From a bacterium (GTDB lineage: Bacteria; SZUA-182; DTGQ01), in assembly GCA_040755755.1 (NCBI GenBank), contig JBFLZW010000022.1, positions 111,554 to 175,553 of the forward strand: a DNA stretch of 64,000 nucleotides, written 5' to 3'. Both the position numbers and the translations under genes were made by a program. The notes beneath the pieces were generated by a model, which had not been told where the DNA came from, did no database searches, and saw only the letters and a list, made by a program, of their open reading frames with translations. Positions 1 through 64,000 of this stretch are shown in pieces. Each line of letters opens with the position of its first letter. The first letter of the stretch is position 1.

Positions 1-2471
1 CAGGGGATAGAATCGCAGTTTTGGCCCCAGATGGTTAGATCATCCCAGAATACTTTCAGGTAGTCGCCCGATCCTGGCGGGAAATTCCCCGCTGCGGTCA
101 ATATCACCTGGATGGTTCTGACCTCGCACCACTTGATGGGAATGTCCTTTTCAAGACTTCTCTCCAGGGTATTCCATTTGTCCTGAGTGGAGGATTCTAT
201 GAGAATCGTGGTGTTCGGTTCCAAAGACTGGGAACCGTTCTTGAACAAAACATAGGAGCGCTGGCCCATGGTCTGTCCGGAGGCGTTACGGGCAATAACT
301 TCCACACTCACTCTGCGATAGGCGCTGCGGGAAGTCATAACCTGTTGAATGCGATAGGAAAGCTTAAGGTTGAGGTCTTCGCATCCGCAGAGATAAAATT
401 CACGGGAAGCGCTGACCTTGCCTGGATATTTTTCCGGGTCGATTGGCGCTATTATGGTGGGATCCACGACTATCTGAGTGGCATCCGCCACGAGCAGAGG
501 ATTCGCAGCTATCAGAGTATCACTTGAAGCCTTGATAGTAGCGGTACTGCTGCTGGTCTTTTCCAGATAACCTTCCAGAAAAGCCCGGATTGACCGTTTG
601 GGCGAGACATATGCTTCCGTTGAATAATCAATTTCCTGGGTCACCGGAAACGGCTTGGTTACTGGTCCCTTGGTGAACTTCCAGGTGTCCAGTTCCATGT
701 TATCGAAGTGCCTGCATGGACAGCAGAATTGGGCTGGCACTGTATCGGCAGCAACCGGGCAGGGCACCGGGCACACTATGCACTTTTGCTCCGGAATGGC
801 AGAAGCATAGGGGCAGCACCTGTTTATGGGATCGGTGCAGGGAAGCGGGCAGCATTTTTGCGCTGGAGCAGTGCTGGAAATCGGGCAAACAATAGGCGGG
901 ATAACCACCTCTTTAATCACGCCGAGCAATTGCCCGGTTTTCTTATTGAAGAATTTCACTTCATACGTGCCGGGCTCCAGGCATCCGATTTTTGTAGTGA
1001 TATCATACGTGCAGATACATCTGCATCCACTGCCTTCTAACTTTTCCTCTTCATAGATATTGATGGTATTTCCCGTCATACTCATGGTGACGGCGATTTC
1101 CTCAATGCAGCAGTTGTACGAGGCGTTCTCATGGAACAGGTAAAGGAGATTGTCATGATAACTGCAGGTAAATTTCTCCTCTTCCGCAGATCGTCCCGTA
1201 GTGGAGGAAATCTCTTTTTTGCAGCCGCTGTTTTCATAATTCACGATTGAAGGGCCGGTTATGGATGTCCCAACAGGAGTTGCAGTTACAGCGGTTTTCG
1301 ATATATCGATATTCGAAGCTATAGTCGAAGAGACAGAAGCAGTAAGCGCGCCAGCGGCAGTGACAGCCTCCCGGTAGCGGACCTGGACATCGGGTTGCGG
1401 AGCAAATCCGGTCGGCAGGATAGCGGCATAGACATTTTTATGACCGCTTCTGGAATCGACCCAGATAATCCTGTCCCCGGAAATAGCCGGGAAAGTCTGA
1501 TCTCCGCTCTGGTCGGTAATTTGAAATTCCTTATGGGTATTCAGATCGTAACCATAGATATCCCAGTTTCCGTTTCGGTCATCCTGCCAGACAACGATAT
1601 TGCCGCAGATATCCGGAACCTGCTGCTTCCCTTCGTGGACGCAGATGGCGATTTCCTGCTTTGTGGCCAGATCGTACAGGTAAATATCGTCGTTGCCGTT
1701 TCTTTTGTCCTGCCAGACAACCTTTGTTCCACTGACAGCCGGGTAAGCCTGATTATCAGCCGCCGTACAGATGGGGAACTCCCGGCCGGTCGTCAGGTCA
1801 AGGCCATAGATGTCATAATTGCCCGACCGCTCGTCCATCCAGATGATGTAATTGTCGGAAATGACCGGATTCCCCTGCCAGGAAGGATCGAGGCAAATAG
1901 CATATTCCTGGCTGGTTCGCAGGTCATAGAGAAAGATGTCCGGGCTGCCGGTCCGCAGGTCCGCATACACGACGCGCTCTTTCTGAATATCTCCGTACCC
2001 CTGCCATTCCGGATTCGTGCAGATGGGAAACTCCTCATCTGTCTCCAGGTCATATCCGTACATGTCGTAGTATTTGAAGATGTATGCATATTTATTCTCG
2101 ACAGACGGATCATCCATGATGCTCCGGTAATCCATCCAGATAACCTTGTTTCCCCAGATGGCCGGATACTTTTCCGCAGCCGCGCTTTGACCGAGTTGCC
2201 TGCTGCTGCCGGTCTCAAGGTCACTCAGGAATACCTTGTAGTAATAATCGTCTCCCTGCTGCATCCAGACGACTTTCGTATCGTAGATTTCCGGAACTTC
2301 CTGATCCACGGGCTGAGGATACAGCGCCTGCCCGCTCAGAGACAGATTCGTCTCCGAATTTGTCCTGCCTTCCTGAACTCCCGTAAACCCTATGCCAATG
2401 GCCATGATGAAGAACACGAGGCAACAGAAGCTCGACAACTTGGCCCACCAGATGTTTTTTAACTTAGCCAT
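1..2471 (-). CDS. Secreted TolB-like beta-propeller protein, Cys-rich, partial
   Basis: The frame is open from an ATG at 2471 to the left edge (at least 823 codons) and I saw no stop. The start follows AAAGGAG upstream. The N-terminus has a basic stretch and a hydrophobic segment (SSFCCLVFFIMAIGIGF), so the protein is probably exported. Residues of about 50-370 hold repeated units of the type 'PAISGDRIIWVDSRSG...NVYAYDL', with NYDIYGLDLTTG, DDIYLYDLATK and WDIYGYDLNTH as successive blades; this is the TolB/WD40-like propeller pattern. Further on there is a Cys-rich zone (CCPLPCTD, RCCPYAS, CIVCPVPCP) and then a beta-rich region. I infer a secreted or surface binding protein with no visible catalytic motif. 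Antisense reading frames of up to 355 codons in this region are shadows. Confidence 0.8.
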   Translation of the reverse strand, partial: MAKLKNIWWAKLSSFCCLVFFIMAIGIGFTGVQEGRTNSETNLSLSGQALYPQPVDQEVPEIYDTKVVWMQQGDDYYYKVFLSDLETGSSRQLGQSAAAEKYPAIWGNKVIWMDYRSIMDDPSVENKYAYIFKYYDMYGYDLETDEEFPICTNPEWQGYGDIQKERVVYADLRTGSPDIFLYDLRTSQEYAICLDPSWQGNPVISDNYIIWMDERSGNYDIYGLDLTTGREFPICTAADNQAYPAVSGTKVVWQDKRNGNDDIYLYDLATKQEIAICVHEGKQQVPDICGNIVVWQDDRNGNWDIYGYDLNTHKEFQITDQSGDQTFPAISGDRIIWVDSRSGHKNVYAAILPTGFAPQPDVQVRYREAVTAAGALTASVSSTIASNIDISKTAVTATPVGTSITGPSIVNYENSGCKKEISSTTGRSAEEEKFTCSYHDNLLYLFHENASYNCCIEEIAVTMSMTGNTINIYEEEKLEGSGCRCICTYDITTKIGCLEPGTYEVKFFNKKTGQLLGVIKEVVIPPIVCPISSTAPAQKCCPLPCTDPINRCCPYASAIPEQKCIVCPVPCPVAADTVPAQFCCPCRHFDNMELDTWKFTKGPVTKPFPVTQEIDYSTEAYVSPKRSIRAFLEGYLEKTSSSTATIKASSDTLIAANPLLVADATQIVVDPTIIAPIDPEKYPGKVSASREFYLCGCEDLNLKLSYRIQQVMTSRSAYRRVSVEVIARNASGQTMGQRSYVLFKNGSQSLEPNTTILIESSTQDKWNTLERSLEKDIPIKWCEVRTIQVILTAAGNFPPGSGDYLKVFWDDLTIWGQNCDSIP

Positions 2472-2786
2472 GATCCTCACTACTCCTTTCTCTGACTCTC
2501 CTCTTTTTTTTTACTCTCAACTACCTGTGCTTCCAAGACAAATTATAAAGAATTACCTGTTTTTTTCCTCTTCGCCGTGTTCACCTCCTTATGAAAAGGG
2601 CGCTCATATGTGCTGGTATGCCGGGGCATTTCAGGAGCCGGGAAACCGGACAGGATATCCCTCTCCCCTATTTTGAGGCGGATCGAGGGGGAATTTCACG
2701 TCCCGCCTCGATCCTTTCAGGAAAGAGGGGATTCTGGAATCCCCCCGCTCCCCTCCTCCTTGTGCGCCTCTTGAGACCAGAATGTC

Positions 2787-3014
2787 TCAGTGCTGTGCAT
2801 TGCCGTGCAGATATGAGCGAAAAAGGTTGACTATCGGTTCAACTGAACATATAAGATTTTTGCCAGGGATATTTCGAGCGCTAATGGCCCGGTGCGGCAG
2901 TAAGACAAATTTTTTCTGTTGAGCCAGGGTGAAAGAAATGGTGGTGGTAATGACCAGGAGGATAATATGGCCTGCAGAAATGGTGACTATCAGATTGCTC
3001 AACAAGCTTTCCAT
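2787..3014 (-). CDS. Small putative membrane protein (75 aa)
   Basis: The ATG at 3014 follows AAAAGGAGG at good spacing. The product starts MESLLSNLIVTISAGHIILL and continues with a hydrophobic stretch (VITTTISFTLA), so one membrane helix is likely. It lies upstream of the propeller gene on the same strand. I do not recognise the family. The good ribosome binding site is the main support; the second half (ISARNIPGKNLICSVEP) is not distinctive, so this could be a chance frame. Confidence 0.35.
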   Translation of the reverse strand: MESLLSNLIVTISAGHIILLVITTTISFTLAQQKKFVLLPHRAISARNIPGKNLICSVEPIVNLFRSYLHGNAQH

Positions 3015-3365
3015 GCGAAACCCTCCTTTTCGATCGAAACCGCTCACAACCTCTCTCCCCAAAAAGGGATAAGAGGATCATAACGAATACTTCTGAACTG
3101 CTTCCAGATTCATTCACTGACCGCGTGTACTGGTACGGTGCAGGTTACAGTAAAGCGCAAGTTATTCGTGCTGGCTATTACTCTATTATACTACATTTAT
3201 AATGCAACCCGCATGCCATAAGGTTGCCGCTGATTGGGGGGTATTCTGTAAGCTACGATATAACAAAATGTTATGAGGTAATCTCCGCTGATCAGATCAG
3301 CGTGAATTATTTTGAAGGCCATTTTGTCGTCAACGATGTTTACGTAAGGAGGCTGAAATCCATTA

Positions 3366-3452
3366 TTCAGAAGTCAGAAGTCAGGAGCCAGGAGTCAGGA
3401 AAAGATGATTGCTTATTCTGAATTCTGACGCCTGATTCCTGACTCCCCTGGA
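3366..3452. repeat. Dispersed TCAGAAGTCAGGAG repeat, inverted pair
   Basis: CAGAAGTCAGAAGTCAGGAG is followed about 40 bases later by the complementary CCTGATTCCTGACTCCCC, so the pair can fold into a hairpin. The same unit recurs near 32365, 34902, 42893 and 50389, always between genes. Confidence 0.75.
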
Positions 3453-3619
3453 AAAGTTCAGCTCTCAGCCGTTTAGAGTATAAGCTCAGGGAAGCGTTTT
3501 TCTCCCTCATTCGTTTGACTTTATATGGCAAGTATTCCAGAACTATAGTAGAATTATGGAAAGAATCCCGCTACCAATCTGGAAAGCCGGTACGGATTTA
3601 ATGTGCAGTGGATTCAGAG

Positions 3620-3650
3620 CATCTCACAGGACAGCATCAACGGTGAGATG
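3620..3650. promoter_or_regulatory. 8-bp inverted repeat ahead of sigma-54 activator gene
   Basis: CATCTCAC at 3620-3627 and GTGAGATG at 3643-3650 form a perfect inverted repeat with a 15-base spacer, about 50 bases before the GTG start. It could be an operator or an mRNA hairpin. The sequence does not show which. Confidence 0.3.
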
Positions 3651-3702
3651 TCAACGGTGTTATTAATAGTAAACTTAATTTACAAAAGGTGGAGGGAAAA
3701 GA

Positions 3703-5250
3703 GTGGCGGTAAATGAGCCTGAAACGATTTACCAGCGACTTGCCAACCTTAAGTTTCGGCTGGAGCAGGTTACCCGATCCTGGACAGTTGATGATTATGA
3801 AGCCCTGTTGAAGTTTTACGTGGCCATTCTGCCGAAGGTTATGGATGCCGAACGCTGCACCATTTTCATGGCTGACGCTGAGATAGGCAAGATCTGGTCG
3901 ATGTTCGGCACCGGGCTGGAAGGAATAAAAATCGAGCCGCCGAAAGATGAAAGCGTTGTCGGCAGGGCTGTCTCGACCGGCCAGTGTATTGTCGAGCATG
4001 ACCTGGACAAGCGGCAGGGATTTCATACCGAAACTGATGCCAGGACCGGCTTTGTCACTCACAGTCTGGTCTGCGCCCCCATCAGGAGTCTGACCGGACG
4101 TGGTGTGGCCGGTGCCATCGAAGTGCTGAACAAGGCAGAGGGGCGGCAGTTTACCCGGCAGGATGTGGAGCGGTTGCAGGAAATCGCCAATTTCCTTTCA
4201 GCTTCCATCGAGGGCATACTCCTGAGCCGGGAGATCCTGCGGATATCAAGCCAGTTGAACTGCGAGGTCGAGCAATTTGAAAAAAATTATTTCCGGGATG
4301 TCCTCTTTATTGTCGAAAGCCCGGTCATGAGGAATATCATCGACGAAGTGCGGATGATCAGCAAGACCCCGGTCAATGTATTTATTCATGGAGAGCACGG
4401 GACAGGCAAAGAGCTGATTGCCCGTATGATCCATGAAGGAAGTGACCGGCGCGATAAGCCCTTTGTGGCTGTCAACTGCGCTTCGATCCTTGAAAGCCTG
4501 ATGGAAAGCGAGTTCTTCGGCTATGAAAAGGGGGCTTTCACCGGCGCTGTGGCGAGCCGCAAAGGCCGGTTTGAAGAGGCTGACGGCGGCACGTTATTTC
4601 TGGATGAGGTGGCCGATATGCCCCTGGCCATCCAGCCGAAGTTTCTCCGGGCCATTCAGGAAGGGGAAGGCTGCCGGCTGGGAAGCAACAGGCTGATGCG
4701 CTATAATCTGCGCATCATCAGCTCCACCAACAAGGATCTTCGGCAGGAGGTGGCGAGCGGGCGTTTCCGTGAGGATCTGTTCTTCCGGCTGTTTTCGGTC
4801 GAGATTCATATTCCGCCCCTGAGAGAACGCCGGGAGGATATCGTTACCATGGCCCTGGCTTTTCTGGACAGGGTAAGCCAGCGCTTTAAAAAAAGGGTGG
4901 CCGGGTTCTCTCCGGAAGTGTTGAGCTTATTCGAGGAGTATTCATGGCCGGGAAATGTTCGTCAATTACTTCGGGAGGTGGAACATCTGGTTGCCTTGAC
5001 CCCTGAAGGGGAGCGGATTACCATTGACAAGTGCTCGCGGGAGCTGCAAAATTTCGGCCATTCTCTGCACGAGAAAGAGACCGCCGGTTATTCGCTTCCT
5101 GACCAGGTAAGAGCCCTGGAAATCAGACTCATCAGGAAAGCGCTCCAGGAAGCCCGGGGGAATAAGAATAAGGCCTCCGCCTTACTGGGGATTACCAGGC
5201 AGGGCCTGCATAAGAAAATCAAGCGGTACTGCCTTGACGAGGAGCCGTGA
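3703..5250 (+). CDS. GAF-domain sigma-54-dependent transcriptional activator
   Basis: This 515-residue protein is a bacterial enhancer-binding protein. Residues of about 30-180 form a GAF sensor domain (the ERCTIFMAD and VCAPIRS strands). The AAA+ domain follows, with Walker A GEHGTGKE, the sigma-54 contact loop GAFTGA, the [11 protein letters not shown] Walker B region and an R-finger region (FREDLFFRL). The C-terminus is a Fis-type helix-turn-helix (NKNKASALLGITRQGLHKKI). There is no receiver domain, so activity is probably set by a small ligand or redox signal at the GAF domain, not by phosphorylation. The GTG start follows GGTGGAGGG. A sigma-54 promoter lies about 180 bases downstream, ahead of the NHL/cytochrome genes, and this gene is the obvious candidate for its activator. 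Confidence 0.93.
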   Translation: MAVNEPETIYQRLANLKFRLEQVTRSWTVDDYEALLKFYVAILPKVMDAERCTIFMADAEIGKIWSMFGTGLEGIKIEPPKDESVVGRAVSTGQCIVEHDLDKRQGFHTETDARTGFVTHSLVCAPIRSLTGRGVAGAIEVLNKAEGRQFTRQDVERLQEIANFLSASIEGILLSREILRISSQLNCEVEQFEKNYFRDVLFIVESPVMRNIIDEVRMISKTPVNVFIHGEHGTGKELIARMIHEGSDRRDKPFVAVNCASILESLMESEFFGYEKGAFTGAVASRKGRFEEADGGTLFLDEVADMPLAIQPKFLRAIQEGEGCRLGSNRLMRYNLRIISSTNKDLRQEVASGRFREDLFFRLFSVEIHIPPLRERREDIVTMALAFLDRVSQRFKKRVAGFSPEVLSLFEEYSWPGNVRQLLREVEHLVALTPEGERITIDKCSRELQNFGHSLHEKETAGYSLPDQVRALEIRLIRKALQEARGNKNKASALLGITRQGLHKKIKRYCLDEEP

Positions 5251-5429
5251 GAAAAGACAAAGGACACCACTCAAGACACAGAGGCACAGAGGGAAAACTG
5301 CTATAAGCGAAGATGTCTGGTAAAAATAATGAGATTAGTATTGACTAAATCTGCATTTTTTTTCATAATATGTGTAATTACGTAACCAGCAGAGTTTGGC
5401 GCAGACACTCTCCCCGGCCAATTTATGAA

Positions 5430-5445
5430 CGGCACATGTCTTGCT
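5430..5445 (+). promoter_or_regulatory. Sigma-54 (-24/-12) promoter for NHL/cytochrome operon
   Basis: The site reads CGGCACATGTCTTGCT. GG at 5431-5432 and GC at 5443-5444 have the strict 12-base spacing of the consensus TGGCACG-N4-TTGCW; only the first base and the G after CAC differ. Transcription would start near 5456, about 60 bases before the ATG at 5517. It lies between a sigma-54 activator gene and the operon. Confidence 0.75.
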
Positions 5446-5516
5446 TATTACAAACTCCGGAGAATAACTGATAACTGATGACTGTCTTTGCAGGGCTTCG
5501 GGAGCGGAAGAAATTT

Positions 5517-6509
5517 ATGATGTTTTTGAAATTGATTTTAAAGCACAAAGGATTTCCGGCAGGTTCCTGTATTTTGTCACTTTTCTTTCTTTTCCTCTTC
5601 ACCTGTCCAGTCCGGGCCAGGGAGCCCTCCGGGGCGGACGCATTGTATCGGTTTGACCGGCAGGTTCAAATGAGTTTTTCCGGAGCACGGTCCGGCAAGC
5701 CCACGTCCCTGGCTATCGATTCGACCGGCAGGCTCTTTGTTGTCTGCTCGCTGACAAACGATGTCCGGGTCTTTGATTCCGCCGGACGGTTTCTGTTTGC
5801 TTTCGGCAGAGAGTCTTCCAGCCAGGACAAGTCTGGTAACAAAGGGGTGCTCAAAGAGCCTTCGGGGATAGCGATTGATAAACAGGACCTTATCTACATC
5901 AGTGATCTGGCTGCGGACAGGATTTTGATTTACAGCTCGGATGGCAGGTTTCTGGACCAGTTTCCTTTGCATCAGCCGGAAAAGGGGCGTGAAACCTGTG
6001 CTCCTTTTATCGCCTATAATCCTTATGACAATCGGCTTTATGCTGCCGATGCCTGCAATCACCTGGTTGGGGTCTACACGCTGAAGGGAGAATTCAAAGC
6101 CAGTTTTGGCACAGCAGGAACAGGGGAGGGGGATTTGAGCGGCCCGGCTCATATCTCGTTCGATACCAGGGGAAATATCTATGTGGTTGATGCAGGTAAT
6201 TTCAGGGTTCAATCTTATACTCCTGATTTCAAGTTCCGCTTTGCGTTCGGCAGGAGCGGGACGAAAGAGGGAGAGTTTGTCCGGCCTTATGGCCTGGCCA
6301 TCGATGCCAAAGACCGGATTTATGTTTCCGATTTTATTGCGAATTCAGTCCAGGTATTCAACAATAAAGGGCAATACCTGGTCTCGGTGAGTCAGCCTGA
6401 TAATCCCAGACTGTTCAGCCAGCCTCTCGGTCTGGCATGGGTGAATAATAAAATCTATGTGGTTAATGCGGAGACAAAAGTTGTTTCAGTATTCGACATT
6501 GCAAAGTAG
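5517..6509 (+). CDS. Secreted NHL-repeat (six-bladed propeller) protein
   Basis: An N-terminal signal peptide (hydrophobic CILSLFFLFLF, cleavage near CPVRA) is followed by about six NHL-type repeats. Examples are PTSLAIDSTGRLFVVC, PSGIAIDKQDLIYISD, PAHISFDTRGNIYVVD and PYGLAIDAKDRIYVSD, each followed by a VQVF or ILIYSS strand and a G-rich turn (FAFGRSGTKEGEF). I chose the ATG at 5517, which has GGGAGCGGAAG upstream; an in-frame ATG at 5478 would give an unlikely extension. The end overlaps the cytochrome gene by about 50 bases, which suggests translational coupling. NHL propellers are protein- or ligand-binding platforms; I infer a periplasmic or surface partner of the cytochrome. The second cassette repeats this gene order. 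Confidence 0.88.
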   Translation: MMFLKLILKHKGFPAGSCILSLFFLFLFTCPVRAREPSGADALYRFDRQVQMSFSGARSGKPTSLAIDSTGRLFVVCSLTNDVRVFDSAGRFLFAFGRESSSQDKSGNKGVLKEPSGIAIDKQDLIYISDLAADRILIYSSDGRFLDQFPLHQPEKGRETCAPFIAYNPYDNRLYAADACNHLVGVYTLKGEFKASFGTAGTGEGDLSGPAHISFDTRGNIYVVDAGNFRVQSYTPDFKFRFAFGRSGTKEGEFVRPYGLAIDAKDRIYVSDFIANSVQVFNNKGQYLVSVSQPDNPRLFSQPLGLAWVNNKIYVVNAETKVVSVFDIAK

Positions 6510-8502
6510 GTATCGGAGAATCACTCTCCAGTGGACTGTAGGCATTGTTGGTGCTCTGGTGACGATATTTTTCAGCTTTCAAACCGTCTGCGCTCTCAAC
6601 GGACCCCATGCCTGGTGCGTACCCGATGACCCCTGCGGGGCCTGTCATCTTCCTCACCATGCTGCCGATGACCTTCTCTGGGCGCGTACTCCGGGAGGAG
6701 AATTTACCGGAACCAAGCGGCTGTGCGGTACCTGTCACGGAACTCATCTCTTTGGGGCCAGGGATTACATTTTTATTGAGGAAGGAAATGATCATCCCAT
6801 GGGAGCCAATGCTTCCCTTCAAGGGCCGGCAGTGACCCGGAAAGACTGGGCCGAATTCCCTCTGCGGATAAAGGAGGGGGGGGATGGGTTCTATTGCGGG
6901 AGCTGTCATAATCCTCACACCGATCCATTCGAGGGCGGCGATTACCTGCGGGAGTCCTCCCCGGGCACGATTCAGAATACCTCACAGAAACATTATGAAT
7001 TCTGCATTCAATGCCATGCCCCCCTCATCCAGGGCAATGCTCGTGGACACGGAACCAGAGACGGCTGCTTTGACTGCCACACTCCGCATTATTCTCCCAA
7101 TCGCGGAAAAAAAATTATCAGGACCGAAAGCACCGTTCTCTTCAAGGCAGTGCCCAACGTACCCGGTTTTTCCGATCCGGCGGCTGAATCGTATGCAGCC
7201 AGTTGCTATGGCTGCCATCGGGCACAGGGCGGGGGCGATGGATCATTCATGGCCCCGTTCAATGGAGACGATTGTCAGATCAGATACGAACATCACCCTA
7301 TGGGCACAGGCGCGGACGCTACACTCGATGGGCATCAGAAGACCGCGGCAGGCCCCCTCTCGCCGGAAGGAGAACTTTACTGCAAATCCTGCCATGATCC
7401 TCACAAGGGTACCAATGGAAAATACCTGAATCCCCAGGTCATCACCAGCTACGATCCGGCTCATCCCGGAGCCTTCTGTGTCGCCTGCCATTCTGATAAA
7501 GCGGTCAGTGATCTTGAGCCCACTTCAGGACGGGGGCATAATCAGGTCGGGCGTTCAACCGGCCAGCAGTCCCAGAATGAAAATGAGTGCCTTTTCTGCC
7601 ACTCCATTCATCAATCAGCGGATGAACCAGCGGCTGTTTGCCAGACTGATAGCGATATCGCAACCGAAGTGAATTCCTCAGTTTCGACCGATGTAATCAT
7701 GCGGATTGTGCCGGTAAACCTGCAATGGGCTGATAAATTCCAGGACCAGGATACCCGTGATTATGAGGATGCCTGCTATGGCTGCCATGCGCGGTCTGAA
7801 ATCGTTGGGTCAAAAGATGCTGATAACGATAAAAATTCCCTCCTCTTTGACAATGTGGACGAGCGGTACTTTTCACACCGGTTTAATGTCGTGCCGAGCA
7901 AAGTCATCAATACCCTGGATCCCTTTGAGGATGGGAAACCGGTTGTTTCCGATGGCAGAGAGAAGAAGTGCCAAAATGACTACGGGATCGAGAAGGATAA
8001 AATCTGGTGTGGAAGCTGTCACAATGTCCATAGGCAGGATTCCCCGCCTGTCCACTACTCGCAGGAATTTACCATCCGGCGCACAGCGTACCTTCGCAGG
8101 TCGAATGTGACCGAGGACTTTTCCGGCTCTGCACTGTGCATTGCCTGTCACACCAGTAAGCCGATATCTGCCGAGACCGAATCCTCCCATCCGGTCAACA
8201 GGCCGCTGAAACAGAAAGCGGTTCAATTCGGTGCTCATTTTCAGGGTTATGTCACCGCCGGTTTCAGTGGAGGGATTGGAGGACAGACCTCAAACGACAC
8301 GCTGGATGGAGATATCATCTGCCAGTCCTGCCACAGTGTCCATACAGCCGTGACCAGGCATGACGGGATCAGCCGGGCTGGAAAAGTGAATGCCGGAAAA
8401 CTCCTGATCATTGATAATGCCATCGGCGGCAGGTTCATGAATCAGCCCGAGTACCAGTATGGCAGTGGATTATGCTTTAATTGCCATTATGGGATGAATT
8501 AA
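6457..8502 (+). CDS. Multihaem c-type cytochrome, 14 CXXCH motifs
   Basis: I count fourteen CXXCH haem-binding motifs in order: CGACH, CGTCH, CGSCH, CIQCH, CFDCH, CYGCH, CKSCH, CVACH, CLFCH, CYGCH, CGSCH, CIACH, CQSCH, CFNCH. Several are followed by NPH or DPH, as in doubled CXXCH domains. A hydrophobic export segment (VGIVGALVTIFFSF, ending TVCA) precedes the first haem. The start is uncertain: the ATG at 6457 lies inside the NHL gene, and a TTG near 6501 would also give a signal peptide. The protein should be a periplasmic or extracellular electron carrier with haem attached by the cytochrome c maturation system. The paralogous gene at 10467 shares the layout and motifs such as HPMG and CYGCH. 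Confidence 0.92.
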   Translation: MWLMRRQKLFQYSTLQSRYRRITLQWTVGIVGALVTIFFSFQTVCALNGPHAWCVPDDPCGACHLPHHAADDLLWARTPGGEFTGTKRLCGTCHGTHLFGARDYIFIEEGNDHPMGANASLQGPAVTRKDWAEFPLRIKEGGDGFYCGSCHNPHTDPFEGGDYLRESSPGTIQNTSQKHYEFCIQCHAPLIQGNARGHGTRDGCFDCHTPHYSPNRGKKIIRTESTVLFKAVPNVPGFSDPAAESYAASCYGCHRAQGGGDGSFMAPFNGDDCQIRYEHHPMGTGADATLDGHQKTAAGPLSPEGELYCKSCHDPHKGTNGKYLNPQVITSYDPAHPGAFCVACHSDKAVSDLEPTSGRGHNQVGRSTGQQSQNENECLFCHSIHQSADEPAAVCQTDSDIATEVNSSVSTDVIMRIVPVNLQWADKFQDQDTRDYEDACYGCHARSEIVGSKDADNDKNSLLFDNVDERYFSHRFNVVPSKVINTLDPFEDGKPVVSDGREKKCQNDYGIEKDKIWCGSCHNVHRQDSPPVHYSQEFTIRRTAYLRRSNVTEDFSGSALCIACHTSKPISAETESSHPVNRPLKQKAVQFGAHFQGYVTAGFSGGIGGQTSNDTLDGDIICQSCHSVHTAVTRHDGISRAGKVNAGKLLIIDNAIGGRFMNQPEYQYGSGLCFNCHYGMN

Positions 8503-9175
8503 CGTAACTACCCAGGTTCAGAGGGGCAAAGGCAGCTCAACTTCCCGAATAATTGGAAATTACCGATTGACTTGGGTTTATACCTTTGTTATATTATATC
8601 ATATTTGTAAATATGCAACCCTATGTATTTTACGCTGAGTATACTTCTCTGAGACAAGAGATCGCCTCCCCGGCAGGATTATACAGTAGACGAATGCATT
8701 TTCTGATGGGCTGAAATGGCATTTCCTGTCATGGTAAATCGGAGAAACAGCCGATATATGACAATACACTCGAAATCTTGTGAATACTCCTCTGATGTCG
8801 AAGGCGTTGACCACACCCCGGCAGTGAATAATAAGTTCGCATTTTCTTTCATACTGTGTAATCGGATTCATAGTTGATATTTTCTATTCCTGTTTGCCGG
8901 AATAACCTTGAGAATTTCAGGGAAGGGCTCCTGGTTTTTGTTCAGGCCAGTTACCTTCACCAGCAAAAAATCTCGGGATACCAGCCAGGTATGGGGGAGT
9001 CGTGGTATTTATTTTGCATCCTTTAATGATGCACTATGTCGGAGCGGTTTTTGAGGAGCGGGGTTTTTCGGAGTTTTTTCCCGGGCTGACTGAATAACCT
9101 GGCGCGAGTTGAGTAGCGGTGCATGCGGAGAAAATAGATGACGGCACAATTCAAACTTGGAGGGGGATAAGATTT
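8503..9175. other. Intergenic region between the two cytochrome cassettes
   Basis: I see no gene. The first part has an A+T-rich stretch at 8580-8630. The last part carries a sigma-54-type promoter at 9003-9018. A 90-codon minus-strand frame has no ribosome binding site and no recognisable features. Confidence 0.6.
9003..9018 (+). promoter_or_regulatory. Sigma-54-type promoter ahead of second NHL/cytochrome cassette
   Basis: The site reads TGGTATTTATTTTGCA. GG at 9004-9005 and GC at 9016-9017 have exact -24/-12 spacing and a perfect TTTGCA -12 box; the CACG part of the -24 box is not kept. Transcription would start near 9029, about 150 bases before the ATG at 9176. Confidence 0.55.
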
Positions 9176-10261
9176 ATGAAGCGGTTTTCATCCAGTTTAT
9201 GGATTTTTTTCCTGATCAATCTGCTGGTCCAGTTTTTTCTTGTTTCACCGCCGGCCTTTTTCAAAGCTGAAGCCAAAGAGACCACGGCAGGTAACAAGGC
9301 AGGCAGACAGAAGGCCGGGGACCGGAAAGATGCTCAGGCTGAAGACGATCAGGAGCAGAAGGTTGAAAACAGGTCGGTTAAACTTGTCGGCACCCTGGGT
9401 GAATCCCGGACTGTCGAGATGAAGGGAGGCCAGGATGGTATCGCGGTACATCTGGCCCAGAATTCGAAGGGTGATCTTTATGTAGTAAAAAATATACCCT
9501 CCGAGATAGCGGTTTACAGCAGGGATGGCAAGTTTTTATTCAAATTCGGCAAGGAAGGCAGTGGTCCGGGTCAGTTCCTCCAGCCGTTCAGCGTCGCCAT
9601 TGATAGTCAGGATAAAGTATACATCTGTGATGTCAAGCGGGAGAAGATACTGGTTTTTTCCTTTGCCGGTGAATTTGTGGAAGAATTTTCCTCCAAGTCG
9701 GCTCTGACCGCAGATGACAAATATCAGAATGCCGCTCCGGGTTGCATTGCCATTGATAAGAAAAGCAATCGGCTCTATGTCAGTGATGCCTCGAATGGCC
9801 ATATCTGGATTTATGATCTGCATGGCAAGTTTTTGCAGTATTTTAAAGGCAAGGAACAAGGCATGTTTTGCACTCCCGGAGTTGTCTGCTTCGATCAGCA
9901 GAACCGGATATTTGTGCCGGAAGGTATGTGCGACCGGGTTCGGGTTTTTAAGCAGGACGGAACAGAGCTTTTTCAGATCGGCGGGCAAAGCGGGGAACTG
10001 GCCGGTCAGTTTTCCCGTTTGACGGGAGTGGCTGTTGACAGTAAAGGCCGGGCTTATGTAAGCGACCTCCTTCTGAAATGTGTTCAGGTATTCAGCCCTG
10101 AAGGGAAATTTGTCGGTGCAATCAAGTGGATGGACAGCAAAGAGGGTAAGACCTATTTCACCATGCCAACGGGAATCTTTATCGGGAATGACGGCTCGAT
10201 TTTGGTTACTGATCAGGAGGTCAATAAGATTTATATAGTCAAGGATGGAAATCAAAAATAA
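9176..10261 (+). CDS. Secreted NHL-repeat protein (second cassette)
   Basis: The ATG at 9176 follows GGAGGGGG. A signal peptide (SSLWIFFLINLLVQFFLV, cleavage near KAEA) leads into a charged linker rich in Lys, Glu and Asp (about residues 35-70). Six NHL-type repeats follow, for example PFSVAIDSQDKVYICD, PGCIAIDKKSNRLYVSD, LTGVAVDSKGRAYVSD and MPTGIFIGNDGSILVTD. It is a paralogue of the protein at 5517 and likewise precedes a multihaem cytochrome gene. A short TCAATAA/TTATTGA inverted repeat (10275-10293) follows the stop; the next gene begins about 200 bases on, probably in the same transcript. Confidence 0.88.
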   Translation: MKRFSSSLWIFFLINLLVQFFLVSPPAFFKAEAKETTAGNKAGRQKAGDRKDAQAEDDQEQKVENRSVKLVGTLGESRTVEMKGGQDGIAVHLAQNSKGDLYVVKNIPSEIAVYSRDGKFLFKFGKEGSGPGQFLQPFSVAIDSQDKVYICDVKREKILVFSFAGEFVEEFSSKSALTADDKYQNAAPGCIAIDKKSNRLYVSDASNGHIWIYDLHGKFLQYFKGKEQGMFCTPGVVCFDQQNRIFVPEGMCDRVRVFKQDGTELFQIGGQSGELAGQFSRLTGVAVDSKGRAYVSDLLLKCVQVFSPEGKFVGAIKWMDSKEGKTYFTMPTGIFIGNDGSILVTDQEVNKIYIVKDGNQK

Positions 10262-10466
10262 TCATGTCTATCAGTCAATAAACAGCTTATTGAAAAAGGG
10301 AAGGAGTGGACAATGATGACGTAGCCGGTGATTGAATGGAGAGATTCGATTTTGAGAGTTTGGGAAGGTTGTTATTATCCGGAATTGAGAGGGTTTAAAA
10401 TTTAAGATGCTGAACCGTATTAAAATGGTTGGGAGAGAGTGCTTATGGAAGAGAGGGGATCGAACA

Positions 10467-12734
10467 ATGAATAAAAAGCTAAAAACGATACTGTCTTTTC
10501 TCGGAATCTGTCTGTTTATCCTTTTCTGCTGTTCCCCTGGAGCTTACGCGGTTGACGGATCAAGGCAAACACCGTATAACGGGCATTTGTGCGTGGTATC
10601 TGGATCGAACAAGCAGGTTTGCGCCAATTGTCATATCCCCCACGCAGGAAAGGGAGCAAGAATCTGGGCCAGGAGTGAGGTTCAGGGCAAGGAGGCAACG
10701 GTAAAGACCCTGTGCGCCAGTTGCCACTATCAGGGAAATAAAGATTTTCCCCAGGTTGAATCCGGGCTGCGCATGAAGGGAAACGGCCAATATGGAGGCA
10801 AGTTCGCTGATTTGAATAATAAAAATGGAAACGTTTTTTCGGGAGGCAGCGCCAACCATGTCATGGGGCCACAATTCCAGCCCAACAGGGATGGAGGCAC
10901 AAGCTATCTCAGCAGCACTGAGGGAGATGGAGGCAGAGAGGCTGAGGTCGTCGGTTTCCCCTTCTCAAAAACCGAGGGCTTTTATTGCGGCTCCTGCCAT
11001 AACCCCCACCAGCAGCCAAATAATGATGAATCAGGACATGGAGATTACCTGCGGCTTAACTCGAAAACCGGCAGTGCAGGTGAAACCCACGACCGCAGGG
11101 CATTCTGCCGTCAGTGCCATCCGAAGGAAGGTAATATCAAGGGCACGGATGGAAAGTCGGTGGTCCATGTCCACGCGGGTGACGAAGGTGATCCTCAGTG
11201 CGAAGCCTGCCACCGCCCCCATGATGGATTCCACGATGCTGATCATCCAGAAAATGATGCCATGATATTTCTCGATCGTCTGGACCCCCTGGGAATCTGG
11301 ACCTACGGAACAGAAAACTCGGGGTTCCAGCAATCTCTGGGGAGAAATGCCGGGGCTCTCGGTGTGAAATATGAATCGCAGAATTGTACTTCATGCCATC
11401 TTTCAACGACTACCTGGCCCAATGCTCCGAAATTGGATAAAACCCGTGCTCATCACCCCATGGGTCAACGATGGGCACAGACCTCCTGCGGTGTTTCGGG
11501 ATGTCATGAAGGCAAGGTTCCAGGAAATGGGCTCCTTTTTAAATTGGAAGGTTCCACTGCAGATGGAAAATCCGCCCCCTTTGATCAGCAGATTTTTGGC
11601 TGTACCTCATGCCATGCATCCCATACTACCGAGATAGAGGGCAATCCAAGCTTCCTGCGGTTTGCCTCTTTCAAAGATGACGATACTGCCCTGTGCGAAT
11701 ATTGCCACAACGATCCCAAGCATCCCAAAAGCCGGAAAATGCTTGAAGCCAATGGCGGACTTCATTTTAAAACCAGGAACGATACCAAGAACCGGGTTGA
11801 ACGGACCTTCAAGGCCACGAGTGTCCGTCCGGAGAAGAAGGTTAAATGCGGCGGCTGCATGTTCTGCCATTTCATTCACTCGAACGACAAGGATGATCCC
11901 AGAGCTGGTGTATCTCCGCTCCGGGCTGATATCGATGCCATGATGAGAGTCCCTGCCGTAAAACTGGATTGGGGATCTCAGGGAGATACCACCCTGAAAG
12001 CCGATCCACTCGACCGATATGAAGCCATGTGCTATGGCTGCCATAGTAATTCCACCATTGTCGGCAGCTACGAGAAGAACGGATCGCTCCTGAACCCGAC
12101 GGCGCGCCAGAGCCATCGGTTTGCCTGCAAACCGGTCAGTCCCAATACCCGTGAGAACATCATTTCCGCGGGGGGCGTCGGTGTTCCGAAATTCCTGAAG
12201 GCCGACGGCAAGGCGGGTTCGGCAGGCGGGGTCATGGATGATTATGGCACGGTCGAGGGACAGATCTTCTGCGGTACCTGCCATGATGTCCATATTAATA
12301 CCAAACCGCCGTATCTGTATCGCCTGACCGAGGACGACCATAAATCGCCGTTCGAGGCCAATGGCTACTGCGAACAGTGCCATTGCACGGCCACGAATCC
12401 TGACCCGATGGCCCAGGGGACGACTCACCCGGTTGGAGCCGACAAGAAACCCAATGGCCGCAATACCTGCACGGCATTTCCCAAGCAATTTTTCGGCGGC
12501 AAGAGCGGTTCCCCGCTGGGTGTTACTGCCGGGAACAATACCGCCACGGATGGTGTATTGTGCCTGACCTGCCACAACACCCATGCAGCCGCAACCGCCT
12601 GGGATGGAACCATTGCCGGAGAGACTCGTCCAGCCGCTGGACAAAAAGGCAAGCATGGCCAACTGCTCGTTCAGGATAACTACTCGGCGGCACCAGGCAG
12701 CAATATGTGCAGCGCCTGTCATGATCAATTCTAA
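10467..12734 (+). CDS. Multihaem c-type cytochrome, 14 CXXCH plus one CX4CH
   Basis: The ATG at 10467 follows GAGAGGGG. A signal peptide (ILSFLGICLFILFCC, cleavage near AYA) precedes the haem motifs CANCH, CASCH, CGSCH, CRQCH, CEACH, CTSCH, CGVSGCH, CTSCH, CEYCH, CMFCH, CYGCH, CGTCH, CEQCH, CLTCH and CSACH. CGVSGCH is a CX4CH variant, so up to 15 haems are possible. Blocks shared with the protein at 6457 (FYCGSCHNPH, GDYLR, CYGCH, HTAV/HAAATAWDG-like ends) show common descent. It is likely an extracytoplasmic electron carrier or nanowire subunit. A strong terminator lies about 80 bases after the stop, closing the operon. Confidence 0.92.
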   Translation: MNKKLKTILSFLGICLFILFCCSPGAYAVDGSRQTPYNGHLCVVSGSNKQVCANCHIPHAGKGARIWARSEVQGKEATVKTLCASCHYQGNKDFPQVESGLRMKGNGQYGGKFADLNNKNGNVFSGGSANHVMGPQFQPNRDGGTSYLSSTEGDGGREAEVVGFPFSKTEGFYCGSCHNPHQQPNNDESGHGDYLRLNSKTGSAGETHDRRAFCRQCHPKEGNIKGTDGKSVVHVHAGDEGDPQCEACHRPHDGFHDADHPENDAMIFLDRLDPLGIWTYGTENSGFQQSLGRNAGALGVKYESQNCTSCHLSTTTWPNAPKLDKTRAHHPMGQRWAQTSCGVSGCHEGKVPGNGLLFKLEGSTADGKSAPFDQQIFGCTSCHASHTTEIEGNPSFLRFASFKDDDTALCEYCHNDPKHPKSRKMLEANGGLHFKTRNDTKNRVERTFKATSVRPEKKVKCGGCMFCHFIHSNDKDDPRAGVSPLRADIDAMMRVPAVKLDWGSQGDTTLKADPLDRYEAMCYGCHSNSTIVGSYEKNGSLLNPTARQSHRFACKPVSPNTRENIISAGGVGVPKFLKADGKAGSAGGVMDDYGTVEGQIFCGTCHDVHINTKPPYLYRLTEDDHKSPFEANGYCEQCHCTATNPDPMAQGTTHPVGADKKPNGRNTCTAFPKQFFGGKSGSPLGVTAGNNTATDGVLCLTCHNTHAAATAWDGTIAGETRPAAGQKGKHGQLLVQDNYSAAPGSNMCSACHDQF

Positions 12735-12816
12735 GTCGAAAGCTTGGGCTGATGTTGAGCTGGAGCTGTAGTTGAAGGCACCCGTCAAAGGGCCTTGATT
12801 CTGAGAATTACACTAT

Positions 12817-12857
12817 CCCTGGGGTTTCTGATGGTAAGGAAACCCCAGGGTGTTTTT
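12817..12857 (+). terminator. Rho-independent terminator after cytochrome operon
   Basis: CCCTGGGGTTTC (12817-12828) pairs perfectly with GAAACCCCAGGG (12839-12850) across a 10-base loop and is followed by TGTTTTT. Confidence 0.85.
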
Positions 12858-13348
12858 GAGACTCCAATCTCTTGCCGAAACGCAACCACATAAATACCCC
12901 AGATCCAGAGAAAATTCTCCGCTAGTTTCTTCTTGCCAGTGGTCCATAGTAAGAAACGCCAGTTTGCCCAGCGGCTGAAACACGCCGCAGAAAAAAATAG
13001 CAATTTTTATATAATTAAGCTAAGATAATAAACAAAAGTTTTTCCACGAAAAGGCAAAATATAGTCGCTCATGTTGAGATACATGGCACAACATCCGGTG
13101 ACCCGCAGTAAGGATGGGGAGAAATACAACACTGCCATGTCGTCTTTCCCATAAGAGCGAAGATAGTAGCTTATATGGTTCAGATGAGGATGGTTTTACC
13201 CTATGGCCCCTGTTTACCGCGCTGGGTATTTGGTTAACATCATCGTGTATTAAGGGCAGGAGGGGGGGCTTTGAAAAAGGAAAAGTTGGTTGATGGTTAA
13301 TAAATACAGGCAAGAACAGCAAAACAAAGGCAAACGGGAGGAATTACC
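12858..13348. other. Intergenic region ahead of large secreted protein
   Basis: No gene seen. An A+T-rich part (13000-13040) may hold a promoter, but I cannot name clear boxes. A near-miss sigma-54 element (TGGCACA at 13085) lacks a correctly spaced GC, so I do not call it. Confidence 0.5.
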
Positions 13349-16300
13349 ATGAAAGTCAGGTTATCGAAGAACACTGTGTGCTTCATTATATCAACAATCT
13401 TGTGTACTTTTCTGCTGAAAGGTCCGGTAGCCAGGGCCCAGGTCGCTGGCCCCGGTCCGTATGTATGGATAGATGTGTCCTCAAAATCCGGCAGGGAAAA
13501 CCTGACTCTTGGGGATGATGATTTTCGAACTGTGGACCTGGAAAGTATCGGGTTTCATTTCTCTTTTTTGGGAGAGCCGCTGACTCAGCTTAAGATTTCT
13601 TCCAATGGATATCTCACCTTTGGCAATAACGATGCTGCCAAGTGGAGCAATGAGCCCCTGGCTGATTCGGCTGATCCGAATAAAGCCTATACGGGAAATC
13701 CCGGTGATATTATTGCTCCCCTGTGGGCTGATCTCGATCCCGCAACTGGGGGGGCAGTCTATTACCTTGTTGACAGGGTGAGTAAACCTGCCCGGCTTAT
13801 TGTCGAGTGGCATGATATTCCCATGCGCCACTATACCGGCGAGATTGCCTCGGACACCGTTACCTTTGAGGTGATCCTGTATGAGGAAAGTAATGAAATT
13901 GTATTTCAGTACAAGGATGTTATAACAGGAAGCGACCGTTCAACCCGCGGGGCCTGTGCTACAATCGGCCTCAAGTATCACAACCAGACAGTCAGACAGT
14001 ATTCGTACAATACCAGGAATGCACTCAGCAATGGGATGGCTGTCTCCTTTAACCAGGCAGCGCGATTTGTACCCCAGGTCTACCAGGGGACAACAGGCTC
14101 AACTCCCGGCGGGAGTACCGAGCCCGGCAGCGGGACTACGCCTGGCAGTGGGACTGCACCCGGCAGTAGCACAATACCCAGTGGGAGCACTGAACCTGGC
14201 AGTGGCTCAATAGCCGGCAGCAGCGCTCCCCCCGGCAGCAGCCCCCCCCCTGCTGCCAGTACCATTCCTGTTGCCGATACCACCCCTGCCAGCGGCCAGA
14301 ATTGTGAGCCGATTATCGAAGCTATCAATCCACCCCCCAATTCCACGAATATTTCGGTCAACCCGAAGATTACCCTGAATATCAGGGCCCTGTGTGGCGG
14401 GCTCGACCGGAATTCCATCCGCCTTTTTGTCGATGGACGCAATGTCACCAGTGCAGCCACCATCGCCGATACTTCACAGGGGCTCACCCTGAGCTACCGG
14501 CCCAATACACCCCTTGCGTGCTCGACCATTATCCCGGTCAGGGTCGAGGCAAGCGATCAGTCCGGTCATTCGGCAACCCGCAGCTATTTCCTCTACAGCG
14601 AGGATTCCTGCAAGCCATATCTGACAAGCAGTAATCCTCCTGACCAGTCCTGTGTACCGGCCAATGCCACCTTTACCTATGGTATCGGCGATCTTGGATC
14701 AGGCGTGGACATTGGCTCCGTGCACCTGACAGTAAACGGAAGTGATGTTACCGCAAAGGCAAGCATCACTGCAACAGATGAGCAGGGATGCCTCATTTCC
14801 TACACTTCCGCTGCACCGTTTGAAAAGAATCAGCGGGTTTCAGTCAGGATAACAGCCAGTGATTATGCTGTGCCCCCCAATAGCATGGAGGCTGTTTTTG
14901 AGTATATGACCTGCTATCAGGGATGGACTTATTTTTGGCTCGACAGACCGGTCTCCGATCTTGCCCTGGATAAGAAAGGCATTCTCTGGGCAGCAACCCT
15001 CGGAGCCGGACTGTTCAAGTATTCTCCCAAAGCTGACGGGGACCCGCTGAAGCCGGTTTATTGGACCGACTACCATCCCGTTACGGGTCTGCCCGGCGAT
15101 TGGATCACCTGCCTGGCTGGAGATAAGCAAGGGAATCTCTGGCTCTGCGCTCAACCGGACAATGATACGGGAGGGGGCGTGGTCAAGTTCGATCCGGACA
15201 AGGGTACCGTAGTCAAGTTTTTTCCGAAGGGGCAAAACGGGCTGCCCGATGATCCGATCCATGATCTTGCGATCGACCCCAATGACGGTGTCTGGGTAGC
15301 GACCCAGAATCACGGCGTTTTCCGTTTGTACAACCAGCAGTGGAAGCTCATGTTTGATACCAGTCGCGGCCTGACTGATAACTGGGTCAAGGCCATAGCC
15401 CCGGATGATGCAGGCAATATCTGGCTGGCTACGGAATTCGGCGACATCTTTAAATTCAATTCAGCCAACCAGCTCATTTACAGCTCGAACCTTGACAGCT
15501 CGTTCTCCGTTTTCAATGCCTATGGTATCAATATCAACTCACTTTTCTTCGACCCTGTGGAAGATACTCTCTGGGTAGCTACAGGAGATGGAGCATATCA
15601 TTATCGTGCCGATCGTGCGGTCCGGTGGTCCAAAGTAACCGGCCTGGCAAGCAAGGGCGTAAACGCGATTTTTCCGGTGACCCGGAGTGATTATCCCGGT
15701 GAAAAGTACTGGTTTGCTGCCGATGGCGGCATTTTTGCCACCACTGACTGGAAAGCCTGGAAGAGTTATACTGCCCAGATGAATCCATATTCTTCTCCTG
15801 ATGATCAGATACGGTGCATTCAGCAGGATGCCAGCGGCAATTTGTGGTTCGGTACGGACAGTGGAGTCAGCAGGCTGGATATTACTCCGCCGGTGGTGAA
15901 GAGTATTACGCCCAATCCCGATGCCACTGAGGTCAGTTTATCGCAGGATATAACTATTACCTTCAGTGAGCCTATGGATTTTGCCTCCCTGCTGGAGAAT
16001 ATTACGATTACGCCGGATGACCCGAACTTTACAGTCAAACCATCGCCGGACCTGACCTCGATCACTTTTCAGGCCCCCAAATCAAAGCTGGCCCCAAAGA
16101 CCACCTACCAGATCAGCATTGACCAGGGCGTCATGGATCTTTCCGGAAATCAGCTCAGCTCGGCAAGAAGCAGCTCTTTCGTGACCCAACAGCAGGCCAG
16201 TACGACGACAAATACCAGCCAAACTACTTCTTATTCTTATGGAATTTGGCCGTTGTACACGTCGAACTGGCTGGCATTATTAAATCCAGACTGGTGGTCA

Positions 16301-16555
16301 TCCTATAGCTCAAGCGGGTGGTCATCGTATGATCAGAATTCGTGGCCATCCTCTCATTCAGGTTGGTGGTCATCGAACAGCTCGAACCCCTGGTCATCCT
16401 ATAATTCAAGCTGGCTGCCATCGTATAGTTCGAGCGGGTGGCCATCGTATGGCCATTCTTCCTCATATGGCCTGTTCAATAATTCATTCGGTAATTCATA
16501 TAACTGGTCTGGCAACAACTGGTCTGGGACAAATCTGTGGTCAAGCTGGCCTTAA
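13349..16555 (+). CDS. Large secreted propeller/Ig-domain protein with Trp-Ser tail
   Basis: The ATG follows GGGAGGAATTACC. Domains in order of this 1068-residue protein: signal peptide (to about 30, ending VARAQ); a beta-sandwich of about 200 residues (ISSNGYLTFG, DIIAPLWADLDP); a Gly/Ser/Thr/Pro linker of about 70 residues built on PGSGT repeats; two Ig-like domains (about 325-530); a propeller region with LWAAT, LWLCA, VWVAT, IWLAT, LWVAT and LWFGT strands typical of two-component-regulator-propeller or sugar-lyase-like blades (about 530-845); an SbsA-type Ig domain (SITPNPDATEVSLSQDITITF); and a tail of about 100 residues made almost only of Ser, Trp, Tyr, Asn, Gly and Pro. I infer a surface adhesin or sensor. 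The tail may anchor or aggregate the protein; I know no named family for it. Confidence 0.85.
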   Translation: MKVRLSKNTVCFIISTILCTFLLKGPVARAQVAGPGPYVWIDVSSKSGRENLTLGDDDFRTVDLESIGFHFSFLGEPLTQLKISSNGYLTFGNNDAAKWSNEPLADSADPNKAYTGNPGDIIAPLWADLDPATGGAVYYLVDRVSKPARLIVEWHDIPMRHYTGEIASDTVTFEVILYEESNEIVFQYKDVITGSDRSTRGACATIGLKYHNQTVRQYSYNTRNALSNGMAVSFNQAARFVPQVYQGTTGSTPGGSTEPGSGTTPGSGTAPGSSTIPSGSTEPGSGSIAGSSAPPGSSPPPAASTIPVADTTPASGQNCEPIIEAINPPPNSTNISVNPKITLNIRALCGGLDRNSIRLFVDGRNVTSAATIADTSQGLTLSYRPNTPLACSTIIPVRVEASDQSGHSATRSYFLYSEDSCKPYLTSSNPPDQSCVPANATFTYGIGDLGSGVDIGSVHLTVNGSDVTAKASITATDEQGCLISYTSAAPFEKNQRVSVRITASDYAVPPNSMEAVFEYMTCYQGWTYFWLDRPVSDLALDKKGILWAATLGAGLFKYSPKADGDPLKPVYWTDYHPVTGLPGDWITCLAGDKQGNLWLCAQPDNDTGGGVVKFDPDKGTVVKFFPKGQNGLPDDPIHDLAIDPNDGVWVATQNHGVFRLYNQQWKLMFDTSRGLTDNWVKAIAPDDAGNIWLATEFGDIFKFNSANQLIYSSNLDSSFSVFNAYGININSLFFDPVEDTLWVATGDGAYHYRADRAVRWSKVTGLASKGVNAIFPVTRSDYPGEKYWFAADGGIFATTDWKAWKSYTAQMNPYSSPDDQIRCIQQDASGNLWFGTDSGVSRLDITPPVVKSITPNPDATEVSLSQDITITFSEPMDFASLLENITITPDDPNFTVKPSPDLTSITFQAPKSKLAPKTTYQISIDQGVMDLSGNQLSSARSSSFVTQQQASTTTNTSQTTSYSYGIWPLYTSNWLALLNPDWWSSYSSSGWSSYDQNSWPSSHSGWWSSNSSNPWSSYNSSWLPSYSSSGWPSYGHSSSYGLFNNSFGNSYNWSGNNWSGTNLWSSWP

Positions 16556-16595
16556 CCTTCTTCCGGCACCCATCGGGAGTATGATTGTTTTATCC

Positions 16596-16626
16596 GGGCT
16601 CGCAGCCGCCATCAGGCTGCGAGCCC
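16596..16626 (+). terminator. Hairpin terminator after large secreted protein
   Basis: GGGCTCGCAGCC (16596-16607) pairs perfectly with GGCTGCGAGCCC (16615-16626) across 7 bases. The following GTTCCTTA is only weakly T-rich. Confidence 0.6.
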
Positions 16627-16726
16627 GTTCCTTATCGATTCCGTTGGCTCATAGTGGTAAGACAACACACCTTTTACCAGTGATCACCCCCCTGGGGGGC
16701 AATGTCATTAATTTCAGGATTAACGG

Positions 16727-16989
16727 GAATGGCACTTACATAAGCCAAGCTTATAATAGAGAGGACACAAAGCACACAGGGAAAAAGATCTCCCGCAGAG
16801 ACGCAGAGAACAACCAATCCGGCAAGGTCCTGATGAAAGTCGGGATATATCGATGTGTCAACGGCCTGGAAGCAAGCAAAAAGTAAAAAGGCACAAGGAG
16901 GAACTTGTTTTACTTTTACTTTTCAATGATATCCTCTGCGTCTCAGCGTCTCTGCGGGAGAATTACTAATTCTTATGTAAGTGCCATTC
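16727..16989. repeat. Nested inverted-repeat element with AATGGCACTTACA ends (copy A)
   Basis: GAATGGCACTTACATAAG at 16727-16744 and its exact complement at 16972-16989 bound about 260 bases. Inside, TCTCCCGCAGAGACGC (16789-16804) pairs perfectly with 16946-16961. There is no open frame of note. The same end sequence bounds a second segment at 49273-49771. It looks like a MITE or the remnant of a mobile element. Confidence 0.6.
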
Positions 16990-17009
16990 GGATTAACGGC
17001 GATCAACGC

Positions 17010-17056
17010 CCCTCACCTTGCCCCAGGGGCTCCCTGCCGGCCATCTCCCCGAAGGG
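17010..17056. repeat. Dispersed CCCTCACC..CTCCCC repeat
   Basis: A G+C-rich stretch (CCCTCACCTTGCCCCAGGGG, then CTCCCTGCCGGCCATCTCCC and CGAAGG). Related copies lie at 49862-49935 and, in frame inside a gene, at 55851-55904; a partial copy lies at 24628-24665. Confidence 0.6.
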
Positions 17057-17275
17057 CACAGGTGTTAAGCTGAATAAGAAGGGGGACACGAAGAGCACGA
17101 AGGGGAACACGGAGCACGAAGAGAGAGAAAGACTGGCATGGGCATCCTGCCCATGCCACGAGGGACCTTGCTCTGGACCCTGACCCTTTAAAAAGCTTAA
17201 TCTCTGCGTGGTCTTCGTACCCTTGGTGTCCTTCGATGAGGGCAAGAAGGGGAAGAAGGGGGCGTGCCTTATGCC

Positions 17276-18595
17276 TTACAACCTCGTTCCTGACGGGATT
17301 ACCGCACCTTTGGGGATAATGGTGATACCGTCCCGGACCCAGGCGATATCGCTCTGAGAATCTTTGGCTTCCGGTTTTGCCCGGATGATGACCTCATCAC
17401 CGATGCGCACGTTTTTATCGATGATGGCCCGCTCGATCTGGCAGCCTCTCCCGATGCCAAGTCGGGGCAGATCCTTGTCCGTTTCCCGGAATCTGCCCGG
17501 TTTTCTTTTCATTTCCCGGAAGTTGCCCAGTACCTGTTCGCCGTCGTAGAAATCGGCTCCCAGCATGACCACGTTATCGAGGCGGCTTCCCTTGCGGACC
17601 ACGCCGCGCATGCCCACAATGGAATCAATGATGTGGGCGCCTTTGATTTCCGAGCCTTCGACTACCAGGCTGTCAATGATCCTGGATTGCACGATCCTGC
17701 TGGGCGGCAGGGCACGGTTGCGGGTATAGAAGGGCCACCGGGGCCAGTACAGGGAAAAAGGAGGCTCAGGCTGGAGCAGGGCGAGGTTGGCCTCGAAGAA
17801 GGTGGCGATCGTCCCGATATCTTTCCAGTAGCCGGAAAAAGGATAGGCCATGACCCGGTATTGCCCGATGGCTGAAGGAATGACCTCATGCCCGAAGTCA
17901 TTTTTGGCCTGGTCGGCCAGGAGTTCGGTCAGAACCTTTGACTCGAAGACATAAATACCCATCGAGGCCAGGCAGCGGTCCGGATCGAGGGTCAGCCCCT
18001 GTGATTCAAAGATGTTCCGCGAAGCCATGAAGTGCTCGATAACTGCCGGATCTTCGGGCTTTTCGACAAACTCCTGCACCGCTCCCGACTCATCCACCTT
18101 GAGCAGCCCCATGCCCGGAGCTTCCGCCGGAGTGACCGGATAGACACACAAGGTGACATCGGCCTTCTTTTCCCGGTGAAAGCGGATGAGGTCGGCGTAA
18201 TTCATCCGGTACAGGTGATCACCAGAGAGAATGAGCATCTGCTCCGTCCGGTAATACAGGGTATGCTTCAGGGTGGCCCGCACGGCATCTGCCGTACCCT
18301 GGAACCAGTCCGTCCGCTGAAGGGTCTGCTCGGCAGCCAGAAGATCTACCAGTCCGCCTCTGAACAGGTCAAACTGATAGGTCTGCATGACATGCCGGTG
18401 CAGACTGGCTGACATGAATTGCGTCAGGACGAAGATCCGGTTGATTCCGGAATTGATGCTGTTCGAGATAGGAATGTCGATCAGCCGGTATTTACCGGCA
18501 AAGCTCACGGCCGGCTTGGCCCGCTCAAGCGTGAGGGGAAGCAGCCGTGTGCCGCGCCCGCCACCGAGAATAACAGCTATGACATCGTTTAACAT
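17276..18595 (-). CDS. glgC: Glucose-1-phosphate adenylyltransferase
   Basis: This 439-residue enzyme makes ADP-glucose from glucose-1-phosphate and ATP, the committed step of bacterial glycogen synthesis, in the cytoplasm. The nucleotide-binding signature GGGRGTRLLPLT with RAKPAV is at the N-terminus, followed by LIDIPISN, the GTADAVR substrate loop and SGDHLYRM. The C-terminal third shows left-handed beta-helix repeats (SRIIDSLVVEGSEI, IDKNVRIGDEVII). Length is normal for GlgC. The ATG follows CAGGAGG. No other glycogen gene is adjacent. Confidence 0.96.
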   Translation of the reverse strand: MLNDVIAVILGGGRGTRLLPLTLERAKPAVSFAGKYRLIDIPISNSINSGINRIFVLTQFMSASLHRHVMQTYQFDLFRGGLVDLLAAEQTLQRTDWFQGTADAVRATLKHTLYYRTEQMLILSGDHLYRMNYADLIRFHREKKADVTLCVYPVTPAEAPGMGLLKVDESGAVQEFVEKPEDPAVIEHFMASRNIFESQGLTLDPDRCLASMGIYVFESKVLTELLADQAKNDFGHEVIPSAIGQYRVMAYPFSGYWKDIGTIATFFEANLALLQPEPPFSLYWPRWPFYTRNRALPPSRIVQSRIIDSLVVEGSEIKGAHIIDSIVGMRGVVRKGSRLDNVVMLGADFYDGEQVLGNFREMKRKPGRFRETDKDLPRLGIGRGCQIERAIIDKNVRIGDEVIIRAKPEAKDSQSDIAWVRDGITIIPKGAVIPSGTRL

Positions 18596-18823
18596 GGTAA
18601 ATCACCCGCCTCCTGGTTATTGTATCGGATGAATTCATTGAAAAGTAGATTACCAGGATGAAATATTCCTCATAAAACACCTGAAACACACAAAATAATA
18701 GGCCCAGGAGATACTTTTGTACTCATGATAATATATTTTTTTACTTATAGCCGAAATAGATTTGTATGATAGCATGCTGGTATCAACCAATTAACCCTAA
18801 ACCACGGTGATGAGGTGAAGCGT

Positions 18824-19117
18824 ATGAAAAAGAAAACCCAACGCAGGTTAACCCTTTCCCTTGCATCCATACTCATAGGTAGCTTGATCTTTGCCGGTTC
18901 AGCTTTGGCTGAACCTCCAACACCACTACCAACAGGCCCTTTCATCGGCCCGGTGAGAGAAAAACTGATAGCGTTTATCAGTAATTTCAACCCGGATATA
19001 GCTGAAGAAATGACCACGAGAATAGAGGAAAGACAGGAAAAAATCAAAGATTTCATTAAGAAGATATGGTCTTCCTCGAACGATTCCCTGGACGACACAG
19101 CATCAAGCAAGAAGTAG
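18824..19117 (+). CDS. Small secreted protein (97 aa), unknown family
   Basis: The ATG at 18824 follows GAGGTGA. A signal peptide (LTLSLASILIGSLIFAG, cleavage ALA) leads to a mature part of about 65 residues. It starts with a Pro-rich segment (EPPTPLPTGPF) and continues with a charged, probably helical part (EEMTTRIEERQEKIKDFIKK). A GTG at 18815 is in frame, but the ATG has the better spacing. I do not recognise it. The start context resembles that of the secreted protein gene at 42023. Confidence 0.7.
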   Translation: MKKKTQRRLTLSLASILIGSLIFAGSALAEPPTPLPTGPFIGPVREKLIAFISNFNPDIAEEMTTRIEERQEKIKDFIKKIWSSSNDSLDDTASSKK

Positions 19118-19839
19118 CCTGGACAGATGTTCCCCATGTTCCTTTTCTCGATGAGGAAGGTGAAAAATAACCATCACCCCCACCCAGCCTCCCCCCTCAA
19201 GGGGGAGGGGAGTTATGGAGGCTTTCATCCAAGATGGGGAACATCTGCAGCCTGGAGAAAAAGAGATTCTTTACGGAGGGTGATACTGCCCCTGGTTTCC
19301 GGTCGAGAAAATGCCTTACAAGGGCTGTGTGATATGCAACCGGAATGTTGGCCGGCCGGTTATCAGATAAACATCGTAACATAATTTCATACTATTATAT
19401 TCTTGGCTCCACCGGTTGAGGCTGATATAAACCCTTCAGCCGGTGGATCAAAGCCATTATCAATACTATAAAGTCTGCATGCACTAAAGCCTAACGGCGC
19501 AAGAGGTGCTGAAAAGGTCCCGTCGAGTCACTGATTACTGGCCACTCAATTTGGATATGCATTTTTTATCTTTATTTTTTAAAGTATTAGCGTATAATAG
19601 TTGCATAATCTTAGTATATAGCGCGGTAAATACGTGGACGCAGTAAATACGTGGACAGTTAGGCTCGACCAAGAGATCGCGTGCGGTATTTGATTTGGTG
19701 GGGCAAAAAAGCAGCCCCACCCTCCAGGTACTCGATGCCTTTCTGAGGGGGGATAGCTGTCCTTCACTCCCGCGCCGTGTACTAAGCTCCATCAATGAGC
19801 CTGGTTTTCAGCTTAAAGAAAGGACGGTATTAAAAGGGT
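19118..19839. other. Intergenic region ahead of hybrid kinase
   Basis: No gene is supported. It holds a repeat copy at 19151-19192 with a CCTCCCCCC/GGGGGAGG hairpin next to it, and a 14-bp direct repeat (GTAAATACGTGGAC at 19626 and 19643). An 8-bp hairpin (GGTGGGGC at 19697, GCCCCACC at 19714) lies about 120 bases before the kinase start. Confidence 0.6.
19151..19192 (+). repeat. Dispersed GTGAAAATAACCATCACC repeat, copy 1
   Basis: The sequence across ATGAGGAAGGTGAAAAATAA and CCATCACCCCCACCCAGCCT recurs on the other strand at 50054-50100 with a few differences. Confidence 0.7.
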
Positions 19840-22800
19840 ATGAAAAGCCGGTTATTCACTCCCTGGTCCAGATACTCAGGCCTGATTGTCAGCGTGCTCT
19901 TGGTTTTGGCCGGGCTGTATCTGATGAACTATGTTAATGGCCTTCTTGCTCACAGCCTGGTCGAGATTTTCGGAATCATCGTCGCTGGCGGAATATTCAT
20001 GACCGGATGGAACTCACGTCAGTTCCAGGATAATAACTTCTATCCATTCCTCGGTGTTGCCTACCTCTTTATCGGCGGCATGGAAGTGCTCTATCTCCTT
20101 TCATACAGCGGTCTCATGATATTCCCGAATTATGGGAGCGACCCGAATCTCACGATGCAGTTCTGGATCGCTGCCCGCTTCATCGAAAGTATTTCTTTTC
20201 TGATCGCTCCCCTGTTTATCGGCAGGAAACTGAATGCCCGGCGGGTATTTACGGGTTACATTACTGCCAGTTTCCTTGTGCTGTGGGCCATCCTTTCCCA
20301 ATACATTTCCCCGATCTATTTTATCGAGGGAGCAGGGTCAACTCTGTTTGGCAGGATGAGCAGACTGGTCATTTGCCTGATCTTGCTGGCCTCGATTACG
20401 CACCTCATTCACCGGCGCAGGGAGTTTGAACCGGCTGTTCTCTACCTGGTGGTTACTTCAATTATCATTACCATCAGTTCCGAATTGATCATTGCTTTTT
20501 TTGCTGTAAGGAGCGGTGGCCCTTACACGCTGACCTGTCTGACACTCAATGCCTTTTCATTCTACCTCATCTACAAGGCCATCGTCGAGACCGGCATGAT
20601 GAGGCCGTATCAGCTTCTTTTCCGGAATCTGAAGCGGAGCGAGGAACTGCTGAGGGAAAGTGCGAGCCGCTGTGAGATTTCCCTTGAGCAATCAAAACGG
20701 GAGTTGACCATCAGAAACCAGATCTCCGACATTTTCCTGACGGTCCCGGATGACCGGATGTACGCGGATGTACTCCACATAATTCTCCAGGCTATGGACA
20801 GCAGGTTCGGGTTCTTCGGGTATATCAATCAGGATGGAGATATGGTCTTTCCATCCATGACCAGGGAGATCTGGGATGAGTGCCGGATACCTGACAAGAA
20901 GATCGTTTTTCCCCGCAGGGAATGGGGTGGCATCTGGGGGCAGGCCCTTGTCGGAAAGAGAACCATCCGCTCCAATGAGCCTGGCACTGTGCCCAGGGGG
21001 CACATTCCGATAACCAGAACTCTGATCGTGCCCATTATCCATTCCGGAAAGGTTATCGGTGAAATCGCGGTCGCCAACAAAGCTACCGATTACACGGACA
21101 AGGACCAGGAGCTTCTGGAAACCATCGTCAACTCCAAGATAGCCCCCATATTGTATGCCAGATTAGAGAGCGAGTGTCAGGAAAGGGAACGGCAGCGGGC
21201 AGAGGAATCGATCAGGTCAGCCTACGCCGAGCTCGACCAGATATTCAACACCGCAGCGGATGGGATGCGGGTGGTTGATAAAAACTTTACGGTCATAAGA
21301 ACCAATAAGACATTTTCAACTATGGCAGGACTCAGTCAGGAGGAGATGGTGGGCAAAAAATGCCACGAGGTATTTCCCGGCTCCGCCTGCCATACTCCTG
21401 ACTGCCCGCTGATCAGAATTCTCCATGGTGAGGAGCATATTGAATCTGAGGTGATCAAGGAACGCCTCGACGGCCGGAAAATTTCCTGCCTGGTGAACGC
21501 GACCCCTTTTCGGGGGCCTGATGGCGAATTGATCGGCGCGGTTGAAGATTTGAAGGACATCACCGAACGAAAACAGATGATGGAAGAGCTTTGCAGGGCC
21601 AAGGAGGAGGCGGAGGCCAAGTATCTGGCTCTGGTCGAGCAGGCCAACGACGGGGTGGCTATTATCCAGGATGAAGCATGGAAGTTCGTTAACCGGGTCA
21701 TGACCGAGATTATCGGTTATACGGTTCAGGAAATGATGGACCGGCCCTTCTGGGAAGTGGTAGCACCTGAAAGCAGAGACCTTATGATCCGGAGATATCG
21801 CTCGCGCCTTTCCGGCAAGGATACTCCCTCTTTCTACGAGGCCAGGTTTCAGGCCAAAGATGGAACCATCAGGGATATCGAAATCTCGGCAGGACTTGTT
21901 CAATACCACGGGAAACCCGCCACCCTGGGCATTTTCCGGGATGTCACCAGCCGCAAGAGAATGGAGAATGAATTGCTGAAGGCCCAGAAACTTGAGTCCG
22001 TCGGCCTTCTGGCTGGTGGTATTGCCCACGATTTCAATAATCTGCTGGCTGCTATCATCGGCAATCTGTCTCTTATCGAGATGTATCTGAAATCCGGCGG
22101 CAGCATCTTCGAACCCTTGAAAAATACGGAACGGGCATCCCAGCAGGCCAGAGAGTTGACCCAGCAGCTCCTTACCTTCTCAAAAGGCGGCAATCCGGTG
22201 AGGAAGACTGCATCCATTGCCAATCTGCTGAGAGATGCAGCCCGCCTTGCCCTGAGCGGCTCCAATGTCACCTGCAGGCTGCACCTGCCTGATAATCTAT
22301 GGTGGGCCGAAATTGATGAAGGCCAGATAAGTCAGGTTATCAATAACCTGCTGATCAACGCCGACCAGGCCATGCCGGAAGGCGGAACAATCGAACTGCA
22401 GGCTGAGAATGTCGTGATCAGGGAGGGTAGTGAGGGCAGTAATGGCGATGATCTTCCGCTCGATGATGGCAGGTATATCAGGGTAACGGTCAGGGACCAG
22501 GGGATCGGCATCCCGAAGGAGTATCTTACCCGTATCTTTGACCCCTATTTTACCACCAAGCAGAAAGGCAGCGGTCTTGGCCTGGCAATTTGCTACTCGA
22601 TCGTCAGGAAGCATGCAGGACATATAACGGTGGAATCAAAAGTCGGGGTTGGAACTTCTTTTTCGTTCTATCTTCCGGCTTCAGCCAGAGAGGCTTTTGT
22701 CGTGGAAGATGTTATCGAGGAAGGGCCGATACGCGGGCAGGGGAAAATCCTGTTCATGGACGATCAGGAAATCATCAGGGATATGGCTGAAGAGATGCTG

Positions 22801-23178
22801 CTTGATCTTGGCTATGAAGTTGAGCTGGCCAGGGAAGGTCAGGAGGCTGTCGAGATGTACAAAAAAGCCCGGGAATCAGGACATGCCTTTGATGCCGTTA
22901 TCCTCGATTTGACCATTCCGGGAGGCATGGGAGGCGATGAGACCATCCGGAAACTGCTCGAGATCGACCCAAAGGTCAATGCGATTGTCTCAAGCGGTTA
23001 TTCCGGTGATCCTATCGTATCAGAATATCGGCAGCACGGTTTCCAGGGAGTGGTTGCCAAACCCTATAACCTCGAAGGGCTCAGCCGGGAATTACACAGG
23101 GTACTCAAAGGCACGGGAGCATATGGACCAAAGCCCCTGGCAGATCGGGGGACTCATTCCCGCTATCCGGGGCGATAA
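19840..23178 (+). CDS. Membrane hybrid sensor histidine kinase (MASE3-like, GAF, PAS, PAS, REC)
   Basis: In this 1112-residue protein residues of about 10-255 hold several membrane helices of the MASE3 sensor type (VEIFGIIVAGGIFMTGWNSR). A coiled coil, a GAF-like domain (about 305-445), a Cys-containing PAS domain (about 455-570, with HEVFPGSACHTPDCP) and a second PAS domain (about 590-715) follow. The kinase core has the H box GGIAHDFNNLLAAI (His near 729), an N box (NNLLINADQAMPEGG) and G boxes (DQGIGIPKEYL, GSGLGLAIC). The C-terminal receiver domain carries the acceptor Asp in VILDLTIPGG (near 1022). It likely senses a membrane or small-molecule signal. The PAS motif CX5C-type cysteines could bind metal or respond to redox. 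No cognate output regulator is adjacent. Confidence 0.93.
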   Translation: MKSRLFTPWSRYSGLIVSVLLVLAGLYLMNYVNGLLAHSLVEIFGIIVAGGIFMTGWNSRQFQDNNFYPFLGVAYLFIGGMEVLYLLSYSGLMIFPNYGSDPNLTMQFWIAARFIESISFLIAPLFIGRKLNARRVFTGYITASFLVLWAILSQYISPIYFIEGAGSTLFGRMSRLVICLILLASITHLIHRRREFEPAVLYLVVTSIIITISSELIIAFFAVRSGGPYTLTCLTLNAFSFYLIYKAIVETGMMRPYQLLFRNLKRSEELLRESASRCEISLEQSKRELTIRNQISDIFLTVPDDRMYADVLHIILQAMDSRFGFFGYINQDGDMVFPSMTREIWDECRIPDKKIVFPRREWGGIWGQALVGKRTIRSNEPGTVPRGHIPITRTLIVPIIHSGKVIGEIAVANKATDYTDKDQELLETIVNSKIAPILYARLESECQERERQRAEESIRSAYAELDQIFNTAADGMRVVDKNFTVIRTNKTFSTMAGLSQEEMVGKKCHEVFPGSACHTPDCPLIRILHGEEHIESEVIKERLDGRKISCLVNATPFRGPDGELIGAVEDLKDITERKQMMEELCRAKEEAEAKYLALVEQANDGVAIIQDEAWKFVNRVMTEIIGYTVQEMMDRPFWEVVAPESRDLMIRRYRSRLSGKDTPSFYEARFQAKDGTIRDIEISAGLVQYHGKPATLGIFRDVTSRKRMENELLKAQKLESVGLLAGGIAHDFNNLLAAIIGNLSLIEMYLKSGGSIFEPLKNTERASQQARELTQQLLTFSKGGNPVRKTASIANLLRDAARLALSGSNVTCRLHLPDNLWWAEIDEGQISQVINNLLINADQAMPEGGTIELQAENVVIREGSEGSNGDDLPLDDGRYIRVTVRDQGIGIPKEYLTRIFDPYFTTKQKGSGLGLAICYSIVRKHAGHITVESKVGVGTSFSFYLPASAREAFVVEDVIEEGPIRGQGKILFMDDQEIIRDMAEEMLLDLGYEVELAREGQEAVEMYKKARESGHAFDAVILDLTIPGGMGGDETIRKLLEIDPKVNAIVSSGYSGDPIVSEYRQHGFQGVVAKPYNLEGLSRELHRVLKGTGAYGPKPLADRGTHSRYPGR

Positions 23179-23220
23179 CCACTTACCTTCTTTGTGCCTG
23201 GGTGCCTCAGAGCAGTTACC

Positions 23221-24471
23221 TCAATCTCCGCTGTCTGTTCCCCGTGGATCACCCTGCCTGTATCCCAATTTGTCCCAGTCCAGCAGTTGGCGGCCACCCG
23301 GACCATGACAGTCGGTGCAGGAAAGAGCTTCCTCTTTCGGGCCGATGGAATGGCTCAGGCTGAAGTTCAAATCCCTGGTTATCAGGGTAGCTTGCGGGTA
23401 ATCCGGCTCCTGATCGGCGTCATTGGGATCGTCATAGGCCCGCATATCAGCCTCGGTGGTAACGAGGAGGGAAGGATCTTCAGGATCGGTCCGTCCCGCG
23501 GCCTTGACCTTGCTGGCGGGAATAATGTCATCGATGTCAGATTCCGTTGATTTGATAAACCAGCTAATGCTGATTACATTGAATGGGTATATCCTGGCCC
23601 CGGGCGCTTCCTTGCGCTCTGCAAAGCCGAGTATCGGCACATGCTTGTAATCAGCCGACGGGCCGCTGCCATCATACCATTTATAGGCTGGCAGCCAGCC
23701 AGCCTCATGGTTGCGGGTAACCGGCTGGCCGTTTCTGAACCGGCTCCAGTCCCGGCCAGCCAGAGCCAGGGCTGACCTTGTCCGGGTATCCGTGTGGCAG
23801 GTTTCACAGGCGACTATCCGGCAATGCTGATCCAGTCTGTGCCCGGATATTTTCTTCCCGCTCTCTGCTGCTTCCGAGTGGGGAGCAGATGAGTGGCAGC
23901 CGCTCATGGTACAACCGACCACAGGGTCGGTCACGGTCGGTTCGCTGGTATCGATCGCCGATCCCTTGGCTATCTGATGATCCTGAGTAATATGACATGA
24001 CTGGCAGGCCTTTTGCGGATCTGACCCAAGGTGGACATCCTGGCCAGGGTCAAAAAGATCACCCCGCTTTTCCGTATCCTTTTTGTGACAGGTGAAGCAT
24101 TGTCCGACTGTCGGGGGCTCGGCCCTGAAGTCCCCGCTGTCTGTCTGGCTGATGGATGAATGGCAGACTAGGCAATTGGCCGTGGACTTTTTCGGATTCC
24201 ATTCAGCGCCGATGTGGCAGTCGTCGCATTTTCGACTGATCCAGCCATCAACCCCTCCCTCTTCGGAGAACTTAAACATCGACAGAGCGCACCATTTTTC
24301 GAGCATACCAAGCCCGGTGCCATATCCAAGCTGACCATGATACGACTCTTCAACCTCATGGGAATCAAAACCCTGAGCGCCGATATCTTCAACTTCCCGG
24401 CAGACAGAGCATGGCGGCAGTATCAGGCCGGTAACCAAAACTGCGAGCAGGATTTTTCTGAAGTCAGTCAT
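23221..24471 (-). CDS. Periplasmic multihaem cytochrome (six CXXCH, one CX4CH)
   Basis: The ATG follows GGGAGGAA. A signal peptide (ILLAVLVTGLILPPC) is followed by haem motifs CDDCH, CLVCH, CFTCH, CQSCH, CTMSGCH, CETCH and CTDCH. CTMSGCH is a CX4CH variant, as in the 15-haem protein at 10467. About 180 residues without haem motifs separate CETCH from the final CTDCH (GWLPAYKWYDGSG, YPFNVISISWFI). This layout is seen in some octahaem reductase-like cytochromes, but I cannot name the family. It converges on the hybrid kinase gene, with 42 bases between the stops. Confidence 0.88.
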   Translation of the reverse strand: MTDFRKILLAVLVTGLILPPCSVCREVEDIGAQGFDSHEVEESYHGQLGYGTGLGMLEKWCALSMFKFSEEGGVDGWISRKCDDCHIGAEWNPKKSTANCLVCHSSISQTDSGDFRAEPPTVGQCFTCHKKDTEKRGDLFDPGQDVHLGSDPQKACQSCHITQDHQIAKGSAIDTSEPTVTDPVVGCTMSGCHSSAPHSEAAESGKKISGHRLDQHCRIVACETCHTDTRTRSALALAGRDWSRFRNGQPVTRNHEAGWLPAYKWYDGSGPSADYKHVPILGFAERKEAPGARIYPFNVISISWFIKSTESDIDDIIPASKVKAAGRTDPEDPSLLVTTEADMRAYDDPNDADQEPDYPQATLITRDLNFSLSHSIGPKEEALSCTDCHGPGGRQLLDWDKLGYRQGDPRGTDSGD

Positions 24472-24572
24472 TTCCTTCCTCCCTTCCCTGATGATGCATC
24501 TTCACAGGTATTTATAAGACCTTAAAAAAACTTTATAATCATCATTCTTATCGGAAGCGGGCTCAAGATTTA

Positions 24573-24587
24573 TATCACCGGGTGATA
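24573..24587. promoter_or_regulatory. Palindrome upstream of cytochrome gene
   Basis: TATCACC, one base, GGTGATA form a perfect 15-base palindrome about 100 bases ahead of the cytochrome start at 24471. It could be an operator for a dimeric regulator. This is speculative. Confidence 0.25.
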
Positions 24588-24677
24588 ATGGGAGGAAGCA
24601 GTCATACAGGAGCGAAAGATGGCTGGCAGAGAGCCTCGCCCCACCGGGGCTCCCTGCGACAGATGAATACCTCGAAG

Positions 24678-25403
24678 TTAAACCGTTTTTTTCCTCTCAT
24701 AGGAATAACTATATCGACCATAGCGATGGTAGAAATAATTAGACAGGCTGTTTTCACAGCCATTCAGAACTAATCCCAGAATCTTTGTCTTGTCTTCCAA
24801 TTTGTTAATCGCCTCATATACCGCCTCCCGTTGAGTCATTGATGCTCTGACAACCAGGATAACATGGTCTACCAGAGAAGATATGATAGTTGAATCAGTC
24901 ACTGGAATTATCGGGGGAGAATCGATAATAATAAAACGATTGTCATAGCGGTTCTTTACCTCTTGAATCAAATTGAACATGCGGTCGGAATCAAGGAGCT
25001 CTGAAGGATTTTCGGGGGGAATACCGGCAGTAATTACACTCAGCTTTGGAATCAGGGTTTTCAGGATATATTTCGCCAGATCACCTCCGTATGTCAGGTA
25101 CTCTGCTAATCCTACGCAGCTTTTATCGAGGCCAAGCATTTTGCCCACCTGCGGTTTTCTCATATCAGCATCAATGAGGAGAACGGTTTCATCCATGCCC
25201 TTAACGATAGAAACAGCTAAGTTGATGGAAGTTAACGTCTTTCCTTCACCCCGAATGGCACTGGAGACCTGAAACACCCTGCTTTCCTTTTTCTTTGACA
25301 CTTCCAGGATATAGGTTCTTAATATGCGGTACTGTTCGGCAATCACAGAGTCGGGCTTCCATATCGAAACCAAATGCTCATCAAACGTCGCACTATCTTT
25401 CAT
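24678..25403 (-). CDS. BY-type tyrosine kinase (CpsD/CapB-like ATPase)
   Basis: This 241-residue cytoplasmic ATPase belongs to the bacterial tyrosine kinase group that controls polysaccharide export. It has Walker A SSAIRGEGKT (about 47-56), Walker A' VLLIDADMRKP, Walker B FIIIDSPPIIP and a Tyr-rich C-terminal tail (YFYHRYGRYSYSYE), the usual autophosphorylation cluster. No Wzc-type membrane activator domain is fused or adjacent, and no polysaccharide genes are in view. The membrane partner must be elsewhere, or the role differs. The RuBisCO-like gene lies upstream on the same strand, 50 bases away. Confidence 0.88.
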   Translation of the reverse strand: MKDSATFDEHLVSIWKPDSVIAEQYRILRTYILEVSKKKESRVFQVSSAIRGEGKTLTSINLAVSIVKGMDETVLLIDADMRKPQVGKMLGLDKSCVGLAEYLTYGGDLAKYILKTLIPKLSVITAGIPPENPSELLDSDRMFNLIQEVKNRYDNRFIIIDSPPIIPVTDSTIISSLVDHVILVVRASMTQREAVYEAINKLEDKTKILGLVLNGCENSLSNYFYHRYGRYSYSYERKKTV

Positions 25404-25453
25404 CTTGTTTTATTCCTCGTAAATGTAGACACTTTTCCTGTTCTTCTGTTTAG

Positions 25454-26614
25454 TTATTCGGTATGGAGTCTGGAATTGTTCGGAAGGTACCGGGAATTTT
25501 CACTAAGTAACTGGTCAAGGAACCTTTTAACGTTTTCCTGGAGATTGCGGCCTGATCCGTAAAGGCCGGCTCCGATCAGGAATATGGTGTCTTCAGGGTA
25601 TTTTCCCCGAACTTCCGGCAGGTTGGAAAGCCTGATACCTCCCGCGGGAATTGGAAAGGATGGTAATATCGTGCCCAGAGGGGCCAGCAGATTGGTACTG
25701 ATTCTCCGGCAGGTATTCTCATCGAATGCGAATCTGCCGCTGCAATCCGGAAAAATTACGGCATCCGCTCCAGCCATGCGAAAGAGAGTTCCCAGGAGGA
25801 TTTCCGGGGCGATGCCTTCTTTGCTGCTGGTGAAAAAGACCCCGCTGAGAGATGGATGGGCCATGAGAAAAAAAGGATAACTCTGGTTTTCGGCAATCGA
25901 GCGGAAAAAATCCAACCCCGTGATTACCGGCTGCAACAGGAGTCCATCTACGCCCAGCTCCAGGGCATACTCGATCTGCTGCTGCATGACTCCAGGGCTG
26001 TCATTGATATTCGTGAAGTAGAGTGATTTCCTGCCGCTTTTCTCCTGGGCTTTCAGGAGAGCTTCCCGGCAGAGGCGGACCCGGTCCTGGTAGGTACATG
26101 TCGGCTGATTTCCCAGGTTATGGTCATCCTTGATAATATCGATCCCTCCAAGGGAAAGCTCATAGCAGATCCGAGCCAGTTCCGGAGCGCTGCACCCCAG
26201 TGGTTTCAGTGCCGTACAGGTGAGGGGCCGTCCAAAGATCTCTGTCCTGCTCCTCAATCCGCTGACGCCATAGGCTGGTCCGGGAAACTTTTGGAGAAAG
26301 TCCGGGGGAAGAGCCAACTCAATAAGCCTGATACCCTGCATTAACGAAATATTGCCAAAGACAAGATTCATGAATTGATTCAGCGAGCCGTTCAGGATAT
26401 CGGGTGAATACTCTAAAATTATCCGGTACTGATCTTCACCCTCTGCATGAATCTCAGAAATTTGACCGACGATTTTCTCCAATATGCGGGGATCGGATAT
26501 CAAATACTCCGGCATCTCCACAGTTTGCTCGAAGGCAATCGCCGTGGCGATCTTCTCCGGATCTTCTTCTGTTGTAATCAGGTAAGATGCCCGAATCTGG
26601 TTTGATTGAGCCAA
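25454..26614 (-). CDS. RuBisCO-like protein (form IV type)
   Basis: I chose the TTG start at 26614 because GAGAGGAGATAAC lies directly before it; an upstream ATG at 26656 has no such site. The protein has about 386 residues. The RuBisCO large-subunit fold is indicated by TALKPLG (equivalent of K175), GGIDIIKDDHNLG (equivalent of the K201-D203-E204 motif), the MAHPSLSG segment and the phosphate-binding PAGGIRLSNLPE. E204 is replaced by His, and the loop-6 lysine region reads FPDCSGRF, so carboxylase activity is unlikely. Known RuBisCO-like proteins are enolases or isomerases in sulfur salvage or sugar-acid pathways. No such pathway gene is nearby, so the substrate cannot be inferred. Confidence 0.87.
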   Translation of the reverse strand: MAQSNQIRASYLITTEEDPEKIATAIAFEQTVEMPEYLISDPRILEKIVGQISEIHAEGEDQYRIILEYSPDILNGSLNQFMNLVFGNISLMQGIRLIELALPPDFLQKFPGPAYGVSGLRSRTEIFGRPLTCTALKPLGCSAPELARICYELSLGGIDIIKDDHNLGNQPTCTYQDRVRLCREALLKAQEKSGRKSLYFTNINDSPGVMQQQIEYALELGVDGLLLQPVITGLDFFRSIAENQSYPFFLMAHPSLSGVFFTSSKEGIAPEILLGTLFRMAGADAVIFPDCSGRFAFDENTCRRISTNLLAPLGTILPSFPIPAGGIRLSNLPEVRGKYPEDTIFLIGAGLYGSGRNLQENVKRFLDQLLSENSRYLPNNSRLHTE

Positions 26615-27206
26615 GTTATCTCCTCTCTTCGGGTGATATAAAAAATACAAATGCATTTTATCCCAAGTTTAGATATAATTGACAATAAAGTCAATATGGG
26701 TAAATTGGAAAATTAAATTCACTTCAGGTGCTGCCTGTCTTATCTACTTTTCTACTTTCTGCCGTTGAGCTCCAAAATGACTTGTAAGATATGTCCGTTT
26801 TGAAGCATAAGAGTTTCATTCCGCGATCGTCAAATAGATAAGCGTGAAGTATGAAGCCAATGAAATAACGCTTTAATGCGTCAGTAAAATCAATCGAAGG
26901 TCCAGACTATTTCCCTAACGCAGTTTTCTTGAAAGGGATTGTTCGGAACTGGAGAAATATTTACTCATTGTTTTTAAAATCATTAGCTTAACAATATGCT
27001 TTTAACAACCTGACAAAAGCGATGACTTATTTATTTCCCGTGCCTGAGCAATCATCTCATCCTGATAACAACTTTTAACGAAAGGAGGCGAAACTGGAGG
27101 TTTATTGTCCGTACGTCGTTAACCGGATATCATGTATCCCCTATTTTTTAGCCTGGCAGTAAAAGTATTACGGTAAATCTTGATATTTTATGAAAGGGAG
27201 GCACCC
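26615..27206. other. Intergenic region between divergent genes
   Basis: About 590 A+T-rich bases between the RuBisCO-like gene and the Thr-rich secreted protein gene. I see no gene, RNA or clear promoter boxes. Confidence 0.5.
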
Positions 27207-27857
27207 ATGGAACAGAAAAAACTTTTTAAAGGATTTATTATTGTCAGTATACTGGCTTTGTTATTCACTATCGGCAGCCCGAAAGCTAATGCTCAATTTG
27301 GTTATTTTGGGCCTTTTGGACCGTATTATGCAGGACCTTTTGCTTATGGATATTTTCCACTTCCCCCACTTCCTGTGCCAGCAGCTCCAGTTGGCCCTTA
27401 CCGGGGACCGCACGTCCTGACAACAACGAGTCTGCTTACCGCCCTCGCTCCCGCACCGACAGTTCCGGCCGTAACTCCTGCCGGATTGAGCGTCACCTCC
27501 CTAGTACCGGTTGCTCCTGCTACCATTACCATTACTTTGCCGGCAACCGCTTTAGCCACGGTGGCTCCAACTGTAGCCCCGACAGTCGTTACCCCGACAG
27601 TTACTACGCCTACATTCCCCGGACTTACTACCGCTTTTCTGCTTGGTGGCGTCAGCACAAGCACTTTGACTACTCTGGCCTTGCTTGGGACACTGCCGAC
27701 TACTACCACAACTGCGGTAGTGCCAACTACCCCGGTATTACCAACTACCACCCTGCTTCCGACTACTACCACACCCACGATCGGGACTACCACGGCCTTG
27801 CTGCTTGGCGGCGGCGGCGGCGTTTCAACAACTACCCTGCTGTTACTCGGAATTTAA
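27207..27857 (+). CDS. Thr/Pro/Leu-rich secreted protein
   Basis: The ATG at 27207 follows GGGAGGC. A signal peptide (GFIIVSILALLFTIG, cleavage near ANA) leads to an aromatic/Gly/Pro segment (FGPFGPYYAGPFAYGYFPL). About 150 residues of Thr, Pro, Val, Ala and Leu follow, with TTAFLLGGVSTSTL and TTALLLGGGGGVSTTTL as repeated ends. The amino acid composition is mucin-like and could be O-glycosylated. No family recognised. The mirrored 'LLGG-VST-TL' units point to internal duplication. Confidence 0.65.
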   Translation: MEQKKLFKGFIIVSILALLFTIGSPKANAQFGYFGPFGPYYAGPFAYGYFPLPPLPVPAAPVGPYRGPHVLTTTSLLTALAPAPTVPAVTPAGLSVTSLVPVAPATITITLPATALATVAPTVAPTVVTPTVTTPTFPGLTTAFLLGGVSTSTLTTLALLGTLPTTTTTAVVPTTPVLPTTTLLPTTTTPTIGTTTALLLGGGGGVSTTTLLLLGI

Positions 27858-27869
27858 GGATAAATCTTT

Positions 27870-27980
27870 CGATTTTTGAGAGTGTTAGTGTTTGAAAGTC
27901 TTTGAGAGCAAGTCTTTGAGAGCGAATGTTTGAAAGTGAACGAGAGTATTTGAAGGTCGGTGTTTGAGAGTTAGTTTCTG
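27870..27980. repeat. Irregular TTTGAGAG direct repeats
   Basis: About seven units beginning TTTGA(G/A)AG recur every 10-20 bases directly after the Thr-rich protein gene. The period is irregular and the units do not code. Confidence 0.55.
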
Positions 27981-27987
27981 ACATTAA

Positions 27988-28048
27988 GCCTGTTCAGGGA
28001 TTTGACCAGGGGAAAATACCCCCTGAGGGGGGAAATCCCTGAGCAGGC
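27988..28048. terminator. Long inverted repeat between convergent genes
   Basis: GCCTGTTCAGGGATTT (27988-28003) pairs with AAATCCCTGAGCAGGC (28033-28048) with one mismatch. A smaller GGGG/CCCC hairpin lies within. It sits between two convergent genes and may end transcription from both, although there is no clear T run. Confidence 0.45.
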
Positions 28049-28059
28049 CATCTTACATC

Positions 28060-28263
28060 TTATTTCAGTGCATGTGCAGCATATTCCAAAACCGCATGCA
28101 AGTCTTCCTCACAAATGTGGGGATAATCTTCCAAAATTTCTGCTTGGGTCATTCCAGAAGCCAATAATTCAAGGATAAATTCAACGCTGAGCCGTGTACC
28201 CTTGATAATTGGTTTGCCTCCAAGTATTTCAGTATCTATAATAATTCTCTCTCTCTGCACCAT
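28060..28263 (-). CDS. DUF433 family protein, orphan antitoxin-like
   Basis: The ATG at 28263 follows CGGAGGAAG; an upstream in-frame ATG at 28314 is less likely. The 67 residues match the DUF433 pattern: IIIDTEILGGKPIIKGTRLS, then FILELLASGMTQAEILEDYP, then EDLHAVLEYAA. DUF433 proteins are helix-turn-helix antitoxins usually paired with a PIN-like DUF5615 toxin. No toxin gene follows here, so it is orphan or the partner was lost. Confidence 0.85.
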   Translation of the reverse strand: MVQRERIIIDTEILGGKPIIKGTRLSVEFILELLASGMTQAEILEDYPHICEEDLHAVLEYAAHALK

Positions 28264-28342
28264 GTAACTTCCTCCGAAGTATGTATGCTCAGAAATAATC
28301 TTCCAATCAACCACCTGTTTAATGAGTTATATAGCTAACTCT

Positions 28343-28533
28343 CTACCGGACACTTTTGAGGTAACAACCGCGAATGAACGCGAATGAACGCGAATGAACG
28401 CGAATGAACGCGAATGAACGCGAACTGAACAAAGAGGACTCGATAATGAAGGCAAATCAAAAGAATTTATTAGCGTCTATTCGTGTGCATTCGCGGTTGA
28501 TTACAGGAATTGAAAAAAAAAAGTGTCCGGTAG
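28343..28533. repeat. Element with CTACCGGACACTTTT ends enclosing 10-bp tandem repeats
   Basis: CTACCGGACACTTTT at 28343-28357 and its exact complement at 28519-28533 bound about 190 bases. Inside are five perfect CGAATGAACG units (28371-28420) plus a degenerate sixth, and an inverted match (TGCATTCGCGGTTGATTAC) near the right end. TAGCTA lies outside both ends. It looks like a small non-coding mobile or repeat element. Confidence 0.65.
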
Positions 28534-28541
28534 CGAAATAG

Positions 28542-29108
28542 CTAATCAATCATATAGCGATATCCTGATTTCTTTTTCCAGGAAAAACCTCTGGTGATCA
28601 GCCCGATGAACCAGCCAAATAACAGGATCCCGGCACCGAAAGCTGCCCACATCTGATCCTGGCGGTTTTTCAGCCGGTAATTTTTATTTCTGATTTGCTT
28701 GAGCTCTCCCTCGGTAAGCTCGAACAATCGAACATATTTCTTAAGGGATTTGTTTTCCTGGCTCAACTGGGCAATCAGTCGTGCCTGTTTATCGGCCTCG
28801 ATGGTCAGAATTTCGAGTTGCTCGGCCAGAGGTTTTTTATTCGTAAGAAGTGATTGCGCCACCCATCCTTCTTCGCCCTGCGGAGTACGGATATAATACC
28901 ACCCACCCTTTTGGGAGACAACCGTTATCGGCTCTCCGGACCTGGCCCGGGCAACGATCCTGCTGCTCATCTCCGGCTCACTGCGCATGTTAATCATATG
29001 GATAGCGGATACGTACATGGTTTTGGCCGCAGCATTCGACTGGCTGAGAAAAACGATCGACATAAACGCCGCAGCAGTAAGAAGGAGGAGGAAACGGTAT
29101 CTTGGCAC
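28542..29108 (-). CDS. SH3b-domain protein with coiled coil and C-terminal membrane anchor
   Basis: The GTG at 29108 follows GGGAGG. Order: signal peptide (FLLLLTAAAFMSIVF); bacterial SH3 domain (about 30-90: INMRSEPEMSSRIVARARSG, GWYYIRTPQGEEGWVAQSLL); coiled coil (about 95-150); one membrane helix (AFGAGILLFGWFIGLI); basic tail. This matches the 'SH3 and anchor' family often found in Proteobacteria. It follows pilR on the same strand by about 150 bases. The role is unknown; it probably binds peptidoglycan. Confidence 0.85.
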   Translation of the reverse strand: MPRYRFLLLLTAAAFMSIVFLSQSNAAAKTMYVSAIHMINMRSEPEMSSRIVARARSGEPITVVSQKGGWYYIRTPQGEEGWVAQSLLTNKKPLAEQLEILTIEADKQARLIAQLSQENKSLKKYVRLFELTEGELKQIRNKNYRLKNRQDQMWAAFGAGILLFGWFIGLITRGFSWKKKSGYRYMID

Positions 29109-29257
29109 TTCTCAACGCCTCCCTTCGTTAGCGTCATATATTCACCTGAAATTCATAAAGCAAAAGGGGAAATGTAATCTGATAAAAAGTATACCATCAG
29201 GAAATAGATCTTTCAAATATTTATGGTTAGAATTTTCGTCCGATGGCAGGGTATTGC

Positions 29258-30640
29258 TCACTGATTGGGGTCATATTTTTTCAGGCGATAGCGGAACGAG
29301 CGAAAACTCAGGTTAAGGAGCTCGGCGGCCCGGGTTTTATTGCCGTTACTTTTATCGAGGGCCTGGAAAATGAGGCTCTTTTCCAGGCTGTCCATGATCT
29401 TCTCCAGATCGATGCCCTGCTCGATATCGTAGTCTATGACAGGTTTACCGCCGGCTGCTGCATGCCGGATATTTTCCGGAAGGTCTTCCGGCTGGATGGT
29501 TCCTTGTGCGGCCAGGGCCACGGCCCTCTCGATGGTGTTTTCCATTTCCCGGACATTGCCCGGCCATGAATAGGCGGACAGAAGCTGCATGGCTTCGGGG
29601 GATATCTTTTTCGGCTCCTGATTAGTTTTTTGATTGAATACCTTGAGAAAATGATTAACCAGAAGGGGTATGTCCCCTTCCCGCTCCCGGAGCGGGGGCA
29701 TGTGAACAGGGATTACATTGAGACGATAGTAAAGGTCCTCCCGGAAGGTACCGGCGGCGATGGCGGATGGGATGTCGATGTTGGTGGCGGCGATCAGCCG
29801 GACGTCCGTCTGGATTCTTTCGGTTGAGCCTACTTTGCGTATTTCCCGGTCCTGAAGCACGCGGAGCAGTTTGACCTGGATCGAAAGCGGAGTGGTACCG
29901 ATTTCGTCCAGAAACAGGGTTCCGCCGTCAGCCATCTCGAAGAGCCCCTTTTTGGTGAGAACAGCTCCGGTAAAGGCCCCTTTGACATGGCCAAAGAGCT
30001 CACTTTCCAAAAGCCCTTCAGGCATGGCACCGCAGTTGAGGCTGATCAGGGGTTTATTTTTCCGGCTGCTGTTATTATGAATGGCCCTGGCTACCAGTTC
30101 CTTGCCGGTGCCGCTTTCACCGGTAATCAGGACCGTGCTGGTGCTGTCGGCAATTTTGCGGATAATGCAGAAAATCTCGCGCATCTTTTTACTCTTGCCA
30201 ACCATGCTGTCAAGCTGGTACTGGTCACGCAGCTCGAGAAGCTCGGTGCGCAGGGCAAGGTTTTCTTCCGTCAACTGTTTCTTCTCCAGGGCATTTCTGA
30301 TGATATGTTTGACTTCGTCGTTATCTTTGAACGGTTTGGTAAGATAATCATACGCTCCCCACTTGATGGCCCGGACCGCTGTTTCGGTTGAGGCGTAAGC
30401 GGTCATCATGATGACTACGGTCTCCGGGCTCAGCTCTTTCATGGCTTTCAGGAGGTCCAGCCCGCTCATTCCGGGCATCTTGATATCCAGGAGAGCCAGA
30501 TCAAAGGAATGCGTTTGCACAAGCTCGATGGCTCTTTCCGGATGAGTTGCGTATTGGACCTTGTAGCCTTCCTTGCGCAGAATGATAGACAGGCACATGC
30601 ACATGCTTTCTTCGTCATCAATAACAAGAATCGATCTCAT
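29258..30640 (-). CDS. pilR: NtrC-family response regulator PilR
   Basis: The 460-residue protein has a receiver domain (acceptor Asp near 52 in [10 protein letters not shown]), a sigma-54 AAA+ domain (Walker [15 protein letters not shown] loop, [10 protein letters not shown]) and a Fis-type helix-turn-helix ([20 protein letters not shown]). The order and linkage with a PilS-type kinase and pil motor genes identify PilR, which activates pilin transcription with sigma-54. Its gene overlaps pilS by four bases (ATGA). No pilA lies in this window. Confidence 0.92.
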
Positions 30641-32343
30641 ATTCGTACGTCCTCAAGGAGAATTGGTGAGGCAGCAGGGAGAAATACCCTGAAATTGCTT
30701 CCCTCACCCGGTGCGCTGATTACCTCGATTTTCCCGTGGTGTTCTTCAACGATCCGATAGGCGATACTTAAGCCCAGGCCCATGCCTCTGTCTTTGGTAG
30801 TGTAGAAGGGAGTGAACAGTTGCTTGATGCCCTCAGGAGATATCCCGATGCCGGTATCGGCAAATTCGATCAGACAAAACCCCTGTTCCGCCTCCCTGAC
30901 CCGGATGGTGAATGTCCCGCCATCGGGCATGGCCTGGCAGGCATTGGTGGCCAGGTTCCAGAAAACCTGTTTGATCTGCCCGGGGTCTGCCTCAACATCC
31001 GCCATCGATGCAGCGATATCGGTAACGATCTGGATCCGGTCATTCTTTTCTCCGCTTTTTTGAATGAGCGTGACGGTTTCCTGAACGATATCCGCGAGGG
31101 AGCAGTTTTGCGGGTTGGGCGGCTGAGGTCTGGCATACAGCAGAAAATCGGTGATAATCCTGTTCAGCCGGTTCGATTCTTTCAGAATGATTTCCATCAG
31201 ATGGCGGTTTTCCTCATCCAGCTCAAGCTCATCATGGAGGAACTGAACCGAGCCCCTGATCGAGGCCATGGGATTGCGCAGCTCATGAGCTATGCTTGCC
31301 GACATCTGGCCGATGGTCGCCAGCACCTCCGCCTGTTTGACCTGCTCCTCCATTTTCTTGTACTCGGTCAGATCCTGAAAATTGGTGATCAGCCCTTTGG
31401 CCTCTCCCTGGGGATTCCTCAGAATAGAAATGGTCAGGCCAAGGAAAGTTTCCTGCCCCTTCCGTTTGATCCGGCTCTCCAGTCTCAGGAAATTCTTTCC
31501 TCCCTTGTCCATGGATTGGTAGTATTTTTCGATCTGCAGGGGCCTGAAGAGCTGATTCCAGTGAAACTGGCCAGCACCTTTTCCCGATGCCGGGCGGGGA
31601 AGGTCGAGAATCCGGATGGCAGCCCGGTTCATCAGGGCAACCCATCCAGTCAGGTCAGATACGATCAGGCCACTGCTCATACTCTGGAGAATGTTCTCGT
31701 TGAAGGTTTGCAGTTGAGCGATATCACCATCCCTGGCCTGGAGCTCTCTGCCCGCCCGGCGCTGCAATTCGGCCAGATATCCGCTCAGGAAAGCGGTGAG
31801 ATAGAAGGCAAAGATATTGGCAAAAATGGTATGAGAAACGTATAAAAGGTTCAGCTCGATCTCTTTGGGTACGTAATTGTAGGGAGGAATAAGTATTCCG
31901 GTAAACTGAAGGGCCAGAAGCAGACCATAAACCAGGCTGCTGAAGCTGGCCACAACCATGCTGCTCCTTCTGGACAGCAGGATGCTGGTAGTGATAATAG
32001 TCAGGCTATAGGCGAATGAGAAGGGACTTCTGATTCCTCCGGTATAAAAAACGAGCGCAGTCTCGATGATCAGATCGCCGCAGATCTGAATATAGGCGAA
32101 GAAGACCACATCCGGCGGCCCCAGGCGGAGGATAATGGCATAGAGGATGGTCATGACATAGGTAATGATAATCAGGGTTGAGAAGGGGAGGAGAGAGACC
32201 GTCGGGTTCCTGAACTGTAAAATGGTCATGGACCCCAGGAGCAGGGTTATCACGATCACCCTGATGGCGACCAGCCATTTGATCTTGCTCAGGAGGTCCT
32301 CCCCCGGTAAGGCTGATTGAGAAATCTGCGGCAGCCAGCTCAT
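30637..32343 (-). CDS. pilS: Sensor histidine kinase PilS
   Basis: The 568-residue protein has about six membrane helices (30-200), a PAS domain (about 215-340), a HisKA domain with SIAHELRNPMASIRGS, and an ATPase domain with NLATNACQAMPDGG, ADTGIGIS and GMGLGLSI. It partners PilR, encoded immediately downstream with a four-base overlap. Confidence 0.92.
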   Translation of the reverse strand: MSWLPQISQSALPGEDLLSKIKWLVAIRVIVITLLLGSMTILQFRNPTVSLLPFSTLIIITYVMTILYAIILRLGPPDVVFFAYIQICGDLIIETALVFYTGGIRSPFSFAYSLTIITTSILLSRRSSMVVASFSSLVYGLLLALQFTGILIPPYNYVPKEIELNLLYVSHTIFANIFAFYLTAFLSGYLAELQRRAGRELQARDGDIAQLQTFNENILQSMSSGLIVSDLTGWVALMNRAAIRILDLPRPASGKGAGQFHWNQLFRPLQIEKYYQSMDKGGKNFLRLESRIKRKGQETFLGLTISILRNPQGEAKGLITNFQDLTEYKKMEEQVKQAEVLATIGQMSASIAHELRNPMASIRGSVQFLHDELELDEENRHLMEIILKESNRLNRIITDFLLYARPQPPNPQNCSLADIVQETVTLIQKSGEKNDRIQIVTDIAASMADVEADPGQIKQVFWNLATNACQAMPDGGTFTIRVREAEQGFCLIEFADTGIGISPEGIKQLFTPFYTTKDRGMGLGLSIAYRIVEEHHGKIEVISAPGEGSNFRVFLPAASPILLEDVRI

Positions 32344-32364
32344 ATCGGTCTCACATTGGTTAAA

Positions 32365-32557
32365 GGAGTCAGAAGTCAGGAGTCAGAAGTCAGGAGAAAA
32401 GGCATAGTAAATGCTTCGCCATTTGTCATTCCAAGCGAAATAAAGGATCTTCATAAGGATGATACCTTTCACGAGAATGCTCAGAGTCATTTACCAGGCC
32501 ATGACTTGCGCTCCGGCCACTGACTACTCTCTCCTGACTTCTGACTCCTGTCTCCTC
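32365..32557. repeat. Dispersed TCAGGAGTCAGAAGTC repeat, inverted pair
   Basis: GGAGTCAGAAGTCAGGAGTC (from 32365) and CTCCTGACTTCTGACTCCTG (32531-32550) are complementary and separated by about 130 bases between pilC and pilS. Confidence 0.8.
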
Positions 32558-32561
32558 AACA

Positions 32562-33776
32562 TCAATTAATCGTCGCTGCCAGCTTGAATATCGGCAGATA
32601 CATGGCCACCACGATAAAGCCGACCACCACGCCGAGAAAGACCATGAGCATTGGCTCCAGCATGGAGGTCAGGGTCTCGACTGCCACATCCACTTCATCG
32701 TCATAGAAGTCGGCGACTTTCGTCAACATGTTATCCAGGGCTCCGGTGGTCTCTCCTACGGTAATCATTTGAACCACCATCGGAGGAAAGACCTTGCTCT
32801 GGGAGAGCGGCTCGGCCATAGTCTTTCCTTCGCTGATGCTGGATTTCGTTTCGGCCAGGGCTATTTCCACCACCTTGTTGCCTGAGGTTTTGGCCGTGAT
32901 ATCCATGGCGTCCAGCATCGGTACGCCGCTGCTGATCAGGGTTCCCAGAGTCCTGGCGAATTTGGCCACTGCGACCTTGCGGATCAGAATACCGAAAACC
33001 GGGGTTTTGAGCATGAAGCTGTCAATGACCAGCCTCCCTTTTTCAGTTTTATAAAATTTCTTCAAAAAAACAATCAGTGAGGCTATGACGAGAAAGACTA
33101 TCCCTCCACCCCAGCCGGCCAGAAAGTTACTCATGGCTATGACCATGCGGGTCGGAGCAGGCAGCGTCCCGCCGAAGCTGGTGAAAAGACTGGCAAATTG
33201 CGGGATGACGAAAATAAGCAGCCCGGCCACGATTACCACGGCCACGATCAGAATGACGATCGGGTAAACCATGGCTGATTTGACCTTTTTTTTCAAATTC
33301 ATGGCCCGCTCGATGTAAATGGCCAGCCGGTTGAGAATGGTATCGAGGATTCCACCCAGCTCTCCGGCATCCACCATGTTGACATACAGGCTGTCAAAGG
33401 TGGTGGGGTGCTTGCGGAGTGCATCACCAAAGGATGAACCTCCTTCCACCGATTGTTTGACTTCCTTGCAGGATTGAGCCAGGGTCGGATTTTCGGTTTG
33501 GGCGCAGAGAATATCCAGGGCCTGAACCAATGGCAGGCCAGCGTCAATCATGGTGGAAAGCTGACGGGTGAGGATAACGATATCGCGGGTAGTGACCTTC
33601 TTTTTTCCCAGACCGGGGAGTTTGATCTCGATCGATTTAGCCTTCTGCTTGACCGAGGTGGCAATGATAGCCTGTTTTCTCAGTTCCTTAGCCGCCTGTT
33701 TATTGTCTTCAGCCTCGATCTCACCAGTGACGGATTTTCCTTGCAGGGACTTTCCTGTGTATTGAAATACGGGCAT
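32562..33776 (-). CDS. pilC: Type IV pilus inner-membrane platform protein PilC
   Basis: The 404 residues contain two T2SSF domains and three or more membrane helices. Signatures are LTRQLSTMIDAGLPLVQALD, GSSFGDALRKHP and VYPIVILIVAVVIV, then KFARTLGTLISSGVPMLDAM and MLTKVADFYDDEVD. PilC anchors the pilus machine and couples to PilB and PilT. The ATG follows GGAGC, 19 bases after the pilT stop. Confidence 0.96.
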   Translation of the reverse strand: MPVFQYTGKSLQGKSVTGEIEAEDNKQAAKELRKQAIIATSVKQKAKSIEIKLPGLGKKKVTTRDIVILTRQLSTMIDAGLPLVQALDILCAQTENPTLAQSCKEVKQSVEGGSSFGDALRKHPTTFDSLYVNMVDAGELGGILDTILNRLAIYIERAMNLKKKVKSAMVYPIVILIVAVVIVAGLLIFVIPQFASLFTSFGGTLPAPTRMVIAMSNFLAGWGGGIVFLVIASLIVFLKKFYKTEKGRLVIDSFMLKTPVFGILIRKVAVAKFARTLGTLISSGVPMLDAMDITAKTSGNKVVEIALAETKSSISEGKTMAEPLSQSKVFPPMVVQMITVGETTGALDNMLTKVADFYDDEVDVAVETLTSMLEPMLMVFLGVVVGFIVVAMYLPIFKLAATIN

Positions 33777-33795
33777 AGTTTGCCTTTGCTCCTTC

Positions 33796-34896
33796 TTATA
33801 ATATGCTGTCTTGCATCATCTGATGCAATTCAGCCGGATAGGGGGATCTTCCCAGGGCAGTTTCTTTGCTGATGTGATTGAGCTTATACAGCGAGAAGAG
33901 TGCCTGGTTCATGGTCTGCATTCCATATTTTAGGCTCCCGCTTTGCATGAGGCTGTAAATCTGCTGGACCTGGTTTTCCCGGACCAGGTTGCGAATAGCG
34001 TGATTGGGTATAAGGACTTCCAGGGCCAGAATCCGGCCCTCTTCAAACTGTTTGGGTATCAGTTGCTGACAGAGAATTCCTTCCAGAAGAAAAGAAAGCT
34101 GGGTCCGGACCTGATTCTGCTGATGAGGAGGAAAAACATCGATAATGCGGTTGATGGATTGAATACAGGAGTCGGTGTGAAGCGTAGCCAGGGTAAGATG
34201 TCCGGTCTCGGCAATGGTCAGGGCCGCTTCCATGGTTTCAAGATCACGCATCTCACCGATCATGACCACATCGGGGTCCTCCCGCAGAACGGACCGGAGA
34301 GCCCTGGACATGGAGAGAGCATCGGAGTGCAGCTCACGCTGGTTGATCATGCACTTTTTATGGCTGTGAAGGTATTCTATCGGGTCCTCTACGGTTATAA
34401 TATGCTTATGAACCTGCGTATTGATGCATTCAATCATAGCTGCCAGGGTAGTTGATTTTCCGCTCCCCGTTGGACCGCAAACCAGGATGAGCCCCCGCTG
34501 CCGCTCGCAGAGCTCGCTGACAACCGGAGGAAGGTTCAACTCCTGCAGGGTGGGTATGATATAGGGAACACTCCGGATAGCCAGGGCCATACTCCCCCGC
34601 TGATAGTAGGCATTGACACGGAAACGGCTCAAGTCGCTGACCCCAAAGGAGAAATCAATCTCCCGGCTTTGTTCGAGCTGGCCTTTCTGATCCTCGGTCA
34701 GAATTTCAAAGGTCAGATGCCTGGTATCTTCCGGAGACAGGGGAGGATAATCCAAATGGCGGATTTGACCATTCACCCTCACCTGAGGCGGAATGCCGAT
34801 AGTCAAGTGCAGGTCGGAAGCCTTCTGAGAGAACATGGCCTTCAACAGATCCTGCATCGTTATACCTGCTTCAGCATAATGTGGAATCATGTTCAT
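33796..34896 (-). CDS. pilT: Pilus retraction ATPase PilT
   Basis: The hexameric ATPase that retracts type IV pili. Seen: N-terminal ASDLHLTIGIPP, Walker A GPTGSGKSTT, Asp box EDPIEYLH, Walker B MIGEMRDLETMEAAL, His box TLATLHTDS, and the PilT-specific AIRNLVRENQVQQIYSLMQS. The ATG at 34896 gives 366 residues; an ATG at 34857 (MQDLLKAMFS) fits the usual PilT start and is a credible alternative. Confidence 0.96.
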   Translation of the reverse strand: MNMIPHYAEAGITMQDLLKAMFSQKASDLHLTIGIPPQVRVNGQIRHLDYPPLSPEDTRHLTFEILTEDQKGQLEQSREIDFSFGVSDLSRFRVNAYYQRGSMALAIRSVPYIIPTLQELNLPPVVSELCERQRGLILVCGPTGSGKSTTLAAMIECINTQVHKHIITVEDPIEYLHSHKKCMINQRELHSDALSMSRALRSVLREDPDVVMIGEMRDLETMEAALTIAETGHLTLATLHTDSCIQSINRIIDVFPPHQQNQVRTQLSFLLEGILCQQLIPKQFEEGRILALEVLIPNHAIRNLVRENQVQQIYSLMQSGSLKYGMQTMNQALFSLYKLNHISKETALGRSPYPAELHQMMQDSIL

Positions 34897-34901
34897 TGTG
34901 G

Positions 34902-35108
34902 AGGAGTCAGGAGTCAGAAGTCAGGAGTCAGAATAAATACTTTGTCTCCCGGCTCTGAGCTCCCTGTTCCCCGGCTTCTTGGCTACTGATTACGGCAACT
35001 GTCTTTACTGACCACTGGCCACTGATCACTGACCACTGTCTTTACTGACCACTGATCACTGACCACTCTTCTGGCTCCTGGCTCCTGACTTCTGACTCCT
35101 GACTCCTG
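34902..35108. repeat. Dispersed repeats between pilB and pilT
   Basis: GGAGTCAGGAGTCAGAAGTC near 34902 is complementary to GACTTCTGACTCCTGACTCC at its other end near 35088. Between them lies a second family, ACTGACCACTGATCACTGAC, at 35005-35068; the second family recurs at 44525-44582. Confidence 0.8.
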
Positions 35109-35112
35109 TTTT

Positions 35113-36900
35113 TTAATCATCAAACGATACCCGCAGTACCTCTTCGATGGTGGTGACTCCCTCCCTGATCTTTTGGAGGCCGCTGTCTCTGAGGGTTCTC
35201 ATTCCCTCACGGCGGGCCTGAGCTTTCAATTCATTGACCGGCGCACCATTCAGAATTTGAAGCTTCAGCCCTTCGGTAATTTTCATAACCTCGTACAGAG
35301 CAACCCGCCCCTTGTAGCCGGTGTTATTGCAGGCACTGCACCCCTTTCCCTTGAAGATTTTCAATTCCCCGACTTCCTCGGCTGAAAAACCCACCCTGAC
35401 CAGGGCTTTTTCCGGCACCGTAATTTCCTCCCTGCACTGGGAGCAAATACGTCGTGCCAGCCGCTGGGCCACAATTAAAATCACGGCTGAAGAAACAAGA
35501 AAAGGTTCCACCCCCATATTTAATAATCGGCCAATTGTGCCGGGCGCATCATTGGTATGAAGAGTACTGAGCACCAGGTGACCGGTCAGGGCCGCTTTGA
35601 TTCCGATCTCGGCGGTCTCGGTGTCCCGGATTTCACCCACCATGATCACGTCCGGGTCCTGCCGCAGGAAGGAGCGCAGGGCAGCGGCAAAGGTCAGGCC
35701 GATTTGCTCCTTCACCTGAACCTGATTGATTCCGGCCAGATTGAACTCCACCGGGTCTTCGGCAGTCATGATGTTGGTTTCCTCGTTGTTGAGCTGATGG
35801 AGCGCGGAGTAAAGGGTTGTAGTTTTGCCGCTTCCGGTAGGGCCGGTTACCAGGACCATGCCATAGGGGCTGTGAATGGCATCCTGGAACAGTTCAAGAG
35901 CTTTGGGCTCGAATCCCAGTTTGCCCATGTCCAGTTGAAGGTTGGATTTATCCAGAAGACGCAGTACCACCTTTTCTCCAAAGAGGGTCGGCAGCACCGA
36001 AACCCGAAAATCCATATCCTTTTTTTTGCCGAGTTTCAGCTTGATGCGGCCATCCTGTGGCAGCCGCTTTTCGGCAATGTCCAGTTTGGACATGATCTTG
36101 ATACGGGAAACCACGGCATTCTTGATCTTCATCGGCAGGCCCATAGCCTTTCGCAATACCCCGTCCAGGCGGTAGCGGACCCGGAAGCTCTTTTCATACG
36201 GCTCAATGTGGATATCGCTTACTCCCATCTTTACCGCTTTGATCAGAAGACCGTTGACCAGCTTGACGATCGGGGCATCAACATCCAGTACCCCATCCTC
36301 GTCCTGCTCCTCCACCACTTCAACGTTGTCAACCGCACCCTTGACGATGTTATCGAAATCATCGACATCCACGACCGAATCATCAAGGTCCTCCGAAAAG
36401 TCCGTGCCCGGACCTGTACCCTCCTGCTCATCAATGTCATAATCCTTGGCGTTGATCTCCTCCGTCGGGGCTTTCTTTTTCCGGTAATACCTGTCAAAGG
36501 CCCTTTTAAAGGAGGATTCGGAGGTGACGACGGTCTCCACGGAATAGCCGGTGAGGAATTTAATATCGTCAATGGCAAAGACATTGGAAGGATCAACCAT
36601 GGCCAGGGTCAGAATGCTGGACATGAGGCTGACGGGAATGCAGCTATATTTTTTCGCCAGATCCTGCGGAATGAGTTTGACCACCTCTTCGTCGATCTCG
36701 AAGCTGTTCAAATTGATGGTCGGAACACCATACTGCTTGCTTAAAAACCAGAGAATATCCTCCTCTTTGAGGAACCCCAGCTTAATCAGGTTAAAACCAA
36801 GCCTGCCCCCTGATTTTTTCTGCTCCTCCAATCCCTGCTGGAGTTGCTCTTCGGAGATCATTTTCGCCTTGAGGAGCAGTTCGCCAAGTCGCTCTTTCAT
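35113..36900 (-). CDS. pilB: Pilus extension ATPase PilB
   Basis: This 595-residue ATPase drives pilin polymerisation. An N-terminal T2SSE_N domain (about 1-150) is followed by an acidic linker (about 165-215). The ATPase has Walker A GPTGSGKTTTLYSAL, Asp box EDPVEFNLAG, Walker B VGEIRDTETAEIG, His box STLHTNDAPG and a zinc-binding tetracysteine (CSQC and CSAC). It is the first gene of the pilB-pilT-pilC-pilS-pilR run. The acidic linker is somewhat longer than usual. Confidence 0.96.
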   Translation of the reverse strand: MKERLGELLLKAKMISEEQLQQGLEEQKKSGGRLGFNLIKLGFLKEEDILWFLSKQYGVPTINLNSFEIDEEVVKLIPQDLAKKYSCIPVSLMSSILTLAMVDPSNVFAIDDIKFLTGYSVETVVTSESSFKRAFDRYYRKKKAPTEEINAKDYDIDEQEGTGPGTDFSEDLDDSVVDVDDFDNIVKGAVDNVEVVEEQDEDGVLDVDAPIVKLVNGLLIKAVKMGVSDIHIEPYEKSFRVRYRLDGVLRKAMGLPMKIKNAVVSRIKIMSKLDIAEKRLPQDGRIKLKLGKKKDMDFRVSVLPTLFGEKVVLRLLDKSNLQLDMGKLGFEPKALELFQDAIHSPYGMVLVTGPTGSGKTTTLYSALHQLNNEETNIMTAEDPVEFNLAGINQVQVKEQIGLTFAAALRSFLRQDPDVIMVGEIRDTETAEIGIKAALTGHLVLSTLHTNDAPGTIGRLLNMGVEPFLVSSAVILIVAQRLARRICSQCREEITVPEKALVRVGFSAEEVGELKIFKGKGCSACNNTGYKGRVALYEVMKITEGLKLQILNGAPVNELKAQARREGMRTLRDSGLQKIREGVTTIEEVLRVSFDD

Positions 36901-37071
36901 GATAACCTTTTGATGGATGTAATCTTTTTATGTTATATTGAAAATGGTAAGTAAAGATAAAAGCAGCGGAAAGATTCAGGGAGGAAGAACCCGCCCTTCT
37001 TTTCCCCGGAATAGAGTATTTCTACCCGTGCGATATACTATTATTATCGTCTCGAACAGGTGAAATCTGAG

Positions 37072-37200
37072 ATGGAAGATAAAATTGTGATTGAATTGCA
37101 GCATGAGGAAAAATATTCAGCCATAGGAACAGGAATTGCATTTTGGCTTTATATTGTGCTTTACAGTATCAGCCGAAGGGGATTTTATATCGAAGTCTAG
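37072..37200 (+). CDS. Small membrane peptide candidate (42 aa)
   Basis: The ATG at 37072 opens a 42-codon frame with a charged N-terminus (MEDKIVIELQHEEKYS), one hydrophobic helix (GTGIAFWLYIVLYS) and a basic end (SRRGFYIEV). It ends 10 bases before the next gene. The ribosome binding site (CAGGTGA) is weak, so this rests mainly on the membrane-helix pattern. Confidence 0.35.
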   Translation: MEDKIVIELQHEEKYSAIGTGIAFWLYIVLYSISRRGFYIEV

Positions 37201-37209
37201 GGTATTAGT

Positions 37210-37623
37210 ATGGATAAGTTAAAATTTCTTGTCTTTTTGGGAAGCCTGCTTTGGGTCTGCCTGCTCTGTGGATTACGTTCGATCGGTTCGGTTGGATGTG
37301 TACATCGCCAACGCACTGGGGCAGGTAGATTTTTTGAGCTTACAGGGAGATTAATTACTGCCCAGAAACCGAAAATCATCACGGCAGTTATAAACAGGAA
37401 TACAAATCCGATTCGCTCTCCTGAGGAATATCACCTTTTTATCACTTTTAATTTTCTCAGTAAATATATTAACCCTGACAAATATCAGGAAACGTTGCTC
37501 TCACCTTGTGTGCAACTGAGTAACATCTTGATTAACCATCAGGAAGATATTTCTCCTTCAAGAGAAAACCGTCTGCCTTTTCAAATCCTTCAGATTATAA
37601 GTACTTCTATAATAAGATCCTGA
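37210..37623 (+). CDS. Hypothetical protein with N-terminal hydrophobic segment
   Basis: The 137 residues begin with a hydrophobic stretch (FLVFLGSLLWVCLLCG). The rest is without recognisable motifs (NPIRSPEEYHLFITFNFLSK). No strong ribosome binding site is seen. It may form a pair with the 42-codon frame just upstream. It could be a chance frame. Confidence 0.4.
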   Translation: MDKLKFLVFLGSLLWVCLLCGLRSIGSVGCVHRQRTGAGRFFELTGRLITAQKPKIITAVINRNTNPIRSPEEYHLFITFNFLSKYINPDKYQETLLSPCVQLSNILINHQEDISPSRENRLPFQILQIISTSIIRS

Positions 37624-37777
37624 GAACTCCTCTCGTTATTTGGAGGAGCCGAGAGTCATATGAATACCACAGTGTATATAAACTACACAGCATATGAGTT
37701 ATCCAGATAATTACGTACGCTGATATGGTATAAGGTCAGAAAAGGGACCTCAGTATATTAACTCAAAAAGGGATCTT

Positions 37778-39643
37778 ATGATGAGTCTGCTTGACTTTTT
37801 TCGCCCCCGTTGGAAGCATTCTGATAAGGAAGTTCGTCTTTGTACTGTAGAGGGACTGGAGAGCCAGAAAATACTTGCAAAGATAGCCAGGAATGAGCCT
37901 GATGAGGATGTTCGAAAGGCTGCTGTCAAGAAGCTGGCAGACCAGAATTCTCTTGCTGAGATCGCAAAGGGTGATATGAGTTATGTTGTCAGATGTATGG
38001 CGGCAGAGAGATTGGAATCCCAGGAGTTATTGGTAAAAATTATTAAAGAAGATACGCTCATAAAAGACGATACCATTTTCAATATTCGTCAGGAGGCAGT
38101 GAAGAGGTTGCAGGATCAAGCTGTTCTGGCAGATATCGCTCAAAATGCTCAGGATGAAAGGATTCGCCAGGAAGCAGTGAAGAAGTTAAAAGATCAAACT
38201 GTCTTAGCAGATATCCTGAACAACGATGAGAGCTCGGATGTCCGGAAAATAGTAATAGCTCATATAAAGGCTCAACCCAATTTAGTAGATATTGCAAAAA
38301 ATGATACTGTTTTGGCAGATATTGCTAACTATGCCAAGGATAAAAAAATCCGCCAGGAAGCGGTGAAGAGGTTGAAAGATCAAGCTATTTTGGCTGTCAT
38401 TGCCAGAAACGATGAATGCTCGTATGTTCGCCAGGAAGCAGTGAAAAAGATGGAAGATCAGGCTATTCTGGCAGATATTGCTCAAAACGATACAGATGTA
38501 TTTGTTCGCCAGGAAGCGGTGGAAAGGCTGGAAGATCAAACTGTTTTGGCAGATATTGCCAAAAACGATGAAAGTTTGTATGTTCGCAAAGCAGCAATAG
38601 CCCGCATAAAAGATCAGCTCATGTTACGGAGTATTTTAGCAGATATTACAAAAAATGACAAAGGTGATCCGGATGTTCGTGAAAAAGTAACAGAATGGGT
38701 GATGTGTCGGATAGAAGATCAAGCTATTTTAAAAGACATTGCTCTTAACAATAAAGATGGAAGAATTCGCCGGAAAGCAGTGATGAAGCTGGGAGATCAG
38801 GCTGCTCTGGCAGTTATTGCTCACAACGATGAAGATGCATTCATTCGCCAGGAAGCGGTGAAGAAGCTGGAAGACCAGACTGTTCTGGCAGATGTTGTCA
38901 GGAACGATAAAAATCAGTCTGTTCGCCGGGAAGCGGTAAAAAGGGTGGAAGATCAGGCCGTTTTGTCAGCTATTGCCCAAAATGACCAGGATTCATCTGT
39001 TCGCCAGGAAGCGGTGAAAAAGTTGGCCGATCAAGCAGTCCTGGTATATATCATCAGAAACGATACGAGTGTGGATATTCTCAGAGAAGCGGTGCAGAGG
39101 CTGGAAGATCAGGCTGCTTTGGCAGCTATTGCTCAAGACGATAAGGTTGTTATCTGGATTCGCCAGGAAGCGGTGAAGAGGCTGGAAGATCAGGCTGCTC
39201 TTGCAGATATCGCTTACAACATTGAAGATCCGTTTTTCCGCCAGGAAGCAGTGAAAAAGCTGAAAAATCAAGCTGTTCTGGCAGATATTATCAAAAACGA
39301 CAAAGATCCATCCGTTCGCCGGGAAGCAATGAAAAAATTGGAGGATCAAGCTGCTCTGGCGGATATCGCCCAAAACGATGAGGTTGTTATCTGGATTCGC
39401 CAGGAAGCGATGAAAAAACTGGAAGACCAGGTTGCTCTGACAGCCATTGCCCGAAATAACAAAATACTCGTATGGATCCGCCGGGAGGCGGTAAAAAAGC
39501 TGGAAGATCAAGCTGTTCTGGCAGATATTGCTCACAACGATGAGGATGTATCGGTATGCCAGGAAGCAATGATGAAATTGAAAAATCAAGCCTGCTGCGA
39601 CATTGCTCTGAGTAGTTACGAGATTAGCGGGGCAATTAACTGA
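37778..39643 (+). CDS. HEAT-like tandem repeat protein
   Basis: After a short leader (MMSLLDFFRPRWKHSD), nearly all 621 residues are about 22 units of a 26-residue alpha-helical repeat with consensus DQAVLADIAQNDED, two variable residues, then VRQEAVKKLE. This resembles a HEAT or PBS-lyase-like repeat, but with an unusually fixed 'DQA.LA.IA' first helix. Units are very alike at DNA level, which points to recent expansion. There is no signal peptide, so it is probably cytoplasmic and protein-binding. Base composition is more A+T-rich than the neighbouring genes. The partner is unknown; the converging nrdJ gene is probably unrelated. Confidence 0.85.
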   Translation: MMSLLDFFRPRWKHSDKEVRLCTVEGLESQKILAKIARNEPDEDVRKAAVKKLADQNSLAEIAKGDMSYVVRCMAAERLESQELLVKIIKEDTLIKDDTIFNIRQEAVKRLQDQAVLADIAQNAQDERIRQEAVKKLKDQTVLADILNNDESSDVRKIVIAHIKAQPNLVDIAKNDTVLADIANYAKDKKIRQEAVKRLKDQAILAVIARNDECSYVRQEAVKKMEDQAILADIAQNDTDVFVRQEAVERLEDQTVLADIAKNDESLYVRKAAIARIKDQLMLRSILADITKNDKGDPDVREKVTEWVMCRIEDQAILKDIALNNKDGRIRRKAVMKLGDQAALAVIAHNDEDAFIRQEAVKKLEDQTVLADVVRNDKNQSVRREAVKRVEDQAVLSAIAQNDQDSSVRQEAVKKLADQAVLVYIIRNDTSVDILREAVQRLEDQAALAAIAQDDKVVIWIRQEAVKRLEDQAALADIAYNIEDPFFRQEAVKKLKNQAVLADIIKNDKDPSVRREAMKKLEDQAALADIAQNDEVVIWIRQEAMKKLEDQVALTAIARNNKILVWIRREAVKKLEDQAVLADIAHNDEDVSVCQEAMMKLKNQACCDIALSSYEISGAIN

Positions 39644-39666
39644 ACAGCACATCCCCCCGGCTGCAC

Positions 39667-41793
39667 CTACAGGGTGCAGCCCGGCGTGGGACAGCCTCCG
39701 GCGTATTCAGCATCAGCCGCGGTGTACCAGGATTCTTCTTCCAGCTTTTCCTTGTACTGGCCGGGCAGGGAGAGGACCTGTTCGGGTTTTGAGCCGTAGC
39801 GGTAGATGGTAATCCCCTTGCAGCCGAGACGGTAAGCTTCGAGGTAGATTTTTTTTACCTCGTCCACGGTGGATTCAGCAGGCAGGTTGATGGTTTTGGA
39901 AACAGAGTTATCGGTATATTTCTGGAAAGCGGCCTGAATCTTCAGGTGCCAGTCGGAAGAGATATCGAGAGCGGTGACAAATATCCGGCGGATATCTTCA
40001 GGAATTTCAGTTATTTCCCGGATCGATCCGAGTCTGGCAACCTGGCCCATCAGCTCCTGGCTGAAAAATCCGCGCTCTTTGGCCTTTTTTTCAAACACCG
40101 GGTTTACTTCGAGCAGTCTGGTCCCATCCATTATGTTGCGCACAAAGCTCAAGGCGAAAACCGGCTCGATGCCGCTCGAGCACCCGGCAATGATGCTGAT
40201 GGTTCCGGTAGGAGCAACCGTGGTCGTGGTGGCATTTCTGACTGCCGCATCACCCCGTCGGCCATAGACGGATGCAGAAAAATTGGGGAAAGCCCCTCTC
40301 TCTCTGGCCAGCAGTCGGGACCGGTTCCAGGCTTCCTCCCTGACATGCTTCATGATCCTTTCAGCCATCCGGACAGCCGCATCGGAATCATAGGGTATCC
40401 CAAGCTCGAGCAGAAGATCGGCAAAGCCCATCACCCCAAGGCCGATCTTGCGGTTTGCTCTGGTGATCTCCTCGATTTCGGGCAGAGGGAAGCGGTTTAC
40501 CTCAATGATGTCATCGAGAAACCGTACGCCCAGATGGACAACACGAGTCAGCCGCTCCCAGTCTACATCTCCCCCCCTGACCAGGCGGCTGAGATTGATG
40601 GAAGCCAGGTTGCAGCTCTCGTAGGGAAGCAGGGGAAGCTCGCCGCAGGGATTGGTGGCTTCTATCCGGCCAATCTCCGGCGTGGGATTAGCGCGGTTGA
40701 TGGCGTCCAGAAAGATCATGCCCGGATCCCCGCTCTTCCAGGCCATGTGGGCGATCAGGTCGAAGATTTCCCTGGCCAGGACCCTTCTGACTTCCTGGCC
40801 GGTTCTGGGATTGATCAGGGGATAATCCCGGTCCTGCTCAAGGGCCTGCATATAATCGTCGGCAGCCGCAACGGAGAGATTGAAATTCCGGAACTTTCCC
40901 TCCTGCCCCTTGGCAGTGATAAAATCAACGACATCGGGGTGATCCACCCGCAGGATGCCCATATTGGCCCCGCGCCTTCTGCCCCCCTGCTTGACCACGC
41001 CGGTGGCGGTATCGAAAATCTCCATAAAGGAAACCGGGCCGGAGGCAATGCCTTTGGTGGACATGACCATATCGCCCCTGGGCCGCAGCCGGGAAAAGGA
41101 AAAGCCCGTTCCCCCGCCGCTCTGGTGGATCAGGGCCATGTTCTTCACCGCATCGAAGATGCTCTCGATGGAGTCCTCCACCGGAATGACAAAGCAGGCG
41201 GACAATTGGCCCATCTGGGTCCCTGCATTCATCAGGGTGGGGGAGTTGGGCATGAATTCCCTGCCGGCCATCAGGGAATAAAATTCCTCCTCGTAAAGCC
41301 TGACATCGGCGGCAGAGCCATACTGTCGTTCAGCTTCGGCCACAGCCCTGGCCACCCGGCGAAACATCTGGGCAGGTGACTCGATTATCCTCCCCTCGTC
41401 ATCCTTGCGCAGATACCTCCTGTGCAGAACACGGATGGTGTTGACCGGCAGCTTCAGCTCATCCTTCACTCCCATCCAGCTCTTTATCTCACGGATCTCC
41501 TGATGCCGCTTCCGGTACAGAATATAGGATCTTGCCACCTGAGTGAACCCTGCCTGAATCAGCACCTCTTCCACCAGGTCCTGGATTTCCTCGACACCGG
41601 GTATTTCACCAAACCGCTCACGAAGGAGGGGAACGATCCTGTCCGTCAGCTCACCGGCTCGTCTTTCCGACTCCTGCTCATCCTGGAGGTTTTCCAGAAA
41701 AGCCCGCTCCAGCGCATGATGGATCTTCTTTCTGTCAAACGGCACCATCTCGCCGGTACGCCGGCGGACCTGCCTGATTGTGGTCGCATTCAT
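39667..41793 (-). CDS. nrdJ: Adenosylcobalamin-dependent ribonucleotide reductase (class II)
   Basis: This 708-residue enzyme reduces ribonucleotides to deoxyribonucleotides without oxygen. It has an N-terminal ATP-cone (about 1-95), NSPTLMNAG, SACFVIPVEDS, the catalytic NPCGELPLLPYESCNLASIN, the VAPTGTISIIAG phosphate loop and a C-terminal redox Cys pair (GGCPTPGCTL). No small subunit or activase is adjacent, which fits class II. I looked for a cobalamin riboswitch upstream and saw none. A TCCTCC/GGGAGGA hairpin (about 41895-41911) lies upstream. Confidence 0.95.
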   Translation of the reverse strand: MNATTIRQVRRRTGEMVPFDRKKIHHALERAFLENLQDEQESERRAGELTDRIVPLLRERFGEIPGVEEIQDLVEEVLIQAGFTQVARSYILYRKRHQEIREIKSWMGVKDELKLPVNTIRVLHRRYLRKDDEGRIIESPAQMFRRVARAVAEAERQYGSAADVRLYEEEFYSLMAGREFMPNSPTLMNAGTQMGQLSACFVIPVEDSIESIFDAVKNMALIHQSGGGTGFSFSRLRPRGDMVMSTKGIASGPVSFMEIFDTATGVVKQGGRRRGANMGILRVDHPDVVDFITAKGQEGKFRNFNLSVAAADDYMQALEQDRDYPLINPRTGQEVRRVLAREIFDLIAHMAWKSGDPGMIFLDAINRANPTPEIGRIEATNPCGELPLLPYESCNLASINLSRLVRGGDVDWERLTRVVHLGVRFLDDIIEVNRFPLPEIEEITRANRKIGLGVMGFADLLLELGIPYDSDAAVRMAERIMKHVREEAWNRSRLLARERGAFPNFSASVYGRRGDAAVRNATTTTVAPTGTISIIAGCSSGIEPVFALSFVRNIMDGTRLLEVNPVFEKKAKERGFFSQELMGQVARLGSIREITEIPEDIRRIFVTALDISSDWHLKIQAAFQKYTDNSVSKTINLPAESTVDEVKKIYLEAYRLGCKGITIYRYGSKPEQVLSLPGQYKEKLEEESWYTAADAEYAGGCPTPGCTL

Positions 41794-42022
41794 ATGTTTG
41801 TTATCTCCGAATATGAAAAATTAATCAGTTGATAACTTAATAGATCGGCTGTAAGCAGGTTCAGGGCTTATTGCCCGGCAGCTTAAGGATATTCCTCCTG
41901 GAAAAGGGAGGAAGCCAATCCCAAAAAGTAACCTGTTTTCCAATGGAATAACCGATTTACTGGCATCAAGAAGGTGATTGAGCTTGCTTTAGCATTATCA
42001 AATTAGGAATGAGGTGAAGAAG

Positions 42023-42880
42023 ATGAAAAAGATACTTACCATTCTGCCTGTTTGTGTATGCATGGCATTATTCGTTCGGGGAACCTCACATGCCTCAACG
42101 AATGACGGCAGGGAAGATTTCTCGATAAAGCCGGATGTCAATGCCAGTGGTGCACTTACCCCTGGTCAGATTCTCTATTCTCTCGAAGATGGAACAAAGG
42201 GAGATGATTTTATAATTCCAACAGGAGGCTTGGACGTGAGCGGCCTTTCCGGTCATCATAGATGTCCCCCGTGGAACCACAATGTAACACTCTCGGCTAT
42301 GATTAAGGGTGACTACTTCCTGAAGTACTCTGTCAGCGGCAGTTCGGATGTCTTTGAATGGCATGTAACCGGACCTGAACCTGTCCCTTCAGGATCTGGA
42401 CGGAATATCGCGTTCGCCGGTGTTCATGATACTGACGTAGACTTGGGCCTGACTGGTCAGGATCTCGATGCCCTTGAAGCCCACGACCATCCACGATATC
42501 AAACTCCGTATCCTGGGGTACCGCTCGACTGGGAGAACGAAGCGGTCCATTACTCGGCTGGAGACAGTAAGGTAGTATATTTCGGCAACTTTACATCCGG
42601 ATGGGGAAAGATCTATCACATTTTCCCCGAGGCTATTGATGGCTTGATTGTCTACGATGTGGCAGGTGGATTGGATACCTTCGATGCCGGAACTGACACA
42701 CTGAACAGCGATGTCATTTTCTATTCTTTAGCACCCTGCGCAACGGATCCAATCGGGGACAACATCTATTGGTACAGCGCAGCATCCGGAGGAATTGGCG
42801 GGCTGTATGCCGATCCACAACTGAATGAAAATGTGGATGCCCTGGATAATCGCCCTTCATCGGAACAGGGAGGACAATAA
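42023..42880 (+). CDS. Secreted protein of unknown family
   Basis: The ATG at 42023 follows GAGGTGA. A signal peptide (ILTILPVCVCMALFV, cleavage near SHA) is followed by about 260 residues rich in Gly, Asp and Tyr with no motif I know (LTPGQILYSLEDGTKGDDF, HNVTLSAMIKGDYFLKYSV, IFPEAIDGLIVYDVAGGLD). The upstream SD context is like that of the secreted protein gene at 18824. It may be a beta-rich secreted protein; no PEP-CTERM or dockerin sorting signal is visible. Confidence 0.7.
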   Translation: MKKILTILPVCVCMALFVRGTSHASTNDGREDFSIKPDVNASGALTPGQILYSLEDGTKGDDFIIPTGGLDVSGLSGHHRCPPWNHNVTLSAMIKGDYFLKYSVSGSSDVFEWHVTGPEPVPSGSGRNIAFAGVHDTDVDLGLTGQDLDALEAHDHPRYQTPYPGVPLDWENEAVHYSAGDSKVVYFGNFTSGWGKIYHIFPEAIDGLIVYDVAGGLDTFDAGTDTLNSDVIFYSLAPCATDPIGDNIYWYSAASGGIGGLYADPQLNENVDALDNRPSSEQGGQ

Positions 42881-42892
42881 TAGTAGCTCCGC

Positions 42893-43078
42893 AGGAGTCA
42901 GGAGAAATGTTTTTATTCGGCAAAACTTCCATTTATAGGATAGGGGCAGTAAGCGCCGAAAACCCTCTTGATTTGCAGCCTGAAGAGTATTAAAATGAGA
43001 AATCTTACGGCGGAATTCAGGAGCCGGATATCAAAATAAAGGCTTTCATTTCTCCTGACTCCTGGATTCTGTCTCCTG
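42893..43078. repeat. Dispersed TCAGGAG repeat, inverted pair
   Basis: CAGGAGTCAGGAG near 42893 and a CTCCTGACTCCTGGATTC tract at 43049-43072 are complementary members of the TCAGGAGTCAGAAGTC family. The intervening sequence has no gene. Confidence 0.65.
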
Positions 43079-43134
43079 CTATAACATCAATTGTCCGTAA
43101 CACGTAACCTTCTATCCACAAAGGGCAGTCATCT

Positions 43135-43542
43135 ATGTCAATGGAAGCAGTAGAATTGATTATCATGCGGGTTTTTTCCATCCTGGCTAACATCATAGAG
43201 CTTGGCGCTGCCTTTATCATTGTTTCTGCAAGCATTCGGGCATTCTTTGGATACATCTTCAAGGCATTGTTTCAGAAGATGCCCAAGGAAAAGCTCAATG
43301 AGGAAAACCTCCGGATCGAGTTAGGATTTGCCCTTTCTCTGGCTCTTGAGTTCGAGCTGGGGGCCGATATCCTCAAGACGGCTGTTGCACCGAACTGGCA
43401 GGCAATAGGAACAGTAGCGGCAATCATTGTGCTGCGGACCGTACTCAATTATTTTCTTCAGAAGGAGCTGGAAAAGTCGGAAGCCAGGGCAGAGAAAGAC
43501 CTTTCGGTGGTTTTGGAAGAGGATATTTCCCGGACCCTGTAG
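43135..43542 (+). CDS. DUF1622 family membrane protein
   Basis: The 135 residues have two to three membrane helices (about 5-40 and 75-105) with the DUF1622 pattern: an N-terminal helix ending IELGAAFIIVSASIRAF, then LRIELGFALSLALEFELGADILKTAV and IGTVAAIIVLRTVLNYFL. Function is unknown for the family. The ribosome binding site is weak (AAAGGGC). Confidence 0.85.
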   Translation: MSMEAVELIIMRVFSILANIIELGAAFIIVSASIRAFFGYIFKALFQKMPKEKLNEENLRIELGFALSLALEFELGADILKTAVAPNWQAIGTVAAIIVLRTVLNYFLQKELEKSEARAEKDLSVVLEEDISRTL

Positions 43543-43576
43543 GCAGCTCACCAGCGTGCAGGCGGATATATTCCTG

Positions 43577-44416
43577 TTAAAACCGGCAGGTCATCCCTGA
43601 ATAGCCGGATAATACGCAATCCCCGAAAGAGTTCCTGAGTGCCTGGACAGCCTGATCACCGGTGCAGTGGCAGGGTATCAGCATCCTGGGCGACAGGGAA
43701 TGCAGGGCTTCTGCGGTTTGTTCAAGTCGCCGGTTATCGGCACGAAGAAGATGAAAACCGCCGATGACCGCCCGGATCGGGGAATTTCCCCTGAGCCGCC
43801 GTATCGAGGTCAGGGTGTTTACCAGTCCGGCGTGGCAGCATCCAACACACACAATCAAACCTTCCTCTGAGCTGATCCAAAGAGCCTGGTCATCTGCAAT
43901 GCAGTCTTTCTGCTCTCCTTTCGGATCAAGAAAAAAGGGGCCGCCGACGTCCTCGAAGGATGTCTCGCGGGGGATCGGCCCGGTTATGCCAATCTGTCCG
44001 GTGAAGGTTAATGGCTGAGTTGCCCAGATAATCCTTCCATCGGGTACCCGAAGGATAGCAGACCTGGCTGCAGGGGGCATGCCGATCGGCCTGGGCGGTT
44101 TCTCAGGATGGATACTATACCGTGGCACTACGGCATTCGGGTGCAGGATCAGGCTGGCACTTATTGCGACCCTCAAGGCAGCAGCCAATCCCCCCGTGTG
44201 GTCATAGTGGCCGTGACTTACCACCATGAAGTCGGTCTTTTCCAGGGGGATCCCGAGTTGGCGGGCGTTTTCCGGAAGAGCCTTGCCCTGCCCGGTGTCG
44301 AACAGGATGCACTTCCCATCGGCCTCTATCCAGAGCGATAACCCATGCTCGGCGACCAGCCCGGTTCCTGGTTTATTATCAACCAGTATGGTAATACTGA
44401 CAGACCCGGTGTACAT
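43577..44416 (-). CDS. MBL-fold metallo-hydrolase
   Basis: The 279-residue protein has the metallo-beta-lactamase metal motif SHGHYDHTGG, an upstream FDTGQG strand, CVGCCHAGLVNTL and a late IPCHCTGDQA. This pattern fits the subgroup annotated as dihydropterin-aminobenzene-phosphate synthase-like hydrolases, often linked to Mrp/ORP genes. The ATG follows GGAGAGGG. It lies downstream of the Mrp fusion gene on the same strand, separated by a palindrome and repeats. Confidence 0.88.
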   Translation of the reverse strand: MYTGSVSITILVDNKPGTGLVAEHGLSLWIEADGKCILFDTGQGKALPENARQLGIPLEKTDFMVVSHGHYDHTGGLAAALRVAISASLILHPNAVVPRYSIHPEKPPRPIGMPPAARSAILRVPDGRIIWATQPLTFTGQIGITGPIPRETSFEDVGGPFFLDPKGEQKDCIADDQALWISSEEGLIVCVGCCHAGLVNTLTSIRRLRGNSPIRAVIGGFHLLRADNRRLEQTAEALHSLSPRMLIPCHCTGDQAVQALRNSFGDCVLSGYSGMTCRF

Positions 44417-44481
44417 TTTTCCCTCTCCGAGGATTCAGCCAATAATGCTGCTTCCGGCTTTACTCATCAGGGGCAATCAGG

Positions 44482-44522
44482 GGGCAAATGGGGACAGATT
44501 TGAAATCTGTCCCCATTTGCCC
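44482..44522. repeat. 20-bp perfect palindrome
   Basis: GGGCAAATGGGGACAGATTT at 44482-44501 and its exact complement at 44503-44522 are separated by one base. It may form a cruciform, or a hairpin ending the Mrp operon transcript. The core GGGGACAGATTTGAAATC resembles repeats found in many bacteria. Confidence 0.85.
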
Positions 44523-44524
44523 TA

Positions 44525-44582
44525 TTCACTGATCACTGACCACTATCTTTTACTGACCACTGACCACTGATCACTGACCACT
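44525..44582. repeat. ACTGACCACTGATCACTGAC repeat
   Basis: Tandem-like copies of CTGATCACTGACCACT and CTGACCACTGACCACT. The same family lies at 35005-35068. Confidence 0.7.
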
Positions 44583-44590
44583 TCTTTCCC

Positions 44591-46276
44591 TCAATGATCG
44601 CAGACGTTATCACCCACTTCGAGTGTTCCGGCAAGATAGTCGGTAATCAGCCGTTCGGGAGTTTCGGCGGGAGCGCCCACTATTACCTGGATTCCCCGCT
44701 CGGCAAACAGGTTTTGAGCGCGCTGGCCCATACCGCCGGCGATGATGAGCGTGGCTCCCCGCTCCCCCAGCCAGGGCGGTAAAAGTCCAGGCTGGTGCGG
44801 TGGGGCTTCTATATCTTCACGTTTCAGTATCTTCTTTGCTGCCGGGTCCACATCGACCAGGGCGAAATGCCCGCAGTGGCCAAAATGCATCGACAATTTT
44901 CCATCCGCGATGGGAATAGCGATCCGCATGGATATATCCTCCTTGGTTTTCAGGTATTCTTCATTTTTATTCAGCGATTCCATCTCGTCCCCGCCCAGTC
45001 CGTCCAGCGCCTTGATCGGCTGGATAATTTCCTGCATGATCTTTGCCGTAGGGGAATCGGCATAATGAGAAAGGAAAGCATGGCCATCGTCGCAGGATTC
45101 AGCGATTTTGGGGTCTATGGGGATAGAGCCGAGGAAGGGCACCTTCATGTCTTCGGCAATGCGCCGTCCACCTCCGGTACGCAGGATCGGTGTAACCTGG
45201 CCGCAATGCGGACAGGCGAATCCGCTCATATTCTCCACTACGCCCAGTACCGGCACCTGCATTTGCCTGCAAAAGGAAATGGACTTGCGCACATCCACTG
45301 CCGCGACCTTCTGCGGAGTGGTGACGATCACCGCTCCATCGACCCTGCCGAGCAACTGGCAGACGGACAGCGGCTCATCGCCGGTGCCCGGTGGTGAATC
45401 AACCACCAGAAAGTCCAGGTCTCCCCAGGCCACATCCTTGAGGAACTGCCTGATAACCCCTGTCTTCATAGGTCCCCGCCAGATAACGGCATCATCCTGG
45501 TTGGAGAGAAAAAGGCCCAGGGACAGAACTTTCAGTCCATCGAGGTCCGCGGGGAGTAAATCTTCCCCTCTTCCGTTAACCGAGCCGAATTCCAGGCCAA
45601 GCATGGTTGGCACGCTGGGCCCGTGAATGTCCACATCCAGCAGTCCGACCTTTTTCCCCGATCTTGCAAGGGCAATAGCCAGATTAACGGCCACGGTGCT
45701 TTTCCCGACCCCGCCCTTGCCTGACATCACCACAATTTTATGGCTGATCCGGCACAGCCGCTGCTCAAGCTTCTGGCGCTCCCTGTATTCTTCATCGTTT
45801 TCGTCCGAACGGCGGCGGGAAGCGGAACAAGATGAGTCGCTGCAGGTATCACAGGTTGCCCCTGCCCTGGATGAGGCTTTGTCAGACTTCAGGTGTTCAT
45901 TGTGCAGATACTCTTCGCAGGCGGCTTTCAGGGTATTGGCCGCCAGCAGGGCGCAGTGTTCGACTTCGGCGGGCAGCCCTCCCAGAGCATGGAGAATGTC
46001 CTGCTGCCCCATAGCGGCCGCATCCGTGACGCTTTTTCCAATAGCCAGGCAGGTAGTCATGCTTCCACTGGCAATCGCCGGCTCGCATCCGTCGGTGGAG
46101 AAGGACACCTTTTTAACCTTATGGTCACGAACCAGGAGCCAGATTTCCATGGTATCACCACAGGGTCCGGTAATTCTGGCGTGACCGTTGAATGCCGACA
46201 GCGGTCCATTGTTTCTCGGATTCTGCGCATGCTCGCGCACTATTGGTGAAAAATCCAGGGTTTCATGCAACTTCAT
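44591..46276 (-). CDS. IscU/NifU-like scaffold, Mrp ATPase and ORP/NifX-like domain fusion
   Basis: The ATG at 46276 follows GGGAGGT; an upstream in-frame ATG at 46330 is inside the previous gene. Domains: an IscU/NifU-like scaffold (about 1-130) with GPCGD (Cys39), DGCEPAIASGS (Cys64) and EHC (Cys108); a Cys-rich linker (CDTCSDSSCSAS); an Mrp/NBP35 P-loop ATPase (about 175-430) with GKGGVGKST, DVDIHGPSVP and a CPHC zinc or Fe-S pair; and a C-terminal NifX/NafY-type domain (about 445-560; MRIAIPIADGKLSMHFGHCG). Mrp ATPases carry Fe-S clusters, and Mrp-ORP fusions are known from Desulfovibrio. Adding a scaffold domain at the N-terminus suggests one protein that builds and delivers clusters. 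The gap to the upstream ATPase gene is 2 bases. Confidence 0.93.
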   Translation of the reverse strand: MKLHETLDFSPIVREHAQNPRNNGPLSAFNGHARITGPCGDTMEIWLLVRDHKVKKVSFSTDGCEPAIASGSMTTCLAIGKSVTDAAAMGQQDILHALGGLPAEVEHCALLAANTLKAACEEYLHNEHLKSDKASSRAGATCDTCSDSSCSASRRRSDENDEEYRERQKLEQRLCRISHKIVVMSGKGGVGKSTVAVNLAIALARSGKKVGLLDVDIHGPSVPTMLGLEFGSVNGRGEDLLPADLDGLKVLSLGLFLSNQDDAVIWRGPMKTGVIRQFLKDVAWGDLDFLVVDSPPGTGDEPLSVCQLLGRVDGAVIVTTPQKVAAVDVRKSISFCRQMQVPVLGVVENMSGFACPHCGQVTPILRTGGGRRIAEDMKVPFLGSIPIDPKIAESCDDGHAFLSHYADSPTAKIMQEIIQPIKALDGLGGDEMESLNKNEEYLKTKEDISMRIAIPIADGKLSMHFGHCGHFALVDVDPAAKKILKREDIEAPPHQPGLLPPWLGERGATLIIAGGMGQRAQNLFAERGIQVIVGAPAETPERLITDYLAGTLEVGDNVCDH

Positions 46277-46278
46277 TT

Positions 46279-47229
46279 TTACCTCCCAGCAGATACATCT
46301 AAACCTCCCAAACTCATCACCTTGTTCCAAATCTGATTGATATCTTCCGCAGCCGCAGCATCCGTCTCGACTACGGCGAGGGTCTCCAGTTGGGCTTTTG
46401 TTACCCGCCGGTCATACCGGATGCGGCCTGCCGCCTGTGCGCCGCTCAGGCGCGCCTTGTTCTCGATCCGTTCTGTCATCGCGGGGTTGAGATCCCACTT
46501 GTTTACACAAACCAGGGCCGGGATGGCAAAGTGTCGCGTAAGTGCCAGGACCCGTTCGAGGTCATGCTCGCCCGATACGGTTGGCTCGGTCACGATCACC
46601 ACCAGGGATGCTCCGGTCACCGAGGCGATTACCGGGCACCCGATACCTGGCGGGCCATCCACAATTACCAGAGGAAATCCGCTTTCCTCGGCCAGTTGGT
46701 GCGCTTTTCGGCGGACAACCGACACCAGTTTGCCGGAATTTTCGGCTGCCGTACCCAGACGGGCGTGAACCATCGGACCGCAGCGGGTGTCCGACACCAT
46801 CCATTCACCGCAAAGACGTTCCGGGAAATCAATGGCCTGCGCCGGGCAAAAGCGAACACATACCCCGCAACCCTCACAGGCTATGGGGTCAATTGCAAAC
46901 TCCGGCCTGCTGCCTGCTGCCCGGTCCCTGACAGTAATCGCTCCAAAGCGGCAGTTTTCACGGCATGCACCGCATTGGATACAATCCGCATCCCTGATCA
47001 CGGCTTCATGACCGCTTCGAAATTCATGCCGCTCCCGCACCTTCGGCGTAAGGACAAGGTGCAGGTCCGCCGCGTCCACATCACAGTCAGCGACCACCGT
47101 TTCACCGGCGAGGCAGGCAAACGATGCAGTCAGGCTGGTTTTGCCCGTGCCACCCTTGCCGCTGATGACCACGAGTTGCCGGACCGTGACTGGAGATTGT
47201 GGGGCGCTCGACATCGTGGTCACACTCAT
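46279..47229 (-). CDS. MinD-type ATPase with inserted ferredoxin domain
   Basis: The 316 residues have a deviant Walker A SGKGGTGKTSL, two 4Fe-4S motifs inserted after the first 80 residues (CIQCGACRENCRF and CEGCGVCVRFCPAQ), VIVDGPPGIGCP as Walker B, and a late VCVNKWDLNP. It is one of two paralogues here (the other at 47516). Such pairs act together in the Orange Protein complex of sulfate reducers. Its start overlaps the stop of the zinc-ribbon gene (ATGA). Confidence 0.92.
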   Translation of the reverse strand: MSVTTMSSAPQSPVTVRQLVVISGKGGTGKTSLTASFACLAGETVVADCDVDAADLHLVLTPKVRERHEFRSGHEAVIRDADCIQCGACRENCRFGAITVRDRAAGSRPEFAIDPIACEGCGVCVRFCPAQAIDFPERLCGEWMVSDTRCGPMVHARLGTAAENSGKLVSVVRRKAHQLAEESGFPLVIVDGPPGIGCPVIASVTGASLVVIVTEPTVSGEHDLERVLALTRHFAIPALVCVNKWDLNPAMTERIENKARLSGAQAAGRIRYDRRVTKAQLETLAVVETDAAAAEDINQIWNKVMSLGGLDVSAGR

Positions 47230-47495
47230 TCACCGCAGTGCGGAGTCCCGCAGCGGTCGTCGCGCTGGTCGCGGCCGCAGCAGGTCTTGCCTCCCTGCTC
47301 AAAGGAACATCCGCTCTTGCCCGCTCCATGCCGGGTCTGGCCGTTCTCTTTGAGGATAAAACCCGTTCCGCCGCTGACGATGCGCCTGACCACTCCGTGG
47401 CACTTCGGGCACTCGGTAACCGGCACTTCACTGATGGCCTGCTTCTGCTCAAATTTATGGCCGCAAGTCTGGCATTCATATTCGTATGTTGGCAT
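47226..47495 (-). CDS. FmdB-type zinc-ribbon protein
   Basis: The ATG at 47495 follows GGAGGG. The first 45 residues are a zinc ribbon (MPTYEYECQTCGHKFE and ECPKCHG), the FmdB/CxxC regulatory family. The rest is Gly/Cys-rich (CSFEQGGKTCCGRDQRDDRC), a tail also seen in the family. It lies between the two MinD-type ATPase genes. Confidence 0.88.
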   Translation of the reverse strand: MPTYEYECQTCGHKFEQKQAISEVPVTECPKCHGVVRRIVSGGTGFILKENGQTRHGAGKSGCSFEQGGKTCCGRDQRDDRCGTPHCGE

Positions 47496-47515
47496 GCTTT
47501 CCCTCCGATTAAGTA

Positions 47516-48355
47516 TCAATCCAGCACAAATTGCATGATTTGCTTCAAAAGTCGCTTAAAATAATCCCGGTACTCCGGCAGAACATCCACTACAAGGTCT
47601 CCTCTTGAGTAAGCTTCGGCGATCCGCCGGTCATCCGGAATTTCCAGGAGAATGGGAATGCCCTGCTCCCTGCAGAACGTATGGACCCGGTCATCGCCAG
47701 CTCCGACACGGTTGACCACTACCCCAAAGGGAATTCCCAGCTCCCGCACCATGTCAACAGCCAGGGCCAGGTCATGCAGACCAAATGGGGTCGGTTCGGT
47801 AACCAGGACCACACAGTCCGCTCCCCGGAGAGTGACAATCACCGGGCACGAAGTTCCCGGCGGCGCATCCAGGATGGCCGGGGTGTCGCTCCGGATCCTG
47901 GCCTTCACCGCCCGGATAAGAGGCGGTGCCATAGCCACGCCCACATCGAGCCGACCCTGAATCAGGGTGATATGGTCCGACTTCACAATCTCTACCACAC
48001 CAATCCTGTGGTCTTTTTCCCGAATGGCCTTGCGGGGACAGATTTTTGCACATCCGCCGCAACCGTGGCACAGCTCAGGAAACACCAGAGGCCTGGTCGC
48101 AAGAGACACAATGGCATGGTACTGGCAAATGCGGCTGCATTCGCCGCAGGCATCGCACAGCGATTCGTCAACCTGGGGAACAGGAATGGCGATTGTCTCC
48201 TGGTTTTCGGCAGTACCTTGCAGAAACAAGTGGCCGTTCGGCTCCTCCACGTCGCAGTCCAAAAGCTGCACGGCACCGCCGTGCACCCTTGCCAGGTTCA
48301 AAGAGACCGTGGTCTTTCCGGTCCCTCCTTTGCCTGAAGCAATGGCAATAATCAT
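47516..48355 (-). CDS. MinD-type ATPase with inserted ferredoxin domain (paralogue)
   Basis: The 279 residues have SGKGGTGKTTVSLNLA at the N-terminus, two 4Fe-4S motifs (CDACGECSRICQY and CHGCGGCAKICPR), ILDAPPGTSCPV as Walker B, and VVNRVGAGDD. It is a shorter paralogue of the protein at 46279. Its start overlaps the stop of trmO by four bases. Confidence 0.92.
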   Translation of the reverse strand: MIIAIASGKGGTGKTTVSLNLARVHGGAVQLLDCDVEEPNGHLFLQGTAENQETIAIPVPQVDESLCDACGECSRICQYHAIVSLATRPLVFPELCHGCGGCAKICPRKAIREKDHRIGVVEIVKSDHITLIQGRLDVGVAMAPPLIRAVKARIRSDTPAILDAPPGTSCPVIVTLRGADCVVLVTEPTPFGLHDLALAVDMVRELGIPFGVVVNRVGAGDDRVHTFCREQGIPILLEIPDDRRIAEAYSRGDLVVDVLPEYRDYFKRLLKQIMQFVLD

Positions 48356-48870
48356 GAATTCCCCCTGCCGCGAAATCCCCGTCGGCCCCGCTGGCGGGCC
48401 GTTTCCTCATCCACCTGCTCCGTCCATCCGCCACGGGGATTCTCGACCCTGTCAAAACGGGGAATATAGGGTTTGATGTCCAAAAGCGGCGACCCGTCCA
48501 GAATGTCCACATCCTTCAGATAGATGGTCGTCCCTTCGATCCGCACCAGACGCACCACTGAAATACCGATGGGGTTGGGCCGCTGCGGATGCCTGGTGGA
48601 AAAAATACCTCGCGGTATGTTATCAGTAAAAGGCTGAACAGTCAACCGGGCATTGCCTGCCCGATGAAAATGATAAAGGAGGATCAGGTGAGAGAATCCC
48701 TCAAGGTCCTTCAGCCCCCCGGCATATTCAGGCCCTAATTCCGCCCGGCCTGTGCAGCCTTCTGCATAGACAGGCTGAATCGGCGTATTCTCAGGGATGC
48801 AATGCTCACTGTGAATAACGCCAATGGGAGTATAGCAGATCTGGCCGGGCATGGGAGTGGCCCCGCTCAT
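48352..48870 (-). CDS. trmO: TrmO/TsaA-type tRNA methyltransferase
   Basis: The 172-residue protein has the TsaA-family pattern: PIGVIHSEH near the start, DLEGFSHLILLYHFH, the conserved FSTRHPQRPNPIGISVV, and IKPYIPRFD. The family methylates N6-threonylcarbamoyladenosine at position 37 of tRNA with S-adenosylmethionine. Members in ORP/Mrp clusters are common, and their role there is unclear. It overlaps both neighbours by four bases. Confidence 0.9.
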   Translation of the reverse strand: MSGATPMPGQICYTPIGVIHSEHCIPENTPIQPVYAEGCTGRAELGPEYAGGLKDLEGFSHLILLYHFHRAGNARLTVQPFTDNIPRGIFSTRHPQRPNPIGISVVRLVRIEGTTIYLKDVDILDGSPLLDIKPYIPRFDRVENPRGGWTEQVDEETARQRGRRGFRGRGNS

Positions 48871-49229
48871 ACCCAGTGCCCTTCCACATCAGCGGCCTGG
48901 GAGGGGGAGAGCTTCCCGGACCGGAATAAATCGAGGGCTGCGGCCACGGTGGCTGCATCGGTGCTGTAGACCTTTATTCCGGCAGCGGAAAGAACCCGGA
49001 AGGCTTTCGGCCCGCAATGCCCGGTCACGAGACAGGAAGCTCCGGAGCGCGCCACGGTCTCTGCCGCCTGAATGCCAGCCCCTTGAGCTGCATTCAGGTT
49101 TTTCTGATTGTCGATCACCACAAAGGTAGCGGTATCCATGTCATAGATGAGGAACCTGGGAGCACGGCCAAAACGGCTGTCCAGGGGAGCATCCAGGCTC
49201 TCTCCCGATGTCGTAAAGGCAACTTTCAT
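48867..49229 (-). CDS. ORP/NifX-like dinitrogenase cofactor biosynthesis domain protein
   Basis: This stand-alone single-domain protein of 120 residues begins MKVAFTTSGESLDAPLDSRF and has GHCGPKAFRVL, the MTH1175/NifX/ORP pattern. ORP of Desulfovibrio gigas binds a Mo-Cu sulfide cluster. The ATG follows AAGGAG. It is the first gene of a run with ATGA overlaps to trmO and on. Confidence 0.9.
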   Translation of the reverse strand: MKVAFTTSGESLDAPLDSRFGRAPRFLIYDMDTATFVVIDNQKNLNAAQGAGIQAAETVARSGASCLVTGHCGPKAFRVLSAAGIKVYSTDAATVAAALDLFRSGKLSPSQAADVEGHWV

Positions 49230-49272
49230 CTGTTTTTCTCCTTATGCGTCTTATGTATCAACATCCTTCTCT

Positions 49273-49771
49273 ATAGGGAATGGCACTTACAGAACGAATC
49301 ATACGGCTAACCCAATCTAATCTCTCCCTGGGGGGCAATGCCATTTTGCCTTAAAGGTAGGGCTACTGCCTTCTGCGGCGGCAGCCGCTTTGGACTGCGG
49401 CAGCACGATACCGCTTTCCTTCTCCCGGATCGAAGATAATCTGGCAGCCACTTCCCTTGCGGATGGCTCAATACTGCCGCTTTTGAAAATAGCCGGGCTT
49501 ACCTTAACCCATTGCCTTTTTAGGTGGACATTGGGGCCGTAGTGGAAGCACCTTTTGCAGTGCTGCTCACTGCAAAAGGTGTATCTTCCTGACATACCGA
49601 AAACCAAACATGCTGGTATACCGCCGCCAATCCTGACACATTACATGCCCGGCATACCCACGACAAGGAAAGCGGTTCGTGCCACCGTAGTCCAAAGCGG
49701 CTGCCCCACACTGTGGGTGCCGCAGGAGATGAGTACCAACTTGGCATCTGTAAGTGCCATTTTCCCTATTA
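49273..49771. repeat. Inverted-repeat element with AATGGCACTTACA ends (copy B)
   Basis: AATGGCACTTACAGA at 49279-49293 and its exact complement at 49747-49761 bound about 490 bases, with imperfect extension (ATAGGG/CCCTAT). CCCTGGGGGGCAATG at 49326-49340 is identical to 16690-16704 next to copy A. There is no intact transposase; minus-strand fragments inside are short. A further hairpin (CTTTTGCAGTG near 49552) lies in the middle. Confidence 0.6.
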
Positions 49772-49861
49772 TCTAATGGAACAGGCGTAAAATGCAATAC
49801 TTACAATACCTGTACAGAATTCTTAGCCCGAAGGGGCGTATGCTTTTAATCCCTCCCCCAT

Positions 49862-49935
49862 ACTACTTACCAGGAAAGCCCCTCACCCGCCACAGGAGCT
49901 CCCTGCCAGCCCTCTCCCCAAAAAGGGACGAGAGA
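49862..49935. repeat. CCCTCACC..CCCTCTCCCC repeat, intergenic copy
   Basis: TACTTACCAGGAAAGCCCCT and the following CACCCGCC..AGCCCTCTCCCCAAA tract match the in-gene copy at 55851-55904 closely, apart from an extra piece of about 24 bases. Confidence 0.75.
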
Positions 49936-50053
49936 GAGAAACACTTCCCTGCGCTCAATGCTATGGGGCGGAAGTGGAGGAAATTCCCCCACAAAAGAGA
50001 AAAAGTAAAACTGTCCGCCCCTGAACCCCTTGAGGCAGAGAGCCCATCTGTCA

Positions 50054-50100
50054 GGGGAGGCTGGGTGGAGGTGATGGTTATTTTCACCATTCTCATCGAT
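50054..50100 (-). repeat. Dispersed GTGAAAATAACCATCACC repeat, copy 2
   Basis: On the minus strand this reads ATGAGAATGGTGAAAATAAC then CATCACCTCCACCCAGCCTC, matching 19151-19192. Confidence 0.7.
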
Positions 50101-50388
50101 AAAGGGAAGTTGGAAAAAATCTGATACCCGTAATACTGGTAACATGTACCGATGCGGGTTGTGAAAAAGGGCTGCGAAAAACGACTGCGCCATACTCGCG
50201 GCATGGGACAGCCGCCCTCCACAGGCTTTCGAGGCTACTTCGCCTCATCGCCGGTATCAATCCGAGCAAGACGCTTCCTGATGGAGTCCAGGACCGGGGG
50301 CAGGACTTGTGCCTGCCTCCTTGAGTGGTATCTGCCCTCGCGAGTATCTATACTGCAAACGGGTTAAAACTTTACTTTTTGTCGAGAA

Positions 50389-50460
50389 TTCAGGAGTCAG
50401 GAGTCAGAACAAAGGCTATCTTTTCTTCTGACTTCTGACTCCTGGATTCTGACTCCTATC
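50389..50460. repeat. Dispersed TCAGGAGTCAGGAGTCAG repeat, inverted pair
   Basis: TTCAGGAGTCAGGAGTCAGA and the complementary TTCTGACTTCTGACTCCTGG are separated by about 20 bases, downstream of the DUF5320 gene. Confidence 0.8.
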
Positions 50461-50489
50461 CAATATTTCGTCACCTGCCAGCCGGCCGT

Positions 50490-50780
50490 CTACCTGCCAA
50501 ATCGAGCCCAGCCCGGCAGCCCGGTGACACAGAACCCGTACCGCCATCCGCAACCACCGGCTCCCCGGCCTGATGGCTGAGGCTGGGTTTGGCCCTGTAC
50601 TCTGGGTCTGCCGGGCGATCGAAAGCCACGGCCCTGGAAACCCTGGCTGGTTCCGTTTCGGAAACCACGCCGGCGGGAGGAGCTCGCAGAGCCGGGCACG
50701 CTAAACCCCGCGCAGAAACCTGCTGCACGGCCAGTCATTGGCCCCATTCCTGTCGGACCAGTTCCATCTCCTCTTGGCAT
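50490..50780 (-). CDS. DUF5320 family protein
   Basis: The ATG at 50780 follows AAAGGAG. The 96 residues begin MPRGDGTGPTGMGPMTGRAA and continue GFCAGF, the hallmark of DUF5320. The rest is rich in Gly, Arg and Pro (RRRGFRNGTSQGFQGRGFR) with no fold visible. DUF5320 genes commonly accompany Mrp/ORP/NifX-type clusters. It lies 1.26 kb upstream of the cluster's first gene, on the same strand, with repeats between. Confidence 0.82.
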   Translation of the reverse strand: MPRGDGTGPTGMGPMTGRAAGFCAGFSVPGSASSSRRRGFRNGTSQGFQGRGFRSPGRPRVQGQTQPQPSGRGAGGCGWRYGFCVTGLPGWARFGR

Positions 50781-51804
50781 GGCAATATTCTCCTTTCGCT
50801 TTTTTTCTTTCCTGGCCCACTGTTTCCTGATAGCCTGTGGATGGGTATGCCGTAATTCCGCCATGCCGAGCGCCAGGCCAGGTCCTGCCCGGCATGCCGA
50901 GCTCTTCAGGCAGCAGCCCCATCACAGCCAGCCAGCAATCCTGCTGTCTTCCCTCCGAATGTTCCGTTCGTCTTTCGTTGTTCCCCATTCTGGCTGCTAC
51001 ACGGGACAACTGATTGCCCTGCAAGATAGAATGCATACATTCGTGGATGCATCAGTCGTGCCATACTAAAAGCGAAATAGAACCTTTTAGATATAAGTGT
51101 TTTAAAATAAAGTAATTATCAAAGTCGTGAACAGGGTTGAAGAAAGGAAATAAGATCGCTTTTCCGCGACTCAAGGTCATTCATAGAGTAGCAGAAATGA
51201 GATTGTGGAGTAATGCTTTGCAAGCAGGTATTGAAGGCAGGAAAAGGGGAAGGAGCTTTACCCATACCCTGGGTAACTCATTATTCAGAAAGAGCAAAAA
51301 GTTCAATATTCACCCGTTCGTAGTATAACAAAGTACGGACGGCCTGTCCTGTCTGGTGAACTTGGACTGACCGGCCCTCTTGCCGGTTCCGATATTGCTG
51401 GTATCACCGATCCATCTGAAAACCTGTATTTTATTTCTTGTAATGATCTTGGTTTCCTTGTAGAATTTTAATTCATTGGATTATGGAACCTTGGTAAGGC
51501 GAGTACCGTCAAGATGAACGGAATTCGAGAGGAGCACCGAAAAGCTATGGGACCAATTTGCTCCCCGTTCTTCTTTGTCTCCACTTTTGTCTCAAACAAA
51601 TGGTATAATAAATCTGGATAAACCTGAAACCCGTTGAGTTATTTAAAAATGGAGTATGTTATTGCCAGTACAGCACGGCGGAAGCCCCTAATAGTTTGAG
51701 CAACAGCTATGGTCTTCGTTTCAGCCATTCCATCATTCCCGGTAGTTACGGGAATGACGGTAATGCTGTGATGCAGGGAGCAGGTATCCCCTGTGGCAAC
51801 CTCT
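50781..51804. other. Intergenic region with sigma-54 promoter and gene fragments
   Basis: Two stop-bounded plus-strand frames look like C-terminal gene remnants without starts. One is at 51277-51471 (contains SITKYGRPVLSGELGLTG, ends DLGFLVEF). The other is at 51612-51827 (contains NSYGLRFSHSIIPGSYGN, ends GNLYGIGFTL). I do not recognise them. The rest shows nothing. Confidence 0.35.
51048..51063 (-). promoter_or_regulatory. Sigma-54 (-24/-12) promoter upstream of DUF5320 gene
   Basis: Read on the minus strand: TGGCACGACTGATGCA. The -24 box TGGCACG is perfect, and GC is at the exact 12-base spacing; only the first T of the -12 TTGC is changed to A. The start of transcription would be near 51037, about 257 bases before the ATG at 50780. 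Sigma-54 control is known for orp operons of Desulfovibrio. Confidence 0.65.
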
Positions 51805-51924
51805 ATGGCATTGGATTTACCCTTTGAAAAAATTGTAGAAACAGTTAAAAGTCTCAGTGAAGAAGAGAAAGAAAAACTATTTTTTATTATTAACGAAGAT
51901 TATGCTAAAGCCCAGGTAAAATGA
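51805..51924 (+). CDS. Short antitoxin-like protein, probably truncated
   Basis: The ATG at 51805 gives 39 residues (MALDLPFEKIVETVKSLSEE then KEKLFFIINEDYAKAQVK), the helical pattern of short antitoxins such as those paired with RelE/ParE toxins. A second short frame from 51921 (MKNEAWKEHQANQ, ending SEDLK) looks like its displaced C-terminus, so a frameshift near 51920 is likely. A RelE/ParE-like toxin gene, also frameshifted, follows. Confidence 0.55.
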   Translation: MALDLPFEKIVETVKSLSEEEKEKLFFIINEDYAKAQVK

Positions 51925-51982
51925 AAAATGAGGCTTGGAAAGAACATCAGGCGAACCAAAGTGTTCCTTCAGAGGACCTGAA

Positions 51983-52325
51983 GTGAGTTATAATGTTTTT
52001 CTTTCCAGGAAAGCTCACAGGCAATATACCGGCCTTGACCATCACATTCAGGATAGAATCAAGTCAATACTCTCTCAACTCAAAGAAAACCCCTGCAAAG
52101 GATTTTCCCTTTCGGGAGAAAAATATGCTGGATTACGGTGTGTAAAGATCAAGCATAAGGCTGTGGAATATCGTATGGTATAGGATATTTGATGGCACGG
52201 TTGAGCTTAATATCTGGAAACTCGTGCCTGATTATATGAGCAAGATGCAGTTCTATCTGGCCCTGCTCCATGATCGATGTTGCTCAAAGAGTTTCTACCA
52301 AATTTTAGCCGATAAACCTCTGTAG
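51983..52325 (+). pseudogene. RelE/ParE-type toxin gene with frameshift
   Basis: From a GTG at 51983 the frame encodes VSYNVFLSRKAHRQYTGLDH.., QDRIKSILSQLKENP, SLSGEKYAGLRCVKIKHKAV and EYRMV, then stops at 52183. A shift of one base at 52181-52182 restores RIFDGTVELNIWKLVPDY and continues to a stop at 52325. The first part has the RelE/ParE fold pattern (LRCVKIKHKAVEYRM..RIF). One base appears to have been lost, so the toxin is probably inactive. Confidence 0.7.
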
Positions 52326-52465
52326 GTTCCGGCTGGATGCTTGATATACATGACTTCTCCCTTAAACTTCGACTAGAAAAAATGCTCTTGCATGATTACA
52401 ATAAAACCAGGTGGGGCAGATGACCAGCATACTTAACGTTCATATTTTACTAGGAGGTGCAAACT

Positions 52466-52750
52466 ATGAAGGCAGCCCTGAAAAAACAGCTTGATGAAAT
52501 GACAGAAGATGAGCTTCAGCATCTTCTCAGGAGAGATTATTTAAGAAGGTTGACCCGGTACAGGATGACGGATGACTTTTACCGGCAAAAATATAATATG
52601 GATTTTGAGAGTTTCGAGAAGGCAAATATTGTCCAAAAAGAGAATTACAGCTTTGAGGTTGAATCTGATGCACAAGAGTGGGAACTTGCAGTTGATGGGA
52701 TACAGACACTGGAAAAGAAGCTGAAGGAACTCTCTGGTGAAAATCAATAA
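52466..52750 (+). CDS. Antitoxin-like protein of a TumA/TumE-type pair
   Basis: The ATG at 52466 follows GGAGGTGC. The 94 residues are mostly helical and charged (KKQLDEMTEDELQHLLRRDY, DDFYRQKYNMDFESFEK, ELAVDGIQTLEKKLKEL). It overlaps the next gene by 14 bases. Together they have the layout of a type II toxin-antitoxin operon. The family name is inferred from the partner. Confidence 0.65.
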   Translation: MKAALKKQLDEMTEDELQHLLRRDYLRRLTRYRMTDDFYRQKYNMDFESFEKANIVQKENYSFEVESDAQEWELAVDGIQTLEKKLKELSGENQ

Positions 52751-53075
52751 TATTATCAAAGAGGCCGGTGATGTAGCTGATAAAAACGATTTTTACCTGA
52801 TCGAGAGAGACAGGACTGACAACATCATCAATTTAAACCTGGTGATCGATAATGGGCTGTTTATACAAATCTACGCAAATGCTCAAAAAGATAAAGTTAA
52901 TCTTGCTCTTATTTTTAAAAATCGAAGACTGTATGGCTTTGATTCTGAAGGTGGTAAATATCATTGCCACCCCTTTGATGCTCCTGATCAACACGTATTT
53001 GTTGATGAAAGTAAATCAATAAAGGACTTTGTTCAGGAATCGATAAGGTTTTTAGAAGATAAAGAAATGCTTTAG
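52737..53075 (+). CDS. TumE/DUF6516-like toxin candidate
   Basis: A GTG start within the previous gene gives 112 residues: NINLVIDNGL-like beta strands (NIINLNLVIDNGLFIQIYAN), a NLALIFKNRRLYGFDSEGGK segment, then YHCHPFDAPDQHVFVD and a C-terminal helix (SIKDFVQESIRFLE). The HCHPFDAPDQH pattern is like TumE/DUF6516 toxins. It ends 12 bases before the giant helicase gene, so the three genes may be cotranscribed. Confidence 0.65.
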   Translation: MKINNIIKEAGDVADKNDFYLIERDRTDNIINLNLVIDNGLFIQIYANAQKDKVNLALIFKNRRLYGFDSEGGKYHCHPFDAPDQHVFVDESKSIKDFVQESIRFLEDKEML

Positions 53076-53087
53076 CGGTACGTGGTA

Positions 53088-56000
53088 ATGGCCAAATCTT
53101 CCAGCAACTTATCTTACTACCTCTATGGCTTGAGCAAGTATCTGGAAAACCTCCCCATCACGGATGGAAGATCGGCGTCGTTTCTTCAGGACCTTGGCCG
53201 CGGGTATTATCGGGAGGCACTGGCAGCCAGTGACTGCTACACCCGGCAATCCTTTGAGAAGCAAAGCCTCAAGCTGAAAGGGTTCGTGCGGCAGGGCAGG
53301 GAGGTCTTTGAGCAGGAGGGGCGCTTCTATGAAGCCCTGCTCATGCAATATGGAGGATATCTGCCCCGGCTGCAAGCCAGCCTCCTGGCCGCAGGCGGCC
53401 CGCCTTTGATCTTTCTGGATGTTGAAACCAATTGGTATGGGGAAATCAGGGAACTGGCCTTCCTGCACACCCAGGTTCCGGGCATTTATTTTTATGCCTG
53501 CTCACCACAAGGGCTGCGCCAGCACAGTGGTTCGAATGATTGCTTAAAGGATTACTTAAAGGGTTGCTTAAAGGATTACTTGAAGGATCGCTTGAAGGAT
53601 CGCTCGAAGGACAGGCCGCAAGATTGCCGAAAGGATGTCCCTTCGGCCCTTGCCCAGGGCCTTGAAGCCCTGAAAACCGGAATGCTGGCCAATCCTTACT
53701 GGGTGGGGCACCAGATCAGGGAGCACGATCTTGGTATCCTTAAAAATCATGGGCTTGACATACCGGATGACCAGGTCATCGATACCCTGGAGCTGTCGGC
53801 CATTGCTTATCCTCTCTGGCCGGATCTGCGGCTCCGGTGCCCGCACAGGGCGCTGGAGGATGTTTATCAGACTGTCCGCCTTTTCATCTCGCTGGTCATT
53901 CAGCTCAGAGCCAAGCCTGAAATAGTCAGGAACCGCATCCAACGTGAGCTGCCCATCTTCCAGACCCTCTGGGATATCCTGTCGTCATCCGGTCAACTCG
54001 GCCCGCCCGGCCTGGCAGGTCACCCCGGCCAGGCTAGCCCTGACGTCCCAGCCGGTCAACCTGCCCAGCCCAGCGGCCCGGAGAGATTGCCGGGAACCGG
54101 CAAGGACCTGGCCCCTCTCTATGAGTTGCAGCCGCAAGAGCTGCTCCGGCCAGGGTATGAAGCAGCAGCGATCACCCTTATGCCGGGGAATAATGTGATT
54201 ATCAAGGATCGCCTTCCTTATTGCTTTACGCAGCACGAAGGGACTGCAAGTGCTGGGACTGAAGGCACAGGAGGGGAAGACGCAGAGCCTGGAAGTGCAG
54301 AGGCTGGAAGTGCAGGGGAGGATGAAGGTGCAGGGGCTGAAGGTGAAGGGACTCAAGATGTAGTTCTGGTGGGTTCCGCAGAGCACATCCTGGATGAAGA
54401 GAAAACTCTTGCCAGGGTAACATCGGGGCTGGCCGGGGCCTTTCTCTTCTCCTTTTTTGCAGAGTGCAGGAGCAGAAAGGTTCCCTGCTCAGGATACCTT
54501 CTCCATCCCATCCCGCACCGGAAATGGTGCCAGGGAAAGCTTCAGTTTATCAGACCGGAGCGCTATCCGCCGGGATTCTGTCTGCACGAGTACGAGCATT
54601 ACCCGGTATGCCCGGAATGTCCTCCGGAAGGCTCGCAGGATGCCGGGCAAAAGCCCGGTCAAAAGCAAAAGAATAGGCTAGAACCTGGGCACGAGCCTGG
54701 AAAAAGTCCCGGTCAGGGTCAAGGGTCCGGGCAAGAGCCCGGCAAAGGGACGCGCAGGGTTTATTTTCTGGAGGAACTGCCCCTTTTGAACCTGACCGAG
54801 CAGGAGTTTAAAACCCTCCACTGGCCAGACCGGGCATCTTATTATCTTTCCCGGCTGGAATGGTCTTTCGATTCAGCCGGATGGCCAGCCCGGCTCAGGG
54901 AATTCTGGCCTGCTGAGGCGGATGAGGCCAGAAGGCAGCAGAAAAAAAGGATCAATTTTTTGCTCCATCGCGCAAGCCGGAACTGGCTCCGGCTGCCAAA
55001 GGCTGAGACCGGAACTTCAAATCAGGCCGGTCAGGCTGCTCAGGCCGGACAGGGCCGGGAGCCGGGCAGAAATTACCTGTGGGAGAGCGGATTTCTCCTC
55101 CTGAACGTTCTGACCGGCGAGATTCGCCTCTATCCTCAGCTTGAGTCTTTGCCCTGGCTGGTTGCCATTGATCAGGCTGCCAGCAGTCCGGCTGCTGCCG
55201 GAAAGCAGTCGCCGCAGCGGGCTGTCACTACCACCAGGTTTATCAGAGTCATTCCTGATGAGCGGCAGTTTCTTATCTCTCCGGACTCTCCCTATCACCA
55301 TACCTTTTACTCCACCCTGCTGCTCTGCATTCTTCAGCAGGTACGGAAAGGAAACCGGGTGGTCTTCCTGTACGATCCGGAAAAATGCTCCAGCCGCAAT
55401 CCCTGGCCGGAAATCATCCGGTCTCTGAAGGCCGGGAAGATACGGGTTAATATGGCACGCAGCAGCGAACAGACCATTTCGGCTGATGGTGCCCACAGCA
55501 GCGCACAGGCCGGTCCGTCAGGCATCGGAGGGATAAGTGAGGGGTGGCATAAGCCAAAGGTCAGCCGGAGCGGAATCTTTCGGAACCTGGAGCTGCTTTT
55601 CCAGGGGAGACAGGAAGCCTGTTTTTTCCCGGTCACGGCCCTGGCGGAGGTTGTGGAGGCTTTCTCCTTCCATCAAAGAGCCTTTCCGGATGGGAAGCAG
55701 ATCTGCCGGCAGCGGCCAATCCTGCTGCTCGAATCTCTGCCCTTTCGCATCCCACTCGGTTACAGCCTGTTTGCTTCAGGCGGGAGTGAAGGTATAACCT
55801 TGAGCTGCCTTCCTTCTGTGCCCCTCAAGAGCGATGATAGTAACTTCAAGCTACTTACCAAGAAAGCCCCTCACCCCAGCCCTCTCCCCAAAGGGGCGGG
55901 GGAGAACAGGTGGCCTCAAAGAGCGGAGGATGAAGATTTTCATCCCACCGGAGAAACTTATCCTGCCGGAGAAACTTGCTCCGCCGGGGATATTCATCCC

Positions 56001-59000
56001 GCCGAAGATACCCCTATCGGGGATATTCATTCTCTGGAGCTGATTTTTCGGAAGTTTCGTCCCTTCTACCAGAAATTATTTGACGGCCTTGATGCGGTCC
56101 ACTTCTTCGACTACCGGATCCCGGATATCGAGACCAGTCGATGGCCCATGCCGCCTGCGCAGAAGGATGATGGGGATGTGCGGGAAAAGGTCAATCAGCT
56201 CTTTAACCCCAGGGGCTGGGAGGAGCAGCAGGAGGCCGACCGGGAGAGGGATATTGACCTTTTGCTTCGGCATGTTTTCTTTCGGGAGGGGGAATTTTCC
56301 CAGGAGCAGTATGAAAAGACGCAGAAAAAGAATGTGGATGAATTTTTCGATTCAAAAGACAGCCGTCACCGGCTGATCACCCTTCCCACTGGAGGAGGAA
56401 AGTCACTGATCTTTCAACTGCCGGCCATTATCCGGACCGCCTGTTCCGGCAGGCTGGTAGTGATCATTTCACCACTCAAGGCCCTGATCCAGGAGCAGTC
56501 GTTCAAGCTGTGCTCCCTGGGGATGTTCGATTTTGTTGCAGGATTTCACCAGGACCTCGACCGGGAAGAGGTTGACCTGCTCTACCGCCAGATTCAGGAC
56601 GGCACGCTGCGCATTGTCTACGTGACACCGGAGCGGTTTCGCTCCCCTGCCTTCCGCAAGGTTTTACAGCGCAGGGCAGCGCTGGATAGCGGGCTTGAGT
56701 TTGTGGTTTTCGATGAAGTCCACTGCGTTGCGGACTGGGGATATCATTTCCGTCCGGATTATCTGTGCTGCTATCAGGACCTTTTGCTTCATGAGATTTA
56801 TGGCCGGGTTCAGGGCTTTCTCTTCTCAGCCACAATCACCGAAACAAACCTGCGCCTTCTGGTCGAAAAAGTCCGGCCTTTGGAATCTGAAGATCAGGGA
56901 ATCACAGGAAATCAAGTGATCAGGGATGTCAATCCGGAAAACCGGGTACCCTTGCGGCCGGAAATTGAAAAGTATATTTTCCCCGTTGGCAGGGCTCTGG
57001 CGGATAAAGGGCAGGGCAGGGAGGCAGAAGGGGAGGGGAGCAGCCAGAATGCGCCGGAGAGCATTCATAGCCCCGGACTGCCGAATGGTTCAGACATTGA
57101 GCACCCCTCCCACCTGAATCCATCCCACAAGCTCATGGCAGTGCCCGGCCTCAAACTGATGACAATGCCCGCCAGGGCATCGGAAATTCAGGCTGAGCGG
57201 CTTTCGGCTATCAGGAAAATCATTGAAGACAATCTGGACTCCCGGTCGTTTCGGGCGCTTATCTTTTACCAGTCCCAGACCGGCACCGAGGAACTGGCAG
57301 AGGCGCTCAATGAAGCCCTGATTAAAGACCGGCAGGGCAGGCTCGTTCATTTCGACTGCTTTCATGCCGGAATACCGGTGGAGGAGCGGGAGATGATCTA
57401 TCGCCGTTTTGCCGGGGGAGAGATTCAGGCACTGGTGGCTACCCGGGCTTTCGGCATGGGCATGGATATACCAAATATTTCGCTGGTCATTCATTACCAG
57501 CGACCGCAGACCCTGGAGGAGTATCTCCAGGAGATAGGGCGGGCAGCCAGGCAGCGGAGCCGGTTTTCCACACCTGCCCGTGCCTATGTACTCCTTGCAC
57601 CTGACGGCATCGAGGGGAGTGGGAGTGAGGGAATCGCGCAGCAGCAGGATGCGGCCTCTGTGCCGGATCTGACCAGGGAGGCGGTGCTGAATATCCGCTC
57701 CGAGCTGATGGAGCAGGTTTTCAAGAAGGGGACGCTTCGGGAAGCCACCTTTTCCCTGCAATTTCATGGTCTGGAATTCCGGTTCGATGAGCGCCTGGCC
57801 GGTATATCCAAATTTTCTTTCGCTCCGCAAAAAAGGAGAAAGGAGGCCATAGTCCGAAGCGCTCTCTATTGGCTGTCCCAATACGAGGCGGGAATCTTCG
57901 AGTGGGGCGAATACCGGCTGTACGGCCTTGAAGTGGACCTGATCGGCGAGCCTGCGCTGTTTCCTTCCGATAAGCCCTGGCAGAAAGAATTGCACAAAAC
58001 CGCACGGGCGGTTTTCTCTCTTCAGGAGATGATCCGGCAGTACGATGGGGATGAGCGGGCCTGCTACCTGGATATCCTCCACTTCCAGAGGGAGGGAGCA
58101 ATCGCCATCTCACACCGCAGCATTCAGCCGACATCCTTTGTCCTGCCTGGCCGGTCGGAAAAAGGCAATCCGTGTGCGCCGGATGCCAACCCGGCAATGG
58201 ACTGCCGGGAAGCACCTGATGACCGGTCATGTTTTTTCCCGCTGTTCTTCCCCCTGGAGCTGAGCCTGGCCCTGTTTGAAAAAATCCGGCAAAAATACCT
58301 GGGCAGAGAGCCTCTCATTCTCTGGCCAGACCTGGTGGCCTGGATTGCTGCCCTGATCCGTGAGTACCGGCCGCGGGAAAAACTCTTTTTCTCTGAAGAT
58401 GACCGGAAACGGATCTGGGGAGGCACGGAGCCGTCGGCAGAGCTTGAGGAACTCTATCGAAGCGGCTTTTTCCAAAAGCTGCCGGATGGGGCAGATAGTG
58501 CGGATGACAACTGCCTGTATGAGCTTGATCTTTATCACCTTTCAGAAGACCAGTCAACAGCCAACTACCCCTGCCTCGAAGCGTGGATGGAAAAACACCG
58601 CATAAAGATGCTGCATGACCTGGTCAAAAAATCGCGCAGGATCGGCCATCTTTTCCGCTTCTGGCAAAAGCACAAGATCATGGCTTACCGGATGGAAAAT
58701 CCGGTGAAGGAGAAAAACCTTGCCTTCCGTATCCTGGAGATAAACCCGAAACACCGCCTGGACCAGGACGTTGCACTGGCTCAGGAGATTTACCGCTATC
58801 TGCACCGCTCCTGCCAGGCTGAAAGCCGCATGTCCCATGATACTATGGATCATGCAGGCAGATCGAAGCCGGAAGCCTTCGGCCTTCTTGGCATCTATGA
58901 GCGTTTCCATCGGGACCACTCCCTGGAAGAGATGCGGCGGGCACTCATCCTGCTGAAAGTCATGGGATATATCCATTACTTCGAACAGGAGGAGGAAATC

Positions 59001-61409
59001 GGCTACCGGCTGGTCCGCCGGGCTTTTGATCGATGGAACGAGAGTGCTCTTGACAGAATCAGGGAAATCAGCCAACTGGCTAAAGTAAAAGAGTTTTTGA
59101 CCAGGATATTCTTCACCGCCCTGGCCGCTGGGGACCGGGAGCTGGCTGACCAGTTGATTGTCGATTATTTTACCTGCCCCCATTCCGGCAGCTCACCCGG
59201 ATTCTCTGCCCGCACGCTGGCTCTGCTGCAAAAGCCGGAATACGATCAGGTGCGGCTTCGGATTCAGGGATATTTTGCCGAAGAAAAGCTGAAAGGCTAC
59301 CTTGAGGCCAAAGACCGGGAACTTGACGATGACCAGAAGGAACTGGTGGAAACCTTCAGCCGGGGAGAATCGCTGATTGTCAGGGCCGGACCTGGTGCCG
59401 GAAAAACCAGGACCCTGATCTACGCCGTTCTGGACCTTCTGATCAGGAAAGGTGTTCCTCCGGAACACATTCTGCTTCTCTCCTACACCCGCAGGGCAGT
59501 GGTGGAGCTGCACCGGCGTATCCGGGCCTATCAGCCGCAATTCGATCTTTTGAACGACTGGCAGAAGCTGAATATCGATACCTTTCATGGATTTGCCCGG
59601 AAAATCCTGGGACCGGAAGAACGGGCCAGGATCAGGGAGGAGATCAGGGACCGGAAGGGGAGGGGAGGAGAGAGCGGCCAGACAGAGCTGTTTCACCAAA
59701 AGTGCCTGGAGCGGGCAGCCGGGCTTTTCTCAGCCCGGCATTACCACTACCTTCTGATCGATGAATTCCAGGACGTTCTGGCTGAGCGGCTGGAATTTAT
59801 CAAAACCATTATCAGGACTTCTCACCGGGAAAACCTGAAAGTCTTCCTGGTTGGAGATCCCCTGCAGGATATCTTCCACTACCAGTGTCCGCAGGAAGAA
59901 CAATCGAGCTTCGACCTGATCGAGACATACCTGGCCGGGCAATCCATTGCCCATGCTGAAAGAGAGCTGACCAGAAACTATCGCAGCTCCGGCAGCCTCT
60001 GCCGGTTCTTCGACGAGTATGTGGCGGATAACTATGCGCCTTTGCGGAGAATCCATCGTCCTGCCGGTATTTGGAAAAATCAGGCTGATGGGTCCGGGGA
60101 ATCCGGGGAGTTCAATGATCTTGCGGGAGGAATAATCCGGAAGATAGCCCTGGTCAACGCCCCTGATGCCCCTGGCAGGGAAAACCGCACAGCCAGGTAT
60201 TATCAGGCCATGTATCAGCAGATTGCCGAAGACATTACCCGCTGCTGTACCGCTGCCCGCACTGCCCATACGGCTGGGGACCTGCCGGTCTCCCGAAATC
60301 TGTCCATTGCCATTCTTGGCCGGAACAATCAGGAAGTTGAGGCAGCGTTCCATCACCTTTACCGGATACTGTCTCCGCTTGGCCGATGTCTTCCTCTGAA
60401 CGAGAATTTTCCTCTCTGGCGAAGGTGGGACGTCTTTGAGGCTATCCAGCATCTGGCCGGGAAGGAGCGGCAAGGTCTACGGGTTGAGGCAGATGTCATC
60501 CAGGCAGCTTTTAACCGCTTCCGGGACCTTGGGATGGTCCCCGGCTATATCGGATCATACCGGAATTGGGAGCCCCTGGCCATCTGGGTCTATCTCAATG
60601 GCCAGGAAAAGGGATTTGCCCATATCCTGATCCGGCAGGAACAGGAGGAGGAAGAGAACGGGGAGTACAGGCTGCTTTTCGGACACTCCGGGTCCGGTGG
60701 AGGGTATGATGGCTGGAGACAAGCCGGTGTACAGGGGCAGGTCGATATCCGTGAGCTGGAGGATTATCTGATCGAGGAGGCACCTTTGCGGAGAGAGGAA
60801 ATTGCCGGTGGAGAGGGCGGCATCGAGGTGATCTTTTCAACGGTACACAAGGTCAAGGGCCTTGAATTTGACGCGGTCTATCTTCTTCCCTTTGGCATGC
60901 CCCCCAGGAAGAGCAAAGAAGGGGAGGAAAAGAATATCGGTTATGTGGGCATCACCCGTGCAAGGGAGCGGGTTATCCGCTACCTCCCGATCATCCTCCC
61001 GGTCAGGGAGGGAAATCGAGCCTCTCAAGTGTGCAAAAATCAGGGGATGATGCCGGTTGTCCTGTCCTTTCCGGGCCGGGAGCTTATCTCGCGGGAGTTT
61101 GGCCTGCGGTTTGATGCCTGGCGGGAAGGAGGAATAAGACCAAAGGTCGATGAACCGCTCAAGATCAGCCGGACGGGCGAGCTTTTCCTTGACGGGCACA
61201 AGTCGTCGATAGTAATCGGCAAAATCAACCCGAATTGTCTCAAGGGCTGCGGGTCCGGCCCGTGGGCATACCGGATCAGGGAATTATATGTGCGGTTTTA
61301 TTCGGAAGAGGATCCGGCCTACTGGATGGGATACACCGAATTCCTGAAAGATAAGGTAAATCAAGGGGCTTATTTTCTGCTGCCTGTTTTGGAAAGGGTT
61401 CAGGAATGA
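53088..61409 (+). CDS. Giant DEDDh exonuclease / RecQ-type helicase / UvrD-type helicase fusion
   Basis: About 2773 residues; a GTG at 53082 is an alternative start. Residues 110-290: DEDDh 3'-5' exonuclease with FLDVET (Exo I), VGHQIREHDLGIL (Exo II) and HRALEDVYQTVRLF (Exo III), all key residues present. About 300-1080: poorly recognisable, with several low-complexity inserts and a Cys cluster (CLHEYEHYPVCPEC). About 1085-1510: RecQ-like SF2 helicase with TLPTGGGKSLIFQLP, VVFDEVHC (DEVH box), LFSATIT, VATRAFGMGMD and EIGRAARQ. About 1520-2070: accessory region, partly winged-helix-like. About 2085-2700: SF1 UvrD/Rep helicase with RAGPGAGKTRT, LLIDEFQD, VGDPLQDIFHY, TRNYRSS, STVHKVKGLEFD and YVGITRARERV. 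All catalytic motifs look intact. It follows toxin-antitoxin genes. I infer DNA repair or defence against foreign DNA; the sequence alone does not decide. Confidence 0.92.
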   Translation: MAKSSSNLSYYLYGLSKYLENLPITDGRSASFLQDLGRGYYREALAASDCYTRQSFEKQSLKLKGFVRQGREVFEQEGRFYEALLMQYGGYLPRLQASLLAAGGPPLIFLDVETNWYGEIRELAFLHTQVPGIYFYACSPQGLRQHSGSNDCLKDYLKGCLKDYLKDRLKDRSKDRPQDCRKDVPSALAQGLEALKTGMLANPYWVGHQIREHDLGILKNHGLDIPDDQVIDTLELSAIAYPLWPDLRLRCPHRALEDVYQTVRLFISLVIQLRAKPEIVRNRIQRELPIFQTLWDILSSSGQLGPPGLAGHPGQASPDVPAGQPAQPSGPERLPGTGKDLAPLYELQPQELLRPGYEAAAITLMPGNNVIIKDRLPYCFTQHEGTASAGTEGTGGEDAEPGSAEAGSAGEDEGAGAEGEGTQDVVLVGSAEHILDEEKTLARVTSGLAGAFLFSFFAECRSRKVPCSGYLLHPIPHRKWCQGKLQFIRPERYPPGFCLHEYEHYPVCPECPPEGSQDAGQKPGQKQKNRLEPGHEPGKSPGQGQGSGQEPGKGTRRVYFLEELPLLNLTEQEFKTLHWPDRASYYLSRLEWSFDSAGWPARLREFWPAEADEARRQQKKRINFLLHRASRNWLRLPKAETGTSNQAGQAAQAGQGREPGRNYLWESGFLLLNVLTGEIRLYPQLESLPWLVAIDQAASSPAAAGKQSPQRAVTTTRFIRVIPDERQFLISPDSPYHHTFYSTLLLCILQQVRKGNRVVFLYDPEKCSSRNPWPEIIRSLKAGKIRVNMARSSEQTISADGAHSSAQAGPSGIGGISEGWHKPKVSRSGIFRNLELLFQGRQEACFFPVTALAEVVEAFSFHQRAFPDGKQICRQRPILLLESLPFRIPLGYSLFASGGSEGITLSCLPSVPLKSDDSNFKLLTKKAPHPSPLPKGAGENRWPQRAEDEDFHPTGETYPAGETCSAGDIHPAEDTPIGDIHSLELIFRKFRPFYQKLFDGLDAVHFFDYRIPDIETSRWPMPPAQKDDGDVREKVNQLFNPRGWEEQQEADRERDIDLLLRHVFFREGEFSQEQYEKTQKKNVDEFFDSKDSRHRLITLPTGGGKSLIFQLPAIIRTACSGRLVVIISPLKALIQEQSFKLCSLGMFDFVAGFHQDLDREEVDLLYRQIQDGTLRIVYVTPERFRSPAFRKVLQRRAALDSGLEFVVFDEVHCVADWGYHFRPDYLCCYQDLLLHEIYGRVQGFLFSATITETNLRLLVEKVRPLESEDQGITGNQVIRDVNPENRVPLRPEIEKYIFPVGRALADKGQGREAEGEGSSQNAPESIHSPGLPNGSDIEHPSHLNPSHKLMAVPGLKLMTMPARASEIQAERLSAIRKIIEDNLDSRSFRALIFYQSQTGTEELAEALNEALIKDRQGRLVHFDCFHAGIPVEEREMIYRRFAGGEIQALVATRAFGMGMDIPNISLVIHYQRPQTLEEYLQEIGRAARQRSRFSTPARAYVLLAPDGIEGSGSEGIAQQQDAASVPDLTREAVLNIRSELMEQVFKKGTLREATFSLQFHGLEFRFDERLAGISKFSFAPQKRRKEAIVRSALYWLSQYEAGIFEWGEYRLYGLEVDLIGEPALFPSDKPWQKELHKTARAVFSLQEMIRQYDGDERACYLDILHFQREGAIAISHRSIQPTSFVLPGRSEKGNPCAPDANPAMDCREAPDDRSCFFPLFFPLELSLALFEKIRQKYLGREPLILWPDLVAWIAALIREYRPREKLFFSEDDRKRIWGGTEPSAELEELYRSGFFQKLPDGADSADDNCLYELDLYHLSEDQSTANYPCLEAWMEKHRIKMLHDLVKKSRRIGHLFRFWQKHKIMAYRMENPVKEKNLAFRILEINPKHRLDQDVALAQEIYRYLHRSCQAESRMSHDTMDHAGRSKPEAFGLLGIYERFHRDHSLEEMRRALILLKVMGYIHYFEQEEEIGYRLVRRAFDRWNESALDRIREISQLAKVKEFLTRIFFTALAAGDRELADQLIVDYFTCPHSGSSPGFSARTLALLQKPEYDQVRLRIQGYFAEEKLKGYLEAKDRELDDDQKELVETFSRGESLIVRAGPGAGKTRTLIYAVLDLLIRKGVPPEHILLLSYTRRAVVELHRRIRAYQPQFDLLNDWQKLNIDTFHGFARKILGPEERARIREEIRDRKGRGGESGQTELFHQKCLERAAGLFSARHYHYLLIDEFQDVLAERLEFIKTIIRTSHRENLKVFLVGDPLQDIFHYQCPQEEQSSFDLIETYLAGQSIAHAERELTRNYRSSGSLCRFFDEYVADNYAPLRRIHRPAGIWKNQADGSGESGEFNDLAGGIIRKIALVNAPDAPGRENRTARYYQAMYQQIAEDITRCCTAARTAHTAGDLPVSRNLSIAILGRNNQEVEAAFHHLYRILSPLGRCLPLNENFPLWRRWDVFEAIQHLAGKERQGLRVEADVIQAAFNRFRDLGMVPGYIGSYRNWEPLAIWVYLNGQEKGFAHILIRQEQEEEENGEYRLLFGHSGSGGGYDGWRQAGVQGQVDIRELEDYLIEEAPLRREEIAGGEGGIEVIFSTVHKVKGLEFDAVYLLPFGMPPRKSKEGEEKNIGYVGITRARERVIRYLPIILPVREGNRASQVCKNQGMMPVVLSFPGRELISREFGLRFDAWREGGIRPKVDEPLKISRTGELFLDGHKSSIVIGKINPNCLKGCGSGPWAYRIRELYVRFYSEEDPAYWMGYTEFLKDKVNQGAYFLLPVLERVQE
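53540..53635 (+). repeat. 12-bp tandem repeat inside exonuclease domain
   Basis: Eight units of 12 bases (consensus TTGCTTAAAGGA, decaying towards the end) encode a (C/Y/R)-L-K-D tetrapeptide repeat. It lies between the Exo I and Exo II motifs, in a loop where length can vary. Confidence 0.8.
55851..55904 (+). repeat. Intergenic-type repeat inserted in frame in the giant helicase gene
   Basis: CTACTTACCAAGAAAGCCCC and the following TCACCCCAGCCCTCTCCCCA match the intergenic copy at 49862-49935. Here it is read through as LLTKKAPHPSPLPKGAGE, without breaking the frame. Confidence 0.75.
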
Positions 61410-61493
61410 ATCTTGACTGTTACCCGATGATACTGCTATAAATGAAATAACTTTTGGCAGGATTTAAGAATAAGAATTTTTAAGGTGAGCACA

Positions 61494-62063
61494 ATGAACC
61501 TTCATTCGATAAAGCACGACAATCGGCTTAAGCTCAGTTATCAGGATTATGTTTCGTTTCCTTCCGATGGCAAGAGGCATGAAATTGTCGATGGAGAACA
61601 CCATATGGCTCCTTCACCGGAAATAAGGCATCAGGATATCTCGAGAAATCTGGCCTTGATCATAGCATCCTACCTCAAGGAAAATAATCTTGGCAAACTG
61701 CTGTATGCGCCGTGTGATGTCATTTTATCCAACTGGGATATCGTGGTTCCTGATCTGATCTTCATTTCCAGGGAAAACGAGAAGGTTATCACCAGGAAAA
61801 ATATCAGGGGCGTACCTGATCTGGTAGTGGAGATTATCTCGCCGGCCAGCAGGAAATATGATCTTGGCATGAAGAAGAAACTTTATGAGCGCTTCGGGGT
61901 AAAAGAGTACTGGATCATTGATCCCGAGAAAGAAAGAGTAGAGGTCTATACCCTGGTTAACCAGAGATTTCTGGAACCCGAAGTTTATAATCGTGATCAA
62001 GTCATGGGTTCTTCCTTTTTCCCCGGCCTCAGAATAAACCTTACCGAGATTTTTTCATGTTAG
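61494..62063 (+). CDS. Uma2 family (DUF820) endonuclease-like protein
   Basis: The ATG at 61494 follows AAGGTGAG. The 189 residues show the Uma2/DUF820 PD-(D/E)XK-like pattern: RHEIVDGEHHMAPSPEIRHQ, VVPDLIFISREN, GVPDLVVEIISPASRKYDLGMKK, KLYERFGVKEYWIIDPEKE and VEVYTL. The core Asp, Glu and Lys residues (PDL, EIISP, KKKLYE) are present. These genes are common in mobile and repeated loci; their biological role is unsettled. Confidence 0.9.
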   Translation: MNLHSIKHDNRLKLSYQDYVSFPSDGKRHEIVDGEHHMAPSPEIRHQDISRNLALIIASYLKENNLGKLLYAPCDVILSNWDIVVPDLIFISRENEKVITRKNIRGVPDLVVEIISPASRKYDLGMKKKLYERFGVKEYWIIDPEKERVEVYTLVNQRFLEPEVYNRDQVMGSSFFPGLRINLTEIFSC

Positions 62064-62160
62064 TCCTTGCACATTTCCGGTCCTGGAAGGGGCTGATAAC
62101 CGTGTCCTGCCGTGGCACAAGCCCCCCCTCCTGATCTGCCTGATTCCGCCATCTCAATCG

Positions 62161-62767
62161 ATGAAGCAGGTATTCAGGCCGATGCCTTTCATTCCCTGTG
62201 CCGATAATTTCATCAGAATAACAAGGAGAGTATACTATAAAATCCGCGAGATAATTGAAGATGCCTATAAAAATGCGCTCAAGGGAAAGCCCATTAACTG
62301 GGATGAAATTTTCAGGGCTGCTGACAGCGCAACTGAAAGTGTTTTCAGGAACAAGGATGCTTTTTTTAAGTTAAGGTGCGGATCCCGGAAAAAATTGTCA
62401 ATAAACCCGGACGATTAACGGATGAAGAATTTGCGGTTATCAAAAAGCATCCTGAATATTCACAGGAGATACTCACAAAATCTCTTCATATCCGCTGGGA
62501 TTCCATCCATCTTGCTTATGAACACCACGAACGCTTTGACGGCAGCGGCTATCCGCTCAGGCTGAAGGGGCTGAGGATAAACCAGTTTGCCCTGATAGCA
62601 GCTATTGCCGATGTTTTCGATGCCATAACCAGTGACCGGCCATACCGGAAGGCCATGCCGATGTTGCCATGTCCAAGATGCTGGAATGGGGTGAAAAAGA
62701 CTTTTCCCCCTCCTACCTGTTAAAATTTATCCAATGTATGGGCATCTATCCGATTACCGGCGATTGA
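62161..62767 (+). pseudogene. Decayed HD-GYP domain protein gene
   Basis: The first frame (62161-62418) has the N-terminal part of an HD-GYP protein: YYKIREIIEDAYKNALKGKP, then AADSATESVFRNKDAFFKLR. The second (62376-62723) has the late HD-GYP part: IPEKIVNKPGRLTDEEFAVI, HHERFDGSGYPLRLKG, AAIADVFDAITSDRPYRKAM. The segment between, with the HD metal ligands, is missing (about 80-100 residues), and the join changes frame. A further shift near 62660 moves the end to DVAMSKMLEWGEKDFSPSYL.., with a stop at 62767. It is not functional as a cyclic-di-GMP phosphodiesterase. Confidence 0.75.
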
Positions 62768-62861
62768 AAGAGCCCCGGATTATCGATTTGGCATCGGAAC
62801 AATATTATAAGATCAATATATGCAGGCAGCCTGCTGCCGAAGGGAATCCGGGGCGAAAAGA

Positions 62862-62895
62862 GAAAAACCCGGCTCCGGGAGAACTGGAGCCGGGT
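62862..62895 (-). terminator. Rho-independent terminator of carbonic anhydrase gene
   Basis: On the minus strand ACCCGGCTCC and GGAGCCGGGT form a 10-bp stem followed by TTTTTCTCTTTT. It lies about 30 bases after the stop at 62925. Confidence 0.85.
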
Positions 62896-62924
62896 CAGGA
62901 TTAAACCATGGGGTGAAGAAACGC

Positions 62925-64000
62925 CTAGTCAAGGCAGGAAGGCTGCTCCAGGAATCTGTTGAACAGGCAGAGCGCATCCTGCGGTGTAATCTGGCCGTCG
63001 TGGTTGACATCGGCGCAGCCTGAGCAGGCGCCGCTTTCAAGGTAGCACCGGAAGACCATCAGGGCATCGGCCGGAGTAAGCGCGCCATCTCCGTTGACAT
63101 CGCCGTCGCAGGTCTCCAGGTATCCTTCGGCCAGGGATTCATTGACATGGACTACGGCCTCATTGGTGTGTTCATAGGTGTAGCCTGCGGTGATCGGGCG
63201 GGTTTTTTCGGCCACTTCAGCCTGGGAGGCAATGGTAGTGCCAGCCGGGACATAGACATGGTCCGGGATTTCCACCCCCACGATGGTGCAGCCGGGCTCG
63301 ACCACGCTGTGGGAACCTACCCTGGCATTGAAGATCAGAGACTGCATGGCGATGAAGGTATCATGACCGATATAGGCCGGGCCGTGAATCTGCACCTGGT
63401 GAGCCAGCGAGACCCGCTCGCCGATGTAGACCGAGTAGCCGCTGCCGTCACTCACTCTCTGCCCCTCGGCATTGAACTGCCGTCCTGCCTTGAATTCCCA
63501 CTCGCCATGCTCTGACAGTTCCTCGGTCTCAAGACCATGCAGTATCACGCCATCCTGAATATTGGCCGCCTCACCCACAAAGATGGGCTGGCCTTCATCA
63601 CCCCGCACCGATGCGGCAGGAGAGACCATAATGTGACCCTCCAGGGTAACATTGCCGATCACTGAGGCCAGGGGATGAACAAAGGTTGTTCCGGCAATAT
63701 GCGGAGAGGAAACCTTCCGGCTGAAATCCGTGGATACGTTGGAGGCGATATGGCCGATGGTGTCATCCATAGCCAGGTATCCTTCGGCCAGGGATTCATT
63801 GACATGGACTACGGCCTCATTGGTGTGTTCATAGGTGTAGCCTGCGGTGATCGGGCGGGTTTTTTCGGCCACCTCAGCCTGGGAGGCAATGGTAGTGCCA
63901 GCCGGGACATAGACATGGTCCGGGATTTCCACCCCCACGATGGTGCAGCCGGGCTCGACCACGCTGTGGGAACCTACCCTGGCATTGAAGATCAGAGACT
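62925..64000 (-). CDS. Tandem gamma-carbonic anhydrase domains with C-terminal dockerin, partial
   Basis: The frame is open to the right edge (358 codons seen). It holds the C-terminal part of one gamma-class carbonic anhydrase (Cam) domain, one complete domain and a dockerin. Cam features: left-handed beta-helix repeats, SVRGDEG (Arg59/Asp61 equivalents), NIQDGVILHGLETEE (Gln75, His81 and the acidic loop), LAHQVQIHGPAYIG (His117 and His122) and the YEHTNEAVVHVN helix. Metal and catalytic residues look intact. The two domains are near-identical with a 219-residue period. The last 60 residues are a type I dockerin with two Ca-binding loops (DVNGDGALTPADAL and DVNHDGQITPQDAL). I infer a secreted enzyme held on a cohesin or surface. 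The signal peptide lies outside the window. Confidence 0.9.
   Translation of the reverse strand, partial: SLIFNARVGSHSVVEPGCTIVGVEIPDHVYVPAGTTIASQAEVAEKTRPITAGYTYEHTNEAVVHVNESLAEGYLAMDDTIGHIASNVSTDFSRKVSSPHIAGTTFVHPLASVIGNVTLEGHIMVSPAASVRGDEGQPIFVGEAANIQDGVILHGLETEELSEHGEWEFKAGRQFNAEGQRVSDGSGYSVYIGERVSLAHQVQIHGPAYIGHDTFIAMQSLIFNARVGSHSVVEPGCTIVGVEIPDHVYVPAGTTIASQAEVAEKTRPITAGYTYEHTNEAVVHVNESLAEGYLETCDGDVNGDGALTPADALMVFRCYLESGACSGCADVNHDGQITPQDALCLFNRFLEQPSCLD
63117..63344 (-). repeat. Repeat unit of carbonic anhydrase gene, copy 1
   Basis: 228 bases match 63774-64000 almost exactly (one difference seen, CACTTCAGCC versus CACCTCAGCC), offset by 657 bases (219 codons). Confidence 0.9.
63774..64000 (-). 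repeat. Repeat unit of carbonic anhydrase gene, copy 2 (cut by window edge)
   Basis: Near-identical to 63117-63343. The copy continues past the right edge, so the full repeat may be longer and there may be more than two domains. Confidence 0.9.

Follow-up and report, generated by a model that had tools for sequence, protein, structure and literature searches.

A giant exonuclease-RecQ-UvrD fusion protein with a degenerate third helicase fold points to a widespread and most likely defensive family of DNA-processing enzymes

A single bacterial gene that joins a nuclease to two helicase motors of different superfamilies raises the question of whether its product processes the DNA of the host or that of an invader. 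We addressed this question for a gene located in a 64,000-nucleotide stretch of bacterial DNA (the window, to whose positions all coordinates below refer, unless a relative's locus is named). An open-frame check confirmed the intact frame of about 2773 residues noted in the preliminary description, with a single uninterrupted plus-strand frame of ~8.3 kb (53088-61409, 2773 codons) that begins at an ATG at 53088, or at an alternative in-frame GTG two codons earlier at 53082. The gene occurs once in the 5.26 Mb genome, which also encodes separate RecQ-like and UvrD-like genes, and, judging by the sequence, chance is ruled out as the source of an 8.3 kb open frame with its catalytic sites kept.

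The predicted DEDDh 3′-5′ exonuclease domain (residues 105-280; 53400-53927, plus strand) is too divergent to be reported by Pfam alone. Its catalytic residues D111, E113, D214, H253, and D258 are nevertheless invariant or nearly so in a 62-row alignment of relatives, the family's exonuclease matches that of Thermus Exo-DinG proteins in a profile comparison (E 3.3e-7), and in the model of a relative the exonuclease fold gives matches with Z ~11 to E. coli ExoI and the T7 polymerase exonuclease, bearing out the complete nuclease first read from the motifs. The two helicases held up as well, with strong Pfam and NCBIfam E-values over residues 1069-1490 and 2078-2630. The RecQ-type SF2 helicase (residues 1069-1490; 56292-57557, plus strand; TIGR01389 E 5e-48) contains motifs I, II, III, and VI, with the strings TGGGKS, DEVH, SAT, and QEIGRAAR, and the UvrD/Rep-type SF1 helicase (residues 2078-2640; 59319-61007, plus strand; PF00580 E 1e-27) contains AGPGAGKT, DEFQD, GDPLQ, HKVKGLEFD, and VGITRAR. 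Nearly all of 78 relatives keep the motif residues of the two motors, and neither this check nor the 62-row alignment revealed any family-wide loss of nuclease or helicase residues. Identity as a RecQ ortholog was rejected in favor of a RecQ-type motor, as the protein scored 163.8 bits with the TIGR01389 equivalog model and 163.3 bits with the TIGR00614 subfamily model, below the curated cut-offs of 640.2 and 219.8 bits, respectively. The inter-motor linker (residues 1500-2070; 57585-59297, plus strand), to which no known fold was assigned, is alignable with Rhodobacter and Hymenobacter relatives, and the C-terminal domain (residues 2641-2773; 61008-61406, plus strand) has C-terminal matches in relatives.

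Between the exonuclease and RecQ, ~750 residues (300-1080) had been left unassigned and were thought able to hold a sensor or effector. Relatives share a homologous stretch of ~550 residues at this place, with which the middle region of the giant protein aligns weakly. An AF2 model of the giant protein's own front half was poor (pLDDT 54) and gave weak matches only in a PDB search, and we therefore used a confident AF2 model of a Zobellia relative (L046; pLDDT 88, pTM 0.85), built from the same 62 sequences as the alignment. Beyond the exonuclease, this model adopts a two-lobed SF2 helicase fold, the best Foldseek matches of which were XPD (E 8e-7) and CasDinG (E 7e-6). In VIA, S. aureus DinG aligned to the whole model across 496 residues (Z 11.0, rmsd 8.7), and E. 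coli DinG to its helicase part across 361 residues (Z 10.8, rmsd 6.4), but SNF2-type proteins scored nearly as high (Z ~10.5 over ~260 residues), and for this reason an XPD/DinG fold is favored rather than proven. None of the 62 aligned rows keeps a Walker A or DEAH motif in this domain, and a GGKS/T string present in six of them is read as a separate conserved GGxS motif, not as Walker A. In a profile comparison of the exonuclease and middle region with Thermus Exo-DinG, only the exonuclease matched, so the DinG-like reading comes from the fold and not from the sequence. What residues 285-1060 (53940-56267, plus strand) appear to hold, in place of a sensor or effector, is thus a degenerate SF2 helicase fold whose closest likeness is XPD/DinG. 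Given this fold and the lost Walker A and DEAH motifs, the front half resembles, at the level of the model, an Exo-DinG with an ATPase-dead motor, set ahead of two live motors. The ExoDinG proteins of B. subtilis and S. aureus (DinG; PMC11981726, PMC12525004) place an N-terminal DEDD exonuclease before an XPD-like helicase fold, an order that the front half of the giant family appears to share, whereas the DinG-like part of the giant family lacks Walker A and DEAH and is followed by RecQ and UvrD motors in the same chain.

The fusion is not a one-off. A single-sequence scan of genome contigs gave no relatives, its patterns lying in unconserved stretches, but an alignment-based scan recovered ~60 long relatives with the same domain order, and shorter Exo-RecQ-UvrD proteins occur on plasmids. 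The giant protein shares with its long relatives the domain order, a homologous middle, the linker, and the C-terminus. Both motors are carried by 70 loci, 41 of which encode exonuclease, RecQ, and UvrD in a single chain of 2211-3102 residues (a contig end clips at least one of the shortest). At 20 of the 70, two neighboring genes, which in most cases share a few bases, divide RecQ between its two lobes (L024, L032, L036, L037, L038, L040-L043, L046, L048, L056, L059, L060, L068, L069, L081, L082, L085, and L096), suggesting that the motor may be reassembled from two polypeptides and offering a natural test of how RecQ lobes assemble. Three Succinivibrionaceae members (L083, L098, and L102), at 2900-4400 residues longer than most, gave no detected exonuclease match. 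In Bacteroidales, an SF1 helicase gene of 590-700 residues lies directly downstream of the giant gene at 11 loci (L025, L026, L027, L029, L031, L045, L064, L074, L076, L078, and L099), and its product is probably a partner of the giant protein. Some relatives, but not all, carry an OB-fold module of the cold-shock or S1 kind, either at the N-terminus or immediately ahead of it, which need not be a defining feature; a Pfam scan found no match to it in the giant protein or in the two small genes upstream. The gene directly upstream at L045 (L045:5088-5867) encodes S1 domains where other relatives have a fused cold-shock domain, and similar upstream genes are present at L025, L027, and L076.

The family occurs mainly in Bacteroidota and Alphaproteobacteria, and also in Campylobacterota, Myxococcota, Gammaproteobacteria, and Actinomycetota. 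In a quick tree with long branches, in which several members are metagenome bins, nearly identical members carry labels of different families, and those from Campylobacterota, Myxococcota, and Succinivibrionaceae nest among Bacteroidota, which indicates horizontal transfer, apparently across phyla. With a Zobellia family member as query, only two of 199 Flavobacteriaceae genomes gave a strong match, both of them previously known, and the giant protein was present in one of nine genomes of the window's phylum. The distribution of the family is therefore, on the genomes sampled, patchy and mobile. In addition, all 32 family-bearing genomes searched contained a separate full-length RecQ match, 29 above the curated cut-off and the others just below it.

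The genes next to the long family recurrently encode HsdM, HsdR, HsdS, McrB, McrC, GIY-YIG proteins, MrfA/YprA-like proteins, and WYL regulators, and in several Flavobacteria the gene pair lies between type I specificity/methylase genes and HsdR. Defence neighbors were found within 10 kb of 21 of 70 family loci and of none of 20 control loci, which were ordinary RecQ genes in family-bearing genomes (Fisher p 0.003; the loci are not phylogenetically independent, and the seeds, namely type I restriction, McrBC, GIY-YIG, and MrfA, were taken from family loci and could favor the family side). In PADLOC scans, sets of 115 and 108 family neighbors matched 239 and 218 models, respectively, and 118 control neighbors matched 52, counts inflated by redundant helicase models, and the matches near the family included type I REase, DrmA, DrmD, ZorD, and GajB-like helicases. 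Compared with ordinary RecQ genes of family-bearing genomes, the family thus lies more often beside type I restriction and McrBC genes and genes of DISARM/YprA and Zorya type, and its homologues did not sit consistently in housekeeping repair operons. Defence islands also gather non-defence cargo.

Taking together the intact conserved sites, the dead DinG-like fold, the ~60 relatives, the neighbor excess, the patchiness, the transfer, and the separate host RecQ, we consider that the giant family rather probably defends the cell against invading DNA. On this reading, the gene in the window belongs, as a divergent member, to a widespread accessory family of giant and most likely defensive DNA-processing enzymes that has apparently not been described before; we hold this conclusion, all its parts together, with somewhat better than even confidence. 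Building on the direct observations (the domains, the kept residues, the lost ATPase motifs, the family spread, and the neighbor excess), we propose that the RecQ and UvrD motors, both 3′-5′ translocases in known families, would unwind DNA or strip it at gaps, forks, or ends, while the dead XPD-like module would act as a single-strand clamp or guide that feeds 3′ ends to the exonuclease, which, by analogy with known families, would degrade them 3′-5′. Invading or replicating phage or plasmid DNA could in this way be unwound and degraded with no partner nuclease required, and the OB-fold module, which several relatives have as an N-terminal fusion or in a gene just upstream, may aid self/non-self recognition there. 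The chances are about even that the family constitutes, more specifically, an undescribed and widespread anti-phage system, in which a single protein or a split-RecQ heterodimer, made of an ATPase-dead Exo-DinG and two live motors, carries out a self-contained unwinding and degradation of invading DNA. If so, a large set of genes that at present carry no label beyond 'RecQ family ATP-dependent DNA helicase' or the like would belong to an antiviral system with an unusual engine, which unites a nuclease with three motors in a single chain, two of them live and from different superfamilies and the third dead.

The same enzymes could instead form an accessory DNA-repair or replication-restart machine that acts where host forks stall or R-loops form, its gene merely travelling in variable islands. 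Repair roles are known for every component family, the Bacillus ExoDinG has been connected with replication stress (PMC12525004; PMC11981726), and ~70% of family loci lack any of the defence classes used as seeds; however, the sparse and horizontally moved distribution, the RecQ that the hosts already carry, and the excess of defence neighbors over the RecQ loci of family-bearing genomes all speak against a repair machine, which we regard as unlikely, if the most serious of the alternatives to defence.

Comparison with known machines bears on both the novelty of the family and a further alternative. Thermus/Meiothermus plasmids encode Exo-DinG-RecQ proteins (L017-L020; annotated in RefSeq as 'RecQ family ATP-dependent DNA helicase') of ~1650-1680 residues with the same order in one chain, but with intact DinG motifs, no convincing UvrD match in our comparison, and three small genes following. 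This is plausibly an arrangement related to the giant family, and such plasmid proteins may suggest a stepwise build-up of these machines. At L018, L019, and L020 (and L017), around 5400-14100, the Exo-DinG-RecQ gene is followed by small genes of ~250-320, 160-190, and 500 residues, and it is possible that the four genes make up a separate undescribed system. Compact Exo-RecQ-UvrD proteins of ~1600-1700 residues (Aliarcobacter L012, Bacteroides L013, Deinococcus L014, and Sulfitobacter L015) have the same three enzymes in one chain, but their exonuclease lies just before RecQ, leaving no space for a degenerate helicase, and they form a separate tree branch. By tblastn of plasmids, these compact cousins are common there, with an annotation that goes no further than RecQ or UvrD helicase; one lies beside parA/parB, and another has a ParA gene and genes for single-strand binding protein nearby. 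From this it might be argued that the giant family, too, is a helper of mobile elements, serving plasmid or conjugative DNA processing on entry or the stability of the element. The long family, however, is often found on large contigs and in restriction loci, and the viral contigs sampled gave UvrD-side matches only and no long relative (absence from viruses not being thereby proven), and we consider a helper role distinctly less probable than repair.

Among cellular enzymes, human WRN likewise joins an exonuclease and RecQ in one chain but has neither UvrD nor a dead helicase, and its exonuclease is of another DnaQ type. In its mode of working, the giant protein might be compared with RecBCD/AddAB, which likewise bring two motors and a nuclease to DNA ends, but with a nuclease of another fold; the motors of RecBCD run with opposite polarity, while in known families both RecQ and UvrD move 3′-5′. 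Among the defence systems in PADLOC, the RecQ part is similar to DpdF and PsyrT and the UvrD part to GajB, each covering one motor only, and the scan of the immediate neighbors showed none of the genes that partner them in Dpd, PsyrTA, and Gabija. Dpd was rejected, as NF041063 reached 143.4 bits against a cut-off of 550 and matched the RecQ region only. PsyrTA membership was considered and not accepted, since the best stretch of the PsyrT model is the RecQ motor (E 8.7e-43) and the small upstream genes match nothing, and Gabija was rejected, as only the UvrD motor resembles GajB and the neighbors are a small gene and Uma2 rather than a paired GajA (OLD nuclease). For the OB-fold module, TOTE, ARMADA, BRIGADE, and TALON were considered and set aside; the main text of the YprA paper does not mention RecQ. 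We found no description of the giant family in PADLOC or in the open-access literature searched, where absence is not proof of its being unpublished. Nuclease-helicase fusions in defence are a known kind, and the present combination, a dead DinG-like module plus two live motors that belong to different superfamilies, is apparently undescribed.

The copy in the window stands apart from the family. It sits on the longest branch of the tree (length 2.0), at a place that is not secure in so quick a tree with long branches, and is at most 27% identical to any relative. Insertions account for ~430 residues absent from relatives, including an in-frame copy of a short interspersed genomic repeat within the degenerate domain (55842-55923, plus strand; PHPSPLPKGAGE), of which the genome holds several copies, those on other contigs showing 87-96% DNA identity over 48-83 bases; a partial copy lies at 49863-49922. 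Given this divergence and these insertions, the activity of the window copy could have drifted, but that it is a decaying or expanded relic with an open frame and a product that no longer works is very improbable, as the 8.3 kb frame is uninterrupted and the checked motif residues of the exonuclease and both motors are kept, which is unlikely once selection is lost.

The immediate surroundings of this copy consist of a Uma2 gene and a pair of small genes, a weak defence context, and the defensive role proposed at the outset is accordingly supported for the family, by its neighbor excess, patchy spread, and transfer, rather than for this copy. The Uma2-family putative nuclease gene lies downstream as described (61485-62063, plus strand; PF05685 E 1.7e-36; PADLOC PDC-S03 E 6e-48). 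Upstream, an open frame of 97 codons (52457-52750, plus strand; ATG at 52466 after an AGGAGG-type site) is overlapped by a single-copy open frame of 112 codons that ends just before the giant gene (52737-53075, plus strand). Their arrangement fits the toxin-antitoxin-like pair seen initially, but neither matched any family, toxin-antitoxin families included, in the Pfam, NCBIfam, and PADLOC libraries scanned, and the gap of 12 bases to the giant gene applies to the ATG at 53088, being 6 bases from the GTG at 53082. The farther flanks, with an Mrp/NBP35-like ATPase and other genes, were judged by eye not to be defence-like. A 621-residue protein of many degenerate HEAT-like repeats is encoded at 37778-39643, and the genes clustered at 43577-49229 on the minus strand look like those for a metallo-beta-lactamase fold protein, Mrp/NBP35-like ATPases, and a NifX-like protein.
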